Assembly (NCBI GenBank): GCA_013360295.1
Contig: JABWCL010000005.1
Location: 1-64,000 of the forward strand
Reading direction: 5' to 3'
DNA: 64,000 nucleotides
DNA from: Ignavibacteriaceae bacterium
Lineage (GTDB): Bacteria > Bacteroidota > Ignavibacteria > Ignavibacteriales > Ignavibacteriaceae
A model generated the notes under the pieces. That model was not told the origin of the DNA, did no database searches, and saw nothing but the letters and a program-made list of their open reading frames with translations. Made by a program: the position numbers and the translations under genes. This document shows, in pieces, positions 1 through 64,000 of the stretch (within the stretch, counting starts at the first letter, position 1; each line of letters starts with the position of its first letter).

Positions 1-232
1 TGTTGGCTGCTACTAATATGTCGTTCCTACGGAACTTGGGGTGGTGATGTCGTGGCATTGTTGGCTGCTACTAATATGTCGTTCCTACGGAACTTGGGGC
101 GGTGATGTCGTGGCATTGTTGGCTGCTACTAATATGTCGTTCCTACGGAACTTGGGGTGGTGATGTCGAGGCATTGTTAGCTGCTACTAATACGTCGTTC
201 CTATGTAACTTGCTGGGGTGATATTGTCGAAA
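1..232. repeat. Four tandem copies of a 58-bp repeat
   Basis: Units start at 1, 59, 117 and 175. The first three are nearly identical; the fourth has diverged, especially toward its end. Each unit carries a short inverted repeat, GTTCC-TAC-GGAAC, followed by TTGGGG. The unit length is not a multiple of three, so the array is not a coding repeat. The array runs off the left edge of the window, so its true copy number is unknown. Function is not known; it has the look of a dispersed intergenic palindromic repeat that has been amplified in tandem. Confidence 0.9.
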
Positions 233-684
233 TCTTTTATTATCTTTTTAGGGGTTTACTATTCTTATGATCTTTACTCAATTGCCGGTGTTACTGGGAT
301 AAAAGAGAAAATCCTCTGTTAAGAAGTGACGAGGCGTAAACAAAGCAGTTGAAATTTTAATTCGAATAATAAAAATAAACGCAGGGTTCGAAAAATCAAA
401 ATAAAATAATTTTATTTTATTTGCGATTGAGGGTAATATTCCAAAAAAATGTTATAAATATTAACAGCAGTTTTTACTATTGTTGGCACGGGCGATGGAA
501 AGACTTCTTCGGGGATTTTGAGAAAATCGTTTAGTGGCTTCTTTACTAATTCGTTATTCCGTTGTTTTTCTGAAAAAGAAGTGACCGGTTTGCGTTTGCT
601 GAAGGGAATAAATAATATAATGGTTTAGTGTCACATTGATATTAAACTAAGTTTATTAACCTGATTTTCGTAGATGGATGTCAT
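233..684. other. Intergenic stretch, AT-rich, with one AT palindrome
   Basis: I see no gene here. The one clear structure is an AT-only inverted repeat, arms 399-408 and 413-422 (10 bp, AAATAAAATA type, 4-nt loop). The stretch may hold the promoter of the following secreted protein, but no confident promoter elements were found. Confidence 0.5.
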
Positions 685-1152
685 ATGAGGCGAACATTAC
701 TAATCTGTTTTTTTACTCTAGCAACGGGGATGATCAGTGCACAGACTGATACAATGTACATTCAGGTCGGAATTGAGCCGGTTAAGACATACCTTGTCTC
801 ACAAATCGATTCTATAACTTTTTACTTGCCGGTAACAGCTATTGAAACAACCGGAAAACAAATGGACCAGCCTGCAAATTTCGATCTCCTGCAAAATTTC
901 CCTAATCCCTTCAATCCTTCCACAATAATTCAATTTAATCTGCCCGCTGCAGGAAAGGTGCAGGTAAAAATCTTTGATCTTAATGGCTCAATGATACGAG
1001 AACTTTTCAAAGGAGAAAAGCAGGCGGGAAATTACAGTTATCAATGGGATGGGAAAGACCTTCGGGGAGTAACTATTGCAAGCGGAGTTTATTTATGCCT
1101 GGTTCAGTTTAATAATTCGTTCCTGAGTAAAAAAATGATCTACTTAAAGTGA
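685..1152 (+). CDS. Very short secreted protein: signal peptide plus T9SS type A sorting domain
   Basis: A 155-residue protein. Residues 1-20 are a signal peptide ending in SAQ. Residues 21-60 are a short segment containing the motif QIDSITFYLP, of a kind also seen at the N-terminus of FISUMP-type surface proteins. From about residue 65 to the end it is a canonical type IX secretion C-terminal sorting domain: NFPNPFNPST, a GKVQVKIFDLNG strand, an AGNYSYQWDG segment, SGVYLC and a terminal KKMIYLK. Almost no mature domain lies between export signal and sorting tail. It sits 18 bp upstream of the FISUMP gene and may be co-transcribed with it. It could be a genuine tiny surface protein or the remains of a larger cargo gene after an internal deletion. 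Confidence 0.8.
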   Translation: MRRTLLICFFTLATGMISAQTDTMYIQVGIEPVKTYLVSQIDSITFYLPVTAIETTGKQMDQPANFDLLQNFPNPFNPSTIIQFNLPAAGKVQVKIFDLNGSMIRELFKGEKQAGNYSYQWDGKDLRGVTIASGVYLCLVQFNNSFLSKKMIYLK

Positions 1153-1170
1153 TTAAAAACGGAATATTTT

Positions 1171-1903
1171 ATGAAAAAATTAATCTGTCTTCTGCTATTC
1201 TTTCTGACAATTACAGTAAACACTCAAACGATGATGCGAATATGGAAGAATGGTGTTAAAATTGACTCGGTAATTGTAACCAGTGACTTAAAGATAACGT
1301 TTGGAGCGGGAAGTAGCGCTTTTAATTGCGGTGTTTCTAAATGTCCATTATGAAGGAAAAACTTATAACACGGTGCAAATCGGTACGCAATGCTGGCTTA
1401 AAGAAAACCTTGATGTAGGTACAAGGGTAAACGGAAGCCAGAACCAAACTAATAACAGTACGATCGAAAAGTATTGCTATAATGACTTGGAATCAAACTG
1501 TGATACAAATGGCGGTTTATATCAATGGAACGAAGCGATGCAATACAGCATAACACCCGGAACCAGAGGAATATGTCCGCCGGGATGGCATATCCCGACA
1601 AATGCTGAATTCGAAGCATTAGCTGCAGCAGTAAATAATGACGGTAACGCATTAAAAGCTATTGGCCAGGGAAGTGGTGGAGGCGCCGGAACTAACACGA
1701 GCGGGTTCTCGGCCCTGTTGGCGGGCTACCGAGACTACGATGGCTTCTTCAACAATTTAAGCAGCAACGCTTTCTTTTGGAGTTCTTCTGAGAACGGTTC
1801 CTCTTTCGCAAGGCACGTATACCTGTACTACCTTAGCGCGAATATCTTCTTCGGCTACAACTATAAGGAGGTTGGGTTTAGTGTGCGGTGCGAGAAGGAT
1901 TAA
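1171..1903 (+). pseudogene. FISUMP-domain surface protein, interrupted by a frameshift
   Basis: The first part (1171-1353) has a signal peptide (MKKLICLLLFFLTITVNTQ) and a segment resembling the IDSITF motif of the upstream gene. The second part is a complete FISUMP domain (Fibrobacter succinogenes major paralogous domain): YEGKTYNTVQIGTQCW, LKENLDVGT, a cysteine pair CYNDLESNC, GGLYQWNEAM, GICPPGWHIPT, GYRDYDG, FWSSSENG and GFSVRC. The two parts are in different frames. Removing one A from the run AAA at 1339-1341 joins them as CGVSNVHYEGKTYNT, as expected for the family. This is either a real 1-bp frameshift or a sequence error. The 3' end looks like a DGR variable region (see 1730-1900). 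The domain has a C-type-lectin-like character and is probably displayed at the surface. Confidence 0.8.
1730..1900 (+). other. Candidate diversity-generating retroelement variable repeat (VR)
   Basis: This is the 3' end of the FISUMP coding region, ending at its stop codon. Where FISUMP proteins of DGR-target type usually have runs of Asn (AAC) codons, this copy has codons that keep the third base C but vary at positions 1 and 2: from 1805 on, TTC, CAC, TAC, TAC, TAC, AGC, ATC, TTC, TTC, GGC, TAC, AAC. Codons without adenine in the presumed template (TGG, TCT, GGT, GGG TTT) keep the family consensus. That is the footprint expected of adenine-specific mutagenesis. The final segment GTGCGGTGC at 1883-1891 could act as the initiation-of-homing end. 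No template repeat or reverse transcriptase is visible in this window. Confidence 0.55.
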
Positions 1904-1999
1904 TCTATCCCACGGAGCGGGACAGGTTTTTCTATTTTTTTATTTAAAAATGGAAAATGCAGGATTATGAAGTGACTTTTAAACTCCTAAAAAATTAAA

Positions 2000-2110
2000 A
2001 TGGCATTAACCGAAGAATTACCGGTATATAAGGCGCGTTATTGAAAATCCACCAGGATGATTTAACGCTGGAATTGTTAAATTAGTCTATGAAAATGAAA
2101 GAGCACGCAA
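2000..2110 (+). pseudogene. Probable remnant of an Avd-like four-helix-bundle gene
   Basis: From ATG 2000 the reading is MALTEELPVYKARY and then a stop at 2042. This resembles the start of Avd-like four-helix-bundle proteins (LPVYKASYDLLL type), which accompany DGR targets. After the stop, two other frames give LTLELL and then KLVYENERARNK, compatible with the second conserved helix of such proteins after an internal deletion and a frameshift. No intact reading frame remains. The position, about 100 bp downstream of the VR-like region, fits the usual DGR gene order, but the match is short and made by eye. Confidence 0.4.
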
Positions 2111-2318
2111 TAAGGTTAGCTTCCGAGGACCATTTAGTATGGGACTTGAGTTGAAATTTTTCGGCAACACTTATATTATTCCCTACTTTGTGAAGGACTC
2201 CTTGTATTAAATAAATCTAAAGAAGGGCGTTTAGTTTTGTGAAAATATTTTCGCTATATTATTATATTGCAGTCCTGAAGATTAACCGATTAAGATTTCA
2301 TAAAGTGAAGTATCTGCA

Positions 2319-2575
2319 TTGAGCCCGCCAGTATTTATAAAAGGAAATTACAGATTCCATTTTTTCTCAAAGGAAGAAAGCCGGATTCATATTCACGTTG
2401 TATCTCCTGACGGAGAAGCGAAATTTTGGTAAGAACCAACCGTCGCTTTAGCAAACTATACCGGATTTTCAAAAAGGCAATTATTGTATTTGCAAAAGAT
2501 TGTAGAAAAGAATAAAAATGAATTTTTTAAAAATGGAAAAACATTTTGAGACCGGAAATCACTAATATTCGGAAC
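2319..2575 (+). pseudogene. Broken DUF4160-family gene
   Basis: Reading from TTG 2319 gives SPPVFIKGNYRFHFFSKE, ESRIHIHVVSPDGEAKFW and then TAA at 2430-2432. In the same frame it continues EPTVALANYTGFSKRQLLYL. DUF4160 proteins have Leu at the place of the stop (KFWLEP), so a single TTA to TAA change explains it. The last part is also off frame: EKHF, the usual ending, appears in another frame after the T run at about 2523-2528. DUF4160 genes commonly sit next to DUF2442 genes as a small paired module, as here. This copy looks inactive. Confidence 0.65.
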
Positions 2576-2829
2576 ACGGTTTCTGGATTTTCATTAAAAA
2601 GAAAGAATATTTTCTTTCTTTTAATGAGTATCCGTGGTTTAAAAACGCCAATATCTCAGCCATAACAGATGTGGTGTATTTACATAACCATCATTTGTAC
2701 TGGCCTCAATTGGATGTGGATTTATCAACAGAAATTTTGGATAATCCGGAGAAATATCCGCTAACTTATAAAAAGAGTAATTCCAAGAGAGTAATCAAAC
2801 GGGTATCCGATAAAACTGCTGCTGTTTGA
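2546..2829 (+). pseudogene. DUF2442-family gene, frameshifted near its start
   Basis: A start-like segment RPEITNI (from TTG 2546) is followed in another frame by SEHGFWIFIKKKEYFLSFNE, then YPWFKNANISAITDVVYLHN, HHLYWPQLDVDLSTEIL, DNPEKYPLTYK and a stop at 2827-2829. The second part is a near-complete DUF2442 domain. The frame change lies near 2567-2571. It overlaps the end of the broken DUF4160 gene, as in intact pairs. DUF2442/DUF4160 pairs are small modules of unclear function, sometimes considered toxin-antitoxin-like. Both members here carry inactivating lesions. Confidence 0.65.
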
Positions 2830-2885
2830 AAATTAACGACTCAGATCAAATCTATAAGCGGAAAACTCTCGCTATTACTTTTGAC

Positions 2886-3278
2886 TCACTCCAGCGAAAG
2901 TGAAATTCTAAGCGCGCGGTCTATTTTTTTTAGTGTTTCTTTATGCAGTGAGCCAAACTTTGTGATCAGTCGCTGAGTCTTGTCAACTGTTCTAATCTGT
3001 CCGCAGTCAACATAACTTGCTTCTTTTAATCCTCCTTCTCCTTTTTCAAGAAAGATCATTACCGGCAGAGGGCGTGTAATCTCCTTTACACTTGAAACAG
3101 GCGCTATTATTGTTACCGGACTAAACTTGTTCCCGATATCATTCTGAATGATTACCGCAGGGCGGGCTTTACCGATTTCCTTCCCTACGATCGGATCAAG
3201 GTTGACAAGGAATACATCACCGCGGAGAACGGGTCCAGAGAATTCAGATCTAATCTTTGTCGGCATAATCCCACTCAT
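2886..3278 (-). CDS. MazF/PemK-like endoribonuclease toxin
   Basis: A 130-residue protein of the MazF/PemK/Kid fold. Visible family features are the first strand RGDVFLVNLDP, the segment GKARPAVIIQND, the strand VTIIAPVSS and the segment ASYVDCGQIRTVDKTQRL. Family members cut mRNA and block translation. The upstream antitoxin gene overlaps its start by 29 bp. Two in-frame starts, at 3278 and 3266, both lie inside the antitoxin gene, so the pair is probably translationally coupled. It seems intact, unlike the neighbouring DUF4160/DUF2442 genes. Confidence 0.85.
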   Translation of the reverse strand: MSGIMPTKIRSEFSGPVLRGDVFLVNLDPIVGKEIGKARPAVIIQNDIGNKFSPVTIIAPVSSVKEITRPLPVMIFLEKGEGGLKEASYVDCGQIRTVDKTQRLITKFGSLHKETLKKIDRALRISLSLE

Positions 3279-3504
3279 CCTGAGATTTCAGGTAATAGTT
3301 ATAATTAGCTTTATATCCTTCTTCAAGTTCACGGTTTATTTTTGCATTTTCGATCTTTGAGATGTACTCTTTAATTGCTTCGCGTACAACATCGCTAATA
3401 GTGGAATTTTCGTCTTCAGCAACTTTATAGATCTGCTCCGAGAGTTCTGAAGTTACGAACAGATTGATTCGTTCTTTGCCTTTGGGCTCTCGCATTTTGG
3501 GCAC
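3250..3504 (-). CDS. Ribbon-helix-helix (CopG/MazE-like) antitoxin
   Basis: A protein of about 84 residues with an N-terminal ribbon-helix-helix DNA-binding part: the strand ERINLFVTSELSEQIYKVAE, then STISDVVREAIKEYI. Its C-terminal half is charged and tyrosine-rich (EGYKANYNYYLKSQDEWDYA) and is the likely toxin-binding tail. Three in-frame starts are possible: GTG 3519, GTG 3504 and ATG 3495. I prefer GTG 3504 because AAAGGA lies 6 nt upstream. It neutralises the MazF-like partner and very likely represses its own operon through the palindrome just upstream. Confidence 0.8.
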   Translation of the reverse strand: MPKMREPKGKERINLFVTSELSEQIYKVAEDENSTISDVVREAIKEYISKIENAKINRELEEGYKANYNYYLKSQDEWDYADKD

Positions 3505-3520
3505 GCCGTTTCCTTTCACT

Positions 3521-3550
3521 AAAATATGTGCATAAAATTACACATATTTT
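3521..3550. promoter_or_regulatory. Palindromic operator of the toxin-antitoxin operon
   Basis: A perfect 10-bp inverted repeat: AAAATATGTG at 3521-3530 and CACATATTTT at 3541-3550, separated by 10 bp. It lies directly upstream of the antitoxin start. Ribbon-helix-helix antitoxins bind such repeats and repress their own operon, so this is the probable autoregulatory site. Confidence 0.6.
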
Positions 3551-3880
3551 TGCACAAGATCAAGCGCAAATTCCGACATATTATTTCCATATGAACCTTT
3601 GAACGTATTACGATTAAAAAATTAATTAGAGCCGTGATTGACTTTTAATACAAATGGAGATATGGTGAAAAATATTTCGATGTCGTAACAGAGCGGGAAT
3701 TTGATCTGAACCGATGTTTGGACTCCTGCTTCATCAGTGCTTCTGCCGGATCCGGGTGAATTAGCCGCTAAAAATTTTTCTCCTGTAAAAACTTTTCTAT
3801 TAGATTGTTGGAAAAAGATTGCTAAATTTTGAGAAATAAATACGGTGTTTAAACCGCTTGAATAATCATACGGAGAATTT
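3551..3880 (-). other. Gene-free stretch with a possible outer-membrane-barrel gene fragment
   Basis: No complete gene is seen. On the minus strand, 3622 to about 3860 reads openly as NTVFISQNLAIFFQQSNRKV, then FTGEKFLAANSPGSGRSTDE, then AGVQTSVQIKFPLCYDIEIF, and ends at a stop at 3622. Alternating hydrophobic residues resemble the last strands of an outer-membrane barrel. The rest of such a gene would have to lie where hemE now is, so this is at most a 3' remnant. The plus strand should also contain the hemE promoter. Confidence 0.3.
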
Positions 3881-4930
3881 TTGAATAAACTGAAAAATGA
3901 TCTTTTTCTTAAAGCCTGCCTGAAGCAAAAAACCGAGCGTACCCCCGTTTGGGTAATGAGACAGGCGGGAAGGTACCTGCCTGAATACCGCGCGGTGCGC
4001 GCTAAGGCGGACTTCCTGACTATGTGTAAAACCCCTGAACTTGCCTGTGAAGTCACCGTGCAGCCGGTTGATCTTATCGGCGTTGACGCGGCAATTATCT
4101 TTTCTGATATTCTGGTCATCCCGGAGGCGATGGGGATGGAACTGATTATGGAGGAGGGGAGAGGTCCGGTCTTTCCGGAACCTGTGCGTGATTCTGCCTC
4201 AGCCGCAAAACTGAAAAAGGTTGATCCTTTCAAAGAACTGAATTATGTTATGGAAGCCCTCAGGCAGACGAAAACCGCCCTCGACGGGAGAGTGCCTCTT
4301 ATTGGTTTTACCGGATCACCCTGGACGCTATTAACCTATATGGTAGAAGGGAAAGGATCGAAAACTTTTTCGGTGATTAAGAATTTTATATACAACCAGC
4401 CTAAGCTCGCTCACGAACTGCTTACTGAAATTTCGGTAGTTGCATCCGCGTATCTTTCGGCACAGATTGAATCAGGCGCGGACGCGGTACAGATATTCGA
4501 CACCTGGGGCGGCATTCTCTCTCCGCGTGATTATAACGAATTCAGCCTCCCTTATATTGAGATGGTAATCGAAGGCGTGAAGAGGAAAAAGCATCCCGTT
4601 ATCGTCTTTTCAAAAGGGGCGCATTTCGCTCTTAAGAAACTAAGCAAGAGCGGCGCAGATGTTGTCGGGCTTGACTGGACAATGGACATAAAAAAAGTAA
4701 GAAAAGAAATCGGTTCCCGCGTTGCTCTGCAGGGCAACCTTGATCCGACTCTGCTTTATGCTTCCCCCGAACGGATTAAGGAGGAAGTAAAAGCGGTGCT
4801 GAAAGCATACGGCAAGGGAACCGGACACGTTTTTAATCTAGGCCACGGAATTCACCCGGATACTGACCCGGAGAACCTGAAGGCAATGGTTAATTTTGTC
4901 AAAACCGAAAGCGTTAAATATCATAAGTAA
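3881..4930 (+). CDS. hemE: Uroporphyrinogen decarboxylase
   Basis: Converts uroporphyrinogen III to coproporphyrinogen III in heme synthesis, in the cytoplasm. The 349 residues match the family length. Signature segments are TPVWVMRQAGRYLPEYR near residue 20, the catalytic-Asp region AIIFSDILVIPEAMG, LIGFTGSPWTLLTYMVEGKG, AVQIFDTWGG and the C-terminal GHVFNLGHGIHPDTDPEN. The start is TTG with GGAG about 9 nt upstream (3871-3874); no ATG fits. hemN follows, so two heme steps are adjacent. Confidence 0.95.
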   Translation: MNKLKNDLFLKACLKQKTERTPVWVMRQAGRYLPEYRAVRAKADFLTMCKTPELACEVTVQPVDLIGVDAAIIFSDILVIPEAMGMELIMEEGRGPVFPEPVRDSASAAKLKKVDPFKELNYVMEALRQTKTALDGRVPLIGFTGSPWTLLTYMVEGKGSKTFSVIKNFIYNQPKLAHELLTEISVVASAYLSAQIESGADAVQIFDTWGGILSPRDYNEFSLPYIEMVIEGVKRKKHPVIVFSKGAHFALKKLSKSGADVVGLDWTMDIKKVRKEIGSRVALQGNLDPTLLYASPERIKEEVKAVLKAYGKGTGHVFNLGHGIHPDTDPENLKAMVNFVKTESVKYHK

Positions 4931-4954
4931 TAATAGTATTAATAACCCCTCCCG

Positions 4955-4980
4955 GCCTCCCCTTTATAAAAAGGGGAGGC
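4955..4980. terminator. Perfect 11-bp hairpin between hemE and hemN
   Basis: GCCTCCCCTTT at 4955-4965 pairs with AAAGGGGAGGC at 4970-4980 around the loop ATAA. Only GGAATTTT follows, so it is a weak intrinsic terminator at best. The sequence resembles CCTCCCC/GGGGAGG intergenic repeats that occur in many genomes, so it may be a dispersed repeat or an mRNA stabiliser between the two genes. Confidence 0.6.
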
Positions 4981-5000
4981 GGAATTTTGATTGTTTGTAA

Positions 5001-6380
5001 ATGAAATTTGAAGTTGATTTAAGTAAATTTAAAAAATATGACCGCCCGGGCCCGCGGTATACGAGTTATCCTACCGCGCCTCATTTTAATGATGATTTCA
5101 AGGCGAATGATTATCTCGATGAAATCGTAAAAACGAACTACGGCGATAATCTCCCGGGCCTTTCACTCTATTATCATATCCCTTACTGCGATACGCTATG
5201 CTACTTCTGCGGCTGTAATATGATCATCACCCGTAACAGGGAGAGGGTGAATGAATATATAAGTTATGTGAAAAAAGAGATTGACCTTCTGCGCACATAT
5301 TTGCTGCCCGACAGGAAAGTCGTTCAGTACCACTGGGGAGGAGGCACACCCACACATTTGACTCCCAATGAAATTAACAGCCTTGCCTCATATATAAAAG
5401 AGAGCTTTAACTTCACTCCCGACTCTGAGAATAGTTGTGAGATTGATCCCCGCGGATTAACTAAGGAACATCTTGCGGCTCTTCGCAATAACGGGTTCAA
5501 CCGCATAAGTATGGGCGTGCAGGATTTTAACGAGAAAGTACAAAAGGCGGTTAACCGCATCCAACCCGAAGATATGACCAGGCAGGTGATTGACTGGGTT
5601 AGGGAACTCGGATTCATAAGTATAAATCTTGATCTTATTTACGGCCTACCGTTCCAGACTCTGGAATCGTTTGAAGATACTGTAGATAAAATTATCGGTA
5701 TCTCGCCTGACCGTATTGCCGTATTTAATTACGCGCACGTCCCGTGGATGAAAAAGCATATGGGCCTGATCCGAGAGGAAGACCTTCCCAAACCGGAAGT
5801 AAAACTTAACATTCTTAAGATGACTATTGAGAAACTTACTTCAGCCGGTTATGAGTTTATCGGTATGGATCATTTCGCGAGACCGGAGGATGAATTGTCA
5901 GTCGCGCTGAAAGAGAAAAAACTCTACCGTAATTTCCAGGGCTACAGCACCCACGCCGGCGCTGACCTTTACGCTCTCGGCGTAACAGCCATCAGCCAAT
6001 TAAAAAACATTTACTCGCAGAATTACAAAACGGAAAAAGAGTATTATCAGTCACTTGACCAGGAGACACTCCCGATAGCCAAGGGATACAGGCTTTCTGA
6101 GGATGACCATATCAGGCGCCACGTTATTATGAAGATAATGTGCGACTTCGGGCTTAATATGCGTTCGGTTGAGGACATGTTTAATATCAATTTCCGAGAG
6201 TATTTTAAGTCAGGACTGGAAAACCTGAAAGCGATGGAAGAGGACGGCTTACTCAATTTCAGCGGCGACAACATTGAGATCTACCCAATCGGCAAACTCC
6301 TCATCAGGAATATTGCGATTAACTTTGACGGGTATATCGAGCGGAAACAGGATAACGCTAAATATTCAAGGACGGTTTAA
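5001..6380 (+). CDS. hemN: Oxygen-independent coproporphyrinogen III oxidase
   Basis: A radical-SAM enzyme of 459 residues that oxidatively decarboxylates coproporphyrinogen III to protoporphyrinogen IX without oxygen. The N-terminus has YDRPGPRYTSYPTAPHF. The iron-sulfur motif is Cys63-x3-Cys67-x2-Cys70 followed by GC (HIPYCDTLCYFCGC), as in true HemN and unlike HemW. The segment HWGGGTPTHLT is the SAM-binding glycine motif, and the C-terminal HemN domain includes GYSTHAGADLYALGV. Together with hemE this implies anaerobic heme synthesis. pduS follows after 15 bp. Confidence 0.95.
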   Translation: MKFEVDLSKFKKYDRPGPRYTSYPTAPHFNDDFKANDYLDEIVKTNYGDNLPGLSLYYHIPYCDTLCYFCGCNMIITRNRERVNEYISYVKKEIDLLRTYLLPDRKVVQYHWGGGTPTHLTPNEINSLASYIKESFNFTPDSENSCEIDPRGLTKEHLAALRNNGFNRISMGVQDFNEKVQKAVNRIQPEDMTRQVIDWVRELGFISINLDLIYGLPFQTLESFEDTVDKIIGISPDRIAVFNYAHVPWMKKHMGLIREEDLPKPEVKLNILKMTIEKLTSAGYEFIGMDHFARPEDELSVALKEKKLYRNFQGYSTHAGADLYALGVTAISQLKNIYSQNYKTEKEYYQSLDQETLPIAKGYRLSEDDHIRRHVIMKIMCDFGLNMRSVEDMFNINFREYFKSGLENLKAMEEDGLLNFSGDNIEIYPIGKLLIRNIAINFDGYIERKQDNAKYSRTV

Positions 6381-6395
6381 GAGTCAATCATTACT

Positions 6396-7715
6396 ATGGA
6401 ATTAAGCAAAAAGATATTTGAGGCCGGAGTTGTAGGAGCGGGGGGAGCTGGTTTCCCTACCCACGTAAAAGCAAAAGCGAAAGTAGAATTTGTACTTGCA
6501 AACGGCGCCGAGTGCGAACCCCTCATCCATAAAGATTACGAGTTTATGCTGAACTTCGCTGACAGGATCGTAGCCGGGATGAACCTTATGGTTGAGGAGA
6601 CTAACGCGAAAAAGGGCTACTTCGGGCTTAAGGCGAAAAACGTGAAAGCGGTTGAAGCTGTTACGCCTCACCTGAAAAACACCAGGATCGAGATGACACA
6701 GCTTGGTGATTTCTATCCCGCCGGCGACGAATATGAACTTGTTTTTGAAGCCACGAAGAGGCTGATACCTGCCGCGGGAATCCCGCTTGATGTAGGCTGC
6801 GTGGTTAATAATGTCGAAACACTCTATAATATCAAAAACGCGGAAGAAGGTATCCCGGTGACGGAAAAGTTTGTTTGCGTGACCGGAGCCGTGAAAAAGC
6901 CTTCCACGTTCTTTGCGCCCATCGGAACGAGTTTCAGAGAATTGTTAGAGCACGTAGGCGGCGCAACTGTAAGCGACTATGCTTTATTTTCCGGGGGAGT
7001 AATGATGGGGAATTTCACAAAAGACCTCGATGAAGTCATTACAAAAACCTCAGCCGGATTTATTCTTCTCCCAAAGTCCCATTATCTTGTTAAAAGGAAA
7101 GACCAGCCGGAGCAGAACTGGCACCGTATCGGGAAATCAGCCTGCGACCAGTGCAGCTATTGTACTGAGTTTTGTCCCCGTTATCTTTTAGGTTACAATG
7201 TTCAGCCGCATAAAGTGATGAGGTCACTAGGTTTTACAAAGACCGGCGCCGAAATGTGGAACCAGATGGCGGAGCTATGCTGTGCCTGCGGACTCTGCAC
7301 ACTCTATGCCTGCCCCGAAGATCTTTATCCTAAAGAAGCGTGTGACAAGTCCAAAAAAGAAATGCGTGCGCAGGGCGTAAAATATGTTCAGCCGCACCCG
7401 GTGAAAGTCCACCCGATGAAAGAGGGAAGGCGCGTGCCGCTGAAGATGCTCATTAAAAAACTCAATCTGCAGGATTATGACGTGCACACCCCGTTCAATC
7501 CCAAAGGCCCCGTGCCCTCTGTGGTTACCATATCTCTGAAGCAGCATATCGGCGACGCGGCACTGCCGAAGGTTGAGATTGGCTCCAAGGTGAATAAGGG
7601 TGATGTGATAGCCAGGCCTGCTGAAGGGAAACTGGGTTCGGTGATACACTCCTCGATAAAAGGGATGGTAACACAGGTAACGGATAAATTTATCAGAATT
7701 AAAAAAGTTGATTAG
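6396..7715 (+). CDS. pduS: PduS-like iron-sulfur flavoprotein (RnfC-related)
   Basis: A 439-residue protein related to RnfC/NuoF. It has the N-terminal GVVGAGGAGFPTHVK flavin-binding region, an SLBB-type segment near 155-200 (VTGAVKKPSTFFAPIGTSF), a ferredoxin part with Cys250, 253, 256, 260 and Cys295, 298, 301, 306 (two [4Fe-4S] clusters), and a C-terminal barrel-sandwich region (IGSKVNKGDVIARPAEGKLG). In propanediol-utilising microcompartments, PduS is a cobalamin reductase passing electrons through the shell. It stands directly before pduT, its usual partner, 15 bp apart. No other microcompartment gene is visible nearby. Confidence 0.85.
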   Translation: MELSKKIFEAGVVGAGGAGFPTHVKAKAKVEFVLANGAECEPLIHKDYEFMLNFADRIVAGMNLMVEETNAKKGYFGLKAKNVKAVEAVTPHLKNTRIEMTQLGDFYPAGDEYELVFEATKRLIPAAGIPLDVGCVVNNVETLYNIKNAEEGIPVTEKFVCVTGAVKKPSTFFAPIGTSFRELLEHVGGATVSDYALFSGGVMMGNFTKDLDEVITKTSAGFILLPKSHYLVKRKDQPEQNWHRIGKSACDQCSYCTEFCPRYLLGYNVQPHKVMRSLGFTKTGAEMWNQMAELCCACGLCTLYACPEDLYPKEACDKSKKEMRAQGVKYVQPHPVKVHPMKEGRRVPLKMLIKKLNLQDYDVHTPFNPKGPVPSVVTISLKQHIGDAALPKVEIGSKVNKGDVIARPAEGKLGSVIHSSIKGMVTQVTDKFIRIKKVD

Positions 7716-7730
7716 CGAGGAAAAAAGTAA

Positions 7731-8285
7731 ATGATTCAGATGAACTCACTTGGATTGATAGAAATGACCAGCATTGCTTCGGGGATGCAGGCTGCGGATA
7801 TAATGTTAAAAACCTCTAACGTTGAGCTTATACTTTCCCGGACGATCTGCTCCGGAAAGTATATGACGCTCATTGGTGGTGAAGTAGCAGCGGTGCAGAC
7901 TGCGGTGGATGCCGCGGTCGAAACTATCGGTTTCGCTGTGATTGACCATTTTGTAATTCCGAACGTGCATAAATCAATTTTTCCGGCGCTCGCCGGGCAT
8001 AACAACATCCCGATGCTTGAGGCGCTTGGTATAGTTGAGTCATTTTCAGTTGCCTCGCTTATAGAAGCAGCGGATGCTGCGGTGAAATCCGCCCGGGTTG
8101 AGCTTATAGAAGTACGCCTTGCGATGGCTCTCGGAGGGAAAGCGTTCTTCACAATAACCGGCGAAGTAGCGGCAGTACGCTCCGCGGTGGATGCCGGAGC
8201 TAGGGTGGTTGAAGAAAAAGGTTTACTCGTTAACAAGGTAGTCATTCCGCAGCCACGTAAGGAACTGCTCTCGGAAATGATCTAA
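7731..8285 (+). CDS. pduT: PduT-like tandem BMC-domain shell protein with Fe-S pore cysteine
   Basis: A 184-residue protein made of two BMC domains: residues 5 to about 88 (SLGLIEMTSIASGMQAADIM) and about 97-180 (ALGIVESFSVASLIEAADAA). Tandem BMC proteins form trimers in microcompartment shells. Cys40, in RTICSGKYMTLIGGEVAAV, matches the cysteine that holds a [4Fe-4S] cluster at the PduT pore. With PduS it forms a plausible electron conduit into a microcompartment. No single-BMC hexamer or vertex pentamer gene is in the window, so the shell must be encoded elsewhere or be absent. Confidence 0.85.
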   Translation: MIQMNSLGLIEMTSIASGMQAADIMLKTSNVELILSRTICSGKYMTLIGGEVAAVQTAVDAAVETIGFAVIDHFVIPNVHKSIFPALAGHNNIPMLEALGIVESFSVASLIEAADAAVKSARVELIEVRLAMALGGKAFFTITGEVAAVRSAVDAGARVVEEKGLLVNKVVIPQPRKELLSEMI

Positions 8286-8306
8286 GTTATTGTTCTATAA
8301 GGGGTT

Positions 8307-8333
8307 AGGGTGACATACCGCCGGTATTGCCCT
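8307..8333 (+). terminator. Imperfect hairpin after pduT
   Basis: The palindrome ATACCG-C-CGGTAT (8315-8327) is enclosed by AGGG (8307-8310) and CCCT (8330-8333). No T tract follows, so factor-independent termination is uncertain; it may simply end the hem-pdu transcript or stabilise its 3' end. Confidence 0.35.
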
Positions 8334-8387
8334 GAAATTGTGAGAAAAAGTGTGTTTTTTATCTAAATAATAAATTAAGTGTGCATA

Positions 8388-8416
8388 TTGACAGAAAATC
8401 AATTGTTGCGTATATT
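8388..8416 (+). promoter_or_regulatory. Promoter of the prs operon
   Basis: TTGACA (8388-8393), a 17-bp spacer, then TATATT (8411-8416), which continues as TATATTTA. This fits a sigma-70 consensus closely and also resembles the TAnnTTTG element of Bacteroidota. It lies 35 bp before the prs start, and AAAGGAG follows at 8443-8449. Confidence 0.65.
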
Positions 8417-8450
8417 TAAAGTCTTGCTATTTTTAGAAAGTTAAAGGAGT

Positions 8451-9392
8451 ATGGATAACGGTTACAAAATATTTTCCGGTAATTCTAACAAGGCCTTAGC
8501 TGAGAAGATAGCGAGGAATCTGGGTCAGGAGTTAGGCGAGCTGGAATTAAAAAAATTCAGCGACGGTGAAATCTGGGTAAAGTACGGAGAGAATATCAGA
8601 GGTACTGAAGTCTTCATAATCCAATCAACCAATCCGCCGGCAGAAAACCTGATGGAGTTATTGATTATGGTCGACGCCGCCAAGCGCGCGTCAGCCAAAA
8701 GAATAACGGTCGTTATGCCCTATTTCGGTTATGCCCGGCAGGACAGGAAAGACCAGCCAAGAGTTTCCATCACAGCCAAACTCATTGCCAACGTTATCAC
8801 AGTCGCGGGCGCGGATCGTGTACTTACAATGGATCTGCACGCTTCCCAGATACAGGGATTTTTCGATATTCCCTTCGATCACTTGTACGGTTCATCCATA
8901 TTCGTGAGCGCGCTCGAAAACCTTAGTGATAACCTTGTTGTCGTTTCACCGGACGTGGGAGGGATTAAGATCGCCAGGTCATACGCCAAGCGGCTTAACG
9001 CGAATCTTATTGTGATCGACAAAAGAAGGCCCAAACAGAATATGGTGGAAATTGTTAATATTATCGGTGAAGTCGAGGATAAAGATGTACTTCTTGTTGA
9101 TGACCTCATTGATACAGCCGGAACCTTTGTAGGCGCCATCGAAGCGCTAAAGCAAAACGGCGCCAGGAGGATTTTCGGCGCGGTAACACATCCTCTCCTT
9201 TCGGGAAACGCTATTGAGAGACTGAAAGGCGCGCCGATCGAGAAATTATTTGTTACGGATTCGATTGATATAAGTGATAAAGCCTGCGATAATATCGAGG
9301 TACTCGATTCTTCGTGGCTCTTTTCCGAGGCAATTGAAATGATTTATAAAAATGAATCAATCAGTTCCCTCTTTGCAAATGATAAAAGTTAA
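8451..9392 (+). CDS. prs: Ribose-phosphate pyrophosphokinase
   Basis: Makes phosphoribosyl pyrophosphate from ribose-5-phosphate and ATP for nucleotide, His and Trp synthesis. It is 313 residues, the usual size. Visible motifs are IFSGNSNKALAEKIA at the start, the flexible-loop region PYFGYARQDRKDQPR, the divalent-cation site VLTMDLHASQIQGFFDIP and the PRPP-binding signature DVLLVDDLIDTAGT. It leads a housekeeping run and precedes rplY by 27 bp, an arrangement common in bacteria. Confidence 0.96.
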   Translation: MDNGYKIFSGNSNKALAEKIARNLGQELGELELKKFSDGEIWVKYGENIRGTEVFIIQSTNPPAENLMELLIMVDAAKRASAKRITVVMPYFGYARQDRKDQPRVSITAKLIANVITVAGADRVLTMDLHASQIQGFFDIPFDHLYGSSIFVSALENLSDNLVVVSPDVGGIKIARSYAKRLNANLIVIDKRRPKQNMVEIVNIIGEVEDKDVLLVDDLIDTAGTFVGAIEALKQNGARRIFGAVTHPLLSGNAIERLKGAPIEKLFVTDSIDISDKACDNIEVLDSSWLFSEAIEMIYKNESISSLFANDKS

Positions 9393-9419
9393 TAAAAATT
9401 TAGTTCTAATGGAGTTCAA

Positions 9420-10055
9420 ATGGAAAAAGTAGTATTGACCGCCGGACACAGAGCCGTCGGGACAAAATCAATAAACACACAACTGAGAGTAAATGGGAAT
9501 GTTCCCGGGATTTATTATACCAGGCAGGAAGCACCGGTGCCGATTTTTGTTGCCGAGAATGCTCTCAATCCTCTGGTATTCACATCTGATACACATATCA
9601 TCGATCTGAAACTCGAGGGAGAGGAAAATAAAGAGTGCATCATCAAAGACGTACAGTTTGATCCCGTTACAGACAGGATTGTGCATTTTGACCTCCTGGG
9701 AATCATCAAAGGTGAGAAGATCCAGATCGAAGTACCGGTCTTATTCAAAGGAAGCGCTGAAGGCGTAAGGATGGGCGGAATTCTTCAGGAGTTCCTGCAC
9801 AAAGTCAGAGTCGAATGCTTCCCGTCAGACTTGCCCGAACATATCGAAGTTGATGTTTCCGGTTTAAAATTTGGTCATTCTTATCACGTGAGTGATATTA
9901 TGTCAGAGAAATTTACTATTTTGCATCCGGCGGATACAGTTTTAGTGTCTGTAACGCACGCCAGAGGAGAAGTAACCACAACAACAGCAACCGGTGAAGA
10001 ATTAACAGAACCGGAAGTAATAGCTAAAGGAAAAGATAAACAAGCGGAAGAGTAA
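9420..10055 (+). CDS. rplY: 50S ribosomal protein bL25, long Ctc/TL5 form
   Basis: At 211 residues this is the two-domain (Ctc/TL5) form: an N-terminal 5S-rRNA-binding L25 domain (residues about 5-90, with VNGNVPGIYY and IKDVQFDPVTDRIVHFDLL) and a C-terminal TL5 domain (about 98-185, with VPVLFKGSAEGVRMGGIL). The tail is charged (KGKDKQAEE). pth follows after 2 bp, the conserved prs-ctc-pth order. Confidence 0.95.
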   Translation: MEKVVLTAGHRAVGTKSINTQLRVNGNVPGIYYTRQEAPVPIFVAENALNPLVFTSDTHIIDLKLEGEENKECIIKDVQFDPVTDRIVHFDLLGIIKGEKIQIEVPVLFKGSAEGVRMGGILQEFLHKVRVECFPSDLPEHIEVDVSGLKFGHSYHVSDIMSEKFTILHPADTVLVSVTHARGEVTTTTATGEELTEPEVIAKGKDKQAEE

Positions 10056-10057
10056 CA

Positions 10058-10912
10058 ATGAAAGTCATCGTTGGACTTGGAAATCCGGGTCAAAGGTTTC
10101 AAGAGACCCGGCACAACGTGGGTTTTATGTTCCTCGACTATCTTGCCCAGAAATTCAACTTAGAGTTTGTCCCAGGGAGACGGGACTACTTCATAGCTGA
10201 GGGCTCTTTAGATGGTCAGGAATTCGTTCTAATCAAACCCACAACTTACATGAATCTCTCCGGCAGGATTATCCATCAATATCTCACAGAGCACCGCCTG
10301 TTACCACAGGATGTTATGGTGGTCTATGATGATGTTAATCTGGAATTCGGCCGTGCGAGAGTAAAAAACGGAGGCGGTTCAGGCGGCCACAACGGCATTG
10401 AATCGTGCATCCAGAACCTCGGAACCAATCGTTTCTCGCGTTTGCGTATCGGGATCGGAAAGAGTTTTGACCGCAGGAAAATTCTCGAGTACGTCCTGAG
10501 CCCATTCACCGACCAGGAAATCCAGAATATCATCGGGCCATTCGAATACTGTTCTATGATGATATATGCTTTTGTCAAGGACGGCGTGGATATGATGCTG
10601 AACTTAAACAGCATGATCATCAACAGCCAGAAGGGCAAGCAGGATATTCCGGACGAGAAAAAACCTGATTATTATTCAGAATATGTTAAGCTTTACATCC
10701 CGCCCCCTCAGCCGCGCCGCAAGCGTTTAGCTGAAGGTGAAGAAGGCGCTGAAGGTGAAGCTGGCGAGATCTATACGGATGAAATGAAGGATGAATCAGG
10801 CGAATACTCCGGCGATTCTGAAGGCGGTTACAACGGAGATGATTCCGGTTACGACCGTTATGAGGATACCTCCTTGGGTGATATTCCGTTTGATGATACG
10901 AATAAGAATTAA
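10058..10912 (+). CDS. pth: Peptidyl-tRNA hydrolase with an acidic C-terminal extension
   Basis: Recycles peptidyl-tRNA released from stalled ribosomes. Residues 1 to about 190 are a complete Pth domain: VGLGNPGQRFQETRHNVGFM (with Asn and catalytic His), KPTTYMNLSG, VYDDVNLEFGRAR and GGGSGGHNGIESC. The protein continues to 284 residues, about 90 longer than usual. After SEYVKLYIPPPQPRRKRLAE the tail is acidic and rich in Glu, Gly, Asp and Tyr, without visible fold, and is probably disordered. The catalytic part looks normal. Confidence 0.93.
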   Translation: MKVIVGLGNPGQRFQETRHNVGFMFLDYLAQKFNLEFVPGRRDYFIAEGSLDGQEFVLIKPTTYMNLSGRIIHQYLTEHRLLPQDVMVVYDDVNLEFGRARVKNGGGSGGHNGIESCIQNLGTNRFSRLRIGIGKSFDRRKILEYVLSPFTDQEIQNIIGPFEYCSMMIYAFVKDGVDMMLNLNSMIINSQKGKQDIPDEKKPDYYSEYVKLYIPPPQPRRKRLAEGEEGAEGEAGEIYTDEMKDESGEYSGDSEGGYNGDDSGYDRYEDTSLGDIPFDDTNKN

Positions 10913-10929
10913 AATAACAAACTAACTTT

Positions 10930-10981
10930 ATTTATTAACCCTGCTCTTGCCTGCCGGCAAGGGCCTAAAGTCCGAAGGGAG
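10930..10981 (+). promoter_or_regulatory. Hairpin in the leader of rpsF
   Basis: Between pth and rpsF the sequence GCTCTTGCC-TGCC-GGCAAGGGC can form a 9-bp stem (one GU pair). A second weak hairpin (TCC/GGA within AAAG/CTTT) covers the ribosome-binding region before the GTG start. rpsF leaders in many bacteria carry an S6:S18-binding hairpin with an exposed CCG; a CCG is present here, but I could not show that it lies in the required bulge. Confidence 0.3.
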
Positions 10982-10987
10982 TCCTTT

Positions 10988-11437
10988 GTGAGAATTAGTC
11001 AGTATGAGACTGCGGTGATAATTAACGCCGCTCTCGAAGACTCGGCTGTGGAAGCCGAGATAACCAAAATCCAGGATATGATTGTGAGCTTTGGCGGTAC
11101 AATTGTTGATCTGGATAAGTGGGGCAGGAAACGTCTTGCCTATCAAATCAAAAAGCATAAGATCGGTTATTATGTTATTTACCGTTATGATGCTCCAACC
11201 GAGGCAGTTGCTAAGATCGAAAGATTGCTGCGCCTTAATGAATCATTAGTCAGATTCTTAACCATTAAACTGGATAAGTTCGCTATTGAGCACCTCGAAG
11301 ACCAGAAAGCTAAACGCGCCGCACTGCAGGTTGCCCCGCCCGATGAGGTAATTGAACTTGCAGCAGAGCCGGAAATTTTCGAAGAACCGTTTACAGAATC
11401 CGAACCTGAAGAAGTAACTCCGGAAACAAAAGAATAA
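10988..11437 (+). CDS. rpsF: 30S ribosomal protein bS6
   Basis: A protein of 149 residues that binds S18 in the small-subunit platform. Family segments are YETAVIINAAL, the WGRKRLAYQIKKHKIGYYVI stretch and RFLTIKLDKFA. The start is GTG at 10988 (RISQYETAV); no ATG fits. The acidic tail from about residue 118 (EEPFTESEPEEVTPETKE) is longer than in E. coli. The rpsF-ssb-rpsR-rplI order is conserved in bacteria. Confidence 0.95.
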   Translation: MRISQYETAVIINAALEDSAVEAEITKIQDMIVSFGGTIVDLDKWGRKRLAYQIKKHKIGYYVIYRYDAPTEAVAKIERLLRLNESLVRFLTIKLDKFAIEHLEDQKAKRAALQVAPPDEVIELAAEPEIFEEPFTESEPEEVTPETKE

Positions 11438-11455
11438 TCACCCGGAAGGATTTTT

Positions 11456-11965
11456 ATGGCCGATCTGAAAATGCCCGAGATAAACTATGTTGCTATTGCC
11501 GGTAACCTTACCAAAGACCCGATATTCAGAACAACAAGCACCGGTACCCCGGTGGTTAATTTCACCATAGCCTCAAACAGGAAGTTCAAAGACAGTGTTA
11601 ATAACTGGCAGGAGGACGTCTGTTTTGTGGGGATTGTCGCGTGGAATAAACTTGCGGAAAGCTGCAAGGACAGGCTGAAAAAGGGAAGCGCGGTACTGGT
11701 GGACGGCGAGTTGCAGAGCCGTATTTGGAAAGTGGACGAAGGCAGTAACAGAAGCATCGTTGAAATTAAAGCCAGGCGAATTCAATTCCTAAGCAAACGC
11801 TCCCGCTCTAACGGGCAGTGCACTGAAGAAGAAGAAGCCAGCGTATTTTTTGACGAAGACGGTCTGGATTTTACGGAGGACAGGTTCGATAAGTTCCTGT
11901 CAAGTGAAGAATCAAAATTATTGAATAACAACGATCATAAGGAAAAAAATGACAATACCCGATAG
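11456..11965 (+). CDS. ssb: Single-stranded DNA-binding protein
   Basis: A 169-residue protein with an OB fold in residues 8 to about 115: [44 protein letters not shown] and [13 protein letters not shown]. The C-terminus ends [12 protein letters not shown] rather than the acidic DDDIPF tip of E. coli SSB; an acidic stretch ([18 protein letters not shown]) lies just before it. It sits between rpsF and rpsR as usual. The missing terminal hydrophobic tip is a possible difference in partner binding. Confidence 0.92.
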
Positions 11966-11990
11966 AAGTTTTAGTAAAGGAAATAAATCA

Positions 11991-12215
11991 ATGATGATAA
12001 AAACCAAAAAAGTATGCAGGTTTACCGAAGCAAAGGTAAAATACATCGATTATAAAGATTTGAAGATGCTGCAGAAATTTACATCCGAGCAGGGAAAGAT
12101 AATTCCTAAGAGAGTTACCGGAACCTCGGCAAAATACCAGAGAGAACTTGCGGCCGCCATTAAAAGAGCGCGCCACATGGCACTTCTCCCATTTGTTTCA
12201 GATACGGTAAGATAA
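11991..12215 (+). CDS. rpsR: 30S ribosomal protein bS18
   Basis: 74 residues from ATG 11991, chosen because AAAGGAA lies just upstream and the size matches the family; an in-frame ATG at 11949 would overlap ssb. Motifs are [33 protein letters not shown] and the basic end [20 protein letters not shown]. It pairs with bS6 in the 30S platform. Confidence 0.95.
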
Positions 12216-12231
12216 TTGAAGGAGGCATAAA

Positions 12232-12675
12232 ATGAAAGTAATATTAAGGCAAAATATTGAAACCCTTGGAAAGGTCGGAGACTTAGTAAACGTTAAAGAC
12301 GGTTACGCTCTCAATTATCTCATACCAAGAAAATTAGTATACCCCGCGGTTGCAGGCAACATGAAAGCCATTGAAGTTGAAAAGAAAAACCTCGCCGTTA
12401 AAAAGGAGAGGGAGATCAAAGCAGCACAGGGTATCGCTACCGAACTGGAAAAAGTATCAATCACCATACCTGTACAGGTAGGCGAGGAAGACAGGATCTT
12501 CGGAACCGTTACCACTCAGATGATTGCTGACGGCCTGAAGGAGAAAGGCTTTGAAATCGATAAGAGAAAGATCGAAATCGAAGAATCCATCAAGACGCTC
12601 GGCATATATAACGTTCACGTTAAACTGCACCAGAACGTTGCGACACAGATCAAAGTCTGGGTTGTTAGAGAGTAG
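12232..12675 (+). CDS. rplI: 50S ribosomal protein bL9
   Basis: 147 residues. The N-terminal rRNA-binding domain shows MKVILRQNIETLGKVGDLV and VKDGYALNYLIPRKLVYPA; a long connecting helix (about 40-75) and the C-terminal domain (GEEDRIFGTVTTQMIADGL) follow. AGGAGG precedes the ATG. It is the last gene of the ribosomal run and is followed by an intrinsic terminator. Confidence 0.96.
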   Translation: MKVILRQNIETLGKVGDLVNVKDGYALNYLIPRKLVYPAVAGNMKAIEVEKKNLAVKKEREIKAAQGIATELEKVSITIPVQVGEEDRIFGTVTTQMIADGLKEKGFEIDKRKIEIEESIKTLGIYNVHVKLHQNVATQIKVWVVRE

Positions 12676-12697
12676 TATTCTCTTCTTCTGTTTATTG

Positions 12698-12733
12698 AAA
12701 GCCGCTTCAGAAATGGGGCGGCTTTTTTATTTT
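12698..12733 (+). terminator. Intrinsic terminator after rplI
   Basis: AAAGCCGC (12698-12705) pairs with GCGGCTTT (12718-12725), followed by TTTTATTTTA. This is a good factor-independent terminator for the prs-rplI run. Confidence 0.85.
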
Positions 12734-12943
12734 AAATTAAGAATTAAAAACTATGAATTAAGAATTGTTTAACTAACATTCAATACTGTTCAAACTGAAA
12801 AGCCCCGTGGAAATGGAGAGAATTTTGGCTTAAGGTAAAAGTTATGAGTTAAAAGTTAATACTGTCGCGTCCCAAATTGTGTCCTGAACTCGGAGAAGGC
12901 GAATCCAATCTTTGATATTAATGCAGCGATTTATTTAAAATAA
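12734..12943. other. Intergenic stretch with AT-rich heptamer-type repeats
   Basis: No gene is seen. Degenerate AATTAAGAATTAAAAA and GAGTTAAAAGTTAAT type sequence occurs at about 12735-12770 and 12836-12862, related to the repeats at 16324-16357 and 16943-16969. The rest is unremarkable. Confidence 0.5.
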
Positions 12944-12969
12944 AAAAGGACGGCGTGAACCGTCCTTTT
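12944..12969 (-). terminator. Intrinsic terminator after the aldolase gene
   Basis: AAAAGGACGG (12944-12953) pairs with CCGTCCTTTT (12960-12969) around a 6-nt loop. Read on the minus strand it is followed by a T-rich tract (TTTTTTATTTTA), as expected downstream of the minus-strand aldolase gene that ends at 12992. Confidence 0.85.
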
Positions 12970-12991
12970 CGGAATAAATACTCTTTCCTGA

Positions 12992-14038
12992 TTATGCTAT
13001 TGTTACTTCTTTTGTAAGGTAAACATCCTGAATCAGGTTCAGTAACTGAACGCCTTCGTTCATCGGGCGCTGGAATGCTTTCCTTCCGGAAATGAGTCCC
13101 ATACCGCCTGCGCGTTTGTTGATAACCGCGGTTTTAGCAGCCTCGGCGAAATCGTTATCACCTGAAGCGCCGCCGCTGTTGATAAGTCCGATCTTGCCCA
13201 TATAATTGTTGATTACCTGGTATCTTGTAAGGTCTATTGGGTGATCAGACGAGAGGTCGGAATAAACCTTCTTATGTGTCTTGCCGAATTTAACAGCGTT
13301 GTATCCGCCGTTGTTCTCGGGGAGTTTCTGTTTGATGATATCCGCTTCAATTGTGACTCCGAGATGGTTTGCCTGTCCCGTGAGGTCAGCTGAAACGTGA
13401 TAATCTTTATCTGCCTTGAACGCGTTGTTGCGGGTGTAGCACCAGAGGATTGTCGCGAGTCCGAGTTCGTGAGCGTATTTGAAGGCTTCACTTACTTCGA
13501 TGATCTGGCGTGAACTTTCTTCTGAACCGAAGTAGATTGTAGCGCCGACTGCCGCGCATCCCATATCGAATGCCTGGTCAATATCAGCGAACATGATCTG
13601 GTCGAACTTGTTCGGGTAAGTGAGAAGTTCGTTATGGTTGATCTTCAGTACAAAGGGAATGCGGTGCGCGTATTTCCTGGAGACCAGGCCGAGTACGCCT
13701 AATGTGGAAGCAACTGCGTTGCAGCCGCCTTCAATGCCGAGTTTCACGATATTTTCCGGATCGAAGTAAATCGGGTTCGGAGCGAATGACGCGCCGGCTG
13801 AGTGTTCGATCCCCTGGTCAACAGGGAGGATGGAGAGATAGCCCGTATTTGAAAGCCTGCCGTTGCTGTAGATCCACTGCAGGTTTTTCAGAACGTTGTT
13901 GTTACGGTCGGAGTTAATAAAAACCCTCTCCACGTAATCAGGTCCCGGAAGGGTTAAACTTTCTTTCGGGAATTTGGCTTTGTGATTCAGTAAGTCGTCA
14001 GCTTCTTTGCCGAGAAGTTCGGTTATTTTGTTTATCAT
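12992..14038 (-). CDS. fbaB: Class I fructose-bisphosphate aldolase (FbaB/DhnA family)
   Basis: Splits or forms fructose-1,6-bisphosphate through a Schiff-base lysine, in glycolysis and gluconeogenesis. 348 residues. Family features are [19 protein letters not shown] near 95-113, [60 protein letters not shown] and the phosphate-binding end [13 protein letters not shown] with [15 protein letters not shown]. This is the archaeal/bacterial type I family, not the zinc-dependent class II. It is transcribed alone, with its own terminator. Confidence 0.93.
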
Positions 14039-14177
14039 TTGTTCTTTTCCTCAATCATTAATAAATGTATTTAATCAATTTATAAAGATAAATAAAAATC
14101 GGGAGGAATTTTTACGAATTTGCAGGTAATTTTTTGGGCTTTTTCGGGGTCTGAGAGAAGAGGCTGTACAAAAATAA

Positions 14178-14197
14178 AACCCGGCTTTAACCGGGTT
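14178..14197 (-). terminator. Terminator after the small conserved gene
   Basis: AACCCGG (14178-14184) pairs with CCGGGTT (14191-14197) around CTTTAA. On the minus strand it leads into GTTTTATTTTTG, a T-rich tract. Confidence 0.75.
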
Positions 14198-14203
14198 GAA
14201 ATC

Positions 14204-14500
14204 TTAGTTCAGGGAGATCTGGGAGAAGGATAAAGTCATATTATTATGAAATGCAAGTTCGTGTATTTCCGGCGACATATAGGCTATCAGCGGGAACTTC
14301 ATCAGCATCATTCGTACATCAGTTTCATTGGCTCCGTTCGCGATGATCCAGAGCCTTTGGCGGTCCAGTGAAAGGGAGTATGCGGAAATTTTACCGTCCT
14401 GCATAAACTTATTCACGATCGCCCGCTGGCGCGGTATCAGCGCCACGAACTCCGGCGTCATTTCTTCCGGCAGTATTATGTCAATCATATATTGTTTCAT
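14204..14500 (-). CDS. Small conserved protein, possible dimeric alpha-beta barrel
   Basis: A 98-residue cytoplasmic protein. The pattern of a first strand (KQYMIDIILPEEMTPEFVAL), a helix with IPRQRAIVNKFMQDGKI, a strand YSLSLDRQRLWIIANG, a helix and a strand with FPLIAYMSPEIHEL is like muconolactone-isomerase or YciI-type dimeric alpha-beta-barrel proteins. It ends in a conserved-looking FSQISLN. I do not recognise a specific function. It is a single gene with its own terminator. Confidence 0.7.
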   Translation of the reverse strand: MKQYMIDIILPEEMTPEFVALIPRQRAIVNKFMQDGKISAYSLSLDRQRLWIIANGANETDVRMMLMKFPLIAYMSPEIHELAFHNNMTLSFSQISLN

Positions 14501-14737
14501 CGGTTCCGTATATAATTTTTACTATTCTCAATAAATGTATACAAAAAATTTTTATTAATATCAATGCCTTTTCGCACAGTTAGGCATTATTTTTTGTTCT
14601 CAATTTATTTAACATTTATTAACGGGATTTTGTTTCATTTGGGATGAATTTTTTACGTATTTAGCATTGGTAATTTAGCTTATTTTGCCCGGTAAATTTT
14701 TAATAAGATTAGCGAAGTTCACAAATATTTCATTTGG

Positions 14738-15322
14738 ATGATTAAAAAAACAGTATTATTTATATTATTTCTCATGGTGTTCTTTACGGCTGAAATCCTG
14801 CCACAGATCCGCCACGGCGGTTACGCCGCGGCAATATTCGATTTCTCCCCGGTGATCAGTCAGACCGCGGTCTTCGCGGGGGGGAGGGCGGTATGGATGT
14901 TTAACGGCAGGTTTGGCATTGGGGGCGCCTACCACGACATAATCTCAGACGTGAATTCGAATTTTTATGACACTCTCGCGATGGATTATTCACTCGTGCA
15001 GCTGAATTATGGGGGTATGACGCTCGAATATAATTACCCAATAAACGATGACCTGCATATTGGGGCGGAAATATTATTGGCGGGGGGCGGACTTAAACTT
15101 TTGCCAAAGGATAAATCGAAACCTTACAGTGATTTTTACGGCAATGATTTCCTTTTATGGCAACCGGCGGTAAATATTACTTATAAACTTACCTCTGTTA
15201 CGAGGCTCACCCTGAATTTTGGCTACCGGAAGATCTCTGATTTCAAGCCATATATCAATCATACCGGTGATGATTTCAGCGACTATTCAGCCGCGATTTA
15301 TTTCAGATTCGGGGAGTATTAA
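14738..15322 (+). CDS. Predicted outer-membrane beta-barrel protein
   Basis: A 194-residue protein with an N-terminal hydrophobic signal (KKTVLFILFLMVFFTAEILP, then Q). The mature part is a series of amphipathic strands rich in Gly and aromatic residues (FGIGGAYHDI, LHIGAEILLAGGGLKLL, LTLNFGYRKISDF) and ends in AAIYFRFGEY, typical of small barrels. No family recognised. The next gene starts 4 bp downstream, so the two are probably co-transcribed. Confidence 0.65.
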   Translation: MIKKTVLFILFLMVFFTAEILPQIRHGGYAAAIFDFSPVISQTAVFAGGRAVWMFNGRFGIGGAYHDIISDVNSNFYDTLAMDYSLVQLNYGGMTLEYNYPINDDLHIGAEILLAGGGLKLLPKDKSKPYSDFYGNDFLLWQPAVNITYKLTSVTRLTLNFGYRKISDFKPYINHTGDDFSDYSAAIYFRFGEY

Positions 15323-15326
15323 TTGT

Positions 15327-16319
15327 ATGAAACACTTTCTGATATTTCTGACAATAAACATTTTTTTAGCCGGCAGGGTTTCAGCCCAGTCCCCGGAAGC
15401 GGATAGCGCAATGATGCCGCGCCCTTCTCTGAATGCACTTTATCAAAGTTTCTCTTACGCGGGGGACAGGCGTTATACCATTGACGGGTACATCCCGAAA
15501 CCGTATACTGAATTACGTCCCGTGCAGGCGACGGTGATTGGCACGCTTTATCTTGGGGCGATAGTCGGTTTGTATATTCATCAGAATAGCGCGTGGTGGA
15601 GTTCCTCAAAAGGGGAGTTCAGGTTTGTTGAAGACTGGGTCTCGGCGCTTCAGGTTGATAAGTTTGGCCACGCATATGGCAGCTACGCCAGCGCCTATGT
15701 TATGCGGGAAGGCCTGCTCTATGCCGGGCTTGATGATGAGACCGCGCATATCTACGGCGCGATTTTCGGCGCGGGTTATCAGACTTACGTTGAGGTTGGC
15801 GACGGTTTCGCGGGTGACTGGGGATTTTCTCCTTCTGATTTTTATTTTGATGTATTCGGCGCGGGCTTTTTTCTTGCCCAGTATTATATGCCGTTCCTGC
15901 AGAATTTTTCGCCGAAGTTTTTATATGTGCCTTCAGAATATACCGGCAAACCGGTGATAGACCGTCCCCGCACGATACTGGATGATTATAACAGTACAAC
16001 ATTTTTTCTAACGGTTGATGTGTGGAACCTGCTGCCGAACAAATATAAAAAATACTGGCTCCCCTGGCTGAGCCTTGCCTTTGGCTATGGCGGCGATGCT
16101 ATTGACTTTCGCCCGAATCCAAACGGCCCGCCCGATCAGCTTTCCTCAAGAAGGTATGTTGTAAGCCTGGATGTTAACGTAACCCGTATGCTCCCCGACG
16201 GGCACCCTACATTCAACTGGCTCAAACAGGCGTTCAACCACATAAAACTCCCCTCGCCGGCGGTTGAGTTTTCGGAAGGAAAAACTAGGTTTTATCTCCT
16301 CTACCCGTTCCCGCTTTAA
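15327..16319 (+). CDS. DUF2279-like envelope protein
   Basis: 330 residues from ATG 15327, chosen because it gives a good signal peptide (KHFLIFLTINIFLAGRVSA) and lies 4 bp after the previous gene. The middle has the DUF2279 hallmark: WVSALQVDKFGHAYGSYASA, then GLDDETAHIYGAIFGAGYQT and DGFAGDWGFSPSDF with hydrophobic stretches around it. This family (YfiM-like) is predicted to be membrane-associated or periplasmic and has no known role. The protein ends at a short aromatic tail (RFYLLYPFPL), suggesting outer-membrane association. Confidence 0.7.
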   Translation: MKHFLIFLTINIFLAGRVSAQSPEADSAMMPRPSLNALYQSFSYAGDRRYTIDGYIPKPYTELRPVQATVIGTLYLGAIVGLYIHQNSAWWSSSKGEFRFVEDWVSALQVDKFGHAYGSYASAYVMREGLLYAGLDDETAHIYGAIFGAGYQTYVEVGDGFAGDWGFSPSDFYFDVFGAGFFLAQYYMPFLQNFSPKFLYVPSEYTGKPVIDRPRTILDDYNSTTFFLTVDVWNLLPNKYKKYWLPWLSLAFGYGGDAIDFRPNPNGPPDQLSSRRYVVSLDVNVTRMLPDGHPTFNWLKQAFNHIKLPSPAVEFSEGKTRFYLLYPFPL

Positions 16320-16323
16320 GCGA

Positions 16324-16357
16324 GTTAAAAGTTAAAAATTAAAAGTTAAGAGTTAAT
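16324..16357 (+). repeat. Left arm of inverted AT-rich heptamer repeat
   Basis: A run of GTTAAAA/GTTAAAAA/TTAAAAG units ending AAGAGTTAAT. It is the reverse complement of 16943-16969 apart from one extra 7-nt unit. The arms bracket the four-helix-bundle gene. Confidence 0.75.
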
Positions 16358-16519
16358 ACAATTTATTTCCTCCGCTCTTTATCAAAAAGGTGCTCTAAAC
16401 CAATCGGAAGATCGATGCGGGAGGAGTGTTGGGTACCGGGTTGCCGAAGATAGATATGTAAAGGGGTGTCGTAGTCTGATGCTCCCAAAACGATACTTAA
16501 TAATCCCAGCTAAATCAGA

Positions 16520-16900
16520 TTAAGAGTTGATGTTTGTAGGGGGATCCTTTTTTAGTTTCTTCTTTGTCGTAATTAAAATCGATGAGAGTATTTTTTGGAT
16601 TTCCCTGCAGTCTTTTATGATTGAGTTGTATTCATCGGTATTGATGGTCCCCGAGGCTTTTAGCAGTTTTATCCAGTAATCCGTTTCCCGCGCTTCCTTG
16701 TAAGCAATTGAAATTTTTGAAATAAAGTCCTTATCGCTCTGCCCGCCCAGTGCTTCTTCAACATTTGCCCCGATTGAGGTCCCTGACTTTAACAGTTGCC
16801 TTGATAAGATATACTCTTTTTTTATTTCAGTAAGGTATTTATACATCCTGATAATTCGAAGCGCAAAGTTGAAACTTTTTCCTTTAATAATGCTATTCAT
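16520..16900 (-). CDS. Four-helix-bundle protein of the S23 (23S rRNA intervening sequence) family
   Basis: A 126-residue all-helical protein. Signature segments are SFNFALRIIRMYKYL, the region LSRQLLKSGTSIGANVEEAL near residues 36-55, and AYKEARETDYWIKLLKASG near 75-93. The family was first noted in intervening sequences of 23S rRNA genes and also occurs as stand-alone genes in Bacteroidota; its function is not settled. It is related in fold to the Avd proteins of DGRs. It sits between inverted copies of an AT-rich repeat, which suggests that it arrived as a small cassette. Confidence 0.88.
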   Translation of the reverse strand: MNSIIKGKSFNFALRIIRMYKYLTEIKKEYILSRQLLKSGTSIGANVEEALGGQSDKDFISKISIAYKEARETDYWIKLLKASGTINTDEYNSIIKDCREIQKILSSILITTKKKLKKDPPTNINS

Positions 16901-16942
16901 TGTGTCCCTCTACGTGATTTGCGTTTAATTTATGGTAAAGAT

Positions 16943-16969
16943 ATTAACTCTTAACTTTTAACTTTTAAC
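16943..16969 (-). repeat. Right arm of inverted AT-rich heptamer repeat
   Basis: ATTAACTCTTAAC followed by TTTTAAC units. It is inverted relative to 16324-16357 and overlaps the stop codon of fdtB (16965-16967), so the repeat itself supplies that stop. Confidence 0.75.
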
Positions 16970-18065
16970 CCGGAAACGAATTTAAGCATTCCACTACGCG
17001 TTTGATGTCATCTTCAGTATGATAGAAGGATATCGGAAGTGACAAGGTTGTTTTGTGGATTTCTTCGGAGAGGGGATGGGTGCCGGAGAGGATTCCCTGC
17101 ATAGCCTTTTGGTTGTGGGGGGCAACGGGATAATGGATTTCGGTTTTTATGTTATGCTCAAGTAAATACTGACGCAGTTCATCGCGCTTTGGGTGGCGGA
17201 TATTGTAAATGTGGTATACGTCAAAATAGTCGGGGTGAATGGCCGGTTTTATGAATCTGTCGCTTATCCCTGCATCGTAGAGACGGGCGAGTTTTCTTTT
17301 GTGTTCGTTTATATTATTCAGGCTCCTGAGTTTTACCGAGAGGAACCCTGCCTGCACTTCATCAAGCCGGGAGTTGTATCCGACAAGTTCATTGTAGTAT
17401 TTTACATCGGAGCCGTAATTGCGGAGCCGGCGGATGGTGAGGGCGAGTTCATCGTCATTTGTTATTATGGCTCCGGCGTCACCTAAGGCGCCGAGGTTTT
17501 TTGTAGGGTAAAAACTGAAAGCGCCGAATTCGCCGAATGTCCCGGTTAGCTTCCCCCTGTATGTCGCGCCGTGCGACTGCGCGCAGTCCTCCACCATTTT
17601 CAATCCGTATTTTTTCTTTACTGCCATCAACCCTTCCATATCACAGCTCTTGCCATACAGGTGCACCGGCATTATCGCCACGGTGCGGGGTGTTACAGCG
17701 GCTTCAAGCAGCGCGGGATCAATATTGTAGGTGGTAATGTCAGGTTCAACCAACACGGGTTTGAGCCCGCAGTGAATGATCGCCAGGATCGTTGCAATAT
17801 AAGTGTTTGAAGGGACAATAACTTCATCCCCCGGTTTGAAGTTAAAAGCCTTTAACCCGAGAATAAGAGCGTCAAGACCCGAGGCAAGGCCGATGCAGTG
17901 TTTTACGCCGTGGTAAGCCGCGAATGCTTTTTCAAATTCCTTAACATTGTTCCCCAGTATGTACCATCCGCTGTTCATTGTAGCGGCAAACGACCGCTTG
18001 TATTCATCAAAGAAGGGGCGGTTCAGTTCGCCCAGGTTTTCATACTCTATCAGGGTAGGGTTCAT
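16965..18065 (-). CDS. fdtB: DegT/DnrJ/EryC1-type sugar aminotransferase (FdtB-like)
   Basis: A PLP-dependent aminotransferase of 366 residues that transaminates a keto group of a nucleotide sugar. The PLP lysine is Lys189 in FYPTKNLGALGDAGA. Other family segments are GLASGLDALILGLKA, PSNTYIATILAI, MPVHLYGKSCDM and EDCAQSHGATY. Because it overlaps fdtA by 26 bp, the likely product is dTDP-3-amino-3,6-dideoxy-hexose (Fuc3N or Qui3N type) for LPS or another glycan. Its stop codon lies within the AT-rich repeat arm, so the original C-terminus could have been slightly different. Confidence 0.88.
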   Translation of the reverse strand: MNPTLIEYENLGELNRPFFDEYKRSFAATMNSGWYILGNNVKEFEKAFAAYHGVKHCIGLASGLDALILGLKAFNFKPGDEVIVPSNTYIATILAIIHCGLKPVLVEPDITTYNIDPALLEAAVTPRTVAIMPVHLYGKSCDMEGLMAVKKKYGLKMVEDCAQSHGATYRGKLTGTFGEFGAFSFYPTKNLGALGDAGAIITNDDELALTIRRLRNYGSDVKYYNELVGYNSRLDEVQAGFLSVKLRSLNNINEHKRKLARLYDAGISDRFIKPAIHPDYFDVYHIYNIRHPKRDELRQYLLEHNIKTEIHYPVAPHNQKAMQGILSGTHPLSEEIHKTTLSLPISFYHTEDDIKRVVECLNSFPG

Positions 18066-18417
18066 ATATATAGTCCTCCGGGTCGAAGAGAGTGGAAGCC
18101 ATTACCAGCAAAACGGCGTCGGGGGTGAAATGATGCATAGTGTGCCAGTCCTCCGGCTCGAGGATGAGGCACTTCTGAGGATGGTCGAGGACGAACTCCT
18201 CCTTTTTACTGCCGTTAAAATTACTCACAATGCACGAGCCGTGAATGCAGATAGCTGCCTGCCGTGTGCTTTTGTGCCTGTGCCCGCCGCGTACGGAGTC
18301 ATCCACGTTATAGATATAGAAAAATCGTTTTATATCAAAGGGGATTTCTTTTTCCACGACAGTAAGATTACCCCTCTTCTCAGTATGTGTTTTAAGATAA
18401 ATGATATGCGCCATCAA
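18040..18417 (-). CDS. fdtA: FdtA/QdtA-like sugar 3,4-ketoisomerase (cupin)
   Basis: 125 residues, a single cupin domain. Motifs are RGNLTVVEKEIPFDIKRFFY, IYNVDDSVRGGHRHKSTRQA (with the His pair HRH) and LILEPEDWHTMHHF. The family isomerises dTDP-4-keto-6-deoxyglucose to the 3-keto sugar, the substrate of the FdtB/QdtB aminotransferase encoded next. Fuc3N and Qui3N branches are not distinguishable by eye, so the exact sugar is uncertain. Its start overlaps the glycosyltransferase stop by 4 bp. Confidence 0.85.
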   Translation of the reverse strand: MMAHIIYLKTHTEKRGNLTVVEKEIPFDIKRFFYIYNVDDSVRGGHRHKSTRQAAICIHGSCIVSNFNGSKKEEFVLDHPQKCLILEPEDWHTMHHFTPDAVLLVMASTLFDPEDYIYEPYPDRV

Positions 18418-19400
18418 TCCTCAATGAATTTTGAAACGGAGAAAACATTATATACTTTATAAAATTTACGGTACAATGTAATAAGTTTATTCTTAAAGTC
18501 ATTGGTAAATTCTCGGGCGCCGTTCGGGTCAAATCCGGGTATTATCGCGTTTACTTCCTCCTTTACCGCTGAGAGTTCTTTGAGGTACGGTTTATAAAAC
18601 AAATCGATCACCCGGCGGGTAAGTAGCCGCCTGCCGAGATCAACCGTGCCGTTGGTATAAAAACGGACATAATGGAAGTGATAGAAGATAACTTCAAACT
18701 CCCTGCCGCGCCCTTTTTCAATTAAATAGAGCTTTCCGAACTCATCGTAGAAGTCATACTGCTGAACATTCCACGAAGCTATCCCGGCGCCGAGGTGCTG
18801 CATAACGTGCACGCCGCTGAAGCGCACCGGCCAATCCTCAAGGTATAACTGGTCGCCGAACTTCCCATCCTCGAACCGCGCGTAGCACCACTCAATGCAC
18901 TGATCGCGCCACCACCTGAGCGCTTTAAGCCCGCGTTCATCATTTTTGAACGTTACAAACTGAACGCAGTAAGTGCCGCTTTTTAATTCTTTGTTGTAAA
19001 TGGGAGTATAGCGGTGCTCGGTTATCAGTATTGACCTCGAACCAAGCTCTTCAAATACCGGCGCGGGGGAGGAATAGAATATCAGGTCGGCGTCAATATA
19101 TGTGCAGTTATCCGCTTTGTACTTTTCCAGGACGTACAGTATTGTTGAAGAGGTGCAGGTCCAGCAATATTCCGCCTGTGTGCGGGTGGGCTTGACCTTA
19201 AGCAGTTTTTCATCTTCAAAATCCGAAAGGGAGATAACGGTGGCGTGAGTGAAATTCAGTTTAGCGAGGATCTCCTCTGTCCGCTTATCAAAAGCGAAGA
19301 TGTAGAGGTGGAATGCCTCGCAGTGTTTTTCCAGCGACCGGTACATCGCGATACCGCGCGTAAGATAATTAGAATCGAAAAGTGTGCAGAAGTTATACAT
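18414..19400 (-). CDS. GT-A type glycosyltransferase
   Basis: A 328-residue protein with a GT-A fold: the N-terminus MYNFCTLFDSNYLTRGIAMY is a nucleotide-sugar site of GT8-like enzymes, and CTYIDADLIFYSSP carries the metal-binding DxD (Asp103, Asp105). The C-terminal half has HVMQHLGAGIASWNVQQYDF and FYHFHYVRFY. No transmembrane segment. Encoded with fdtA/fdtB, so it probably transfers a sugar during O-antigen or other surface-glycan synthesis; donor and acceptor are unknown. Confidence 0.8.
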   Translation of the reverse strand: MYNFCTLFDSNYLTRGIAMYRSLEKHCEAFHLYIFAFDKRTEEILAKLNFTHATVISLSDFEDEKLLKVKPTRTQAEYCWTCTSSTILYVLEKYKADNCTYIDADLIFYSSPAPVFEELGSRSILITEHRYTPIYNKELKSGTYCVQFVTFKNDERGLKALRWWRDQCIEWCYARFEDGKFGDQLYLEDWPVRFSGVHVMQHLGAGIASWNVQQYDFYDEFGKLYLIEKGRGREFEVIFYHFHYVRFYTNGTVDLGRRLLTRRVIDLFYKPYLKELSAVKEEVNAIIPGFDPNGAREFTNDFKNKLITLYRKFYKVYNVFSVSKFIED

Positions 19401-19404
19401 CCGC

Positions 19405-20361
19405 TTAACCGTTATATTTCTGCTTGAATGCTTTTAAATATAATCCCAATGCTCTCAGTGAGAAACGTTCCTTCCTTATTATTTTCAGTGAATTATTCTT
19501 TAAATCTGTAAATAGTGGTTCATTAAAGATATTCTCCCCCTGTACTGCCAGCCCCAGCGCAAAGCCGTGTTGACCCAGAATTGAGCTAAAAAGCCAGCCG
19601 AGAAGGAAACTTCTGCGTGATTTTATATCTTTGAATTTATTAACAAAGCACAATTCCGCCCAACCGGGAGAAGTTTTCAGACTGAATTCAGTCAACTTTC
19701 GCGAAATACCACCAGAACTTATTTTATCCACGTATTCAGGTTTTATTCTCTTCGAACCCTTAACCACCATATCTGAGAGCCAGAATTCCAGACTTTCCAT
19801 ATATTTAAGGATTTCATACATCTTATCTTCCCCTGCGTATGAATCTATTATCCCCGGTTCTAGTTCAGCGACGATAACATTTTTTTGAATATCATCTTTT
19901 AGACTTCTGAACAGCCTCAGATCAGTACCCTGTGAATCGCTTTTATACCAGTCAATCTTATTGAGTCCTAACTCATCAAGAGCCCGAGTCAGTGTGATAC
20001 TGTTTAACTTTGTTTTTCCTGTGACCTTAAATTTATCAGCAAATGCCCAATCGCTCAGTTCGATTTCGCGAGGAGGTAATGTGCTTGAACAATAAGGTGA
20101 ATTTGTTAAATAGAAATCCACCTTCGATTCTTCCTTGTCACTGACGATGGTATTGAGTTTATAAAGCTTTTTATATCCCTTATCTTCCGCCGAACTGATG
20201 TTAAAATCGCGTGTATCTGCATCAAAAGCCACGCAAATTGAGTGAGGGGCGATCTCCTTCCAAATCGGATGGATCTTCTCGGATGCGCCAATATCGATCA
20301 GCACCGGGGGATCATCGATAATATCCGGATCCGTTAGTATTTTACCAAATATATAACGCAT
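19405..20361 (-). CDS. FkbM-family-like methyltransferase
   Basis: A 318-residue protein. The first part has a SAM-binding site (VLIDIGASEKIHPIWKEIAP) and CVAFDADTRDFN; the middle has SITLTRALDELGLNKIDWYK and SDSQGTDLRLFRSL, the FkbM hallmark (an acidic residue followed by a chain to the target). This family O-methylates sugars and other small molecules. It lies 4 bp upstream of the glycosyltransferase and 2 bp after the MetW-like gene, so all five are probably one operon for a methylated, amino-sugar-containing glycan. Confidence 0.75.
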   Translation of the reverse strand: MRYIFGKILTDPDIIDDPPVLIDIGASEKIHPIWKEIAPHSICVAFDADTRDFNISSAEDKGYKKLYKLNTIVSDKEESKVDFYLTNSPYCSSTLPPREIELSDWAFADKFKVTGKTKLNSITLTRALDELGLNKIDWYKSDSQGTDLRLFRSLKDDIQKNVIVAELEPGIIDSYAGEDKMYEILKYMESLEFWLSDMVVKGSKRIKPEYVDKISSGGISRKLTEFSLKTSPGWAELCFVNKFKDIKSRRSFLLGWLFSSILGQHGFALGLAVQGENIFNEPLFTDLKNNSLKIIRKERFSLRALGLYLKAFKQKYNG

Positions 20362-20363
20362 TT

Positions 20364-21140
20364 TCAGGATTTTGATATTAAATAAATTGGGAAAATATGG
20401 AATAAATTCGGGAACTTTCCAATTAAAAAATTGCGCAGGAAGTCATTTTCAGAAGTGTTTAACAGTGTCGCTCTCGCTCCGGGCCGGAGTTTATAAAGCA
20501 GAGATAGAAAGTCGGTGCAGGAAAGCTGATGTATATGCCCGGTGTTATACCATTGATATCCAAAGAGTCCCCTGGCGGGCATCCTACCACCGAAAAATAA
20601 CTGAAACCGGTTTTTATAGAAGGCGAAATTCGGGAAAGAAATTATTTGTTTTTCTGAGATCCTAATCATTTCTTTAAGCAGCGTCTCGGGATACATTACC
20701 ATTTGCAGAGTTGTGTTACAGATTGCAAAATCAAATTCATCCTGGGCGAATGGAAGTGTCTCGTCAATCCTCCCTTTTATGACATTCAGCCCTCTTTTCT
20801 GGGCGCTGTGAACACCGCTATCAGCCAATTCAATTCCTGTCACATCACAGTTATTATCCTTTTTAAGTAACTCAATCAGTGAACCATCGCCGCAACCCAG
20901 ATCAATAACTCTGCTACCGGAAGGAATAGAGTCGATGAAATATCGGTATTCCCTGCGGAATTCGGAATGCCCTTCAGGATAGGCATAATTCCTGTTATCG
21001 TTATATAGAGGATTATTTATGTCAAAATTCATCGAAAAATGTTTTATAAAATGCTGCTTTAATATATCAATATTCAAAAAATCAGGGGGGATCAAGTCAA
21101 TTTTTGTATATCTTTTAAATATAACAAAATCTTTCTCCAA
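20364..21140 (-). CDS. MetW-like class I SAM methyltransferase
   Basis: 258 residues. The SAM-binding motif I is SRVIDLGCGDGSLIE at 77-90, followed by VTGIELADSGVHSAQKRGL, and the later DFAICNTTLQMVMYPETLL and FPNFAFYKNRFQLFFGGRMP match MetW-type enzymes. MetW itself partners MetX in methionine synthesis, but metX is not here. The context is a glycan cluster, so its substrate is uncertain. Several upstream in-frame starts exist; an alternative is Met37 (NFDINNPLYN). It is the first gene of the minus-strand operon. Confidence 0.75.
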   Translation of the reverse strand: MEKDFVIFKRYTKIDLIPPDFLNIDILKQHFIKHFSMNFDINNPLYNDNRNYAYPEGHSEFRREYRYFIDSIPSGSRVIDLGCGDGSLIELLKKDNNCDVTGIELADSGVHSAQKRGLNVIKGRIDETLPFAQDEFDFAICNTTLQMVMYPETLLKEMIRISEKQIISFPNFAFYKNRFQLFFGGRMPARGLFGYQWYNTGHIHQLSCTDFLSLLYKLRPGARATLLNTSENDFLRNFLIGKFPNLFHIFPIYLISKS

Positions 21141-21234
21141 ATTCAGTATTATAATTTCTAGGTTTCAAGACGTAATTTCCTTTATGAGTAAAATGCTAAG
21201 TTAAATATTAAATATTTTATCTTTTGGAGGCACA

Positions 21235-23085
21235 ATGTTAAATAGCTGTTCTAAAGGTTCCTTTTATCCCACACTTCTGGTTTTTGTTCTTGGCGTAAAT
21301 GCTCTTTTTTCTCAAACCCGTTTTATCAATTATACAAGCAGTTCCCAACCAATTAAATTTACTGCGATTGCAGCCTATGATACATCCGTAATTTACGCGG
21401 GGGGCTGGGAACAGAATCTGATGGGTTACTCCAACACTATAATTAAAATGAACAGCAACGGCGCGGTTCTCTGGTCCAAAAAATTTGGACAGGGAGGCGA
21501 AAACGGATTGAGAGCTTTAGCCACAGATTTTCAGGGCAATCTTTTTGTTGGAGGTTATATATCAAAGCCCAGCAACTGGTGGGATATGGCGATATCTAAG
21601 TTAAACTCCGAAGGGAATATACTTTGGAGTCAAAGAATTTCGCCATTGGAAATTAATGAATGCAACGCGATAGCACACGACGGTAACGGAGGAGTAATAG
21701 GGGTGGGATATACCAAGAACATAACCAATCCGGCAGGGCTTGCAGTAAGACTTAGAGCGGACGGAAGTGTTGCGTGGGCTAAAGCCTATTTCAGCGATCA
21801 GTATGATGTGTTTTATTCTGTGACTCCTGCAGAGGGTGGGAACTTCATTATCACCGGTACTCACTCCATATACACTGATGTCAAACCACTGATACTGAAA
21901 ATCGACAGCCTCGGAAATCCAATATGGGCAAGGACTATTCAGACAAATACTTACGGGCAGCTATCCTCTGTTATATGGACATCGGATGAGGCATATGCAG
22001 CTGCTGGAGAAATAGATGTTAACTCAGGCACTAAATTTTGTTTGATGAAATTTTCTTCAAATGGTTCACTCACCCTATTTAAGGTTTACGGTGGCTTTTC
22101 TGATGAGGCAGCATATTCCATTTCGGAAACAGTGAACAATGATCTCTTATTAACAGGTGCAACGAATGGGTTTAACAGCACCGGCTCGGTGGATATGATG
22201 GCGATTCGCGTTAACAGGGAGGGACAGTTAATCTGGGGCAAGACTTATTCACTCCCAGGTTTTGACAGAATGATGGGTGCCGTACTAAGCGCTGATGGCG
22301 GCTCTTTTATTGCAGGTTACCAGGACGATTCGCCCTTGCCCAGGGGAATTGTTTTAAAGACTACTCAATACGGAGACGCGGGATGCTTTACAAACAATAT
22401 CTTTCCATTGGAAATGAGTTTGTTTGGTCAATATCAGGTGCAGAATGTTAATTTTTCCGCGTTTAATATTCTGCAGATTTCCGGCGCCGAATGGGAATCT
22501 GTTAATGCAAATGTACAAACAGCATATTACTGTTATATGATCCCGGTTGAACTTAAGTCATATAATTACAGAATAGAAAAAAACAGTGTTACGATTGACT
22601 GGACAACCGCTTCAGAAACAAATAACCGCGGATTTGAACTCTACAGAAATGATGAGCGGATAGCTTTTATTGAAGGTCAGGGAACCTCTACGAATCTGAG
22701 AGAATACACTTACACTGATGAAGCAATACCCGGCAGAAAAGCTCATTACAGGCTATTACAGATTGATTTTGATGGCACTCAGGATGAGTTGTTTTCGTTT
22801 GATGCACAGACAGAACAGCCGGCTGAGTTTACATTAATGCAGAATTATCCAAATCCTTTTAATCCGGGCACAAGGATTGATTATATTTTACCCGCCAAGG
22901 GATATATAAAACTGCAGTTAATCGGGCTTTCCGGAGAAGTGCTGGAAGTAATCGAAGAAGGTGAAAGAGAAGCAGGCTATTATTCAACGGAATTAAACTT
23001 GAGTAACTACGGGTCGGGCGTGTATCTATGCAGGCTCGTATTTAATGATAAATCCATTACTAGAAAAATCGCGTTGATAAAATAA
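21235..23085 (+). CDS. Secreted beta-propeller-like protein with T9SS type A sorting domain
   Basis: A 616-residue protein with a signal peptide (FYPTLLVFVLGVNALFSQ). Residues about 30-400 are degenerate repeats of about 55 residues ending WSKKFGQGGENGLRALATD or WAKAYF-like strands, each with a GG-Y/W pattern, as in delta-60/SBBP-type propellers. Residues about 440-510 are an Ig/FN3-like linker (IDWTTASETNNRGFELYRND). From about 525 is a T9SS sorting domain (FTLMQNYPNPFNPGTRI, YGSGVYLCRLV, KIALIK). TTTTGGAGG precedes the ATG. It is likely displayed on the surface; its target is unknown. Confidence 0.85.
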   Translation: MLNSCSKGSFYPTLLVFVLGVNALFSQTRFINYTSSSQPIKFTAIAAYDTSVIYAGGWEQNLMGYSNTIIKMNSNGAVLWSKKFGQGGENGLRALATDFQGNLFVGGYISKPSNWWDMAISKLNSEGNILWSQRISPLEINECNAIAHDGNGGVIGVGYTKNITNPAGLAVRLRADGSVAWAKAYFSDQYDVFYSVTPAEGGNFIITGTHSIYTDVKPLILKIDSLGNPIWARTIQTNTYGQLSSVIWTSDEAYAAAGEIDVNSGTKFCLMKFSSNGSLTLFKVYGGFSDEAAYSISETVNNDLLLTGATNGFNSTGSVDMMAIRVNREGQLIWGKTYSLPGFDRMMGAVLSADGGSFIAGYQDDSPLPRGIVLKTTQYGDAGCFTNNIFPLEMSLFGQYQVQNVNFSAFNILQISGAEWESVNANVQTAYYCYMIPVELKSYNYRIEKNSVTIDWTTASETNNRGFELYRNDERIAFIEGQGTSTNLREYTYTDEAIPGRKAHYRLLQIDFDGTQDELFSFDAQTEQPAEFTLMQNYPNPFNPGTRIDYILPAKGYIKLQLIGLSGEVLEVIEEGEREAGYYSTELNLSNYGSGVYLCRLVFNDKSITRKIALIK

Positions 23086-23451
23086 TTGCATTTAGAAGTT
23101 TAATCTGTTTATATCTTCAATGAAAAATATTTAAAATGAGGTGCACTTTATGTGATTAGAGTATAAATTTAATCAGTTAATCTCTTGCAACACTCGACTA
23201 AGTAAAAAGCGCCACGGAAGAAATTTCCGGTAACTTTTAAAGCAAAATATTCTTCCGGGAGATCTTAAACAGGCTTATTGCTGTTCCGCCCCCCGGAAAA
23301 GGCAATCGCTCTTCAGAGGGCAATATTTGTATCCCATTTCCCCTCTGACCTACATCACACCACCCATAAACGGTATTTGTGAATATGCATAATTATAATA
23401 TATTTATTGTGGTTTAACCTAATTATTATAATTATTATAGGACTTTTATAA
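23086..23451. other. Intergenic stretch with a few small hairpins
   Basis: No gene is seen. Inverted repeats are TCAGAGGG (23313-23320) with CCCTCTGA (23341-23348), a 20-nt loop, and CGGAA/TTCCG near 23213-23228. The right part (23385-23445) is very AT-rich and should hold the promoter of the pseudopilin-like operon. Confidence 0.4.
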
Positions 23452-23949
23452 GTGGGCTTGTCCCAATCTTTACTGACCATTGCCGCGATGATGCTTCTGA
23501 CGACTCTCGCGATACGGGTGAACTCTACGGTGCTGATGTCGCAGGAAACTTCTCAGAATTCGAAATTCGGACTTGCGGCGATTTCTTTAGCGACTTCCGA
23601 AATTGAGGAAGCCAGCAGGCTGGCTTTTGATGAAAATTCAAACGATAACCCGCTAACCTCAGTGAATAGTTTGACCAATGTCAGCGCCCTCGGTAAGGAA
23701 TCTGGGGAAACAAATCCTTCCAATTTTGATGACCTGGATGATTATCATAACTATTCATACACCGATTCCACGCAAATATCGGCTGTGTTCCGAGTCTGGT
23801 TTTCAGTTAATTATGTAAATACCGCCAGCCTCAATTCGGTTTCTTCATCGAAAACCTGGCACAAAAGGATAACAGTAAATGTTGCCAGCCCCTCGATGAG
23901 AGATACTGTCAGGTTTTCTTCGGTTTTTAGTTACTGGGTTTTCCGTTAA
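23452..23949 (+). CDS. Pseudopilin-like membrane-anchored protein (first of three)
   Basis: 165 residues starting at GTG. The very N-terminus is a hydrophobic helix (SQSLLTIAAMMLLTTLAIRV) with no positively charged leader. A helical region (LAAISLATSEIEEASRLAFD) and a beta-rich C-terminal part follow, with small and polar residues. This layout is typical of pseudopilins or PilV/PilX-like minor pilins. The stop overlaps the next start (TAATG), so the genes are coupled. Assignment to a pilin family is by layout, not by a recognised signature. Confidence 0.5.
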   Translation: MGLSQSLLTIAAMMLLTTLAIRVNSTVLMSQETSQNSKFGLAAISLATSEIEEASRLAFDENSNDNPLTSVNSLTNVSALGKESGETNPSNFDDLDDYHNYSYTDSTQISAVFRVWFSVNYVNTASLNSVSSSKTWHKRITVNVASPSMRDTVRFSSVFSYWVFR

Positions 23950-24554
23950 TGGGTACGCAGGTTTTACTTGATATTATGGGTTCTATGTTCATCGGAGGCG
24001 TGCTTATCCTTACGCTTCAGCGAGTTAACCAGGAGACTGTGGCGCAGTTCTATTATTACTCTTCCGATTTTATCCTGCAGCGTTCTCTGATTGATATGGT
24101 TGAAATACTTGAAAATGATCTTAAAAGAATTGGCTATACGGCAAACCCGATGCTGATACCTACCCCCACGGAAGCGATCCGCGCGGCGGACACTTCCTCC
24201 ATCAGGTTTGTAGGTGACGTTGACGCGGACGGCACGGTAGATACGATTAATTACAGCATCAGCGCGACATCAGCCGTTGCAAATACTAAAAATCCGCGTG
24301 ACCGCATATTATACAAAAGAATTAACAGCGGTTCGCAGTTTATCATCAGCGCGAACGTAACCCGTTTCAGGTTCGATTATTTTAACGCTTTGGGGCAGAG
24401 TATTGCTACGCCCATCCCATCAAATGAAACAGGCGAGATTGCCACAATTCAGCTTTCCGTTGAAGTGGAAAGCCCGGACGCATTTGACGATAATTACGCT
24501 CAGGCCTATTGGAGGCAGGTGAGACTGGCTGCAAAAAATTTAAGGAACAGGTGA
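23949..24554 (+). CDS. Pseudopilin-like protein, PilW-type (second of three)
   Basis: 201 residues. The N-terminal segment LLDIMGSMFIGGVLILTLQR is a hydrophobic helix followed by an amphipathic helix (QRSLIDMVEILENDLKRIGY), then strands with DTSSIRFVGDVDADGTVDTI and a C-terminal RLAAKNLRNR. This resembles PilW/PulJ-type minor pilins, where the helix continues out of the membrane and a globular part follows. It overlaps the first gene by 1 bp and stands 7 bp before the third. Confidence 0.5.
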   Translation: MGTQVLLDIMGSMFIGGVLILTLQRVNQETVAQFYYYSSDFILQRSLIDMVEILENDLKRIGYTANPMLIPTPTEAIRAADTSSIRFVGDVDADGTVDTINYSISATSAVANTKNPRDRILYKRINSGSQFIISANVTRFRFDYFNALGQSIATPIPSNETGEIATIQLSVEVESPDAFDDNYAQAYWRQVRLAAKNLRNR

Positions 24555-24561
24555 TCGCTGT

Positions 24562-25776
24562 ATGTTTGGTAAAGCCGCTTTATTTCTTGTTTTAGGTTTT
24601 AGTACCATTTTTATGGTTTACAACGCCAATATGATAAGGTCGACAAATAATACCGTTGACCTTTACTCAGATTATTATCAGAGGACGATGGCGAACCACA
24701 TAGCCAATACCGGCGCTAATATTGCCTGCAACGGGCTGTTCCTTTCTCCCAACTGGACTTCCAATATGAGCAATACTGAGTTTAATGGTGGGAAGATATC
24801 AGTCTATCTGACCAATCTCTCCGGTGATAAAAAACGGGTGGTATCTGTCTCTGAATATATGAATATGAAGGATACTGTTATTATCACTCTGCAGCCGAGT
24901 AATTTTGCCAAGTTTGCCTACTATGCGGCGCAGATGCCCGGTAACCTGTATTATGCCACAGGCGATACAGTATGGGGCCCGATGCATATTCAGGGAAAGC
25001 TTAATGTCCTCGGCAGTCCCGTCTTTTACGGAAAAGTAACCGCGCAGAACGGCCTGAAGTACGGTAACTCTTCCACGAATCCCAAGTTTTACGGCGGTTA
25101 CGAGAGCGGAGTGAATCTGCCTCTTCCCTCAACTGTACCCGATGTTAGTTCCAAAGCAAGCAGCGGTGGAAGATTGATATCCAATAAAGATCTCTATCTG
25201 ACATTTAATTCTAATGGTACTGTAACATACCGCGAGGGGTCTTCCGGTGCTTTTACTACTGTTGCACTCTCAACATACGCGCCCAATGGGGTAATCTATG
25301 TTGATAAGGGCAATGCGTACATTAAAGGAACCGTTAAGGGAAAGATAACGCTGGGAGCAGGTAAATCATCCGGTGCGGGAAGCGGTAATATTTATTTTGA
25401 TGATGACATACGCTATAGCACTGATCCCGAAAGCCCTTCCTGTACTGATATGCTTGGTCTCGTTGCATCAAATGATTTCGTGATAAGAGATGTTCCCGCT
25501 ACAAAAGGTGATTTCACTCTTCACGCTACCTGTATGTCTCTCAGCGGAGGCTTGACTGTGGAGAATTATAATTCCATACCTTACCAGGGGGCGATACGTC
25601 TGACAGGCGGACTGATCGAGAATCAGTCGCAGCCAACAGGTGTTTGGAGTTCGAGCTTAAATAAAGTGACCAAGGGTTATAACTCCGTTTTTAAGTATGA
25701 TACCCGATATATGCTTGAAGTTCCCCCTGCTTTCCCTTCAACAGGATCGTACGAAATTACTTCCTGGCTGGAATAA
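24562..25776 (+). CDS. PilX-like protein with a beta-helix-like C-terminal part (third of three)
   Basis: 404 residues. The N-terminal hydrophobic helix (GKAALFLVLGFSTIFMVYNA) and the following helix with DLYSDYYQRTMANHIANTG resemble PilX-type proteins. From about residue 130 the sequence is rich in repeated short strands: WGPMHIQGKLNVLGSPVFYG, KVTAQNGLKYGNSS, GVIYVDKGNAYIKGTVKGKI, TLGAGKSSGAGSGNIYFDDD. Such GPMHIQG-type repeats suggest a right-handed beta-helix, as in DUF4900-like proteins. Probably the large tip or surface-exposed member of the set. Confidence 0.5.
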   Translation: MFGKAALFLVLGFSTIFMVYNANMIRSTNNTVDLYSDYYQRTMANHIANTGANIACNGLFLSPNWTSNMSNTEFNGGKISVYLTNLSGDKKRVVSVSEYMNMKDTVIITLQPSNFAKFAYYAAQMPGNLYYATGDTVWGPMHIQGKLNVLGSPVFYGKVTAQNGLKYGNSSTNPKFYGGYESGVNLPLPSTVPDVSSKASSGGRLISNKDLYLTFNSNGTVTYREGSSGAFTTVALSTYAPNGVIYVDKGNAYIKGTVKGKITLGAGKSSGAGSGNIYFDDDIRYSTDPESPSCTDMLGLVASNDFVIRDVPATKGDFTLHATCMSLSGGLTVENYNSIPYQGAIRLTGGLIENQSQPTGVWSSSLNKVTKGYNSVFKYDTRYMLEVPPAFPSTGSYEITSWLE

Positions 25777-26377
25777 AAGTTTTTTTATGACCCGGTTCCT
25801 TCTGGCAGCCGGGCCGCCTTCTCTTTAAACTGATTTGTCAAAAAGTATCTGATAGATCCTAATCCTTCTTCCACAAAAACACCGCCGGGGAGAGGCAAGC
25901 CCGCTTCTTAATATTTGACTATCTGTGGTCATCCTCTCCATCCTCGTAATCTGCGTCCCATCCCGACGAAACACCTAAACCATTTTTAATTCTTAATCCC
26001 CTGAGGGATTCATAATTCTGAATTTTTAATTCATAAACCAGCGGAGCCGGTGCCATAAAAAAGGCAAACTGCGGAGGCAACTCGACTGCCTAAAATACTC
26101 TGGGCTGACTTCCGGAAATCACTGAAGTGATTTTCCTCCGTCTTTATCCCCTCACCAAAGCAGCGAAATGGCTTCAGCCATTTGCGGACATAACACTAAC
26201 TTTTAACTTAAAATTAAAATTCTTGCCATTTCCAGGGGGATATTAAATTTGCGCATAATATTTTTTTTAACGACTTGATTCTTAATTCTTAATTTTTAAT
26301 TCTTAATTTTCCTGAACCGTTCAGTGGATTTGTCACCCCGGCTTCTTCATTTTGCTTTTAAAAAAAGGAGAATTAAA
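25777..26377. other. Long intergenic stretch crowded with short repeats and palindromes
   Basis: No gene is seen. It contains AT-rich TTAATTCTTAATTTTTAATT blocks (about 25987-26035, 26200-26222 and 26278-26308), a near-perfect inverted repeat GGAAATCACT-GA-AGTGATTTTCC at about 26114-26137, another AAATGGCT-TC-AGCCATTT at about 26166-26183, and a segment near 25930-25960 (CCATCCTCGTAATCTGCGTC) that resembles a dispersed repeat. It precedes the phage-like pair. AAAAAAGGAG at 26361-26370 is the ribosome-binding site of the next gene. Confidence 0.55.
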
Positions 26378-26602
26378 ATGGAAATACTTACGCCAGAAAT
26401 TCTTAAACTTATAGCAAATGGCGGGATCGGGATAGTTTTATTTGTTATCTGGTTTATCACTTTCACCCGCGCGATAAAAGTATATCAGGATACGACCGAA
26501 AAACTTTTCCGGCTGATGGAAGCTGAAGCTAAACAGAAAGAACAGCTTAATATTGTTCTTAGCCGGCTGGAAGTTAAACTTGATATTCTTATGAGGGAGT
26601 AA
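26378..26602 (+). CDS. Small holin-like membrane protein
   Basis: 74 residues from ATG 26378, chosen for the AAAAAAGGAG site just upstream. One transmembrane helix (GGIGIVLFVIWFITFTRAI) is followed by a charged coiled-coil-like tail (KLFRLMEAEAKQKEQLNIVL, EVKLDIL). Small single-helix proteins with such tails occur as phage holins or holin accessory proteins. Only 2 bp separate it from a terminase gene, which supports a phage origin. No specific family was recognised. Confidence 0.6.
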   Translation: MEILTPEILKLIANGGIGIVLFVIWFITFTRAIKVYQDTTEKLFRLMEAEAKQKEQLNIVLSRLEVKLDILMRE

Positions 26603-26604
26603 GA

Positions 26605-27951
26605 ATGACCGGAAAGATAGATGAGAAAAAATATTTTCTTGGGTACCAGTCTGAGTGGCTCGATGATGATTCGCCGGTGAAGATATGGGAGAAGTCGCGA
26701 AGGATCGGAGCAACGTATGTACAGTCGTATGAGGATGTGCGGGACTGTATCCTCGGGCGCTATCCTTCAGTATGGTTTTCTTCCGCTGACGATTCCGCGG
26801 CTAAAGAATACATCAGATACTGCGTGCAGTGGGCGGGGATATTTGATGCGGTTATTAATGAGGGGGTGATTAAGAAACGCAATGGCCAGAACGCCTACCG
26901 CATAACATTTTTCAATGGGAGCAGGATCACCGCGCTCAGCAGCAACCCAAAATCATTCCGCTCGAAAGGTGGCAAAGTATGCCTTGATGAATTCGCGCAT
27001 CACCATCATCAGCAGGAGCTATGGAAAGCCGCGCGCCCCGTTATTACGTGGGGCTACCCGGTGCGGATCCTTTCTACTCACAATGGAAAACTCAATATGT
27101 TTTATGATTTTCTTGATCAGATCAGGAAAGGAGAACTGGGGTGGAGCCTGCATAGAACGGACATTAATGATGCCCTCCGGGACGGTCTGCTTGAGAAAAT
27201 ACTCGGGCGCAGGGTGAGGAAGGCTGAGAAGGATAAATGGCTTGATGAATTACGCGCCGGTTGCGCGGACGAATATTCCTGGCAGGAAGAATATCTGTGT
27301 GTTCCGGTTGATGAAGCGACTGCGTTTCTTACTTATGATTTAATTACGTCGTGCGTTGCCGAACAATCTGCTTCAGCCGCTAAAGAGGCAGTTTGCGCGC
27401 TGGGGATAGATATCGGACGCAGCCACGATCTTACAGTCGTGTGGGCTATGTGCAGAAGTGAAGGGCTTTTTTTGACAAAGGAAGTGAGAGTCCTCCGGTC
27501 TTTATCATTCAGGGAACAGAGAAGGGAGATCGAAAAAATGATCAGCGGGCATAATGCCATAGGTGTTTGTATTGATTCTACAGGCCTGGGAATGCAGTTA
27601 GGAGAGGAACTGTGTGAAAAGTACGGAGAGAGAATGGTGGAAAAATTTGTCTTCACCTCAAAGAGCAAAGCAGAAGCCGCCTACCACTTGAAAGCAAAAA
27701 TGCAGGAAGGAGTTGTTAAGTTTCCCGCGGATAAAGAGGCTATCGCTTCTCTGCACAGTGTGACGATTACTCATACCAGATCCGGTGTGGTTTCGATCGG
27801 CGCGCCCAGGACAGAAAGCGGGCACGCGGATCACTTTTGGGCGCTTGCGCTGGCTCTTCGGGCGGCGATGAATGTTAACACCGTGGAATTGAAACCCCGT
27901 TCAGGGAAACTGAGGCTTGAAAGAAACCATCGTCCCGGCAAAAGGAGATAG
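26605..27951 (+). CDS. Phage terminase large subunit (Mu gp28-like)
   Basis: A 448-residue DNA-packaging motor. ATPase part: Walker-A-like KSRRIGAT (30-37), Walker B with Asp128-Glu129 (KVCLDEFA), coupling motif ILSTHNG (155-161). Nuclease part: Asp269 in LGIDIGRSHD, Asp324 in VCIDSTGLG and Asp409 in SGHADHFW. The deviant SRRIG loop is typical of Mu gp28-like terminases. No stop codon, frameshift or missing key residue was seen. No small terminase, portal, capsid or tail gene lies nearby; the next gene is a DUF5686 envelope protein. Confidence 0.85.
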   Translation: MTGKIDEKKYFLGYQSEWLDDDSPVKIWEKSRRIGATYVQSYEDVRDCILGRYPSVWFSSADDSAAKEYIRYCVQWAGIFDAVINEGVIKKRNGQNAYRITFFNGSRITALSSNPKSFRSKGGKVCLDEFAHHHHQQELWKAARPVITWGYPVRILSTHNGKLNMFYDFLDQIRKGELGWSLHRTDINDALRDGLLEKILGRRVRKAEKDKWLDELRAGCADEYSWQEEYLCVPVDEATAFLTYDLITSCVAEQSASAAKEAVCALGIDIGRSHDLTVVWAMCRSEGLFLTKEVRVLRSLSFREQRREIEKMISGHNAIGVCIDSTGLGMQLGEELCEKYGERMVEKFVFTSKSKAEAAYHLKAKMQEGVVKFPADKEAIASLHSVTITHTRSGVVSIGAPRTESGHADHFWALALALRAAMNVNTVELKPRSGKLRLERNHRPGKRR

Positions 27952-28070
27952 ACCGCTTCGTAAGAAAATTGTCGCGGAGGAAATGGAATCCTGAACAAAA
28001 ATCCTTTCGGATTGAACCTTGTAACACCCCAAATGTGTTTAGTATATTAGTATCAAATAATATCGGAATA

Positions 28071-30485
28071 ATGTACCGCTTTTTTATAATCTTAATTTTA
28101 TTGTCGCTTAATACCGCGGCGCAAAACCGTCTTCATATTTCGGGCAACGTGCGCGACTCCATAACAGGAGAACCGCTCCCCTTTGCCAATGTTATGATAC
28201 GGGGGACGTCAATAGGGTCTGTGACGGATATGTCCGGTAACTTTTCAATGAGCCTTACCAGAGGTAAAGGGGTACTGCTTATCTCGATGGTAGGGTACAA
28301 CACCTATAAGTTTACCTATGACGAAAAGCTGAAAGATACTACCCTTACCGTGCTGCTTCAGAGCGCCGTATATGAGCTTCCGCCCGTTACGATTACGGGA
28401 GAAGATCCGGGTGTGGCTGTAATGCGGGGAGTAATAGAAAGGAAGATAAAACAGAAAGAGCGGCTCAGTACGTATACTTATGATCTGTACACAAAGTTTA
28501 TTGTCAGCACCGATACCATCACTGCCGGGCGGTCATCCGGGCTGAGAGATACAACAATCTTTTCGATCTTTGAATCGTTTTCTAAAGGCTACTACAAGGA
28601 ACCCGGGAAATATTTTAATGAGATCTACCGGCGAAGGCAGAGCGTGAACGTGCCGCCGCAGGCAAATTTTGTTGCGTTCGGGACTAACATTAATCTTTAT
28701 GACGATATTGTTAATCTTGTCGGGGAAGAAGTTTATACTCCTTTTCATCCCGACGCGGTTTCCTTTTATGATTTTAAGCTTCTGCAGTGGATTCGCCCGA
28801 TAGAAGGGAACACGATCGCGAAAATAAAGGTTACTCCCAAAACCTCGCAGAGAAAATTATTCGAAGGGATCATTGATGTTGACGGAATAAACTCTGTCCC
28901 GCTGGAAGCCTCGCTCCGTCCCAATCGTGCTGTGCAGCTTCCGTTTGATGCCAGCCTTCTCTATCATCAGACCTTCGGCGAGTTTGAAAATGAATTTATA
29001 ATGCCTACCGGACTCGAGATTATTACCTATGTCCCCGTGGATATAATCTGGTTATATTCAGCGCGCGTGGATGTGAGGATATATAATGTCGCCTATAACT
29101 ATGCGTTTAATCCCCCCGTTTCGGATGAGATATTTGAGCAGAGAAGAGTTGAAGCTGCAAAGGAGGCGGATAAAGAAGAAGAAGAATTCTGGGTGCAGAA
29201 TATGGTAATGCCGCTCCGCCCCGAAGAACTCAGCGCCTACGAGGAAATAAGGGCGGTACGCGAAAATCCCGATTCGATGCTTGTAAATTCAGTCTTCGAA
29301 AAATATATCGGGCCGGTCACCAGGGAAATAGCGAAACTGGACAGGGATCCGTTCACCGGGTTTGATGATTTCTTCAGGTTCAACAGGGTTTCGGGCCTGA
29401 ATCTTGGAGGAGGTTATAAATTCCTGTTTGGTGAGAGGCTGCAATTGATCACTAAAGCCGGGTATTCATTCGCCGATAAAAAACTCAACGGTGAGGTTAA
29501 TCTCGCCTACAGCTTTGATGAAAACGGCAAGTATAAAATCTCAGCCGGCGCGTATTCACGGCTTCAGCGGAGGGATGAAATTGCCGCAGTGGGCGAGAGG
29601 ACTGTAACAACTCTGGCGCTATTATTTAAAAATGATTACGGTGATTACTACTATGCCGATGAAGCAAACATACAATTTGAATACTCAACGGGGCAGCTTC
29701 GGTTCGTTCGCAGGAACCAGTACGCGCGTCCGTTTTCCGTCATACTCGGCTTCAGGACGGGGAATAACAGAAGCGCGCTTGTTAATACAAACTTTGCTCT
29801 TTTTAACAGGAGCGGGATTTACCGTTATAATCCGCTGATCGCGGAGGGGAAAATGAATTCGGTTTATTCCGAGCTGAACCTGAATTATAATCAGTTCCGC
29901 CGCGTTGGTAACCTGGGTATGCAGCTTAGAGGAGAATATTCCGATCCTGTCCGTACCGGCTCGGAATTTGATTTTGAAATGGCGAACGCTACTGTATATC
30001 TCCGCACGCGTACATTCCCGTTATGGACGCTCGACCTGCGGGTGACTGCGGGGAGGGCCTGGGGCAGCTTACCGCCGCAAAGATTCTACAGTTTTGAAAC
30101 CTCAGCATCATCGTTCGCGGTTCAGGGGGCATTCAGGGGTCTGAAGGTAAAAGAGTTTTACGGTGATACGTATGTGTCGGGATTTATGGAACACAATTTC
30201 GGTGAAGTATTTCCGGGGCTAATAAGGATTCCGAATGTAGCATCGTTTGGTGTGGAGTTTATAATCGCGGCGAACGCCGGGTGGACTGCATTTTCAAAGA
30301 CAAATTCCTACAGGAACATAAATCCACAGATGAGATCCACCGAAGACACAAAAGACAAATATTATCTTGAAGGGGGATTAGGATTTAACCGTCTGTTGTT
30401 ATTTTTCCGTTTCGACGTAAGCGCCCGTTTCACGCAGACGGATCAGCCGATATATTTCTTCACCTTCTCAACCGCCACGAATTAA
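28071..30485 (+). CDS. DUF5686 protein with carboxypeptidase-like N-terminal domain
   Basis: 804 residues from ATG 28071, chosen for its signal peptide (YRFFIILILLSLNTAAQ). Residues about 20-100 are a CarboxypepD_reg-like beta-sandwich (ISGNVRDSITGEPLPFANVM, then SVTDMSGNFSMSL and GYNTYKF). The rest is DUF5686: VAVMRGVIERKIKQKERL, then a long barrel-like region ending with aromatic strands. This family is widespread in Bacteroidota and is predicted to be an outer-membrane protein, with no experimental function that I know of. It is alone on the plus strand and meets the DUF4139 gene head to head at a strong hairpin. Confidence 0.85.
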   Translation: MYRFFIILILLSLNTAAQNRLHISGNVRDSITGEPLPFANVMIRGTSIGSVTDMSGNFSMSLTRGKGVLLISMVGYNTYKFTYDEKLKDTTLTVLLQSAVYELPPVTITGEDPGVAVMRGVIERKIKQKERLSTYTYDLYTKFIVSTDTITAGRSSGLRDTTIFSIFESFSKGYYKEPGKYFNEIYRRRQSVNVPPQANFVAFGTNINLYDDIVNLVGEEVYTPFHPDAVSFYDFKLLQWIRPIEGNTIAKIKVTPKTSQRKLFEGIIDVDGINSVPLEASLRPNRAVQLPFDASLLYHQTFGEFENEFIMPTGLEIITYVPVDIIWLYSARVDVRIYNVAYNYAFNPPVSDEIFEQRRVEAAKEADKEEEEFWVQNMVMPLRPEELSAYEEIRAVRENPDSMLVNSVFEKYIGPVTREIAKLDRDPFTGFDDFFRFNRVSGLNLGGGYKFLFGERLQLITKAGYSFADKKLNGEVNLAYSFDENGKYKISAGAYSRLQRRDEIAAVGERTVTTLALLFKNDYGDYYYADEANIQFEYSTGQLRFVRRNQYARPFSVILGFRTGNNRSALVNTNFALFNRSGIYRYNPLIAEGKMNSVYSELNLNYNQFRRVGNLGMQLRGEYSDPVRTGSEFDFEMANATVYLRTRTFPLWTLDLRVTAGRAWGSLPPQRFYSFETSASSFAVQGAFRGLKVKEFYGDTYVSGFMEHNFGEVFPGLIRIPNVASFGVEFIIAANAGWTAFSKTNSYRNINPQMRSTEDTKDKYYLEGGLGFNRLLLFFRFDVSARFTQTDQPIYFFTFSTATN

Positions 30486-30495
30486 CATAAAGCTC

Positions 30496-30518
30496 GGAGA
30501 CGGCCGCGAGCCGTCTCC
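30496..30518. terminator. Hairpin between two convergent genes
   Basis: GGAGACGGC (30496-30504) pairs with GCCGTCTCC (30510-30518) around CGCGA. It is a perfect 9-bp GC-rich stem between the ends of the DUF5686 and DUF4139 genes. There is no T tract on either side, so it may be a bidirectional, factor-dependent or structural end. Confidence 0.6.
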
Positions 30519-30532
30519 ACGAAAACATATTG

Positions 30533-31900
30533 CTAATATTTATAGCGTATTGTAAAAACAAGATCTGTCTCTTTGCCGGCGCTGACCGGGATGGCGAACT
30601 CAATATTCTGCGCGTCGGCTTTGTTGTATGTGTGGGATGATTTGACAACTTCCCAGCTGTATCCCAACTGTTTCTTCACATCAACCGTTATATCTGTATC
30701 TTTCCTGTTCTTCAGAACGATCTTATACGAATACTCGTGCACGCGGTCGGTGATCTTCCGGTAGTCTGTCTGGGTTTCCTCAGCCAGCACGTCAAACGCG
30801 TCTCCGACTTTCAGCGATATCTTTTCATCTTTGGGTGTATGGTCAACCACATCTTCACCGATAAATTCAACCGACTCACCGTCCGATTTATACATCCTGA
30901 CGCGTCCCTTTGGGATCGGAATGCCCAGGTTATTGTTTTGCTTATTCTCGAATTCCACAACCACTGCTACCTTCGTTCCCCCTTCACCGCCGTAGTATCC
31001 GCCCCATCCGCTCCTGTACTGGAATTTCTTGGTGACCTTTATGTTTTCACTTTCGAACATAGATACCTGCTTGGTCTCATTGTTCGCGAGAGTGGCAGGG
31101 CGCTGCAATGTGTAAAGGTGATATTCGAAAAATGACTGTTCCTGGAACTGAGGCGCAGCGTCCGCCATTAACGCCATCTCATTTGACTTTCTCATCCCGC
31201 CGTAAGCCTGCTGCGGCCTCACACGGTTGATATCTCCGGCGACTAACTTTAATTTTACATCTTTGTAGGTTGTACCGCTGTTATTGGTAAGGCTTACCCA
31301 CGCTTTGAGGTCCATATTTTTATCGTCTTTATCCAGCAGCGCGACGTATTCCGCGTTCCAGCTCATACCTGCCGTCTGGTAAGTAAGTTCAACATCCTGA
31401 ACGCCCGCTTTTTTGGCGTTGAAAATACATTTAAGAGTGGGGCGGGAGATCAATCCTTCCGGAAGCGCGTCAACCGAAAGCCTGTAGCCCTGGAGCGACG
31501 GAAACATAAAAAGGCCGCCTTCTTTCCTCTGCAGCACAATATCCGATCCGCTGACAGAGATCAGTTTGCCGGAAATAATTTCACCGCTGTCTTTTATCAG
31601 CTGAATCTCGCTGCCGATGTAACGCTGCAGAATCTTCTGTGTGTTCGCGAGGTCGTATTGATAATTCTGTTCAATTACTTCGCCGTTGAACTTCAGCCTT
31701 ACTGAGGTGGCGTCAATCTGCTGCGCGACATCAGTAACGTTTATGGAGGATACACCCGCCGGAAGATTAAAGCTGCGCACTTCCCGTATAACGCCGAGGC
31801 CCGCGTTATATATAGTAACAAAACCGGATTTAACTTCGCCGTTCTGGGCCAGGCCCGTGATATTGAGGAGGAGGAAAGCCGTGATGATCAGTTTATTCAT
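30533..31900 (-). CDS. DUF4139-domain protein, secreted
   Basis: 455 residues with a signal peptide (NKLIITAFLLLNITGLAQ). The N-terminal half resembles the DUF4140/DUF4139 layout (VTIYNAGLGVIREVRSFNLP, TLKCIFNAKKAGVQDVELTY, QTAGMSWNAEYVALLDKDDK) and the rest has beta-rich DUF4139 segments (LGIPIPKGRVRMYKSDG, VDHTPKDEKISLKVGDAFDV). The family is found in bacteria and eukaryotes and has no assigned function; in bacteria it is usually exported. Transcribed alone. Function unknown. Confidence 0.85.
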   Translation of the reverse strand: MNKLIITAFLLLNITGLAQNGEVKSGFVTIYNAGLGVIREVRSFNLPAGVSSINVTDVAQQIDATSVRLKFNGEVIEQNYQYDLANTQKILQRYIGSEIQLIKDSGEIISGKLISVSGSDIVLQRKEGGLFMFPSLQGYRLSVDALPEGLISRPTLKCIFNAKKAGVQDVELTYQTAGMSWNAEYVALLDKDDKNMDLKAWVSLTNNSGTTYKDVKLKLVAGDINRVRPQQAYGGMRKSNEMALMADAAPQFQEQSFFEYHLYTLQRPATLANNETKQVSMFESENIKVTKKFQYRSGWGGYYGGEGGTKVAVVVEFENKQNNNLGIPIPKGRVRMYKSDGESVEFIGEDVVDHTPKDEKISLKVGDAFDVLAEETQTDYRKITDRVHEYSYKIVLKNRKDTDITVDVKKQLGYSWEVVKSSHTYNKADAQNIEFAIPVSAGKETDLVFTIRYKY

Positions 31901-32035
31901 TTCAGTCTCCGAATGGATTTATTGTTAAATTTCATATCCGTTGTACAAGCCAAACTAAAATATTGTTCCAGAAAATGTTTACCAAGGTTCGGTAAAATTG
32001 TTATCTTAAAAGTATTAAATTATTTTTTACTATTA

Positions 32036-32959
32036 ATGAAGCCAAAGTTCTATAAACCGTTTTTCTTTTTCTTGTTTGTTTTAATCTTTACTAACTGTTA
32101 CGCCCCCGGGGCTGAAAAAGGGACAGCGTACCGGTATAAAAGCAGTACCCGGCTCGCTCCGATCCCTAAACCCGATAAGCATACTGCCGCGGAATTTAAC
32201 GCGAAATCTAAAGCGCCGCGGACTACACTTCAGAAAAATGACACTCTGAACTTCTCCGGTTTTGTGACTAAAAACAAACATTTCCTTGAGAAGATAATTG
32301 TGCCGGCGCTTACGCCATATATTGATTCCCTGAAAGCGATGCAGCCCGCAGACGCGATAAGCGAGATTACGCTCTATACACACGAATTATACCGCACATA
32401 TTTTGGCAGGAGTTTCTACCGGTGGGGCGGAGACATATTTGATCTGGATGACCCGCAGGATAAAGGAGTACGGCATAAATACAGTTTTGGGCTTGACTGT
32501 TCAGGCTTTACAGCGATGCCTTATGAACTTGCCGTGTATTTTGGAATCCTGAATCCGGAGAAGGAAGAAGCGCTTTTCTCTTCAGCCGGTTTCGCCAATT
32601 ATTGCAGGGCGAACAATCATAAAGACTCCGGAGGCAGAAACGGTACTTCGAATAATTACCGACTTGATACTTCCGACCTTATACATCTCGGGAGGGAGAT
32701 TATCACGATTCCAAAAGGGGGAAAGCCCGACAGCGCTCAGATGGCTAAACTGCAGCCTGGGGATATAGTAGGGCGGAACGGGCACTTTGGAATACTTGTT
32801 AAAATCAAAGGTACACTATATTATCTGGAGTCAGGCGGATGGGTGATGCCTGTTTCCAAAGGATATCCTTACAGGGCTGATAAGGCGCTCAAAATATTCG
32901 CGAAGAACGGACCTCTGATGGTGAGACGTTGCCTTCCTGATCTGGAGAAAGGTTCTTAA
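32036..32959 (+). CDS. NlpC/P60-like cell-wall hydrolase, probable lipoprotein
   Basis: 307 residues from ATG 32036, which gives a hydrophobic signal ending FVLIFTNC (a lipobox-like site, Asn at the -1 position being unusual). Residues about 120-290 have a papain-like NlpC/P60 arrangement: catalytic Cys155 in GLDCSGF, His250 in RNGHFGILV and a third polar residue later. Preceding GRSFYRWGGDIFDLDDP is like other NlpC proteins. Probably a peptidoglycan endopeptidase or amidase at the outer membrane. Its stop overlaps the hemW stop by 4 bp on opposite strands. Confidence 0.75.
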   Translation: MKPKFYKPFFFFLFVLIFTNCYAPGAEKGTAYRYKSSTRLAPIPKPDKHTAAEFNAKSKAPRTTLQKNDTLNFSGFVTKNKHFLEKIIVPALTPYIDSLKAMQPADAISEITLYTHELYRTYFGRSFYRWGGDIFDLDDPQDKGVRHKYSFGLDCSGFTAMPYELAVYFGILNPEKEEALFSSAGFANYCRANNHKDSGGRNGTSNNYRLDTSDLIHLGREIITIPKGGKPDSAQMAKLQPGDIVGRNGHFGILVKIKGTLYYLESGGWVMPVSKGYPYRADKALKIFAKNGPLMVRRCLPDLEKGS

Positions 32960-34089
32960 GAAAGGCGGGAGAGTATCTCATCGCACACGGCATAACCTTT
33001 TGGCGTGAGTTTTATTTTCTCATTTACGCGGGTTAAATATCCGGCGCCGGTCAGTTCGCTGATTACCGGCGCGTTCTTTTCTTCCCATTCTCCACCGAAT
33101 TTTCCACTCAGTTCGCGTGTATCAATCCCCGCGCTTCTAAGAGCCAGCATAACATATTCTCCGAGCATAACATCTTCAGTAAGCAATTCTTCACCCGCTG
33201 CCGCGTCAGATCTTTCATCCATCGCGTTAAGGTAGAATGTGAGGCTGTTGAAGTTCCACCACCGCCTGCCTCCGGCGAATGAATGCGCGGAAGTGCCGAA
33301 CCCGAGATAATCTTTGTATTCCCAATAATATTTATTGTGGAGGCATTCATAGCCGGGGTAGGCAAAGTTTGAAACTTCGTACTGCCTGAAACCATTGCCG
33401 GTGAGAAATTCAATTGTAAGCTCGTAAAGATCAGCGTCGTAATCCGCGTCGCTTATCTTCACTTTCCCGTCCAATACCATTTTATTCAGGATAGTTCCTT
33501 TTTCAAGTATGAGGCTGTAAGGCGAGATATGAGTTACCGGCAATTCAACTGCCGATTCAAGGTTGGACAGCCATTGTTCCTTTGTCTGTCCGGGGAGGTT
33601 GAATATAAGGTCGAGGCTTATATTCTTAAATCCTTCCGACGCTGCCAGTCTGATTGTTGAGCGTGCGTCATCCGCGTTGTGTATGCGGGTCATAAACCTC
33701 AGGTCGTTCTCATCAAATGACTGGACACCGACAGATAAACGATTGATACCCGCATTCAGGTAGGTATTAGTTTTTTCGGGAGTGACCGTACCGGGATTGG
33801 CTTCAAGAGTTATTTCCGCGGCAGGGGAGACATTAAAATTATTCCTTAACACATTAAGAATAAAGATGATGTTTTCAGGATCAACCAGTGAAGGGGTGCC
33901 GCCGCCGAAAAATATAGTGTTGATTATCCTGCCAGAGGAGTGAACATCCGCGCTATTCTCAATTTCTTTCCGCAGGGCGCTGAAATAGTTTAATGATTTA
34001 TGATCTTTTATGATTGAGTAGAAATCACAATAAACGCATTTGTGATCACAAAAGGGGATGTGTATGTAGACCGCGGTATCAGTCAGGAT
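32956..34089 (-). CDS. hemW: HemW-like radical SAM heme chaperone, non-canonical start codon
   Basis: The radical-SAM motif is Cys-x3-Cys-x2-Cys in IHIPFCDHKCVYCDF near 34026-34062, followed by FFGGGTPSLVDPEN, TLEANPGTV, RLSVGVQSFDEN and the C-terminal HemN-like region. HemW binds heme and hands it to target proteins. In this frame a stop lies at 34101-34099 and no ATG, GTG or TTG occurs before the motif. Codon choices are ATC 34089 (overlapping the upstream stop as TAATC) or CTG 34086 with AGGA 7 nt upstream. From 34089 the protein is 377 residues, the normal length. The first canonical start, GTG 33852, would remove the whole iron-sulfur motif. Confidence 0.82.
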   Translation of the reverse strand: MLTDTAVYIHIPFCDHKCVYCDFYSIIKDHKSLNYFSALRKEIENSADVHSSGRIINTIFFGGGTPSLVDPENIIFILNVLRNNFNVSPAAEITLEANPGTVTPEKTNTYLNAGINRLSVGVQSFDENDLRFMTRIHNADDARSTIRLAASEGFKNISLDLIFNLPGQTKEQWLSNLESAVELPVTHISPYSLILEKGTILNKMVLDGKVKISDADYDADLYELTIEFLTGNGFRQYEVSNFAYPGYECLHNKYYWEYKDYLGFGTSAHSFAGGRRWWNFNSLTFYLNAMDERSDAAAGEELLTEDVMLGEYVMLALRSAGIDTRELSGKFGGEWEEKNAPVISELTGAGYLTRVNEKIKLTPKGYAVCDEILSRLS

Positions 34090-37000
34090 TAATTCCTTTT
34101 ATTTAACTCCTCAAGGTATTTACGAATGAGTTCTTCGTAATCTTTGAGGTAGCCCTCGCGCGCGGCTTTATTAAGTTCATCCCGGAGTTTATTCATCCTG
34201 TCAAGCTTAGCCGGATCAATATCCGCGGGGGAGCGGCGCGTAACGTTTTCTCCGGTTTTTGATTCACGCTGTTTTTCAAAATCGCGTTCATTAACTGAGC
34301 GTTGCGCGTCCAGAAGTTTGGAGAGAATGCGCTCTTGTTTCTGAATTAGGTCGTCGTCAAGTTTGTCAGTCTGCATATCGGTTATGACTTCCTCCATCCT
34401 CTTCAGAACATCATCCAGGTTTGAAGGGAGCTTCTTGGATTCCCCTTTTTGTTTTGCTTCGCGGTTGAGTTCATCAAGCGATTTGCGGATCAATTCCTGC
34501 TGCTGAGCTAATCTTTCCAGCTGTGCCTGCTGCTGCGGAGTAAGCTGCCCCCCCATCATCTGCTGAAGCTGCTGGGTTAGATTATTCAGAGACATCTGCT
34601 GACCGGACATTCTCTGAAGCTGCTGCATCATACTCATCATTCCCCCTTCGCTGCCTCCGCCGTTCTGCATCATCTGATCCAGGTTCCCCTTCATAAGCGT
34701 AGCCGCTTCATTCAGTGATTTCATCGCCTCGCCGCTCTGCTGTGCCGCGAGTCCTGTGTTTCTGTTCTGGAGCGCGTCAATGTTCTGCTGCATATTTCTT
34801 CGTGCATCGCCTAACGCCTTTCCCATTTCGGGAGTGATGGCAAAAGTTTTTTGAGAAAGGTCCGACATTCTTCCGAGAGTCTTATCTAGATTTCTCCTTA
34901 TGTTTTCCTGCCTGCGCGCCGCTTCGTTATTCTTCTGAAGGCTTTGCTGTCCCTCTTCCAGTTGTTTTTTTAATTCTTCTTCCTGTTTGGAGAGCGCGAT
35001 AATATCATCCAGTAGTTTCATCATATCCATAAGCGCCTGAAGCTGGGTTTGCTGCTGCATCTGCTGCTGAAGGCTCATTAGCGACTTCTGTGTTTTCTGC
35101 ATCTTCTGCTTCAGTTGCTTTTGCTTTTGTGAAGCGCTGCTTTTCTGCTGTTTCTGCAGTTCTTTTTCAATATCTTCGGAAAGCTCCTGCGATTGTTCTT
35201 TGTCAAACTCATCCTGCACCTCATCCATTTTCTCATTCGGCATATCATCAAGATCGCTCATTTTGTCTTCGAGTTTTTCCATTTCCTGCCGAAGTTTTTC
35301 AAGGTCGCGGCTGACTTCATCCTGCTTCTTCGCGAGTTCATCCGCTTTATTTTTATCCTGAGGGTTCAGGTTTTCAGTCTGCTTATTTAGTTCTTCCTGC
35401 TTCGCGAGCATCTCTTCAGAGCGTTTGAGGAGTTCCTCCATCTTCTGTTCTATCTGCACGCGCTTAAGCAGATTGATTGTACGCTCCAGGCTTTTATTAA
35501 AGGCTTCCTCATCAAACTGCATATTCTGCAGGGCCTCCTGGATACGCTTCCTGTCCATACTTTGCAGGGACTGCTGAAGCTTTTCCATCGCCTTTTTCAT
35601 TTCATCCGAACTGAGCTCCTCGAAGAGTTTCTGCATCTCATTATACTTCTCCATCGTCTCAGGTTTCAGAAGGTTATTCTTACTCAGTTCCTGTTTTGAC
35701 TCAGTAAGCTTCTGTCCGATATCTTCAACCTTTTTCTGGAGATCGTCAAACTTTTCGATCGCTTTTTCAAGTTCACGTTTTTCTTCCCACGTTATTTCCT
35801 TCTTATCCTGTTTCAGGTCATCGTTTATCTTGTTGAGTTCCTTCTTTAATTCTTCCGCTTCTTTCAGGGTTTTAAGAAGCTCCTGCTGAACCTGGTTAAC
35901 AGATTCTTCCGCTTCGGAAAACAATTCATCAAGCGAAGGGATACGGACTGCCATTTCCCTTGTACGCGCGGATTTGGGACCGGAGACATTATCATTATCG
36001 AATACTTCAAGGTAGTAAACAACTACGTCTTCGGTCGCAAGATTGAGGGGAGAGAGATTCCAGATATAATTAATATCCGTTTCCCTTATTCCTTTGGTCA
36101 GGGCAATTGGGACCTTTGTGAATTCAGTCTGAGGCATCTCGTACCTTGATGCCGCGAGACGGTAGTTAAGTGTCAGATCTGAAAAACCATAGTCGTCACT
36201 TATCCTGAAAAACAAAGCAGCGCGCTGATCGTTGCTAAGGTTTATATCTTCCTTAGGAGCTATCAGTTCTATCGCGGGGAAGTTGTCTGACATCGCTTTT
36301 AGCGTATAACTGACCGGTGATATGTTTTCGTAGCCGTCATTATCTTTCAGTATAATGGAATAACTCTGATCACCCCTAAGCCTGTAACTTCCTTTGATCA
36401 GGTTTCCTTCGGTTGTAAGGGGAAACATAGAGGAATCGGCGAAGAACAGGTATGCCGCTTTAACCGGTTTATTGGCGCGAAGGGAATAATTTATTACGGT
36501 GCCCTTAAGCGCAGTAACATTGCCGTTATCGGACTGATCCCAGGAGCGGATACCGGAATATGCCGGAGGAGTGATAAAGAGTCTGAGCGACTGAATTCCC
36601 GGGCGGTTAACAACGGTAATTTTATATTTTTTGCTTTCGACCTTTTCTGCTGATGCAAAATATTCAGTCGTGTTAAGAACCGACATCATTTTAACCGAAT
36701 AAAGGCCGAGTGAGTCCGGATAGAGTGTGCGCGTTTCCGGTACTGACTGTGTTACATTTTTGGAATAAAATGTAATTGATTTCGGGAGGGACTCGTTTAC
36801 CTTTATTCTTACGAGAACATCTTCTCCTTTTGAAATATTTACATTACCCGGCAGAATAATAAACGTGTATTTGGGCGGGGGAGTAAAGTCGCTGCTGAAA
36901 TTGATAAGCCTGTAAGCCGCTGAGCTGAATCCGGAAAAAAGGAACAGAGCCGAGAAGAGCAAAAGAATGCCCACCGTGTAGCGTGCGATTTTTTTTGGCA

Positions 37001-37457
37001 GATCAAAACTTATCCCTTTAGAAAAATTAATCCCTTTAACTTTTTCGTAGACTGAAGCGAACTGTGCATTTATCAGCACCGGGGAATAAACTGTATTTTC
37101 ATTCTTATTTATCAGCTGAAGCGAGTTGATCAGGTCGTCTTTAATTTCAGGGAAAATACTTCCGATTTTTCCCGCTGCTTCATAGTATCCTGTTCTCCGG
37201 AAGGAAAAATGTTTTCTTGCTGCGGGAATAAGTACGTAAAACGAGAAAGCCGCAACAGCGGATATTATGCATCCAAAGAAAACAACTGTTCTTACAGAGG
37301 AAGAGAAATTAAATAACCACTCCGAAAAAATAACCAGAAGAAGGAGCGATACAAATGCAATAGTGAGATACTGTGTTATCACCAGCAAATCTCTTATCAC
37401 TTCCCTGCGGCCGAATTCAGTGAGCCGGTTTAATATCTCTTTTACTTCTTTTGCCAC
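34089..37457 (-). CDS. DUF4175-family membrane protein with long coiled coil
   Basis: 1122 residues. Two N-terminal membrane helices (LVITQYLTIAFVSLLLLVIF, VVFFGCIISAVAAFSFYVLI) and another near 160-175 (TVGILLLFSALFLFSGFSSA), then an extracytoplasmic beta-rich region (about 180-500; YTFIILPGNVNISKGEDVLV). From about 510 onward it is a very long, charged coiled coil with Gln-rich blocks (LMSLQQQMQQQTQLQALMDM). This is the DUF4175 layout. Such genes stand next to DUF4159 genes and MoxR/BatA-type clusters in Bacteroidota. Its stop overlaps the hemW start region, so the two are coupled. Function unknown. Confidence 0.85.
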   Translation of the reverse strand: MAKEVKEILNRLTEFGRREVIRDLLVITQYLTIAFVSLLLLVIFSEWLFNFSSSVRTVVFFGCIISAVAAFSFYVLIPAARKHFSFRRTGYYEAAGKIGSIFPEIKDDLINSLQLINKNENTVYSPVLINAQFASVYEKVKGINFSKGISFDLPKKIARYTVGILLLFSALFLFSGFSSAAYRLINFSSDFTPPPKYTFIILPGNVNISKGEDVLVRIKVNESLPKSITFYSKNVTQSVPETRTLYPDSLGLYSVKMMSVLNTTEYFASAEKVESKKYKITVVNRPGIQSLRLFITPPAYSGIRSWDQSDNGNVTALKGTVINYSLRANKPVKAAYLFFADSSMFPLTTEGNLIKGSYRLRGDQSYSIILKDNDGYENISPVSYTLKAMSDNFPAIELIAPKEDINLSNDQRAALFFRISDDYGFSDLTLNYRLAASRYEMPQTEFTKVPIALTKGIRETDINYIWNLSPLNLATEDVVVYYLEVFDNDNVSGPKSARTREMAVRIPSLDELFSEAEESVNQVQQELLKTLKEAEELKKELNKINDDLKQDKKEITWEEKRELEKAIEKFDDLQKKVEDIGQKLTESKQELSKNNLLKPETMEKYNEMQKLFEELSSDEMKKAMEKLQQSLQSMDRKRIQEALQNMQFDEEAFNKSLERTINLLKRVQIEQKMEELLKRSEEMLAKQEELNKQTENLNPQDKNKADELAKKQDEVSRDLEKLRQEMEKLEDKMSDLDDMPNEKMDEVQDEFDKEQSQELSEDIEKELQKQQKSSASQKQKQLKQKMQKTQKSLMSLQQQMQQQTQLQALMDMMKLLDDIIALSKQEEELKKQLEEGQQSLQKNNEAARRQENIRRNLDKTLGRMSDLSQKTFAITPEMGKALGDARRNMQQNIDALQNRNTGLAAQQSGEAMKSLNEAATLMKGNLDQMMQNGGGSEGGMMSMMQQLQRMSGQQMSLNNLTQQLQQMMGGQLTPQQQAQLERLAQQQELIRKSLDELNREAKQKGESKKLPSNLDDVLKRMEEVITDMQTDKLDDDLIQKQERILSKLLDAQRSVNERDFEKQRESKTGENVTRRSPADIDPAKLDRMNKLRDELNKAAREGYLKDYEELIRKYLEELNKRN

Positions 37458-37464
37458 GTTACAT

Positions 37465-38121
37465 TCAATTTGTCAGAGCGTAAAGAATTATGTTTGCGCC
37501 GAAACGGAGAGCTTCTTCCCGTTTTGCAGGGGGATTATCGTGAACAGCAGGGTCTGCCCAGCCGTCGCTCGGGTTGGATTCAAATGTGTAGTATACTGCC
37601 ATACGTTCACCTATGAAGATTCCAAAACCGCGCGGAGGTTTTTCATCGTGGAGATGTGTTTTCGGGGGCCCGTTCCTGAAGTCATAAAGGATATTATAAA
37701 CCGGATGCCTGAAAGGAATCTCAATGAAATCTTTATCGGGGAATACTTTTTTAAATTCCCTTCTTATTGCTTTATCGAGCCCGTAGTCATCATCAATGTA
37801 GAGAAACCCACCGTTATCCAGGTATCGCCTTAGCCTGTTCGCTTCCTGCTGGCTGAGAACGATATTTCCGTGCCCGGTGAGGAAAAGGAAAGGATAAGAA
37901 AATATTTCTTCACTTCCGATATCCACGAATGTATATTCGGATTTCACTTTAATGTTTGTATTCTTCTGCAAAAACTTCATCATATTAATATCCGCCGAAG
38001 GGTCATTGTACCAGTCACCGCCCCCGTTATACTTAAGGCGGACTATCCTGAACGAGTTATCCTGAGGGTTAACTGCACCGGCGATAAATAACAGATTAAG
38101 AATAAGAAGAATAAATTTCAT
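37465..38121 (-). CDS. DUF4159-family secreted protein
   Basis: 218 residues with a signal peptide (FILLILNLLFIAGAVNPQ). The body has the DUF4159 layout (a Rossmann-like, glutamine-amidotransferase-like fold): RLKYNGGGDWYNDPSADINM, the FLFLTGHGNIVLSQQE loop, LRRYLDNGGFLYIDDDYGLD, IPFRHPVYNILYDF, GIFIGERMAVYYTF and HDNPPAKREEALRFG. It lies 7 bp upstream of the DUF4175 gene. The pair is probably an envelope module; its biochemical role is unknown. Confidence 0.88.
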   Translation of the reverse strand: MKFILLILNLLFIAGAVNPQDNSFRIVRLKYNGGGDWYNDPSADINMMKFLQKNTNIKVKSEYTFVDIGSEEIFSYPFLFLTGHGNIVLSQQEANRLRRYLDNGGFLYIDDDYGLDKAIRREFKKVFPDKDFIEIPFRHPVYNILYDFRNGPPKTHLHDEKPPRGFGIFIGERMAVYYTFESNPSDGWADPAVHDNPPAKREEALRFGANIILYALTN

Positions 38122-38200
38122 TAATAATTGTTGCTAATTGGCTTCTAAAATATCCAGGAGGAGTAATTTAAGCAAGACTGAATTGACCCCCGGAAATAAA

Positions 38201-38235
38201 AAAACTCACTTTCGGCATCAGCAAAAGTGAGTTTT
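38201..38235 (-). terminator. Strong intrinsic terminator after the cytochrome gene
   Basis: AAAACTCACTTT (38201-38212) pairs with AAAGTGAGTTTT (38224-38235), a perfect 12-bp stem with an 11-nt loop. On the minus strand it leads into TTTTTTTATTTCC. It ends the cytochrome gene that finishes at 38255. Confidence 0.9.
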
Positions 38236-38254
38236 AATTCAGTTATTCCCGGAA

Positions 38255-38680
38255 CTATTTTAGTTCAAGGAGGTAATCCGCGACCTTCCCGAGATCCTTC
38301 ACATCTTTATTGTTGTAAGCGGGCATCACGATATTCCTGTATTTCTGCTTAAACTCAACGAACCTGTCCTGATCCATAAATGAATTTGGATTCCTCAGGT
38401 AATTGATGAGTTTGTCCCTGTCATAGTAATCTGCCAGCCCGATAAGCCCGGGGGCGAGGTTTGTTCCTTTAAGATCTGAGCCGTGACAGGAATAGCACCC
38501 GAAACTCTGAACCAGTTCGGCACCGGTCGAACCCGTTGCCTGCTGAGTAGGAGCGGGTTCATAGTTTTCTGAAGGTTCATTCACAACAACAGTATCCTCC
38601 TTCATCGTAGCTCTCTGAAGGAAAAATAAGATGATAAAAATCGCTAAAAATGCTGATGTCCAGATCTGGGTTTTGGTCAT
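38255..38680 (-). CDS. Membrane-anchored class I cytochrome c
   Basis: 141 residues. One N-terminal transmembrane helix (WTSAFLAIFIILFFLQRA) anchors a periplasmic domain after a Pro/Thr/Gln linker. The heme site is Cys62-Tyr-Ser-Cys65-His66 and the distal ligand is probably Met119 (NIVMPAYN). It is a mono-heme c-type cytochrome, similar in layout to electron shuttles of respiratory chains. It stands alone with its own terminator, so its partner complex is unknown. It shows that the cell matures c-type cytochromes. Confidence 0.88.
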   Translation of the reverse strand: MTKTQIWTSAFLAIFIILFFLQRATMKEDTVVVNEPSENYEPAPTQQATGSTGAELVQSFGCYSCHGSDLKGTNLAPGLIGLADYYDRDKLINYLRNPNSFMDQDRFVEFKQKYRNIVMPAYNNKDVKDLGKVADYLLELK

Positions 38681-38793
38681 TAAATTCCTATTAAATTTTG
38701 AACGGGAAAATTAAGAAAATTAGCTGTTATAATTAAAATGAATTTAGGGGACAAATTTTTCTCGGCATAAAAGGGGCACAACCGGCCGCAATC

Positions 38794-40335
38794 CTATTCT
38801 TGCTTAATGATCTCTTCATAGTATTTGCGATAGGTCTTCACCGCTTCAAAGATAGATTCCGCGTACTGCCGTTGCCCGTTTTCGCTCCTCATATAAGAGG
38901 CATCCTTTGCGTTGGTTACATAACCAAGTTCAATAAGCACGGAGGGCATTGAAGCGCCCACCAGCACATAGAACCCCGCCTGCTTTACTCCCCGAGAAGT
39001 TACATCCACTCTCTGCTTAAAACTGCGGTCAAGTATTTCCGCGAACTTCTCGGAATATCTCAGATAAGCGGAGTGCGCCATTGACACCAGGATAAAGTTT
39101 TCATCCGTAAGGTTTTTGTAACGGTCTTTATCCTCTTCGTATTTAATAACGCTGTTTTCAATCTCGGCAATCGCGATTGCTTCTTTTGTCCTGCCGGGCC
39201 TGAGCAGATAAATTTCATACCCGTTGGGAGCAGAACTCCTGTTTGCGACAGAATTGCAGTGAATTGAGAGGAACAGTTTTCCGTCGTTTTCATTGGCTAT
39301 TTTGCCGCGTTTATACAGCTCAATAAATTTATCCGTTGACCGGGTATAAACGACTTTAACATCCGGCATTTTAGATTTCATTAACGCGCCGAGTTTAAGT
39401 GCAACCGCGAGATTGATGTTCTTCTCAATGGTATTATTCGGCCCTATGGCGCCGTAATCTTTACCTCCGTGTCCGGCGTCAATGACGATAGTATTAAAAT
39501 TCCATTTTTCCTTCTTTGAAGAGGGGGTTTTAGACTCAGTGAGGTTCTTATTGTAAACCGTAACGAGGATAGATTTGGGACTTTGCCTGATAATGTCATA
39601 AGAAGTAAAATCCGGAGCGAGTGAAATAACGATTTCTCCCCGCGAACCAAACGATGATGAAGAAACTGAAGAGATCATTCCTTTTCCCTTAGGCGGGGCA
39701 CCCGCGGAAAACCCGGAGGGATTAATCTTTAATCTCAGGTTGTTGTCTTTTAATGAAGACTCGAAATCAGGAATGTTTTTATCCGCAAAAATCCGGAGCA
39801 GAGTGCCGTTGGCCTTCTCATCAATCCGGTAACTTAACGGGAAAGTCTTTACGGGAGGAGCCTCCGCTTTTTCTTCCATCGGCGGCGCGACGGGTTTTGC
39901 GCCGAATTCATATGTTAACTTTGTCTCCGCGGCGCTGCTTAAAAATGATTTTGCATATGCAACCGGTACAAATAACTCGCCTCCGCTGATCTGAGAGGAG
40001 AGAGGCATCTGGTAGCTTTTTTTCTTCTTCTCTTTTGGGGTATCAATGACCACAAAAGGATTGTTCGGTACGAAACTTATTTGCCTGTTTGCGAAAAATA
40101 TCCTGTATTTACCTCCGGTACGGTCAACTTTCAGGCCCTGTTTTTTGACAAGATCGTCTAAGGAAATGTAGATACTTCCCCGTTTGTTATAATATTTTAC
40201 ATCGTATTCTTTGCTTCCGAATTTGAGGCGAAGGAAATTTCCCTCGGACTGCTGAAGAGGGAAGCTGGCAGCAATTAAAACCGGCAGCAGGATAACGACG
40301 GCAAATAAAAAAGTTTTCGGGCTGCGGAAATTCAT
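38794..40335 (-). CDS. N-acetylmuramoyl-L-alanine amidase (Amidase_3) with AMIN-like domain
   Basis: 513 residues. A signal peptide or anchor (FLFAVVILLPVLIAAS), then an amine-oxidase-like or beta domain (about 35-135), a proline-rich linker, an AMIN-like region (about 165-265) and the catalytic Amidase_3 domain from about 278. Zinc ligands are His289 (IDAGHGGKD), Glu304 (NTIEKNINLA) and His359 (FLSIHCNSV); a late Glu in SVLIELGYVTN is catalytic. It cuts the stem peptide from N-acetylmuramic acid, typically at division. Its start lies 8 bp before the next minus-strand gene's stop, so both are probably co-transcribed. Confidence 0.92.
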   Translation of the reverse strand: MNFRSPKTFLFAVVILLPVLIAASFPLQQSEGNFLRLKFGSKEYDVKYYNKRGSIYISLDDLVKKQGLKVDRTGGKYRIFFANRQISFVPNNPFVVIDTPKEKKKKSYQMPLSSQISGGELFVPVAYAKSFLSSAAETKLTYEFGAKPVAPPMEEKAEAPPVKTFPLSYRIDEKANGTLLRIFADKNIPDFESSLKDNNLRLKINPSGFSAGAPPKGKGMISSVSSSSFGSRGEIVISLAPDFTSYDIIRQSPKSILVTVYNKNLTESKTPSSKKEKWNFNTIVIDAGHGGKDYGAIGPNNTIEKNINLAVALKLGALMKSKMPDVKVVYTRSTDKFIELYKRGKIANENDGKLFLSIHCNSVANRSSAPNGYEIYLLRPGRTKEAIAIAEIENSVIKYEEDKDRYKNLTDENFILVSMAHSAYLRYSEKFAEILDRSFKQRVDVTSRGVKQAGFYVLVGASMPSVLIELGYVTNAKDASYMRSENGQRQYAESIFEAVKTYRKYYEEIIKQE

Positions 40336-40343
40336 AATCTAAC

Positions 40344-40922
40344 TTAACCTACAAACGGAATGAATCCGCCTGTTTTCTTTTTATACGCGTCGTGCTCTTC
40401 TTTGAAGTATTTCCTGAGCAGCCTGTCCTCAAGATTACCACGCATAACGAGCAAAGGAATCTGGATTAAAGCGAGGGGCGCAGCTATAAAACTTAAAACT
40501 GCAACGGCCGCACCAAGATCACCTAATATCTGTGACAGGTAGTGCGGATGACGGATTATTCCGTAAAGTCCGCCTTTAACCAGTTCGTGTTTTTTGAATA
40601 CAACTACTTCCTGAGAATAATTTTTTCCAAGCGCTTTGTAACTGAAGACCTGCAGCCAACTAAAAATAATATAGGTGATTACTCCGGCAACACGAACGGG
40701 ATATAATTCGGCGGAATATTCTATCACTGCAAGTTGGAATACTCCGAGAATTATGAAAACAAGGATCAGTGCCGAGAGATATGGAGGATAAGTCTGTAAA
40801 AAACCCTTTGGCTTATCCTTTATATCAGCAACTGCCGCGCGAAGCCCCTGCTTTGCACCCGTGAAGTGAGCACCGAACTGGGCGAGGATATTTATTCCGA
40901 CAAGTATATTAAGTGGATCCAT
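40344..40922 (-). CDS. Membrane methyltransferase of the isoprenylcysteine/phospholipid methyltransferase type
   Basis: 192 residues with about four membrane helices (YLSALILVFIILGVFQLAVI, GVITYIIFSWLQVFSY, AAVAVLSFIAAPLALIQIPL). The motif LVKGGLYGIIRHPHYLSQIL and the end LEDRLLRKYFKEEHDAYKKK are the signature of the ICMT/PEMT/NnrU-like superfamily, which methylates lipids or prenylated molecules in the membrane. Substrate unknown. It stands 8 bp before the amidase gene. Confidence 0.8.
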   Translation of the reverse strand: MDPLNILVGINILAQFGAHFTGAKQGLRAAVADIKDKPKGFLQTYPPYLSALILVFIILGVFQLAVIEYSAELYPVRVAGVITYIIFSWLQVFSYKALGKNYSQEVVVFKKHELVKGGLYGIIRHPHYLSQILGDLGAAVAVLSFIAAPLALIQIPLLVMRGNLEDRLLRKYFKEEHDAYKKKTGGFIPFVG

Positions 40923-41336
40923 TTATGATTTATAAAACTCAAATTTACATATTATTTATAAAATTCTTCGGAGAAAAATTTCGCGTTAACTGCGCTTATA
41001 ATTACCTGAATGCGGAAAGCACCTCAATGTATCTGCAAAATAATACCCCCATGTATTTTTCTGCTGACCTTTCACCGAGGTTTCCTGAGAATTAACTCCC
41101 GGTGAATCGGTTTTTCAGGTTCCGGAGGTTAAGATATACCCTGCTCCGTGGACAAAAATCTCTTTGGTGGAGCAGGCAAACCGGCCCGTCGGGATTTAAT
41201 TATTGCCCATCCCTAATCCCTTATTATATAATGACTTAAGCGGGTTTGAATAATTCTGCGATGTTGTAATTCAGCTAATCTATTATTAAATTACTAAGTT
41301 AATTTAATTATTCCAACTTTTTAGGAAAAAGCATAA
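40923..41336. other. Divergent promoter region upstream of lpxC-fabZ
   Basis: A 414-bp gap between divergent genes. A nested inverted-repeat element lies at 41108-41183. The region 41230-41330 is AT-rich and should hold the lpxC promoter; I found no strong match to -35/-10 elements. A 60-codon open stretch on the plus strand (40913-41095) shows no coding features and was not annotated. Confidence 0.5.
41108..41183 (+). ncRNA. Possible structured RNA or nested repeat upstream of lpxC
   Basis: Outer stem CGGTTT (41108-41113) with AAACCG (41178-41183) encloses hairpin CCTGCTCC (41140-41147) with GGAGCAGG (41169-41176). The stems are nested and could form a compact RNA or a DNA repeat. No known riboswitch was recognised. 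Either strand could be the active one. Confidence 0.3.
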
Positions 41337-42743
41337 ATGATAGAGCAGCAAAGAACTATTAAGCATCCTGTCTCGATGTCGGGGATCGGGCTGCATACAG
41401 GAACAAACTGTACAATGGTGTTCAAACCCGCGCCGGAAAATTACGGAATCCGTTTTGTGAGGACAGATCTAGGCGGCAATCCGGAAATACCGGCCCTTGC
41501 GGATTATGTAGTGGATGTTTCGCGCGGAACCACCCTCCAGATCGGTGAGGCAAAAGTTCATACTGTTGAACACGTTCTTGCTGCGGTAACCGGACTTCAG
41601 ATTGATAATCTGATTATCGAATTGAACGGAATTGAACCTCCTGTCGGAGACGGCAGCGCAATGCCTTATGTTGAAAAATTACTCAAAGCAGAAATCGCAA
41701 CTCAGGACGCTCCGAAAGATTATCTTGTAATAGATCAGACCGTTGTATTTCACGATGAAGAAAAACAGATAGACATAGTGGCGCTTCCGTTAGACGCATA
41801 CAGGATAACTGTAATGGTTGATTACCAGAATCCCGCGCTTGGGAGCCAGCATACGGGTTTATTTGACCTTGAGAAAGAATTTGTCTCTGAGTTTGCATCC
41901 GCAAGAACATTCTGCTTCCTCAGCGAAGTTGAACAGTTATCAAAACTTGGATTGATCAAAGGAGGGGATATTGATAACGCGGTTGTTATAGTTGATAAAC
42001 CGATGGATCAAAATGCCCTTACAGAACTAAAAAATAAAATTGGCATTCAGCAGGATGTTTCTCTGGGAGAGAACGGCATCCTGAACAACAAAGAACTTCG
42101 TTACAGGAATGAACCTGTGCGCCACAAACTTCTTGATATGATCGGCGACCTTGCTCTGATCGGAGTTCCGATAAAAGCGCAGATACTTGCGGCGCGCCCC
42201 GGACACAAAGCGAATGTAGAATTTGCCAAGATGATCAGGAAACTTTATCAGCAGAAAAAGCTTATCAAGAAGTATCAGCACGTTAAAAAGGAAGGTATTG
42301 TTTTTGACGCAACCGCGATCGAGAAGATACTTCCTCACCGCTACCCGTTCCTGCTTGTAGATAAAATTACTAACCTCGATATGGACCGAAAGGTAGTGGG
42401 AGTAAAATCAGTCAGCGTAAATGAACCTTTCTTCGCCGGACATTTCCCGGGTCAGCCAATTATGCCGGGAGTGCTTATCATCGAATCAATGGCGCAGACA
42501 GGCGGTATTCTGCTTCTTAACAGTATCCCTGATCCCGAGACCAAACTTGTGGTGTTTATGCAGATCAACAACGCGAAGTTCAGGAAACCTGTTGTCCCGG
42601 GTGATCAGTTAACACTCGAAGTTGAACTGAAGCAGAAGAAAAGTAAAGTCGTTATGATGTCCGGCAAGGCTTTTGTTGACGGCCAGCTTGTTGCGGAAGC
42701 TGATTTTATGGCAGGGGTAGTAGACAGAGAGACAAATCAATAA
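41337..42743 (+). CDS. lpxC/fabZ: Bifunctional LpxC-FabZ: UDP-3-O-acyl-GlcNAc deacetylase / 3-hydroxyacyl-ACP dehydratase
   Basis: 468 residues, the fused form seen in Bacteroidota/Chlorobiota. LpxC part (1 to about 305): zinc ligands His79 (HTVEHVLAA), His263 and Asp267 (HKLLDMIGD); catalytic Glu78 and the late His290 (RPGHKAN). FabZ part (about 325-468): HRYPFLLVD, then AGHFPGQPIMPGVLIIESMA, with catalytic His369 and Glu383. LpxC commits lipid A synthesis; FabZ dehydrates fatty-acid intermediates, so the fusion ties the two pathways together. It leads a long run of overlapping or adjacent genes. Confidence 0.97.
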   Translation: MIEQQRTIKHPVSMSGIGLHTGTNCTMVFKPAPENYGIRFVRTDLGGNPEIPALADYVVDVSRGTTLQIGEAKVHTVEHVLAAVTGLQIDNLIIELNGIEPPVGDGSAMPYVEKLLKAEIATQDAPKDYLVIDQTVVFHDEEKQIDIVALPLDAYRITVMVDYQNPALGSQHTGLFDLEKEFVSEFASARTFCFLSEVEQLSKLGLIKGGDIDNAVVIVDKPMDQNALTELKNKIGIQQDVSLGENGILNNKELRYRNEPVRHKLLDMIGDLALIGVPIKAQILAARPGHKANVEFAKMIRKLYQQKKLIKKYQHVKKEGIVFDATAIEKILPHRYPFLLVDKITNLDMDRKVVGVKSVSVNEPFFAGHFPGQPIMPGVLIIESMAQTGGILLLNSIPDPETKLVVFMQINNAKFRKPVVPGDQLTLEVELKQKKSKVVMMSGKAFVDGQLVAEADFMAGVVDRETNQ

Positions 42744-42759
42744 TAATTATTTTAAACAT

Positions 42760-43557
42760 ATGAGCAGTATTCATCCCACAGCAATAGTAAGCCCCGAAGC
42801 AAAGATCGGAGAAAACGTAACGATATCCCCATTCGCGATCATCCAGGATGATGTGGAGATAGGCGACGGTACATTTATCGGCCCGTCGGTTTGTGTATAC
42901 AACGGCGCCAGGATCGGCAACAACGTTAAGATATTCCAGGGAGCATCGGTGGCGCACCGCCCTCAGGACCTGAAGTTCAAGGATGAACAGACTTTTGTTT
43001 ACGTGGGTGACAATACCACGATACACGAATTCGTAACGCTTCACCGGGGAACAGAAGCAACCCGTATGACAAAGGTCGGGAAGAATGTTTTGCTTATGGC
43101 ATATTCGCATATCGCTCACGATACCACAATCGGTGATAACTGTATCCTCGCCAACGGTGTTCAAATCGCCGGGCACGTACACGTTGATGACTGGGCGATC
43201 ATAGGGGGCCTTTCACCCGTGCATCAGTTTTGTAATGTTGGTAAACACGTTATGATAGGCGGAGGTTTCCGCGCGGTTCAGGATGTGCCTCCTTTCATTT
43301 TGTGTGCCGGAGAACCGCTCAGGTTTGAAGGGTTAAATGTCGTGGGGCTGAGAAGACGCGGATTCTCAAGGGAACAGATAGAGCTTTTAAAGAAAGTTTA
43401 TAACGTAATTTACAGTTCGCATTACAATATTACCCAGGCAAAGGAAAAGATACTTAATGAGTTCCCTCCTGATCCGCTTATTGACGATGTGCTTGGCTTT
43501 ATAGCGAAGAGCAAGCGCGGACTGATAGGAAAGAAACTAGGACATCAGGAAGTATAA
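42760..43557 (+). CDS. lpxA: UDP-N-acetylglucosamine acyltransferase
   Basis: 265 residues. The N-terminal two thirds is a left-handed beta-helix of hexapeptide repeats (IHPTAIVSPEAKIGENVTIS, DDVEIGDGTFIGPSVCVYNG, IAHDTTIGDNCILANGVQIA), with the catalytic His in YSHIAHDTTIG. The C-terminal part is helical (RGFSREQIELLKKVYNVIY). It transfers a hydroxyacyl chain to the 3-OH of UDP-GlcNAc, the first lipid A step. Its TAA is followed immediately by the GTG start of the next gene. Confidence 0.96.
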   Translation: MSSIHPTAIVSPEAKIGENVTISPFAIIQDDVEIGDGTFIGPSVCVYNGARIGNNVKIFQGASVAHRPQDLKFKDEQTFVYVGDNTTIHEFVTLHRGTEATRMTKVGKNVLLMAYSHIAHDTTIGDNCILANGVQIAGHVHVDDWAIIGGLSPVHQFCNVGKHVMIGGGFRAVQDVPPFILCAGEPLRFEGLNVVGLRRRGFSREQIELLKKVYNVIYSSHYNITQAKEKILNEFPPDPLIDDVLGFIAKSKRGLIGKKLGHQEV

Positions 43558-44334
43558 GTGAAATTTTATTTTATAGACTCCGGATTTCAGACGGGGGCGT
43601 TTAATATGGAATTTGACCTAATGCTGTCTGACAGGTGCGGCGAGGATGAATTTTATTTCAGGCTCTACAGGTGGAAGCCTTACTGTATTTCACTCGGCGC
43701 CAACCAGGATTATGATGTCATTGATTATACGATGACCGAGAAAGATGATATTGACGTGGTTAAACGGCCTACAGGAGGCAGGGCTATTCTCCATTCGGAG
43801 GAAGTTACTTATTCGGTCAGCCTTATATTGGGTAAAGATTCTACCCCTCATACCGTTTATCGCGAAATAAACAACGCGCTTCAGAAGGGGCTTGAAATAT
43901 ATGATCCTTTACTCGCGGCTGCAAAACTTGAAAGCCGACAGCCTGATTTCGGAGCCATTTACAAATCTGGCGGGGGGATTGCCTGCTTCTCTACGGCGGC
44001 GAAGAACGAACTTAAAGTAAGCAATAGAAAGATCGTGGGGAGCGCGCAGAGGAAGTCGGGAAGGAAAATATTGCAGCACGGTTCGGTCCTTTGCGGATCC
44101 TACCATAAAAAAATTACCGATTACCTCCTCCTGAGAAATGAAGAGAAATCACGGATAAACAATGAACTTGATACTTCCACAACAGATGTCGGTGAAGTAA
44201 CCGGCGGTATTGATTATGACCGGCTTAAGAGTGCACTTCTCGATGGAATGGAAGATTTTTATCAGAACGAATTTATTAACACGCCGCAGAATGAAATCAT
44301 TCCGGCGAAAATACAGGAACAGATATTTATATGA
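43558..44334 (+). CDS. lipM: LipM-like octanoyltransferase
   Basis: 258 residues from GTG 43558. It belongs to the BPL_LplA_LipB fold: [20 protein letters not shown] (the lipoyl-ligase RRxxGG-type motif) and [40 protein letters not shown]. The Cys in GIACF matches the catalytic cysteine of LipM rather than LplA. LipM-type enzymes load octanoate from ACP onto lipoyl domains. The stop overlaps the panB start (4 bp). Its place inside a lipid A operon connects acyl-ACP supply with lipoate synthesis. Confidence 0.8.
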
Positions 44335-45146
44335 GTTCACCCGGGCAGTTCAGAAAAATCACAACTCAGACATTTATGATAATGAAGCAGAAAGGGATTA
44401 AAATATCCGCCCTTACCGCTTATGATTTTATTACAGCAAAACTCATTGATAACGCGGGCGTTGACCTTATACTTGTCGGCGACTCACTGAGTAATGTGTT
44501 CCAGGGAAACCTGACAACACTTCCCGTTACAATGGACGAAATGATCTATCACACAAACGCGGTTGCCAAAGGCGTGCAGAGGGCAATGATAATTACGGAT
44601 ATGCCTTTTATGTCTTATCAGCCCGGGGCTGACGAGGCTTTCCGGAATGCCGGCAGGATTATGAAGGAGACTCCTTCGGGAGGAGTTAAACTGGAGGGCG
44701 GTAAGAACGTTGCTGACGCGATCTTTAAGATAACTTCCGCGGGCATACCTGTGATGGGGCACGTGGGACTGACGCCTCAGAGTATCCACCAGTTCGGCAG
44801 TTACAGGGAACGGGGTACAACCGATGAAGAAGCGGAAGGAATTTTACGCGACGCGAAAATTGTAGAAGAAGCAGGCGCTTTCTGCGTTGTTCTCGAAAAA
44901 ATTCCGGCAAAACTCGCGAAGAAGATATCTGAAATGCTAAAGATCCCCACAATCGGTATAGGGGCGGGAATGCATTGCGACGGGCAGATTCTCGTAACAC
45001 CGGATATGCTGGGCCTTAATAAGGAATTTAAGCCGCGCTTTGTACGGTATTATGCTGACCTGACGACGGAAATTGAGAATGCGGTTAAAAAATTTACTGA
45101 AGACGTCAAGAGTTCAAGTTTCCCGACAGAACAGGAGAGCTATTGA
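44331..45146 (+). CDS. panB: 3-methyl-2-oxobutanoate hydroxymethyltransferase
   Basis: 271 residues. Makes ketopantoate from 2-oxoisovalerate and methylene-THF, the first step of pantothenate (coenzyme A) synthesis. Motifs are [75 protein letters not shown], the active-site region [16 protein letters not shown] and [20 protein letters not shown]. It overlaps the upstream gene by 4 bp. A short stretch of 52 bp without a recognised gene follows. Confidence 0.95.
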
Positions 45147-45198
45147 AAAGAGTGCCTGGTGTTTTGGAAGAACTGAAAAACAAACATAACGAATACTG

Positions 45199-46308
45199 AT
45201 GAACAGAATGATATTATTTTTTCTTCTCCTTGTATCCGTAAGCCATATCGCCTCCGCGCAGCCGTTCTTTACGAGCATTCCGGAAATCTCTAACGTTACT
45301 TCCATAATTGAATGGAAAAACGAGGTATGGATTGCCACTTACGGGAAAGGCGTTTTTGTGTATGACAGGATAACGGAGAAGTGGGAAACGTACTCCACCC
45401 AGTTCAAGAACATTGAGAGCGATTTCCTTTATTGTGTCGCCGTAAGTGATGATTATATCTGGGCCGGAACAAGCGACGGGCTTATAACAGTAAACAGAAA
45501 AAATAAACAGTGGCGGAAAAGGAAATTCGCGGCAGGAGGAGAATACGGCAACTGGATCAGGGCGCTTGCGTACAGCGACACAGAAAAAAGATTGTATATA
45601 GGCAGGTTTAAGAATCTCTCAACATTCAACGCTAGGACACAGAGATATGATGATTATGATCTTACATACCAGGGGGATGCCCAGTCGAATACGATAAAAT
45701 CCATTGATATTGAAAATGACAGGTGGGTATGGATCGGTACTGAATCCGGACTTTACAGGTACGATAATACACTTAGCATTGAATCTAAAGCTTCCTTTGT
45801 GTATTACAATAACAAAAGCGGCAGTTTCAGAGGTGACGGGGAATCGGTTTCGATATCAAAACTTCTGATCGATAAAAATCATATCTGGGTCGGTACGGAG
45901 GAGTTCATTACGAAAGAGAGGCCTGAATTTAACGTCGGCGGGCTTTACCGCTTTAACCGTCGCGCCACCTGGGATAAGTTCGATACAAAAACAGGTCTTC
46001 TGGCGAACGGCATAAGGACACTGGCACAGACCGGGAATTACATCTGGGTATCGGTTTATGAATTTGACAGGGAAAACAAGTTTGAAAAGAGCAAAGGACT
46101 GATTTTAATTAACCGAATCACCGGCGAACCTCTCCAGATTGAAATGGAAGAAATAAAACTTGGAACAAATACCATTACCGCGCTTCACTTTGACGGGAAG
46201 TATCTCTGGTTAGGTACCGAAGTTGGCTTGTGGCAGGTTCAGATTTTTAATCCTTTTGCCATGTGGAACGCAGTAAAAGAAACTAAAAGAGCAGACAGCA
46301 GGAAATGA
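45199..46308 (+). CDS. Secreted propeller protein with two-component-regulator-type (Reg_prop) repeats
   Basis: 369 residues with a signal peptide (ILFFLLLVSVSHIASAQ). Repeats of about 45 residues with the pattern W-I-A/G-T-x-x-G-L/V (VWIATYGKGVFVYDR, IWAGTSDGLITVNRK, WVWIGTESGLYRYDN, IWVGTEEFI, LWLGTEVGLWQV) form a seven-blade-type propeller. In Bacteroidota such repeats are the sensor part of hybrid two-component systems; here no kinase or T9SS tail follows. It overlaps hldE1 by 4 bp. Its position among LPS genes suggests an envelope role, not established. Confidence 0.7.
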   Translation: MNRMILFFLLLVSVSHIASAQPFFTSIPEISNVTSIIEWKNEVWIATYGKGVFVYDRITEKWETYSTQFKNIESDFLYCVAVSDDYIWAGTSDGLITVNRKNKQWRKRKFAAGGEYGNWIRALAYSDTEKRLYIGRFKNLSTFNARTQRYDDYDLTYQGDAQSNTIKSIDIENDRWVWIGTESGLYRYDNTLSIESKASFVYYNNKSGSFRGDGESVSISKLLIDKNHIWVGTEEFITKERPEFNVGGLYRFNRRATWDKFDTKTGLLANGIRTLAQTGNYIWVSVYEFDRENKFEKSKGLILINRITGEPLQIEMEEIKLGTNTITALHFDGKYLWLGTEVGLWQVQIFNPFAMWNAVKETKRADSRK

Positions 46309-47300
46309 TAAGACTCAGTAAAGAAAGACAGGCTGAATTAAAAAATAATTTCAGTGGAAAACGGATAGCCGTTGTGGGCGACCTGATGGTGGATTGTTAC
46401 ATCTGGGGCGCGGTAAAAAGAATATCCCCGGAAGCCCCGGTACCGGTTGTTGAAGTGGAGGATGAATCTCAGCGCTTTGGCGGCGCGGCGAATGTTGCAC
46501 TGAACATCGCGACACTGGGAGGTGTTCCGGTTCCGTTTGGTGTAATAGGGAAAGATGCCTACGGGGAAGTATTTGAAAGATTGTTGAGTGAAGCAGGGAT
46601 TACGGGCGCGGGACTTATCCGTACTGAATCACGCTCTACCACCGCGAAAACAAGGGTGATAGCACACAATCAGCACGTTGTCCGCATCGACAAGGAAAAC
46701 ACGACATATATAGACGCTGAAACAGAAAAACTGCTTATAAAACGTTTTGAAGAAAAGCTGAATGAAATTGACGCGGTTATACTTCAGGATTACAACAAAG
46801 GAGTACTTACTCCCACGATTATTGAAAGCGTGATTTCGTTGGCCAACAGCAAGGGTATACTTGTAACAGTTGATCCGAAATTCAATAATTTCTTTTCGTA
46901 TAAAAATGTTACGGTTATGAAACCGAACCGCAAAGAAGCGGGAGATGTCCTCAGTATGAAAATAAAATCAGAGGAGGATAAAATAGCGGCGGGCAGCGCC
47001 ATCCTTGAAAAACTGAACGCGAAATACGTTCTGCTTACATTAAGCGAAGAAGGGATAATGATCTTTCAGAAAGGAGAGGATCCGAGAAAGATGCCTACAA
47101 AAGCGCGCAGGGTTGCCGATGTTTCCGGTGCAGGTGATACCGTGATCTCCACTCTTACTCTTGCGCTCGCGGCAGGTTCAGACATCGTAGAGGCCTCTTA
47201 CCTTGCGAATTTTGCAGGCGGTATAGTATGCGAGGAGGTGGGGATAGTTCCCATTGACGCGGAGAAGCTATTTGAAGCAGTCGCGGAGGAGCACACTTGA
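46305..47300 (+). CDS. hldE1 (rfaE1): D-glycero-beta-D-manno-heptose-7-phosphate kinase
   Basis: 331 residues, a PfkB-type sugar kinase. Motifs are IAVVGDLMVDCYIWGAVKRI, FGGAANVALNIATLGG and the anion-hole/ATP signature VADVSGAGDTVISTLTLALA. It phosphorylates heptose-7-phosphate for the LPS inner core. Together with the next gene it replaces the single bifunctional HldE of enterobacteria. It overlaps both neighbours by 4 bp or less. Confidence 0.93.
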   Translation: MIRLSKERQAELKNNFSGKRIAVVGDLMVDCYIWGAVKRISPEAPVPVVEVEDESQRFGGAANVALNIATLGGVPVPFGVIGKDAYGEVFERLLSEAGITGAGLIRTESRSTTAKTRVIAHNQHVVRIDKENTTYIDAETEKLLIKRFEEKLNEIDAVILQDYNKGVLTPTIIESVISLANSKGILVTVDPKFNNFFSYKNVTVMKPNRKEAGDVLSMKIKSEEDKIAAGSAILEKLNAKYVLLTLSEEGIMIFQKGEDPRKMPTKARRVADVSGAGDTVISTLTLALAAGSDIVEASYLANFAGGIVCEEVGIVPIDAEKLFEAVAEEHT

Positions 47301-47776
47301 AACCGTATCTCTTACGTGAGGAAATAATTGCCGTCCGCGGACGGTTAAAAAATGAAAAGAAAAAAGTTGTTTTTACGAACGGATGTTTTGATATACTGCA
47401 CGCCGGGCACGTTGATTATCTGACGAAAGCAAGGGCGTGCGGTGACGCGCTTATCGTGGGCCTGAACTCAGACTCATCCGTAAGAAGGATTAAGGGAGAG
47501 AAGCGCCCGATAATCAATGAAGAAGAACGCGCGTTTTTATTGTCATCATTGTCCGTAGTGGACTATGTTGCCCTATTTGATGAAGACACTCCTTTTGAGA
47601 TCATCAGCGACCTTATACCTGACGTTCTCATTAAAGGCGCGGACTGGGCTATTGACAAGATCGTCGGGCGGGATATTGTTGAAGCCAACGGCGGTGCTGT
47701 GCAGACAATAGAATTTGTTAATTCACAATCAACTTCAAATATTATTAAGACGATACTCGAGAGATATTCCGCTTGA
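47297..47776 (+). CDS. hldE2 (rfaE2): D-glycero-beta-D-manno-heptose 1-phosphate adenylyltransferase
   Basis: 159 residues, start TTG 47297 (GGAGGAG upstream; TTGA overlaps the stop of the kinase gene). A cytidylyltransferase-like fold: KVVFTNGCFDILHAGHVDYL (HxGH motif), IVGLNSDSSVRRIKG and VLIKGADWAIDKIVGRDIV. It makes ADP-heptose from heptose-1-phosphate. The overlap with tamB again uses TTGA, so these genes are translated in a coupled chain. Confidence 0.93.
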   Translation: MKPYLLREEIIAVRGRLKNEKKKVVFTNGCFDILHAGHVDYLTKARACGDALIVGLNSDSSVRRIKGEKRPIINEEERAFLLSSLSVVDYVALFDEDTPFEIISDLIPDVLIKGADWAIDKIVGRDIVEANGGAVQTIEFVNSQSTSNIIKTILERYSA

Positions 47777-50700
47777 AACCGCTTGAAGCACTGGAAAGAG
47801 TACGAAGTAAATTTCACATTTCGGTCAACGTGTTTGTGGGAGTACTTCTTGGTATCTTTCTCCTTGTGCTGGGAATAGGCGCATTCACTCAAACGGGGTG
47901 GTTTAAGAATTACTTAAGAGATACGATTGTTGAACAGGTGAACTCATCAATCAACGGGCGGCTTTCGATCGGGGAAATAGGCGGAACGTTGTTCACTTCA
48001 GTGTATATAAAAGATCTGACCCTTGTTGATGCCGGTAACGATACGATTATTTCATTCAAGGGGCTTGGTTTGAAATATTCGCCCCACGCACTCCTGCGGA
48101 GGACTATCCTCGTCAGGACAGTCCACCTTGACAGGGCTGTGATAAATTTAATCAAAGATTCAACGGGAGTTTATAACATCGCTAATCTCACAGGTGAATC
48201 GGAAGAGGACACAACATCTTCTGAATTTCCTTTCAAGCTCGATCTGCGAAATATCTCGATCGCCGGACTGAATTTTATGATCGCGGACCAGGAAAAAGTG
48301 GACAGCAGTAATTTATACACTTCGATGGACCTTTCCGATTTCAGGATCAGGGAGCTTAACTTAAATCTTTCAGCGTTTGTTGACATCAAAAAAAGTATTT
48401 ACAGTATCTCACTGAATGAATTTAATTTTGGTACGAATCTCACCTACTTCAACCTTAACAGCCTGAAAGGGCATTTAAGCATTGATAAAGACCTTATCAA
48501 AGTTCAGGCGCTTGAATTAAAATCAGATCTTTCAGACTTAATGCTTGACGCACAAATGAAAGGTTTTGATCCGTTCGCGCCCTTTTCAATTGAGACACTT
48601 AATAAATCCCCGTTCGAGGTAGAACTTAATGCGACACGGTTTAACTTCGACGATCTGACATCATTTATTTCTTCCACTGATATGCTCAAAGGAGAAGTAA
48701 ACGGAATAGTGAAAGGAGACGGAACACTGGAAGATCTGAACGTTGAGAAAATTGACTTGCAGTACGGAAATTCATCTCTCAACATTACAGGATACCTTCA
48801 GAATATTACTGACTTTGATAAGTTTTACATAAAAGCTTTTGCAAAAAACTCGAAAGTTTACAGCAAGGATGTTACCGTGCTTCTTCCTCCTTATGAAATC
48901 CCGACCTTCCCCGGTTTTGAGGAGGTGATCCTTGATTCTGTCACGTACGACGGACATCCCCTTAATTTCATTACCACTTTCGATCTGGTGACTCCGAGTG
49001 GTGAAGCTGACGGTTCGGTGATGTTTAATTTTATGCCGGCAGTTACCGAGTATCAATTGACGGCGAATCTCGAAAAGCTCAATACGACAAAGTTAACAGC
49101 GTATCCAATTGAGTATACCGGAACAATTGACATTAAAGGAAAAGGATTCTCTCCATCCACAGCGCAGATTTACGCCGATATAACCGGCGAGGATATTCTG
49201 CTGGGGAGAAAAAGATTCAATAATTTCAGCCTTAATACTTCCATAAGTTCCAATATCTTTATCGCGGAATTATTTTCCGGCGCGGTTGGGCCGGATTCGT
49301 TATATTTTTCCGGAGAGTTAAACCTTCAGGATCCGAATCTGCCATTCTATTCCTTTCGTTTTGACGCAAGCTCTTTTAATGTTAACGGGCTGATACCGGA
49401 TACAGTTTTGTACACAAATATTAACCTTAGTCTCGAAGGAGAAGGAGAACACCTCGAACCGGAGAAAATAAACGCTTATCTTAAATTAATTCTTAACCGA
49501 AGCACGTTATATGATAAGCCGATCACAGATACCCGGGCAAATCTTTCTATCCGCTCAAGTGAGGCGGGGAGCAAGAGCGTTAAACTTATATCAAATATTG
49601 CCGATATTGACCTGTCAGGGAAGTTTAATTATACCGATCTGATCGGGAAAATTGTTGATGAACAGGGAAAGGTAACTGCGTTCATAGATTCCGCGGTCAG
49701 TAAATACTTTCCCGGTAATAAACCTGTGAGCAGGGCTGTGGAAAAACCTCAAATAGAAACAGCCAAAGATGATAATGCCCCCCGCGCCGTTTCTGACGCA
49801 TCTTTTCATATAAATGTAAAAGACCTTAGCCCCATAGAATCTTTCATCGCGGATACCGAGTTCAGCCTTGACGGGGATATTTCCGGCAGGGTACGTGATG
49901 ACAGTACCTTGTTCTACCTTAACGTAGATTTTAACTTCGATTTTTTCTCGGCCTCAAATAAAGATTTGCTTCTATTTGGTGATAAATCATCTCTGGCTAT
50001 CAGTTACACGCACGATAAAAATGATTCCAGTCAGAATAATTTTCGCACGAGTGTTAATCTTGACGTCGGGCTGCTCCACCTGAACGGAAATGATATAATC
50101 GACTCTTACGCGAAACTTAGCCTTGACAAGGGGGTATTTTTTATTGATACAAAGGGAGCGTTCGACAACATCGTAAGCGGTGAACTGAGGACTAGGATCG
50201 ACTTAACCGCGCCATATATTACCGCCGAAGTGGAGCGGGTCACAGGGGTTTATAAAAAATATTCCCTGATGAATAAAGAAAGTTTCACTTTGAGTTATCG
50301 TGATAAAAATCTTTATATAGATAACTGTGAACTCGTCCGGGGGAACTCATCACTGAAAATAGACGGTTATGTATCGGAAAAAGGGAGGCAGGAGTTAAAC
50401 ATTTCAGCTTCCAATTTCAAGGGATATGACATCAGTTATAATATACTCGGACTCCCCGCGACCGACATTGTGGATTATGATTTCAACGCCGTCGGCAAGA
50501 TAGCGGGTTCATTCGATTCGCCACTTATCAACCTTCTTATTTTTGTTGACAGTCTGTCATACAAAGAAACCAACTTCGGAGTTTTGAAGGGTTTTGTTAA
50601 TTATTCGGCGGAAAAAGTATTGACCGACCTGAGATTTATTGAGAAGCGTGATAATTTTGACAGCGCGAAATTTAACCTTTATGGTGTGCTCCCTGTTAAT

Positions 50701-52278
50701 CTTGCTCTCACAGATGTTAAAGAGCGCCTGCCACAGGACCGCCCCGTGAACATTAAAATTAAATCCGATGACTTTAACCTCCAGTCACTCGTCAACGCGG
50801 TCCCGTTTGTCAGGAACCTGAAAGGATTTCTTACGTCGAATATCGAAATATCCGGAACATACCGCGACCTTAAACGTGATGGTTCTCTTGATCTCCGGGA
50901 TGCCTTTTTTACGCTTGAACAAAACCTGATAGATTACAGCGCGAACGTAAAACTGCTTCTGACAAATGACGCTGTTGAGATCAACCAGCTTTCAGTCAGT
51001 AACGCGGGAGCCGTTAAGAATAAAGGTAATATGGTTGGCGGCGGGAGAATATTATTTAGGGAAGACGGAAACACATCCGTGGAGATGAAATTGCACGGTA
51101 ACCTTACTGTCCTGGCTCCGGAGTCGAGAAGCGCCATACCGGAAGTATATGGGGACTTGTTCCTTGAAACTATCGGAGACATCGTATTTACCTCTGAAGA
51201 AGGAAACAGTAATCTCGTGCTTCCGCTCAGGGTAATTGAGGCGAACCTTACATTTCCGCCGACACAATCTGCTTATTCAGGTTCATCATCAAATTATATT
51301 TACCGCTATGTGACGCAGGAGGTTGTAAAATCAGCGAGGGAACTCGAAATCGAAAAACTGCTGAGCAGGGAGACTGATAAAAAAATTGACACGGTCATTG
51401 CGGAGACAGGCCCGGCGTCTAACTTTGATGTCGCGGTGAATGTTCAGATAAGGGATGAAGCTACGATAGATTTTATTTTCTCCGAAGAGACTAACCAGAA
51501 ACTGACCGCAAGGCTTTCCGGTGAAGTTAACTTCTCCCGGGTTCAGGGAATTCAATCATTGCAGGGAGAACTGAAACTTCTTGAAAACTCAACACTCGAA
51601 TTTATAAAAACATTTACTGCTACCGGCAGCATCAGATTTGAAAGTGATATAACCAACCCGAACCTGGATATTCTGGCGGAGTATAAGGACTATTATACCC
51701 CTACAGATTCATTAGGCGCGGCTAAAGAGACCGAAGTAGCCGTAAGGATGAGGCTCGCGGGTAAACTTAACGAACTTTATAAAAACTTCGCGTCACTCGA
51801 AGATAATATCCAGGTATATTATGGTACCGCGAACATCAGGAACGATAAACCCAGCAGTGAGTATGATAAAGCTGATGCGGTCTGGTTTATTCTCACAAGT
51901 AAATTCAAGAAGGATCTTACTTCACAGGAAAAGACAACTACGGTAGGAACGATTACGGGAATGGGCAGTTCGGTGGCAGGATCGCTTTTGGGAAGCCTGA
52001 TAAAAAATTACCTTGGTGAGTACGTCAGCAATGTTGAAATACGCGGTATTGGGTCAACTACAAAGTTTAACTTATCCGGCAGATGGAAAAAATTAAGGTA
52101 CACCGTCGGCGGCTCCACAAACGTACTTCAGGATTTTTCAAGCGCGAATGTGAGGATCGAGTATCCGATAGTTGAAAATTTTCTCTTCCGGATAGAGAGA
52201 AAGGAATCGGTAACAGATGCGGATTACCCGAGTGAAATGATAAACGAAGTCGCGCTGAAATACAGGTTTGAATTCTGA
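47773..52278 (+). CDS. tamB: TamB-like translocation and assembly module protein (DUF490)
   Basis: 1501 residues from TTG 47773. The N-terminus has a single membrane anchor (FVGVLLGIFLLVLGIGAFTQ). The long middle is beta-rich and repetitive, typical of AsmA/TamB repeat proteins that span the periplasm and carry lipids or help barrel insertion. The C-terminus from about 1150 shows the DUF490 type: VNVQIRDEATIDFIFSEETN, QKLTARLSGEVNFSRVQGIQ, SLQGELKLLENSTLEFI and YRFEF at the end. It sits in a run with LPS genes, consistent with outer-membrane biogenesis. Confidence 0.88.
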   Translation: MKPLEALERVRSKFHISVNVFVGVLLGIFLLVLGIGAFTQTGWFKNYLRDTIVEQVNSSINGRLSIGEIGGTLFTSVYIKDLTLVDAGNDTIISFKGLGLKYSPHALLRRTILVRTVHLDRAVINLIKDSTGVYNIANLTGESEEDTTSSEFPFKLDLRNISIAGLNFMIADQEKVDSSNLYTSMDLSDFRIRELNLNLSAFVDIKKSIYSISLNEFNFGTNLTYFNLNSLKGHLSIDKDLIKVQALELKSDLSDLMLDAQMKGFDPFAPFSIETLNKSPFEVELNATRFNFDDLTSFISSTDMLKGEVNGIVKGDGTLEDLNVEKIDLQYGNSSLNITGYLQNITDFDKFYIKAFAKNSKVYSKDVTVLLPPYEIPTFPGFEEVILDSVTYDGHPLNFITTFDLVTPSGEADGSVMFNFMPAVTEYQLTANLEKLNTTKLTAYPIEYTGTIDIKGKGFSPSTAQIYADITGEDILLGRKRFNNFSLNTSISSNIFIAELFSGAVGPDSLYFSGELNLQDPNLPFYSFRFDASSFNVNGLIPDTVLYTNINLSLEGEGEHLEPEKINAYLKLILNRSTLYDKPITDTRANLSIRSSEAGSKSVKLISNIADIDLSGKFNYTDLIGKIVDEQGKVTAFIDSAVSKYFPGNKPVSRAVEKPQIETAKDDNAPRAVSDASFHINVKDLSPIESFIADTEFSLDGDISGRVRDDSTLFYLNVDFNFDFFSASNKDLLLFGDKSSLAISYTHDKNDSSQNNFRTSVNLDVGLLHLNGNDIIDSYAKLSLDKGVFFIDTKGAFDNIVSGELRTRIDLTAPYITAEVERVTGVYKKYSLMNKESFTLSYRDKNLYIDNCELVRGNSSLKIDGYVSEKGRQELNISASNFKGYDISYNILGLPATDIVDYDFNAVGKIAGSFDSPLINLLIFVDSLSYKETNFGVLKGFVNYSAEKVLTDLRFIEKRDNFDSAKFNLYGVLPVNLALTDVKERLPQDRPVNIKIKSDDFNLQSLVNAVPFVRNLKGFLTSNIEISGTYRDLKRDGSLDLRDAFFTLEQNLIDYSANVKLLLTNDAVEINQLSVSNAGAVKNKGNMVGGGRILFREDGNTSVEMKLHGNLTVLAPESRSAIPEVYGDLFLETIGDIVFTSEEGNSNLVLPLRVIEANLTFPPTQSAYSGSSSNYIYRYVTQEVVKSARELEIEKLLSRETDKKIDTVIAETGPASNFDVAVNVQIRDEATIDFIFSEETNQKLTARLSGEVNFSRVQGIQSLQGELKLLENSTLEFIKTFTATGSIRFESDITNPNLDILAEYKDYYTPTDSLGAAKETEVAVRMRLAGKLNELYKNFASLEDNIQVYYGTANIRNDKPSSEYDKADAVWFILTSKFKKDLTSQEKTTTVGTITGMGSSVAGSLLGSLIKNYLGEYVSNVEIRGIGSTTKFNLSGRWKKLRYTVGGSTNVLQDFSSANVRIEYPIVENFLFRIERKESVTDADYPSEMINEVALKYRFEF

Positions 52279-54383
52279 TGCTGAAAGAAATAAAAAAATA
52301 TTTTAACGCCAATCCTTCGCTGGCTGTTAAATCAAATAAACTGGCGGAGGTTCTAGGAATTAGCACGGACGAGGCTTACTCGTCATTAAAACAAATTTTA
52401 CACACTCTAAACGAGGAAGGATTTCTTATCAGACAAGGAAAGAAATTTAAATTAAACAGCGGGAGCGACAACAGAATGATCGGCACTCTCGAAGTTAACA
52501 CAGCGGGTTACGGTTTCGTAGTACCCCGGAGCGGAAAGCAGGAAGATATATTCATAGCCCAGAGAAACCTGGGAACTGCGTTTCACGGTGACCTGGTTGA
52601 AGTACTTTTACTTGCCAGGCAAAAGAAGAAAAAAGCTAAAACAGAGGGACAGATAACAAAAGTTCTAAAGAGAAAACACTCGCGTCTTTCAGGAGTGCTC
52701 AAAAAAAGCCATTCCCTATACTACATATCACCCGAAATTCCTGAGATTGCGAGGGACATATATATTCCTGCTGAGGAACTTAAAGGCGCTAAGGAGGGAC
52801 AACACGTAATCATCGGGAATATTTTCTGGGAAAATCCAAAACTGAATCCGGTCGGTGAAGTGCTTGAGGTGCTTACAGCCGAAGAAAAGCTTCATACTGA
52901 GTCGGTTGCAATCGCGCAGGAATATGGTCTTCCCCTGGCTTTTAATAAGGATACAATAAAGGAATCTGAGAAAATTGATCCTTATGTTTCCGATAAGGAG
53001 ATTGAGAACAGGATAGATTGCCGGCAGATCACTACTTTTACTATTGATCCGGATGATGCCAAAGATTTCGATGATGCCTTATCAATTGAATTTCTTCCGG
53101 ACGGTAACTACCGCATCGGTATCCACATCGCAGATGTATCCCATTATGTTCCCACGGGCGGCGCCCTTGATAACGAAGCGCTTATGCGAGGCAACAGTAC
53201 ATATCTGGTAGGCTCGGTTGTGCCGATGCTTCCGGAAAACCTGTCTAACGGTATCTGCTCGCTCGTTCCTGATCAGGACAGGTTAACTTTTTCCGTGATA
53301 GTGGAGATGAGCCCTCGAGGGCGTCATTTTAGTCATGAGATCGGCAGGAGCATCATTCACAGCAACAGACGTTTTACCTACGGCGAAGCACAGAATATTA
53401 TCGAAAGTGGTGAAGGCGAGTATGCCGCTGAACTGACTGCCCTGAATGCTTTGGCAAAAATCCTGCGGGCGAAACGGATGAAGAAGGGAAGTATAAATTT
53501 CTTTTCTACTGAAGTGAAGTTTGAACTTGACAGTAACGGAAGGCCGTTGAAAATTCTCAAGCGGGAAATGAAGGATAGCAATATGCTCGTTGAGGAGTAT
53601 ATGCTGCTCGCGAATGTTCTTGTCGCCGAGAAGATTTCTTCCGCGCAGACCGGAAGAAAGGCTGTACCGTTTTTATACCGCGTCCATGACAGGCCTGATC
53701 CTGAAAAACTAGGCGACTTCATCAACTTTGTTAAGAGTCTCGGTTACCAGGTGAAGGGGAATGTGATCAATGATCCGAAAGAACTTAATAAGATAATTGA
53801 ATCTTCGAAGGGGAAACCGGAGGAATCGCTCATTAACGAAATAGCGATCAGGTCAATGGCGAAGGCTATCTATTCGGCTGACAATATCGGGCACTACGGA
53901 TTATGCTTTAAGCATTATACACATTTCACATCGCCGATCAGAAGATACTCAGATCTCCTTGTGCATCGTATACTCGATAACCATCTCCGCGGTGAAAGCA
54001 AGGCGCTCTACTCCAAGGGAAGGTTGGATGAAATATGCGAACACATAAGCGGCACCGAACGCACGTCAGTCGATGCCGAAAGACTTTCGGTAAAGCTGAA
54101 ACAGATTGAGTATTTGAAGGAACGTCTCGGTGAAGAATTCGAGGCTGTGATTTCCGGAGTCACACATTTTGGATTCTTCGTCAAGCTAATAGATATCCTT
54201 GCTGAAGGGCTGGTTCACATGAGGGAACTGGATGACGACTACTATGTGTTCGACGAGAAAAATTACTGCCTGAAGGGGAGGCGGAGCAAGAAAAAGTACA
54301 CTCTTGGAGATAAACTCCGGGTTAAGCTGATTCGTATTGACAGCGAAAGAAGCGAACTTGATTTTATTGTGGTTGAGGAATAG
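52278..54383 (+). CDS. rnr: Ribonuclease R (RNB-family exoribonuclease)
   Basis: 701 residues. An N-terminal winged-helix-like region (LAVKSNKLAEVLGISTDEAY), cold-shock domains (GTLEVNTAGYGFVVPRSGKQ; GDLVEVLLL), the RNB catalytic core with FTIDPDDAKDFDDALSIEF (conserved Asp residues) and GNSTYLVGSVVPMLPENLSN, then an S1 domain from about 610 (LGEEFEAVISGVTHFGFFVK). It degrades structured RNA from the 3' end. Its start overlaps the tamB stop (TGATG). Confidence 0.95.
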   Translation: MLKEIKKYFNANPSLAVKSNKLAEVLGISTDEAYSSLKQILHTLNEEGFLIRQGKKFKLNSGSDNRMIGTLEVNTAGYGFVVPRSGKQEDIFIAQRNLGTAFHGDLVEVLLLARQKKKKAKTEGQITKVLKRKHSRLSGVLKKSHSLYYISPEIPEIARDIYIPAEELKGAKEGQHVIIGNIFWENPKLNPVGEVLEVLTAEEKLHTESVAIAQEYGLPLAFNKDTIKESEKIDPYVSDKEIENRIDCRQITTFTIDPDDAKDFDDALSIEFLPDGNYRIGIHIADVSHYVPTGGALDNEALMRGNSTYLVGSVVPMLPENLSNGICSLVPDQDRLTFSVIVEMSPRGRHFSHEIGRSIIHSNRRFTYGEAQNIIESGEGEYAAELTALNALAKILRAKRMKKGSINFFSTEVKFELDSNGRPLKILKREMKDSNMLVEEYMLLANVLVAEKISSAQTGRKAVPFLYRVHDRPDPEKLGDFINFVKSLGYQVKGNVINDPKELNKIIESSKGKPEESLINEIAIRSMAKAIYSADNIGHYGLCFKHYTHFTSPIRRYSDLLVHRILDNHLRGESKALYSKGRLDEICEHISGTERTSVDAERLSVKLKQIEYLKERLGEEFEAVISGVTHFGFFVKLIDILAEGLVHMRELDDDYYVFDEKNYCLKGRRSKKKYTLGDKLRVKLIRIDSERSELDFIVVEE

Positions 54384-54548
54384 TATTGGGCAATTACTTT
54401 TCCCCGGTGAATTTTTTCCCCGCGGATGTTGTTACAAACATAGACCCGGATTTTTCAGGCAATATTAAATCATTGATTTTTAATAAAGTAAAGTGCATAA
54501 TTATTAATGATGATAAAATTTACAGGCAGATTCAGATTAGGATGATTT

Positions 54549-57500
54549 ATGATTAAGAGATTGTTTGTGCTGTTCTTACTCGCGGCGCTGTTCGCCCCCT
54601 CCGCTTTCGCGCAGTTCGGACAGAATAAGGTTCAGTATAAGGATTATACCTGGTATTATATTCAGACCAGGCACTTTGATATTTATTTCAGCCAGGAAGG
54701 CTCGAGGATAACCGAGTTCGCGGCTAAAGCAGCGGAAGACGCTCTTGCCTCCATTGAGGAAAAACTGAATTTCAGGATCAATAACAGAATTACCATCATC
54801 CTTTACAATTCCCAGAACGATTTCCAGGAAACAAACGTTACCGATGAATACCTGACGGAAGGGATTGGCGGGTTTACTGAGTTATTTAAGAACAGGGTTG
54901 TAGTCCCGTTCACGGGTAACTATAAGGCTTTCCGTCACGTAATCCACCACGAACTTGTGCACGCCGTGATCAACGATCTGTTTTACGGCGGGTCGGTTCA
55001 GAATCTGATCTCTAATAATATCACAATCCGCGTGCCTCTTTGGTTTAATGAGGGACTGGCGGAATATTTATCTCTCGGCTGGGATACCAATACTGATATG
55101 TTCATCCGCGACGCTGCCACAAGTGAGTACCTTCCTGATATAAATAACCTTGGCGGTTATTTTGCTTACAGGGGAGGGCAGTCTGTATTTAATTACCTTG
55201 CGAAAAAGTACGGCGAAGAAAAGATCGGTGAACTGGTAAACAAGATCAAGAGTAAGGGAAGTTTTGAAGAGGGAATGAAAGCTACACTTGGCCTTACTAT
55301 AGAAGAGCTTAATGAAAGATGGCGCAAAGACGTAAAGCGGGAATTCTGGCCGGATATTAAGGATTTTAAAGACCCCGATGAATTCTCGAAGAGGCTTACC
55401 GACCACCGGAAAGACGGAGGCTTTTACAATACCAGTCCGGCTATCTCTCCGCATGGGGATCGGATCGCGTTCATATCCAATAGGGATTATTTCTTTGATG
55501 TTTATCTGATGGATGCCTCGGAGGGGAAAATTATCAAGCGCCTGGTAAAAGGAAGCAGGACAGCCGACTTTGAAGAGCTTAATATTCTGACTCCCGGATT
55601 AAGCTGGTCACCGGACGGAAAAAAAATCGCGCTCTCAGCCAAGAGTAACGGTTATGATGTTATTCATATTATTGAAGTTGAGGAAGAAGACGTTACGACG
55701 CTCCCTCTTAAATTCGCGGGTATAACAGGCGTTCACTGGTCGCCGGACGGAAAGCAGATCGCGTTCGCCGGGCACACCGCCGCTCAGTCGGATATATACA
55801 TTTATTCCTTTGATAATAATTCGGTGGTTAATATCACCAATGATATTTTCAGCGATCTCGACGCGGCCTGGTCGACGGACGGGAAGGTTCTCTACTTCGT
55901 CTCTGACAGAGGATTATATACAAATGTCCCCGAGGGAGAGCCGATCAGGATGTACGATCACGACTATAAGCAGAACGATATTTATTCTATCGAATTAGCG
56001 AGCGGAAAGATCTCGCGCATCACTGATATGTCGTACAGCGACGAATCTTCGCCACTTGTTTCACCCGACGGGAAATCATTATTATTTATTTCCGATATGA
56101 ACGGAATAAACAATATATATAAGGTGGGGCTGGCAGCGCGGGATTCCGTAATAGGCAGCACCGCGCCAAAGAAAATTGAGCCTGTTACCAATTCTCTGAA
56201 TCCTATTTACCAGCTATCAGCCTCGGTGGATGGTAAAAAGCTTGTCTTTTCCTCTATGTACCAGGCGGCTTTTAATATTTTCCTTATGACCAATCCTTTC
56301 GAAACAAAGGCTGGGCCTGATACTCTTAAACTTACAAATTATATGAGCAGGCTGCTGAACCCGGGGACTGAAAGATCTGGGGGGGAAAACGGAGCTTCAG
56401 AGAAGGCAGACAGTTCACAAAACGGGCGTACGGCTATGTTTACCACAGGTACGGTGATGGATACTTCTGCCGGGCGCAGCGATTCAGGTTCAGTTTCTTA
56501 CAGCAAGTATATCTTCGGTGAGAGTAGCTATTATAAGGCTCAGGAAGCGGATTCTACCGATAAACTCCTCGTAGAGGATAACCTCGACCAGAGCGGAAAC
56601 TACCGGGTTAACAGGTATAAGATCACTTTCTCTCCGGATATTGTGTATGCAAATGCCGGCTTCAGTTCTCTCTACGGGCTTCTCGGAACTACAGTGATCT
56701 CCTTCAGCGACATGCTTGGCAATCACAGGTTGATCGGGCAAACCAGTCTGCAGATCGACCTTAAGAACAGCGACTACGGTCTGGCGTATTTTTACCTTCC
56801 CCAAAGGCTCGACCTCGGAATACAGGGATTCCATACAGCAAGGTTTCTTATATTCGAAAAAGCCGGAAGAGGACAGGAACTCTACCGCTTCAGGAACTAT
56901 GGTGTGGCAACATCATTCAGCTACCCTATTAACCGTTTCTACAGATTTGAGGGCGGACTTAATTATCTCAATGTGTCGACGGAAAACCTGGAGGATCCTA
57001 ACTATCCGATCCAGAAAGTTGGCTTTTTTGTTCCGTCACTTGCTTTTGTAAAAGATAACACGATATTCGGTTACACCGCGCCGATCGAAGGGATCAGATA
57101 CAGGTTCGAAGCATTCGGCAATGTTGATTTTAAACCGACACAGTACGGATTTTATTCTTTACTCGGTGACTATCGCCACTATCTCAGGTTCTGGGGAGAT
57201 TATTCTTTTGCTTTCCGGTTTTCGGGCGGATACTCCGGCGGCAAGAACCCGCAGCGTTTCTTCCTTGGAGGAATTGATAACTGGATAAACAGGAGGTTCG
57301 CAACTCAGGATCTCCCGATTGAAACGCCGTCAGATTTTGCATTCCTTACCGGTGTTTATCCGCTGAGAGGATTTGATTATGCTCAGAAGATCGGTACGCG
57401 CTTCGGGCTTATGAACCTGGAATTCAGGTATCCGCTAATAAGGTACTTAGTCACCGGCGCGATCCCGATACTTTTCAGGGATGTGCAGGGGGTCGCGTTC

Positions 57501-57719
57501 TTTGACGCCGGGACGGCCTGGACAAGGAACACAGTATCTCAGTTCTTCGCGAAGGACGCGTATGGAAATACCGTGGCAAAAGACCTGCTCTTTGGTACCG
57601 GCGTGGGCGCGCGGTTTTATTTCCTCTACTTCCTTTTAAGGTTTGATATGGCGTGGCCGTACGTCGGCAACTCATTTTCAAAACCGGTATTTTATTTCTC
57701 GCTTGGCGCGGATTTTTAA
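54549..57719 (+). CDS. Peptidase-MA / PD40 propeller / outer-membrane-barrel fusion protein
   Basis: 1056 residues. A signal peptide (LFVLFLLAALFAPSAFAQ). Residues about 35-290: a peptidase-MA-like gluzincin, HEXXH at 134-138 (HHELVHAV) and Glu168 in WFNEGLAEYL. About 290-560: TolB-like PD40 repeats (SPDGKKIALSAKSNGYDVIH, WSPDGKQIAFAGHTAA, SPDGKSLLFISDMNG). From about 690: a beta-barrel with surface-antigen character, ending FYFSLGADF. So a zinc-peptidase-like domain, a propeller and a barrel share one chain. It ends with a clear terminator. Active-site residues appear intact. Confidence 0.85.
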   Translation: MIKRLFVLFLLAALFAPSAFAQFGQNKVQYKDYTWYYIQTRHFDIYFSQEGSRITEFAAKAAEDALASIEEKLNFRINNRITIILYNSQNDFQETNVTDEYLTEGIGGFTELFKNRVVVPFTGNYKAFRHVIHHELVHAVINDLFYGGSVQNLISNNITIRVPLWFNEGLAEYLSLGWDTNTDMFIRDAATSEYLPDINNLGGYFAYRGGQSVFNYLAKKYGEEKIGELVNKIKSKGSFEEGMKATLGLTIEELNERWRKDVKREFWPDIKDFKDPDEFSKRLTDHRKDGGFYNTSPAISPHGDRIAFISNRDYFFDVYLMDASEGKIIKRLVKGSRTADFEELNILTPGLSWSPDGKKIALSAKSNGYDVIHIIEVEEEDVTTLPLKFAGITGVHWSPDGKQIAFAGHTAAQSDIYIYSFDNNSVVNITNDIFSDLDAAWSTDGKVLYFVSDRGLYTNVPEGEPIRMYDHDYKQNDIYSIELASGKISRITDMSYSDESSPLVSPDGKSLLFISDMNGINNIYKVGLAARDSVIGSTAPKKIEPVTNSLNPIYQLSASVDGKKLVFSSMYQAAFNIFLMTNPFETKAGPDTLKLTNYMSRLLNPGTERSGGENGASEKADSSQNGRTAMFTTGTVMDTSAGRSDSGSVSYSKYIFGESSYYKAQEADSTDKLLVEDNLDQSGNYRVNRYKITFSPDIVYANAGFSSLYGLLGTTVISFSDMLGNHRLIGQTSLQIDLKNSDYGLAYFYLPQRLDLGIQGFHTARFLIFEKAGRGQELYRFRNYGVATSFSYPINRFYRFEGGLNYLNVSTENLEDPNYPIQKVGFFVPSLAFVKDNTIFGYTAPIEGIRYRFEAFGNVDFKPTQYGFYSLLGDYRHYLRFWGDYSFAFRFSGGYSGGKNPQRFFLGGIDNWINRRFATQDLPIETPSDFAFLTGVYPLRGFDYAQKIGTRFGLMNLEFRYPLIRYLVTGAIPILFRDVQGVAFFDAGTAWTRNTVSQFFAKDAYGNTVAKDLLFGTGVGARFYFLYFLLRFDMAWPYVGNSFSKPVFYFSLGADF

Positions 57720-57728
57720 ATTTTGCTT

Positions 57729-57770
57729 AAGATTCTCTGATTATATTTACGTCAGAGAATCTTAATTTTT
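57729..57770 (+). terminator. Strong intrinsic terminator after the peptidase/propeller gene
   Basis: AAGATTCTCTGA (57729-57740) pairs with TCAGAGAATCTT (57752-57763), a perfect 12-bp stem with an 11-nt loop, followed by AATTTTT. It closes the run of genes that begins with lpxC-fabZ. Confidence 0.88.
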
Positions 57771-57805
57771 TTAGCGTGATTATTAAACCTGTTTTCAGCA
57801 TCAGA

Positions 57806-59380
57806 ATGCGGCATTTTGTCACAAAATTTTTGTTGTTACTTCTGGCAATTCTCCTTTCCGGTTGTTTCAAGAAGGACGCACCGACAGATCCGGTAACATC
57901 CGATCCGCAGATACCTGTCACTCCGGTACCCGCGGATAAGTCATTGGATCAGCAAACAGCAGTCCAACTGCAGTGGGAAAGTGCCGGAGCGCAGAGTTTT
58001 GATATTTATTTCGGCCCGGTAAACCCGCCTCCGTTTCTGAAGAATGTTACGGAAAAAACCGTTACTGTGACAGGGCTGATAAACTCCACAACTTATTACT
58101 GGCAGGTGAAGGCCAATATTTCAGCTACAAATTTCAAGCTTGGCCCTGTATGGAGTTTCACCACTAAAGCAGCAGACCCGTTCCCCGGTTACAAGACCCA
58201 GAAATACCTTATCGAATCAAAACTTCCGTGCTTTGTCAACATACTTTTCCAGGTGACTGACCTGAACGGTATCGGGATACCCGGACTCCTGACCCAGGAT
58301 TTTGAAGTTCAGGAAAACTTTGTCGCGGTCTCACCGACCGAATCAGCGATGCACGTTAAGAAAAAAGACCAGATACCGTATGTGCTTAAGACGGTTTTAA
58401 TGCTTGATAACAGCACAAGCATCGCCGCCGAACTCGCGCAGATCAAGGCTGCGGCAATGGAACTTGTAAATGGAATTGTCCCGCGGCAGGAAATTGCCGT
58501 ATATAAATTCTCAGACGGGCCGGTCCTTGTACAGGATTTTAGTGATGATAAAGCAGTACTCCAGGCGGCGATCAATTCGATTGATATGGGTTTTGCTACT
58601 ACCGACTTATACGGTTCGGTTATTACCGGCGTTTCCAGGTGGGATGACCTTTACAGCATTTCATCCGTCGTGCAGGGTTTTTTAGTGCTCCTTACTGACG
58701 GGAATGATACACAGGGGCGGCACACTTTTGCTCAGGCTATGAACGCGCGGGGGACGAAGAAGATTATAGTTGTCGGTCTTGGCGATGAGATACAGCCGGC
58801 TATTCTTACGCAGATAGGGAACGCTGGATTTTATCCGATTGATGAAGCGGGATCGCTTTCAGCGAAGTTTGCCGAAATTCAGCAGCAGTTATCGGACTGG
58901 GCAAACAGCTTTTACTGGCTCAATTATATGAGTCCAAAGCGCGGAGATAATACTCACCAGTTGAAGTTATCCATCAAAAATAATCCTTATCTTTCGTCAG
59001 ACGGGTACATCGTCGGCGAATTTAACAGTAAGGATTTTTACTCGGTGAGCGGAGGAGTTTACGTTAATGCTGATACTCTCAATCCATACGGATTCACTAA
59101 TACCACCATTCCGAGGAACGGTACCCGAGAACTTACAGCTACCACCTACCTCTCTTACCAGGTACCCCGTTATACCTGGTCTTCCAGTGATACAACGATT
59201 ATAAAAATTACAGGATATTCAGTTGATTCGAGTACGGTTACTCTTACGGCCGCGGGAAGTCCGGGGCAGAGTACGGATATTAATGTCAGGGATGAAGCGA
59301 ATAATTACAGCGCGGTAGTTAACGTCCTGATACTGAATACCGGGAATAACAAATCACGTAAACCCAGGGTTAACAGGTAG
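57806..59380 (+). CDS. VWA-domain lipoprotein with FN3-like domain
   Basis: 524 residues from ATG 57806, chosen for its lipoprotein signal (LLLLAILLSGC, Cys20); a GTG at 57776 would add 10 residues. Residues about 48-122: an FN3-like domain (VQLQWESAGAQSFDIYFG, TTYYWQVKAN, GPVWSFTT). About 140-350: a VWA domain with a MIDAS DNSTS (Asp201, Ser203, Ser205) in TVLMLDNSTSIAAEL. The C-terminal part is beta-rich. VWA proteins with MIDAS bind partner proteins through a metal. It is probably on the outer-membrane surface; partner unknown. Confidence 0.82.
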   Translation: MRHFVTKFLLLLLAILLSGCFKKDAPTDPVTSDPQIPVTPVPADKSLDQQTAVQLQWESAGAQSFDIYFGPVNPPPFLKNVTEKTVTVTGLINSTTYYWQVKANISATNFKLGPVWSFTTKAADPFPGYKTQKYLIESKLPCFVNILFQVTDLNGIGIPGLLTQDFEVQENFVAVSPTESAMHVKKKDQIPYVLKTVLMLDNSTSIAAELAQIKAAAMELVNGIVPRQEIAVYKFSDGPVLVQDFSDDKAVLQAAINSIDMGFATTDLYGSVITGVSRWDDLYSISSVVQGFLVLLTDGNDTQGRHTFAQAMNARGTKKIIVVGLGDEIQPAILTQIGNAGFYPIDEAGSLSAKFAEIQQQLSDWANSFYWLNYMSPKRGDNTHQLKLSIKNNPYLSSDGYIVGEFNSKDFYSVSGGVYVNADTLNPYGFTNTTIPRNGTRELTATTYLSYQVPRYTWSSSDTTIIKITGYSVDSSTVTLTAAGSPGQSTDINVRDEANNYSAVVNVLILNTGNNKSRKPRVNR

Positions 59381-59408
59381 AGACGGATCAGGCTTTCACA
59401 AAAAAATC

Positions 59409-59939
59409 TTAACTGCCCTGGTAGTCGTACACCCTGCGGAAATATAGCGGCGCGGCCGTGGCTGCCGCCACGCATACACCTGCCATTATTAGAAAGAAGA
59501 AAGAAACGTAATCAGTGTATTCAATTATTCCGAAGTGTGTGAGGAGCCAGTTCCAGTCGTGTTTCACTCCCGGAGGCCCGAAGAGCCTTAACCGAAGCCT
59601 TTGCGCGTCACCGGCGTAAATGCTTACATTGATGAACGAATGCCCTTCAAGCAGAAGCATAAACTGAAAGAATATCCTTGACTTGTTCATGTAAGCATAT
59701 ATCAAAAGCAAAAGGGGTATTATAAGCTGCATCAGTGTACCGCCGAGTACCATTATCACTTGCCCGAAGAAACCAAAGATAACATGTCCCGCCTCGTGAA
59801 CAATAAGGTGAAAATGGTCAATAAGGGAGTACTCTCTCGAGGAAATAAAATATATCCCAAGCGAAAAAACGATTGCAGAAGGGAGCCACTCCTTTATAAG
59901 AAATGGGACAGATTTAAACTTATTTTCTTCTTCGTTCAT
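59409..59939 (-). CDS. Membrane protein with HEAGH motif (M50-like)
   Basis: 176 residues, about four membrane helices (SAIVFSLGIYFIS, VIMVLGGTLMQLIIPLLLLI, FFFLIMAGVCVAAATAAPLY). HLIVHEAGHVIFGF near residues 44-57 is an HExxH zinc site next to a helix, as in M50-type intramembrane peptidases, but a second metal ligand (NxxPxxxxD type) is not evident; MNKSRIFFQFMLLLEGHSF and VKHDWNWLLTHFG are other conserved-looking parts. Possibly a small site-2-protease relative or an unrelated conserved membrane protein. It faces the VWA gene tail to tail. Confidence 0.6.
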   Translation of the reverse strand: MNEEENKFKSVPFLIKEWLPSAIVFSLGIYFISSREYSLIDHFHLIVHEAGHVIFGFFGQVIMVLGGTLMQLIIPLLLLIYAYMNKSRIFFQFMLLLEGHSFINVSIYAGDAQRLRLRLFGPPGVKHDWNWLLTHFGIIEYTDYVSFFFLIMAGVCVAAATAAPLYFRRVYDYQGS

Positions 59940-60289
59940 TGGTTGAAATCAGATTGTTAATTATCGTAAGGAAACTTTGCAGTGCAAAATTCGTCTGCTT
60001 GCATATTCAAATATAACACGATTGGATAAAAATAACCCATCCCCTCAAATCGTAATAAAAATATAAAAATCACTCACGGGAAATTCCAGTTCCTGTAAAT
60101 AGATGGCTCGCCGGGGTGAATCTAAATCTTGTAATTGTTTATTATTCGATTAAATTCAAATAAATCCCCTGAATTTGAGCCAAATTTTGATGTTTTTGCC
60201 TGCATTTCTCAATTCCATTAGTCCCCATATTTACTTATTATACTGTTCTGAATTTAATTTAATTATGGACTAATCTTATCCGGGAAATT
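59940..60289. other. Intergenic region upstream of purL
   Basis: No gene is seen. The left part contains the start region of the minus-strand membrane-protein gene. From about 60120 it is AT-rich and should include the purL promoter (TATACT at 60239-60244 is a possible -10 element). No purine riboswitch was recognised. Confidence 0.45.
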
Positions 60290-62512
60290 ATGAAAGAACC
60301 TGTAGTTAACTTTGACCTCGCTTCTCAGCACGGATTAAACGAAGAGGAGTACAATAAGATCATTGAAATACTCGGAAGGGTGCCGACATTCACCGAACTG
60401 GGTATTTACAGTGTGATGTGGAGTGAGCACTGCAGTTATAAAAATTCAATCAAAGTTCTTAAGACTCTTCCCCGTTCAGGCGGCAGGCTGCTTGTCGGGG
60501 CAGGCGAGGAGAACGCCGGCCTTGTTGATATAGGCGATGGCTACGCGATCGCTTTTAAGATCGAAAGCCATAACCATCCCTCGGCTGTTGAACCATACCA
60601 GGGCGCGGCTACCGGCGTCGGCGGAATTCTCCGCGATATTTTTACGATGGGAGCGCGACCCATCGCCTGCCTTAATTCACTCCGCTTCGGAACACTTGAT
60701 GATGCCCGTACCCGTTATCTCTTTGATGGTGTGGTAAGGGGGATCGGGGATTATGGTAATTGTTTTGGAGTTCCGACCGTCGCGGGTGAAGTATATTTTG
60801 ATGAGTGCTACAAAGGTAATCCGCTGGTGAACGCTATGGCCGTTGGTATAGTAAAAGTCGGACAGACTGTTTCAGCGACAGCGGAAGGAGAAGGTAATCC
60901 GGTAATGATCGTGGGCTCATCTACGGGGAGGGACGGAATCCACGGGGCCACTTTCGCCTCAGAGGAAATTTCTGAAAAGTCAGAGGCTAAACGCCCATCG
61001 GTCCAGGTCGGCGACCCCTTTACGGAAAAATTACTACTTGAAGCAACTCTTGAGATTATTAAAGAGGAACTGGTTGTCGGAATCCAGGATATGGGCGCGG
61101 CGGGAATCTCCTGTTCAACAAGCGAAATGAGCGCTAAAGGGAAAGCAGGAATGAGAATTGATCTGGATAAGGTTCCGTTGCGTGAATCCGATATGAGCGC
61201 CTATGAAATTATGCTCTCCGAGAGCCAGGAAAGGATGCTTGTTATAGCAAAAAATGGAAAAGAGGGGCGGATCAAAGAGATCTTTGAAAAATGGGATCTT
61301 CATTGCGAGATAATCGGGACTGTAACAAATGAAGAAAAACTTGACATTAAGCACAGGGGAGAGATGAAAGCATCGCTTGCTCCGTTTTACCTGGTACTCG
61401 GTGGAGGCGCGCCTGTATATACAAGAGAAACGAAAGCTCCAGCCTACCTTGAGGAAATTAGAAAATTCACCAACAAAGATATTCCCGTTCCTGAAAACCT
61501 TGCGGAAACACTTGTCAGGGTATTCAGTTCTCATAACATCGTATCAAAGAAATGGGTTTACGAACAATACGACAGTATGGTCAGAACTAATACTGTTGTC
61601 GGGCCCGGAAGCGATGCGGCGGTTATTAGAATAAAAGGGACTAACAAAGCATTGGCTCTTAAGACTGACTGCAACTCACGCTATGTATATCTCAATCCGA
61701 GAGCCGGTGGCAGGATAGCTGTTGCCGAATCCGCGCGTAATATAGTCTGCAGCGGCGGAGTCCCGCTTGCGATTACAAACTGCCTGAACTTCGGGAACCC
61801 ATATAAACCGGAAATATACTGGCAGTTTACCGAGGCTGTCGCGGGTATGGGAGAAGCCTGCAGGGCATTTGATACACCCGTTACAGGCGGCAACGTGAGT
61901 TTTTATAATGAATCACCCGACGCGGCAGTGTATCCCACGCCGGTGATCGGGATGCTTGGTTTGATTGAAGATTTAAACCATATAACAACTTCCCACTTTA
62001 AGAATGAAGGCGATTTCATTTATATCCTTGGGGAAGATAACGAAGAACTCGGCGGCAGTGAATACGTGAAAGTGGTTTTGGGAAAAACGGCCGGCGACGC
62101 GCCCGAGCTTGATACAGGTAAAGAGAAACAACTTCATAATGCTACTTTAAACCTGATCCGCGCAGGACTTATAAATTCAGCGCACGATATTTCCGAGGGG
62201 GGGATATTCACAGCTCTCGCCGAGTGCTGCATAACGGGAGAAAGACTTATCGGTGCTGATGCAACAATCAGTTACAAAACCCGCGCAGACCTGTCACTGC
62301 TTAGTGAAACGCAGTCAAGAATCATAATCTCGGTAAGTGAGAGCAATAAAGAGAAAGCTGAAGAATTACTTAAAAGGAGCGGCATACACTATTCCCTGGC
62401 AGGAAGGACAGGCGGAAACCGCTTATCAATAAATGGTGACCTTTCCTTCGACACTGGTAATCTGAGGGCGGCTTATTATAATACAATTGGCGAAGTAATG
62501 GCGCACAAATAA
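60290..62512 (+). CDS. purL: Phosphoribosylformylglycinamidine synthase subunit PurL
   Basis: 740 residues, the stand-alone small-type PurL that works with separate PurQ and PurS subunits. Motifs are [20 protein letters not shown], the ATP-binding [73 protein letters not shown] and the C-terminal [17 protein letters not shown]. It forms FGAM in purine synthesis. Its stop overlaps the next start (TAATG). Confidence 0.97.
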
Positions 62513-63459
62513 TGCTGGATGGCTTAAAAGAAAAATTCGGGAATCTGAAAACTCATTTCCTCAGAAAAGCCAGGCTCCTTTACCACATCTCCCCGGTCGT
62601 AAAAAGGATCTGGAATTTTCTGAAGTATTACGGTGTAGGGCTGTATAATAATTTTAACGACCACCACCTCTTCCTCTTTTCCGGCGGGCTTGCGTTTTCA
62701 TTATTCATTTGTATCATACCTATAACACTGCTGCTGCTGTGGGGACTGGGATACCTGCTTGATTCGGCGGAAGTGGAAATGCAGATATCAACTTTTATTG
62801 ATACGCTTATCCCTTATGAAATCTACGCAAGCTACGCGAAAGAAATAATTTACGGAAGAATGAAAGAGATGATCGATTACCGCGATGCCGCCGGGATCGC
62901 GGGTGTGATAGGTGTTTTCCTTTCAGCCAGCGGTTTTTTCAGCAGCACGAGAACAATACTTAACCGTGTCTTCGGCGCCACTTCGGACCACAATTTCATT
63001 TTTGCTAAATTGAAAGATTTCGCGCTGATAATTCTTGTCATCATGATCTTCTTCATCTCGACATTTTTCCTGCCGCTTTACGAAGCCCTGAGGAAAACAT
63101 CCGAAGCCACAATTAATTTTTATTTCGTGGAGATCACTTTCCTCGGAAGGCTGACTACAACAATAATATCATTCATTGTTATCTTTGTATTGTTCCTGGT
63201 GCTTTACCGTATAGTTCCCTTCAAAAAACTTAAAGTCAAATCCTTATTGGTCGGGACACTATGGGCGGCGTCCCTGTGGGAGGCAGCGAAGCAGGGGTTC
63301 GGTTATTATATTTATAATCTTGCTTCTTACGGTAAAATTTACGGTGCGTACGCGGTACTTGTAGTTATCGCGTTTTGGGTATATTATTCGGCCGTTGTGT
63401 TCATTATTGGGGCGGAAATCTCAAAATTATACAATGACAGGGAAAGAATGCCCCTCTGA
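62512..63459 (+). CDS. YihY/UPF0761-family inner membrane protein
   Basis: 315 residues with about six membrane helices. Family segments are HHLFLFSGGLAFSLFICIIP, GIAGVIGVFLSASGFFSSTR, TILNRVFG, RIVPFKKLKVKSLLVGTLWA and KIYGAYAVLVVIAFWVYYSA. The family was once called ribonuclease BN; its function is not established. It is translationally coupled to purL. Confidence 0.88.
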   Translation: MLDGLKEKFGNLKTHFLRKARLLYHISPVVKRIWNFLKYYGVGLYNNFNDHHLFLFSGGLAFSLFICIIPITLLLLWGLGYLLDSAEVEMQISTFIDTLIPYEIYASYAKEIIYGRMKEMIDYRDAAGIAGVIGVFLSASGFFSSTRTILNRVFGATSDHNFIFAKLKDFALIILVIMIFFISTFFLPLYEALRKTSEATINFYFVEITFLGRLTTTIISFIVIFVLFLVLYRIVPFKKLKVKSLLVGTLWAASLWEAAKQGFGYYIYNLASYGKIYGAYAVLVVIAFWVYYSAVVFIIGAEISKLYNDRERMPL

Positions 63460-63544
63460 CACGCGAAAACGCCACGCTATTGAATGTTTTTAGGCACAAT
63501 ATTTGTGTATTAGTAATGATTATTAAATAAATTCGTCATATAAA

Positions 63545-64000
63545 ATGGATACATTGAGAGAGTTATCAAAAGAAACTCGTGACCTGTTGGAAGTCATCCC
63601 CGCGGGATTCCTGATTTTCGACGCGGATTTTCTCGTATTGTATTCTAATCAGAACCTATCGCTGTTTGGTATCTCAGAAACAGAGATAGAAGCGGGTAAG
63701 GACCTTCGCTTCGGGGTGTTTAGAAAAGAATATTCGATCGAGCCTGAAATTGAGAAGATGAAAGAGGGAGTTCCTTTCGAGAAGGAACTGAAGAGTCAGC
63801 GCACTACCGACGGCGGGGAGATATCACTGATACTGAAAGGCGTTCCGATATTTGAAGACGAATTCAAAGGCGGGATATTGCTGCTTGAGGACCTGAAGGT
63901 TATTTCCGATTCCAGGAAAAAGGGGGAGGATGTTCTCTCATCCGCCAACAGCCACATACTTGATAATACATTAGCCCTTATGCTTATCCTCAACCGTGAA
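63545..64000 (+). CDS. PAS-domain protein, partial (cut by window end)
   Basis: Starts at ATG 63545 and is open to the end of the window (152 codons). The N-terminal part is a PAS-like sensor domain: LLEVIPAGFLIFDADFLVLY, SNQNLSLFGISETEIEAGKD, RTTDGGEISLILKGVPIFED and GILLLEDLKVI. The following LSSANSHILDNTLALMLIL is helical. A signalling output domain (histidine kinase, GGDEF or similar) probably follows outside the window. Not assignable further. Confidence 0.7.
   Translation, partial: MDTLRELSKETRDLLEVIPAGFLIFDADFLVLYSNQNLSLFGISETEIEAGKDLRFGVFRKEYSIEPEIEKMKEGVPFEKELKSQRTTDGGEISLILKGVPIFEDEFKGGILLLEDLKVISDSRKKGEDVLSSANSHILDNTLALMLILNRE

Follow-up and report, generated by a model that had tools for sequence, protein, structure and literature searches.

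A Mu-type terminase and its partner gene in Ignavibacteriales as part of a putative domesticated and split packaging system

A large terminase of the Mu gp28 type (TerL) and a small partner gene, which stand among bacterial genes in the 64,000 nucleotides of Ignavibacteriaceae DNA analysed here (the window), probably belong to a domesticated, split packaging system like that of gene transfer agents (GTAs), in which any tail would have escaped recognition; we assign this reading a probability of roughly 55%. The domestication of the pair and of a head gene set elsewhere in the genome is well supported by sequence comparison. Furthermore, we infer that the system would package host DNA by the headful and without specificity and would transfer it, and that its loci would be expressed in a coordinated manner. 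The system, known here from its genes alone, is most like the packaging half of a GTA. Membership of the GTAs is not claimed, because no tail was found and delivery is a matter of proposal.

The pair occupies positions 26378-27951, the span given in a preliminary description of this DNA. The partner gene (26378-26602, + strand) encodes a one-helix protein of 74 amino acids whose single hydrophobic stretch is N-terminal and whose tail is charged. It had no match in Pfam and matched phrog_23321, of unknown function, among the PHROGs (3.4e-6); 'holin-like' is its appearance and putative as its function. Members of the same family also lie upstream of TerS and TerL in many complete Mu-like prophages. 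TerL (26605-27951, + strand; 448 amino acids) starts 2 bp past the stop codon of the partner and comprises an ATPase and an RNase H nuclease, in a reading frame without interruption over its full length. It matched Terminase_6N (1.6e-14) and Terminase_6C (7.4e-14) in Pfam, both over the cut-off, and the terminase large subunit phrog_2 (2.2e-36) in PHROGs. In an alignment of 14 TerL sequences, one of which (L034) was entered from an ATG past Walker A, the motif K30-S-R-R-x-G-x-T was nearly invariant, and D128-E129, D269, D324 and D409 were invariant; we take these to be Walker A, Walker B (D128-E129) and the RNase H aspartates, respectively. The predicted model of TerL (mean pLDDT 84) resembles T4 gp17, D6E and other terminases, and the profile of the 14 sequences matches solved terminase nucleases and T4 gp17. 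Among phage records, Leptolyngbya phage Lsp-JY19 and Pseudomonas phage B3 rank highest, with 36-38% identity. Hence, the terminase is as the preliminary description had it, i.e. isolated, apparently intact and Mu-gp28-like, with its ATPase and nuclease residues visible and no lesion. The further claim that no other phage gene is nearby stands for the window, where the 22 phage-family models built here matched only the partner and TerL, and where no other phage gene was noticed in the list of open reading frames. It has to be widened for the genome, in which further genes of the head set lie elsewhere.

Bacterial genes border the pair on both sides, as had been described: pseudopilin-like genes upstream, and downstream a DUF5686 gene with a carboxypeptidase-regulatory-like domain (27969-30485, + strand). 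Matches to TerL were found in 19 of the 116 genomes searched, the source genome included. The sole listed member of the same genus, G001 (uncultured Ignavibacteriales bacterium; one contig, CAIMOS010000087.1), keeps the pair at the corresponding position, with open frames wherever they are visible. There the pair lies between the same bacterial genes, four upstream (16965-18065, 18414-19400, 19405-20361 and 20364-21140 in the window, all on the - strand) and five downstream from the DUF5686 gene onward; both borders lie outside the system. The derived adjacency of partner and TerL, common to both species between the same bacterial genes, led us to reject independent insertion. The upstream content differs, in that in the window a 616-aa gene and three pseudopilin-like genes intervene between the shared genes and the pair, which they do not on the G001 contig. 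The three pseudopilin-like genes (23452-25776; identified by eye, one with a weak DUF4900 match) lie directly upstream of the pair. The non-coding stretch between them and the pair (25777-26377) had no blastn match to the congener, though both genes of the pair did.

The partner is 77% identical between the two species. The TerL of G001 is split by two contig ends (L023 and L024) with a 418 bp overlap at 94% identity, which may reflect a strain mixture or a second copy. Its parts were compared separately because no single contig shows TerL whole; residues 1-350 are 70% identical, the C-terminal part 54% (dN 0.405), and both parts are open. The genome nearest this genus by LpxC-FabZ (G008; 83% identity) gave no match in searches for TerL, portal and major capsid protein (MCP), so that not every member of the family has the head set. 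The 31 kb of G008 examined revealed no empty site; this stretch has in common with the window only the LpxC-FabZ gene and one weak partial match.

A dN/dS check, as the preliminary description had proposed, indicates that the pair, syntenic in the two species, is under purifying selection, its synonymous sites being near-saturated or saturated. We used NG86 estimates; YN00 was mostly unusable at such divergence. Compared with G001, dN and dS were 0.115 and 1.90 for the partner, 0.098 and 1.63 for the MCP, and 0.285 and 2.13 for the protease. For TerL (dN 0.24) and portal (dN 0.20), dS was saturated and not computable, as in flanking bacterial genes. The nine flanking genes had a dN of 0.08-0.35; three of them gave a dS, of 2.05-5.6, and for the other six none could be computed. 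TerL identity at codon positions 1, 2 and 3 was 76, 82 and 42%. The two species of another genus, g7, gave similar values (dN 0.124 and dS 2.26 for TerL, 0.137 and 1.79 for portal). Vertical inheritance and selection of phage-derived genes are thus indicated by synteny and dN/dS for both loci of the two species, and likewise for TerL and portal of g7.

Portal and capsid genes, which the preliminary description had suggested looking for elsewhere, are indeed present. In the source genome, a portal was found on each of contigs C83 and C60, and a capsid protein on each of C60 and C31. The C83 portal lies at the end of its contig, and C31 begins with a block of protease, capsid and spanin-like genes. 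Because this portal and this block match a single uninterrupted stretch of contig C258 in G001, they most probably make up one locus. In this second locus, a TerS-like gene and the portal lie on one strand, while the protease, capsid and spanin-like genes are divergent; the TerS-like gene of the source genome is interrupted by the contig gap. The comparison spans the TerS-like gene and portal to the spanin-like gene, shortly beyond which the G001 contig ends. Over this span the portal, TerS-like, protease, capsid and spanin-like genes are conserved in both species. Identities are 86% for the capsid protein, 72.5% for the portal and 66% for the protease, and these three frames are open. The source-genome portal scored over the PF06074 cut-off, so that a Mu-type terminase and a Mu-type portal are both present. 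The capsid protein is predicted to adopt an HK97-type fold (mean pLDDT 80.5). Encapsulins resemble the model most closely (TM about 0.5-0.6), and the structures matched also include phage capsids and the capsid of RcGTA (6tb9). The C60 copy, 86% identical to the capsid protein of the locus, was identified as major head protein in PHROGs. 'Spanin-like' is a label given by eye, since the spanin-like genes tested had no match in PHROGs, and in Pfam one had none and the other a match at chance level. The head genes hence occupy more than one place, with two loci in the source genus (g1) and two in g7, the latter on the single-contig genome G007.

Both loci are preceded by the same motif in both species. 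In the window, the palindrome CTGAAC-C-GTTCAG (26312-26324) contains the core GAACNGTTC at 26314-26322, which ends 55 bp ahead of the partner start; in G001 a copy of GAACNGTTC ends 66 bp ahead of the partner gene. Three exact copies per species lie in the divergent region of the second locus, in the source genome within an array of 12-bp period that by eye comprises about seven units. The core was picked by eye once the array had been seen. It occurs twice in the 64-kb window against 0.93 expected, and 25 of 100 shuffles reached as many. Pairs of copies spaced 5-35 bp were confined to a single place in the genome, and the reversed control gave none. The exact core was present in 6 of the 14 regions examined, L025 and L030 among them.

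In none of the TerS proteins found in this lineage could a DNA-recognition domain be recognised. We built an HMM from the N-terminal helix-turn-helix of 11 TerS proteins. It matched all 77 TerS rows from non-reduced loci (weakest E 3e-9; 11 being training rows and 2 named duplicates) and none of the six from the reduced head loci of Ignavibacteriales (L025, L027, L030 and L051, with duplicates L072 and L119), i.e. 0 of 4 distinct loci. The C-terminal part of TerS was recognised in the reduced rows at E values of 1e-7 to 7.5e-6, and in L051 at only 0.01. Accordingly, all four distinct reduced TerS proteins lack the domain, the g1 protein being assigned to TerS by its weak C-terminal match (E 0.01) alone. 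In IMG/VR, TerS carried the helix-turn-helix in 12 of 12 model-matched cases, drawn from the nearest 20 of 80 contigs by capsid protein. GTA TerS proteins are described as being without a DNA-binding domain in the available text of a review (PMC11841831). The available text on RcGTA says the same of its TerS, the deletion of which left no detectable gene transfer (PMC6854486).

Related Ignavibacteriales genera appear to keep the head set whole or split it differently, judging from the stretches of each locus examined with family profiles. For comparison, complete Mu-like prophages of many phyla contain, by profile, connectors, capsid and protease, followed divergently by partner, C10, TerS, TerL, portal and MuF; such complete prophages are present in the same order, Ignavibacteriales. 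Genus g12 has a spanin-like gene, amidase, capsid, protease, partner, TerS and TerL (L025, a 5.8-kb contig), and in L027 the portal too; the L027 amidase matches Pfam Amidase_2. Genus g27 (L030) has portal, TerL, TerS, protease and capsid. In g7 (L034 and L052 of G007), portal, partner and TerL lie at one place and protease, capsid and spanin-like gene at another. A second locus of G036 (L053) holds protease, capsid, spanin-like gene, amidase, portal and a match to family NL064_15, which adjoins the portal in L064 and L067-L069. TerS was recognised in none of the g7 loci. A gene of family C45 (L034 7088-7717; L033 5594-6184), 60% identical between species and without match in Pfam or PHROGs, lies upstream of the g7 portal, a position in which one might look for TerS. 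In g7 the terminase frames are open; they cover Walker A upstream of the first ATG, GTG or TTG, which in both species falls inside the frame (L034 8992-9180).

Trees were calculated from 41 of 93 TerL rows, 35 of 92 portal rows and all 18 MCP rows. The seven reduced portals group together (SH-aLRT 87), with g1 and g7 as sisters (99) and the C60 portal elsewhere. The eight reduced capsid proteins, C60 included, group against the ten others at 88/94, below the starred level, and this group is not strongly supported; nor does it consist purely of domesticated loci, since the C60 module falls inside it. In the TerL tree, the window pair joins a proteobacterial contig (L131; 80/64) rather than the other reduced loci, and two changes are needed; a single TerL group for the reduced loci was not rejected (p-AU 0.35). 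On the host-marker tree (LpxC-FabZ; 23 of 25 genomes, G045 having no match and G039 a fragment) the reduced genera do not form one clade, so that losses or transfers have to be added.

Tail and transposase genes were searched for with several families. The protein A4, about 315 aa long and without match in PHROGs, is encoded on the tail side of Mu-like prophages. Its profile matched all 10 genomes whose Mu-like prophages are complete or nearly so; the profile rows came from 8 of these genomes. None of the 7 reduced genomes matched, nor did any of the 5 that carry type-2 head-only modules or the 1 other genome. The tape-measure family phrog_9959 matched 3 of 18 genomes, G019 and G061 strongly and G007 marginally (8.6e-4). 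Its negatives count little, because it missed G104, whose prophage matches the tape-measure cluster C26; it also missed G003, G049 and G078. MuF, C6, C8, C11, C9, C26 and C19 had no match in the window, L045 (about 1.5 kb), L050 and L051. In the search for the MuA transposase, phrog_310 matched contig C90 partially (1.3e-9) and C48 marginally (5.9e-4), neither of which carries head genes found here. Hence, no Mu connector, MuF, tail or transposase was recognised beside the Ignavibacteriales head sets, the C60 copy apart. A tail of another type is possible.

We propose that the pair would be the DNA-packaging motor of a Mu-type phage head that became domesticated in a lineage of Ignavibacteriales and whose genes were subsequently scattered along the chromosome. 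A common regulator would release both loci, upon which capsids would assemble and the portal would dock TerL. A TerS without recognition domain would let TerL start on any DNA, and the heads would fill with pieces of the host chromosome, as in GTAs. The membrane partner and the spanin-like gene may serve release, and delivery might rely on tail genes that escaped recognition or on a borrowed tail, or the particle might have no tail at all. In a bolder version, Ignavibacteriales would harbour a Mu-derived GTA lineage that is head-only and dispersed, packages random host DNA under one operator motif and has no ancestral-type tail; this we put forward tentatively, at somewhat less than even odds. 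According to the available text of the review (PMC11841831), GTA particles possess tails, a point against the GTA reading.

The evidence of conservation at both loci applies equally to a domesticated head with a use other than transfer, either as a tailless DNA-filled capsid or in interference with incoming Mu-like phages. Such a use would agree with the absence of the ancestral-type tail protein from the seven reduced genomes, and the complete Mu-like prophages of the same order would offer interference an available target. However, interference alone leaves unexplained why catalytically complete TerL, portal, protease and TerS are retained jointly, and why the TerS recognition domain was lost. 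We regard a non-transfer use as unlikely.

Capsid-forming satellites (cf-PICI) possess head and packaging genes while tails are absent, and satellites are single mobile islands with an integrase and their own packaging specificity. A satellite of this kind, using helper tails and caught in a slowly moving state, would account for a head set that lacks tail genes. The C60 module of the source genome, next to tRNA genes, looks like such an element, and the genes recognised in it recur as a set on an IMG/VR contig (L188). In contrast, the pair and the second locus lie apart, the position of the pair on the chromosome is shared by two diverged species, no integrase was noticed by eye beside the loci in the sequence as far as the portal, and a TerS without recognition domain would not select its own genome. 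This makes a satellite origin quite improbable.

The C60 module (L042, about 4577-11153) is a second head-only module, with capsid and protease of the reduced group and TerL and portal of another type. It also encodes a TerS-like protein in which a helix-turn-helix was seen by eye, and it contains a weak match to a head-tail adaptor (1.6e-4). The module directly adjoins tRNA-Val, tRNA-Leu and, by eye, an apparent tRNA 3' half. Although its MCP falls in the reduced group, we set the module aside as part of the window system in view of its other-type portal and TerL, the helix-turn-helix seen by eye and its tRNA location. No second capsid or portal was matched in G001.

The preliminary description had offered three readings, of which the split GTA-like system proved the best. 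The recent remnant is contradicted and was ruled out by the synteny of the pair and the near-saturated or saturated synonymous divergence; no complete Mu-like prophage was found in the source genome by portal, type-1 capsid and MuA searches. A decaying Mu-like prophage remnant, left intact by chance, would fit genes of Mu-phage origin with most Mu genes gone. It is nevertheless very improbable, as the frames are open at synonymous sites near or beyond saturation in both species and at both loci, likewise for TerL and portal in g7, while neighbouring non-coding DNA has no match. Slightly less credible still is a stand-alone domesticated terminase, i.e. a capsid-independent DNA-processing nuclease or translocase, which would suit a physically solitary pair with conserved catalytic residues but is disfavoured because portal, TerS-like, protease and capsid partners are retained at the other conserved locus, which the same motif precedes.

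The split GTA-like system shares with known GTAs (RcGTA, BaGTA, Dd1 and VTA; GTA viriforms) chromosomal phage-derived structural and packaging genes with vertical descent and purifying selection, the spread of genes over several loci, and a TerS without DNA-binding domain. It differs in its Mu-type head lineage in Ignavibacteriales, in that even the head genes are split, and in that no tail, connector or neck gene was recognised, any transfer being putative. With Mu-like phages and prophages (B3 and Lsp-JY19; G019, G061 and G104) it has in common the families of TerL, portal (PF06074), protease, capsid and partner, and with the prophages also the divergent arrangement of the genes in the head block. 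In contrast to these, MuA/MuB, MuF, connector and tail are unmatched in the window, L045, L050 and L051, TerS is shortened and the genes are dispersed. As in cf-PICI satellites, head and packaging genes occur without tails, but here at two separate loci and without a TerS recognition domain. GTAs in a proposed taxonomy table come from alphaproteobacteria and a spirochaete (available text of PMC9953437), and further GTAs are Desulfovibrio Dd1 and Methanococcus VTA (available text of PMC11841831). In the accessible literature, with subscription papers and preprints mostly outside its scope, we found no GTA in 'Ignavibacteri-' taxa or from a domesticated Mu-like prophage and, judged by title and abstract opening among the records listed, no matching GTA from Bacteroidota or of a tailless kind; for an Ignavibacteri- prophage terminase, only a database paper was found. 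If true, an independently domesticated Mu-type system would suggest loss of the TerS recognition domain as a convergent step, in a case with complete Mu-like prophages of the same order for comparison, and would raise the question of the use of a head-only packaging set.

Compact portal-TerL-TerS modules with a divergent protease and another capsid family were also observed in several Ignavibacteriales genomes (L054-L057, L061-L063 and L065), in which MuF and C9 had no match. The L065 module carries a PF03864 capsid and a cement protein, together with a lysis-like M15 peptidase identified by a sub-threshold match.
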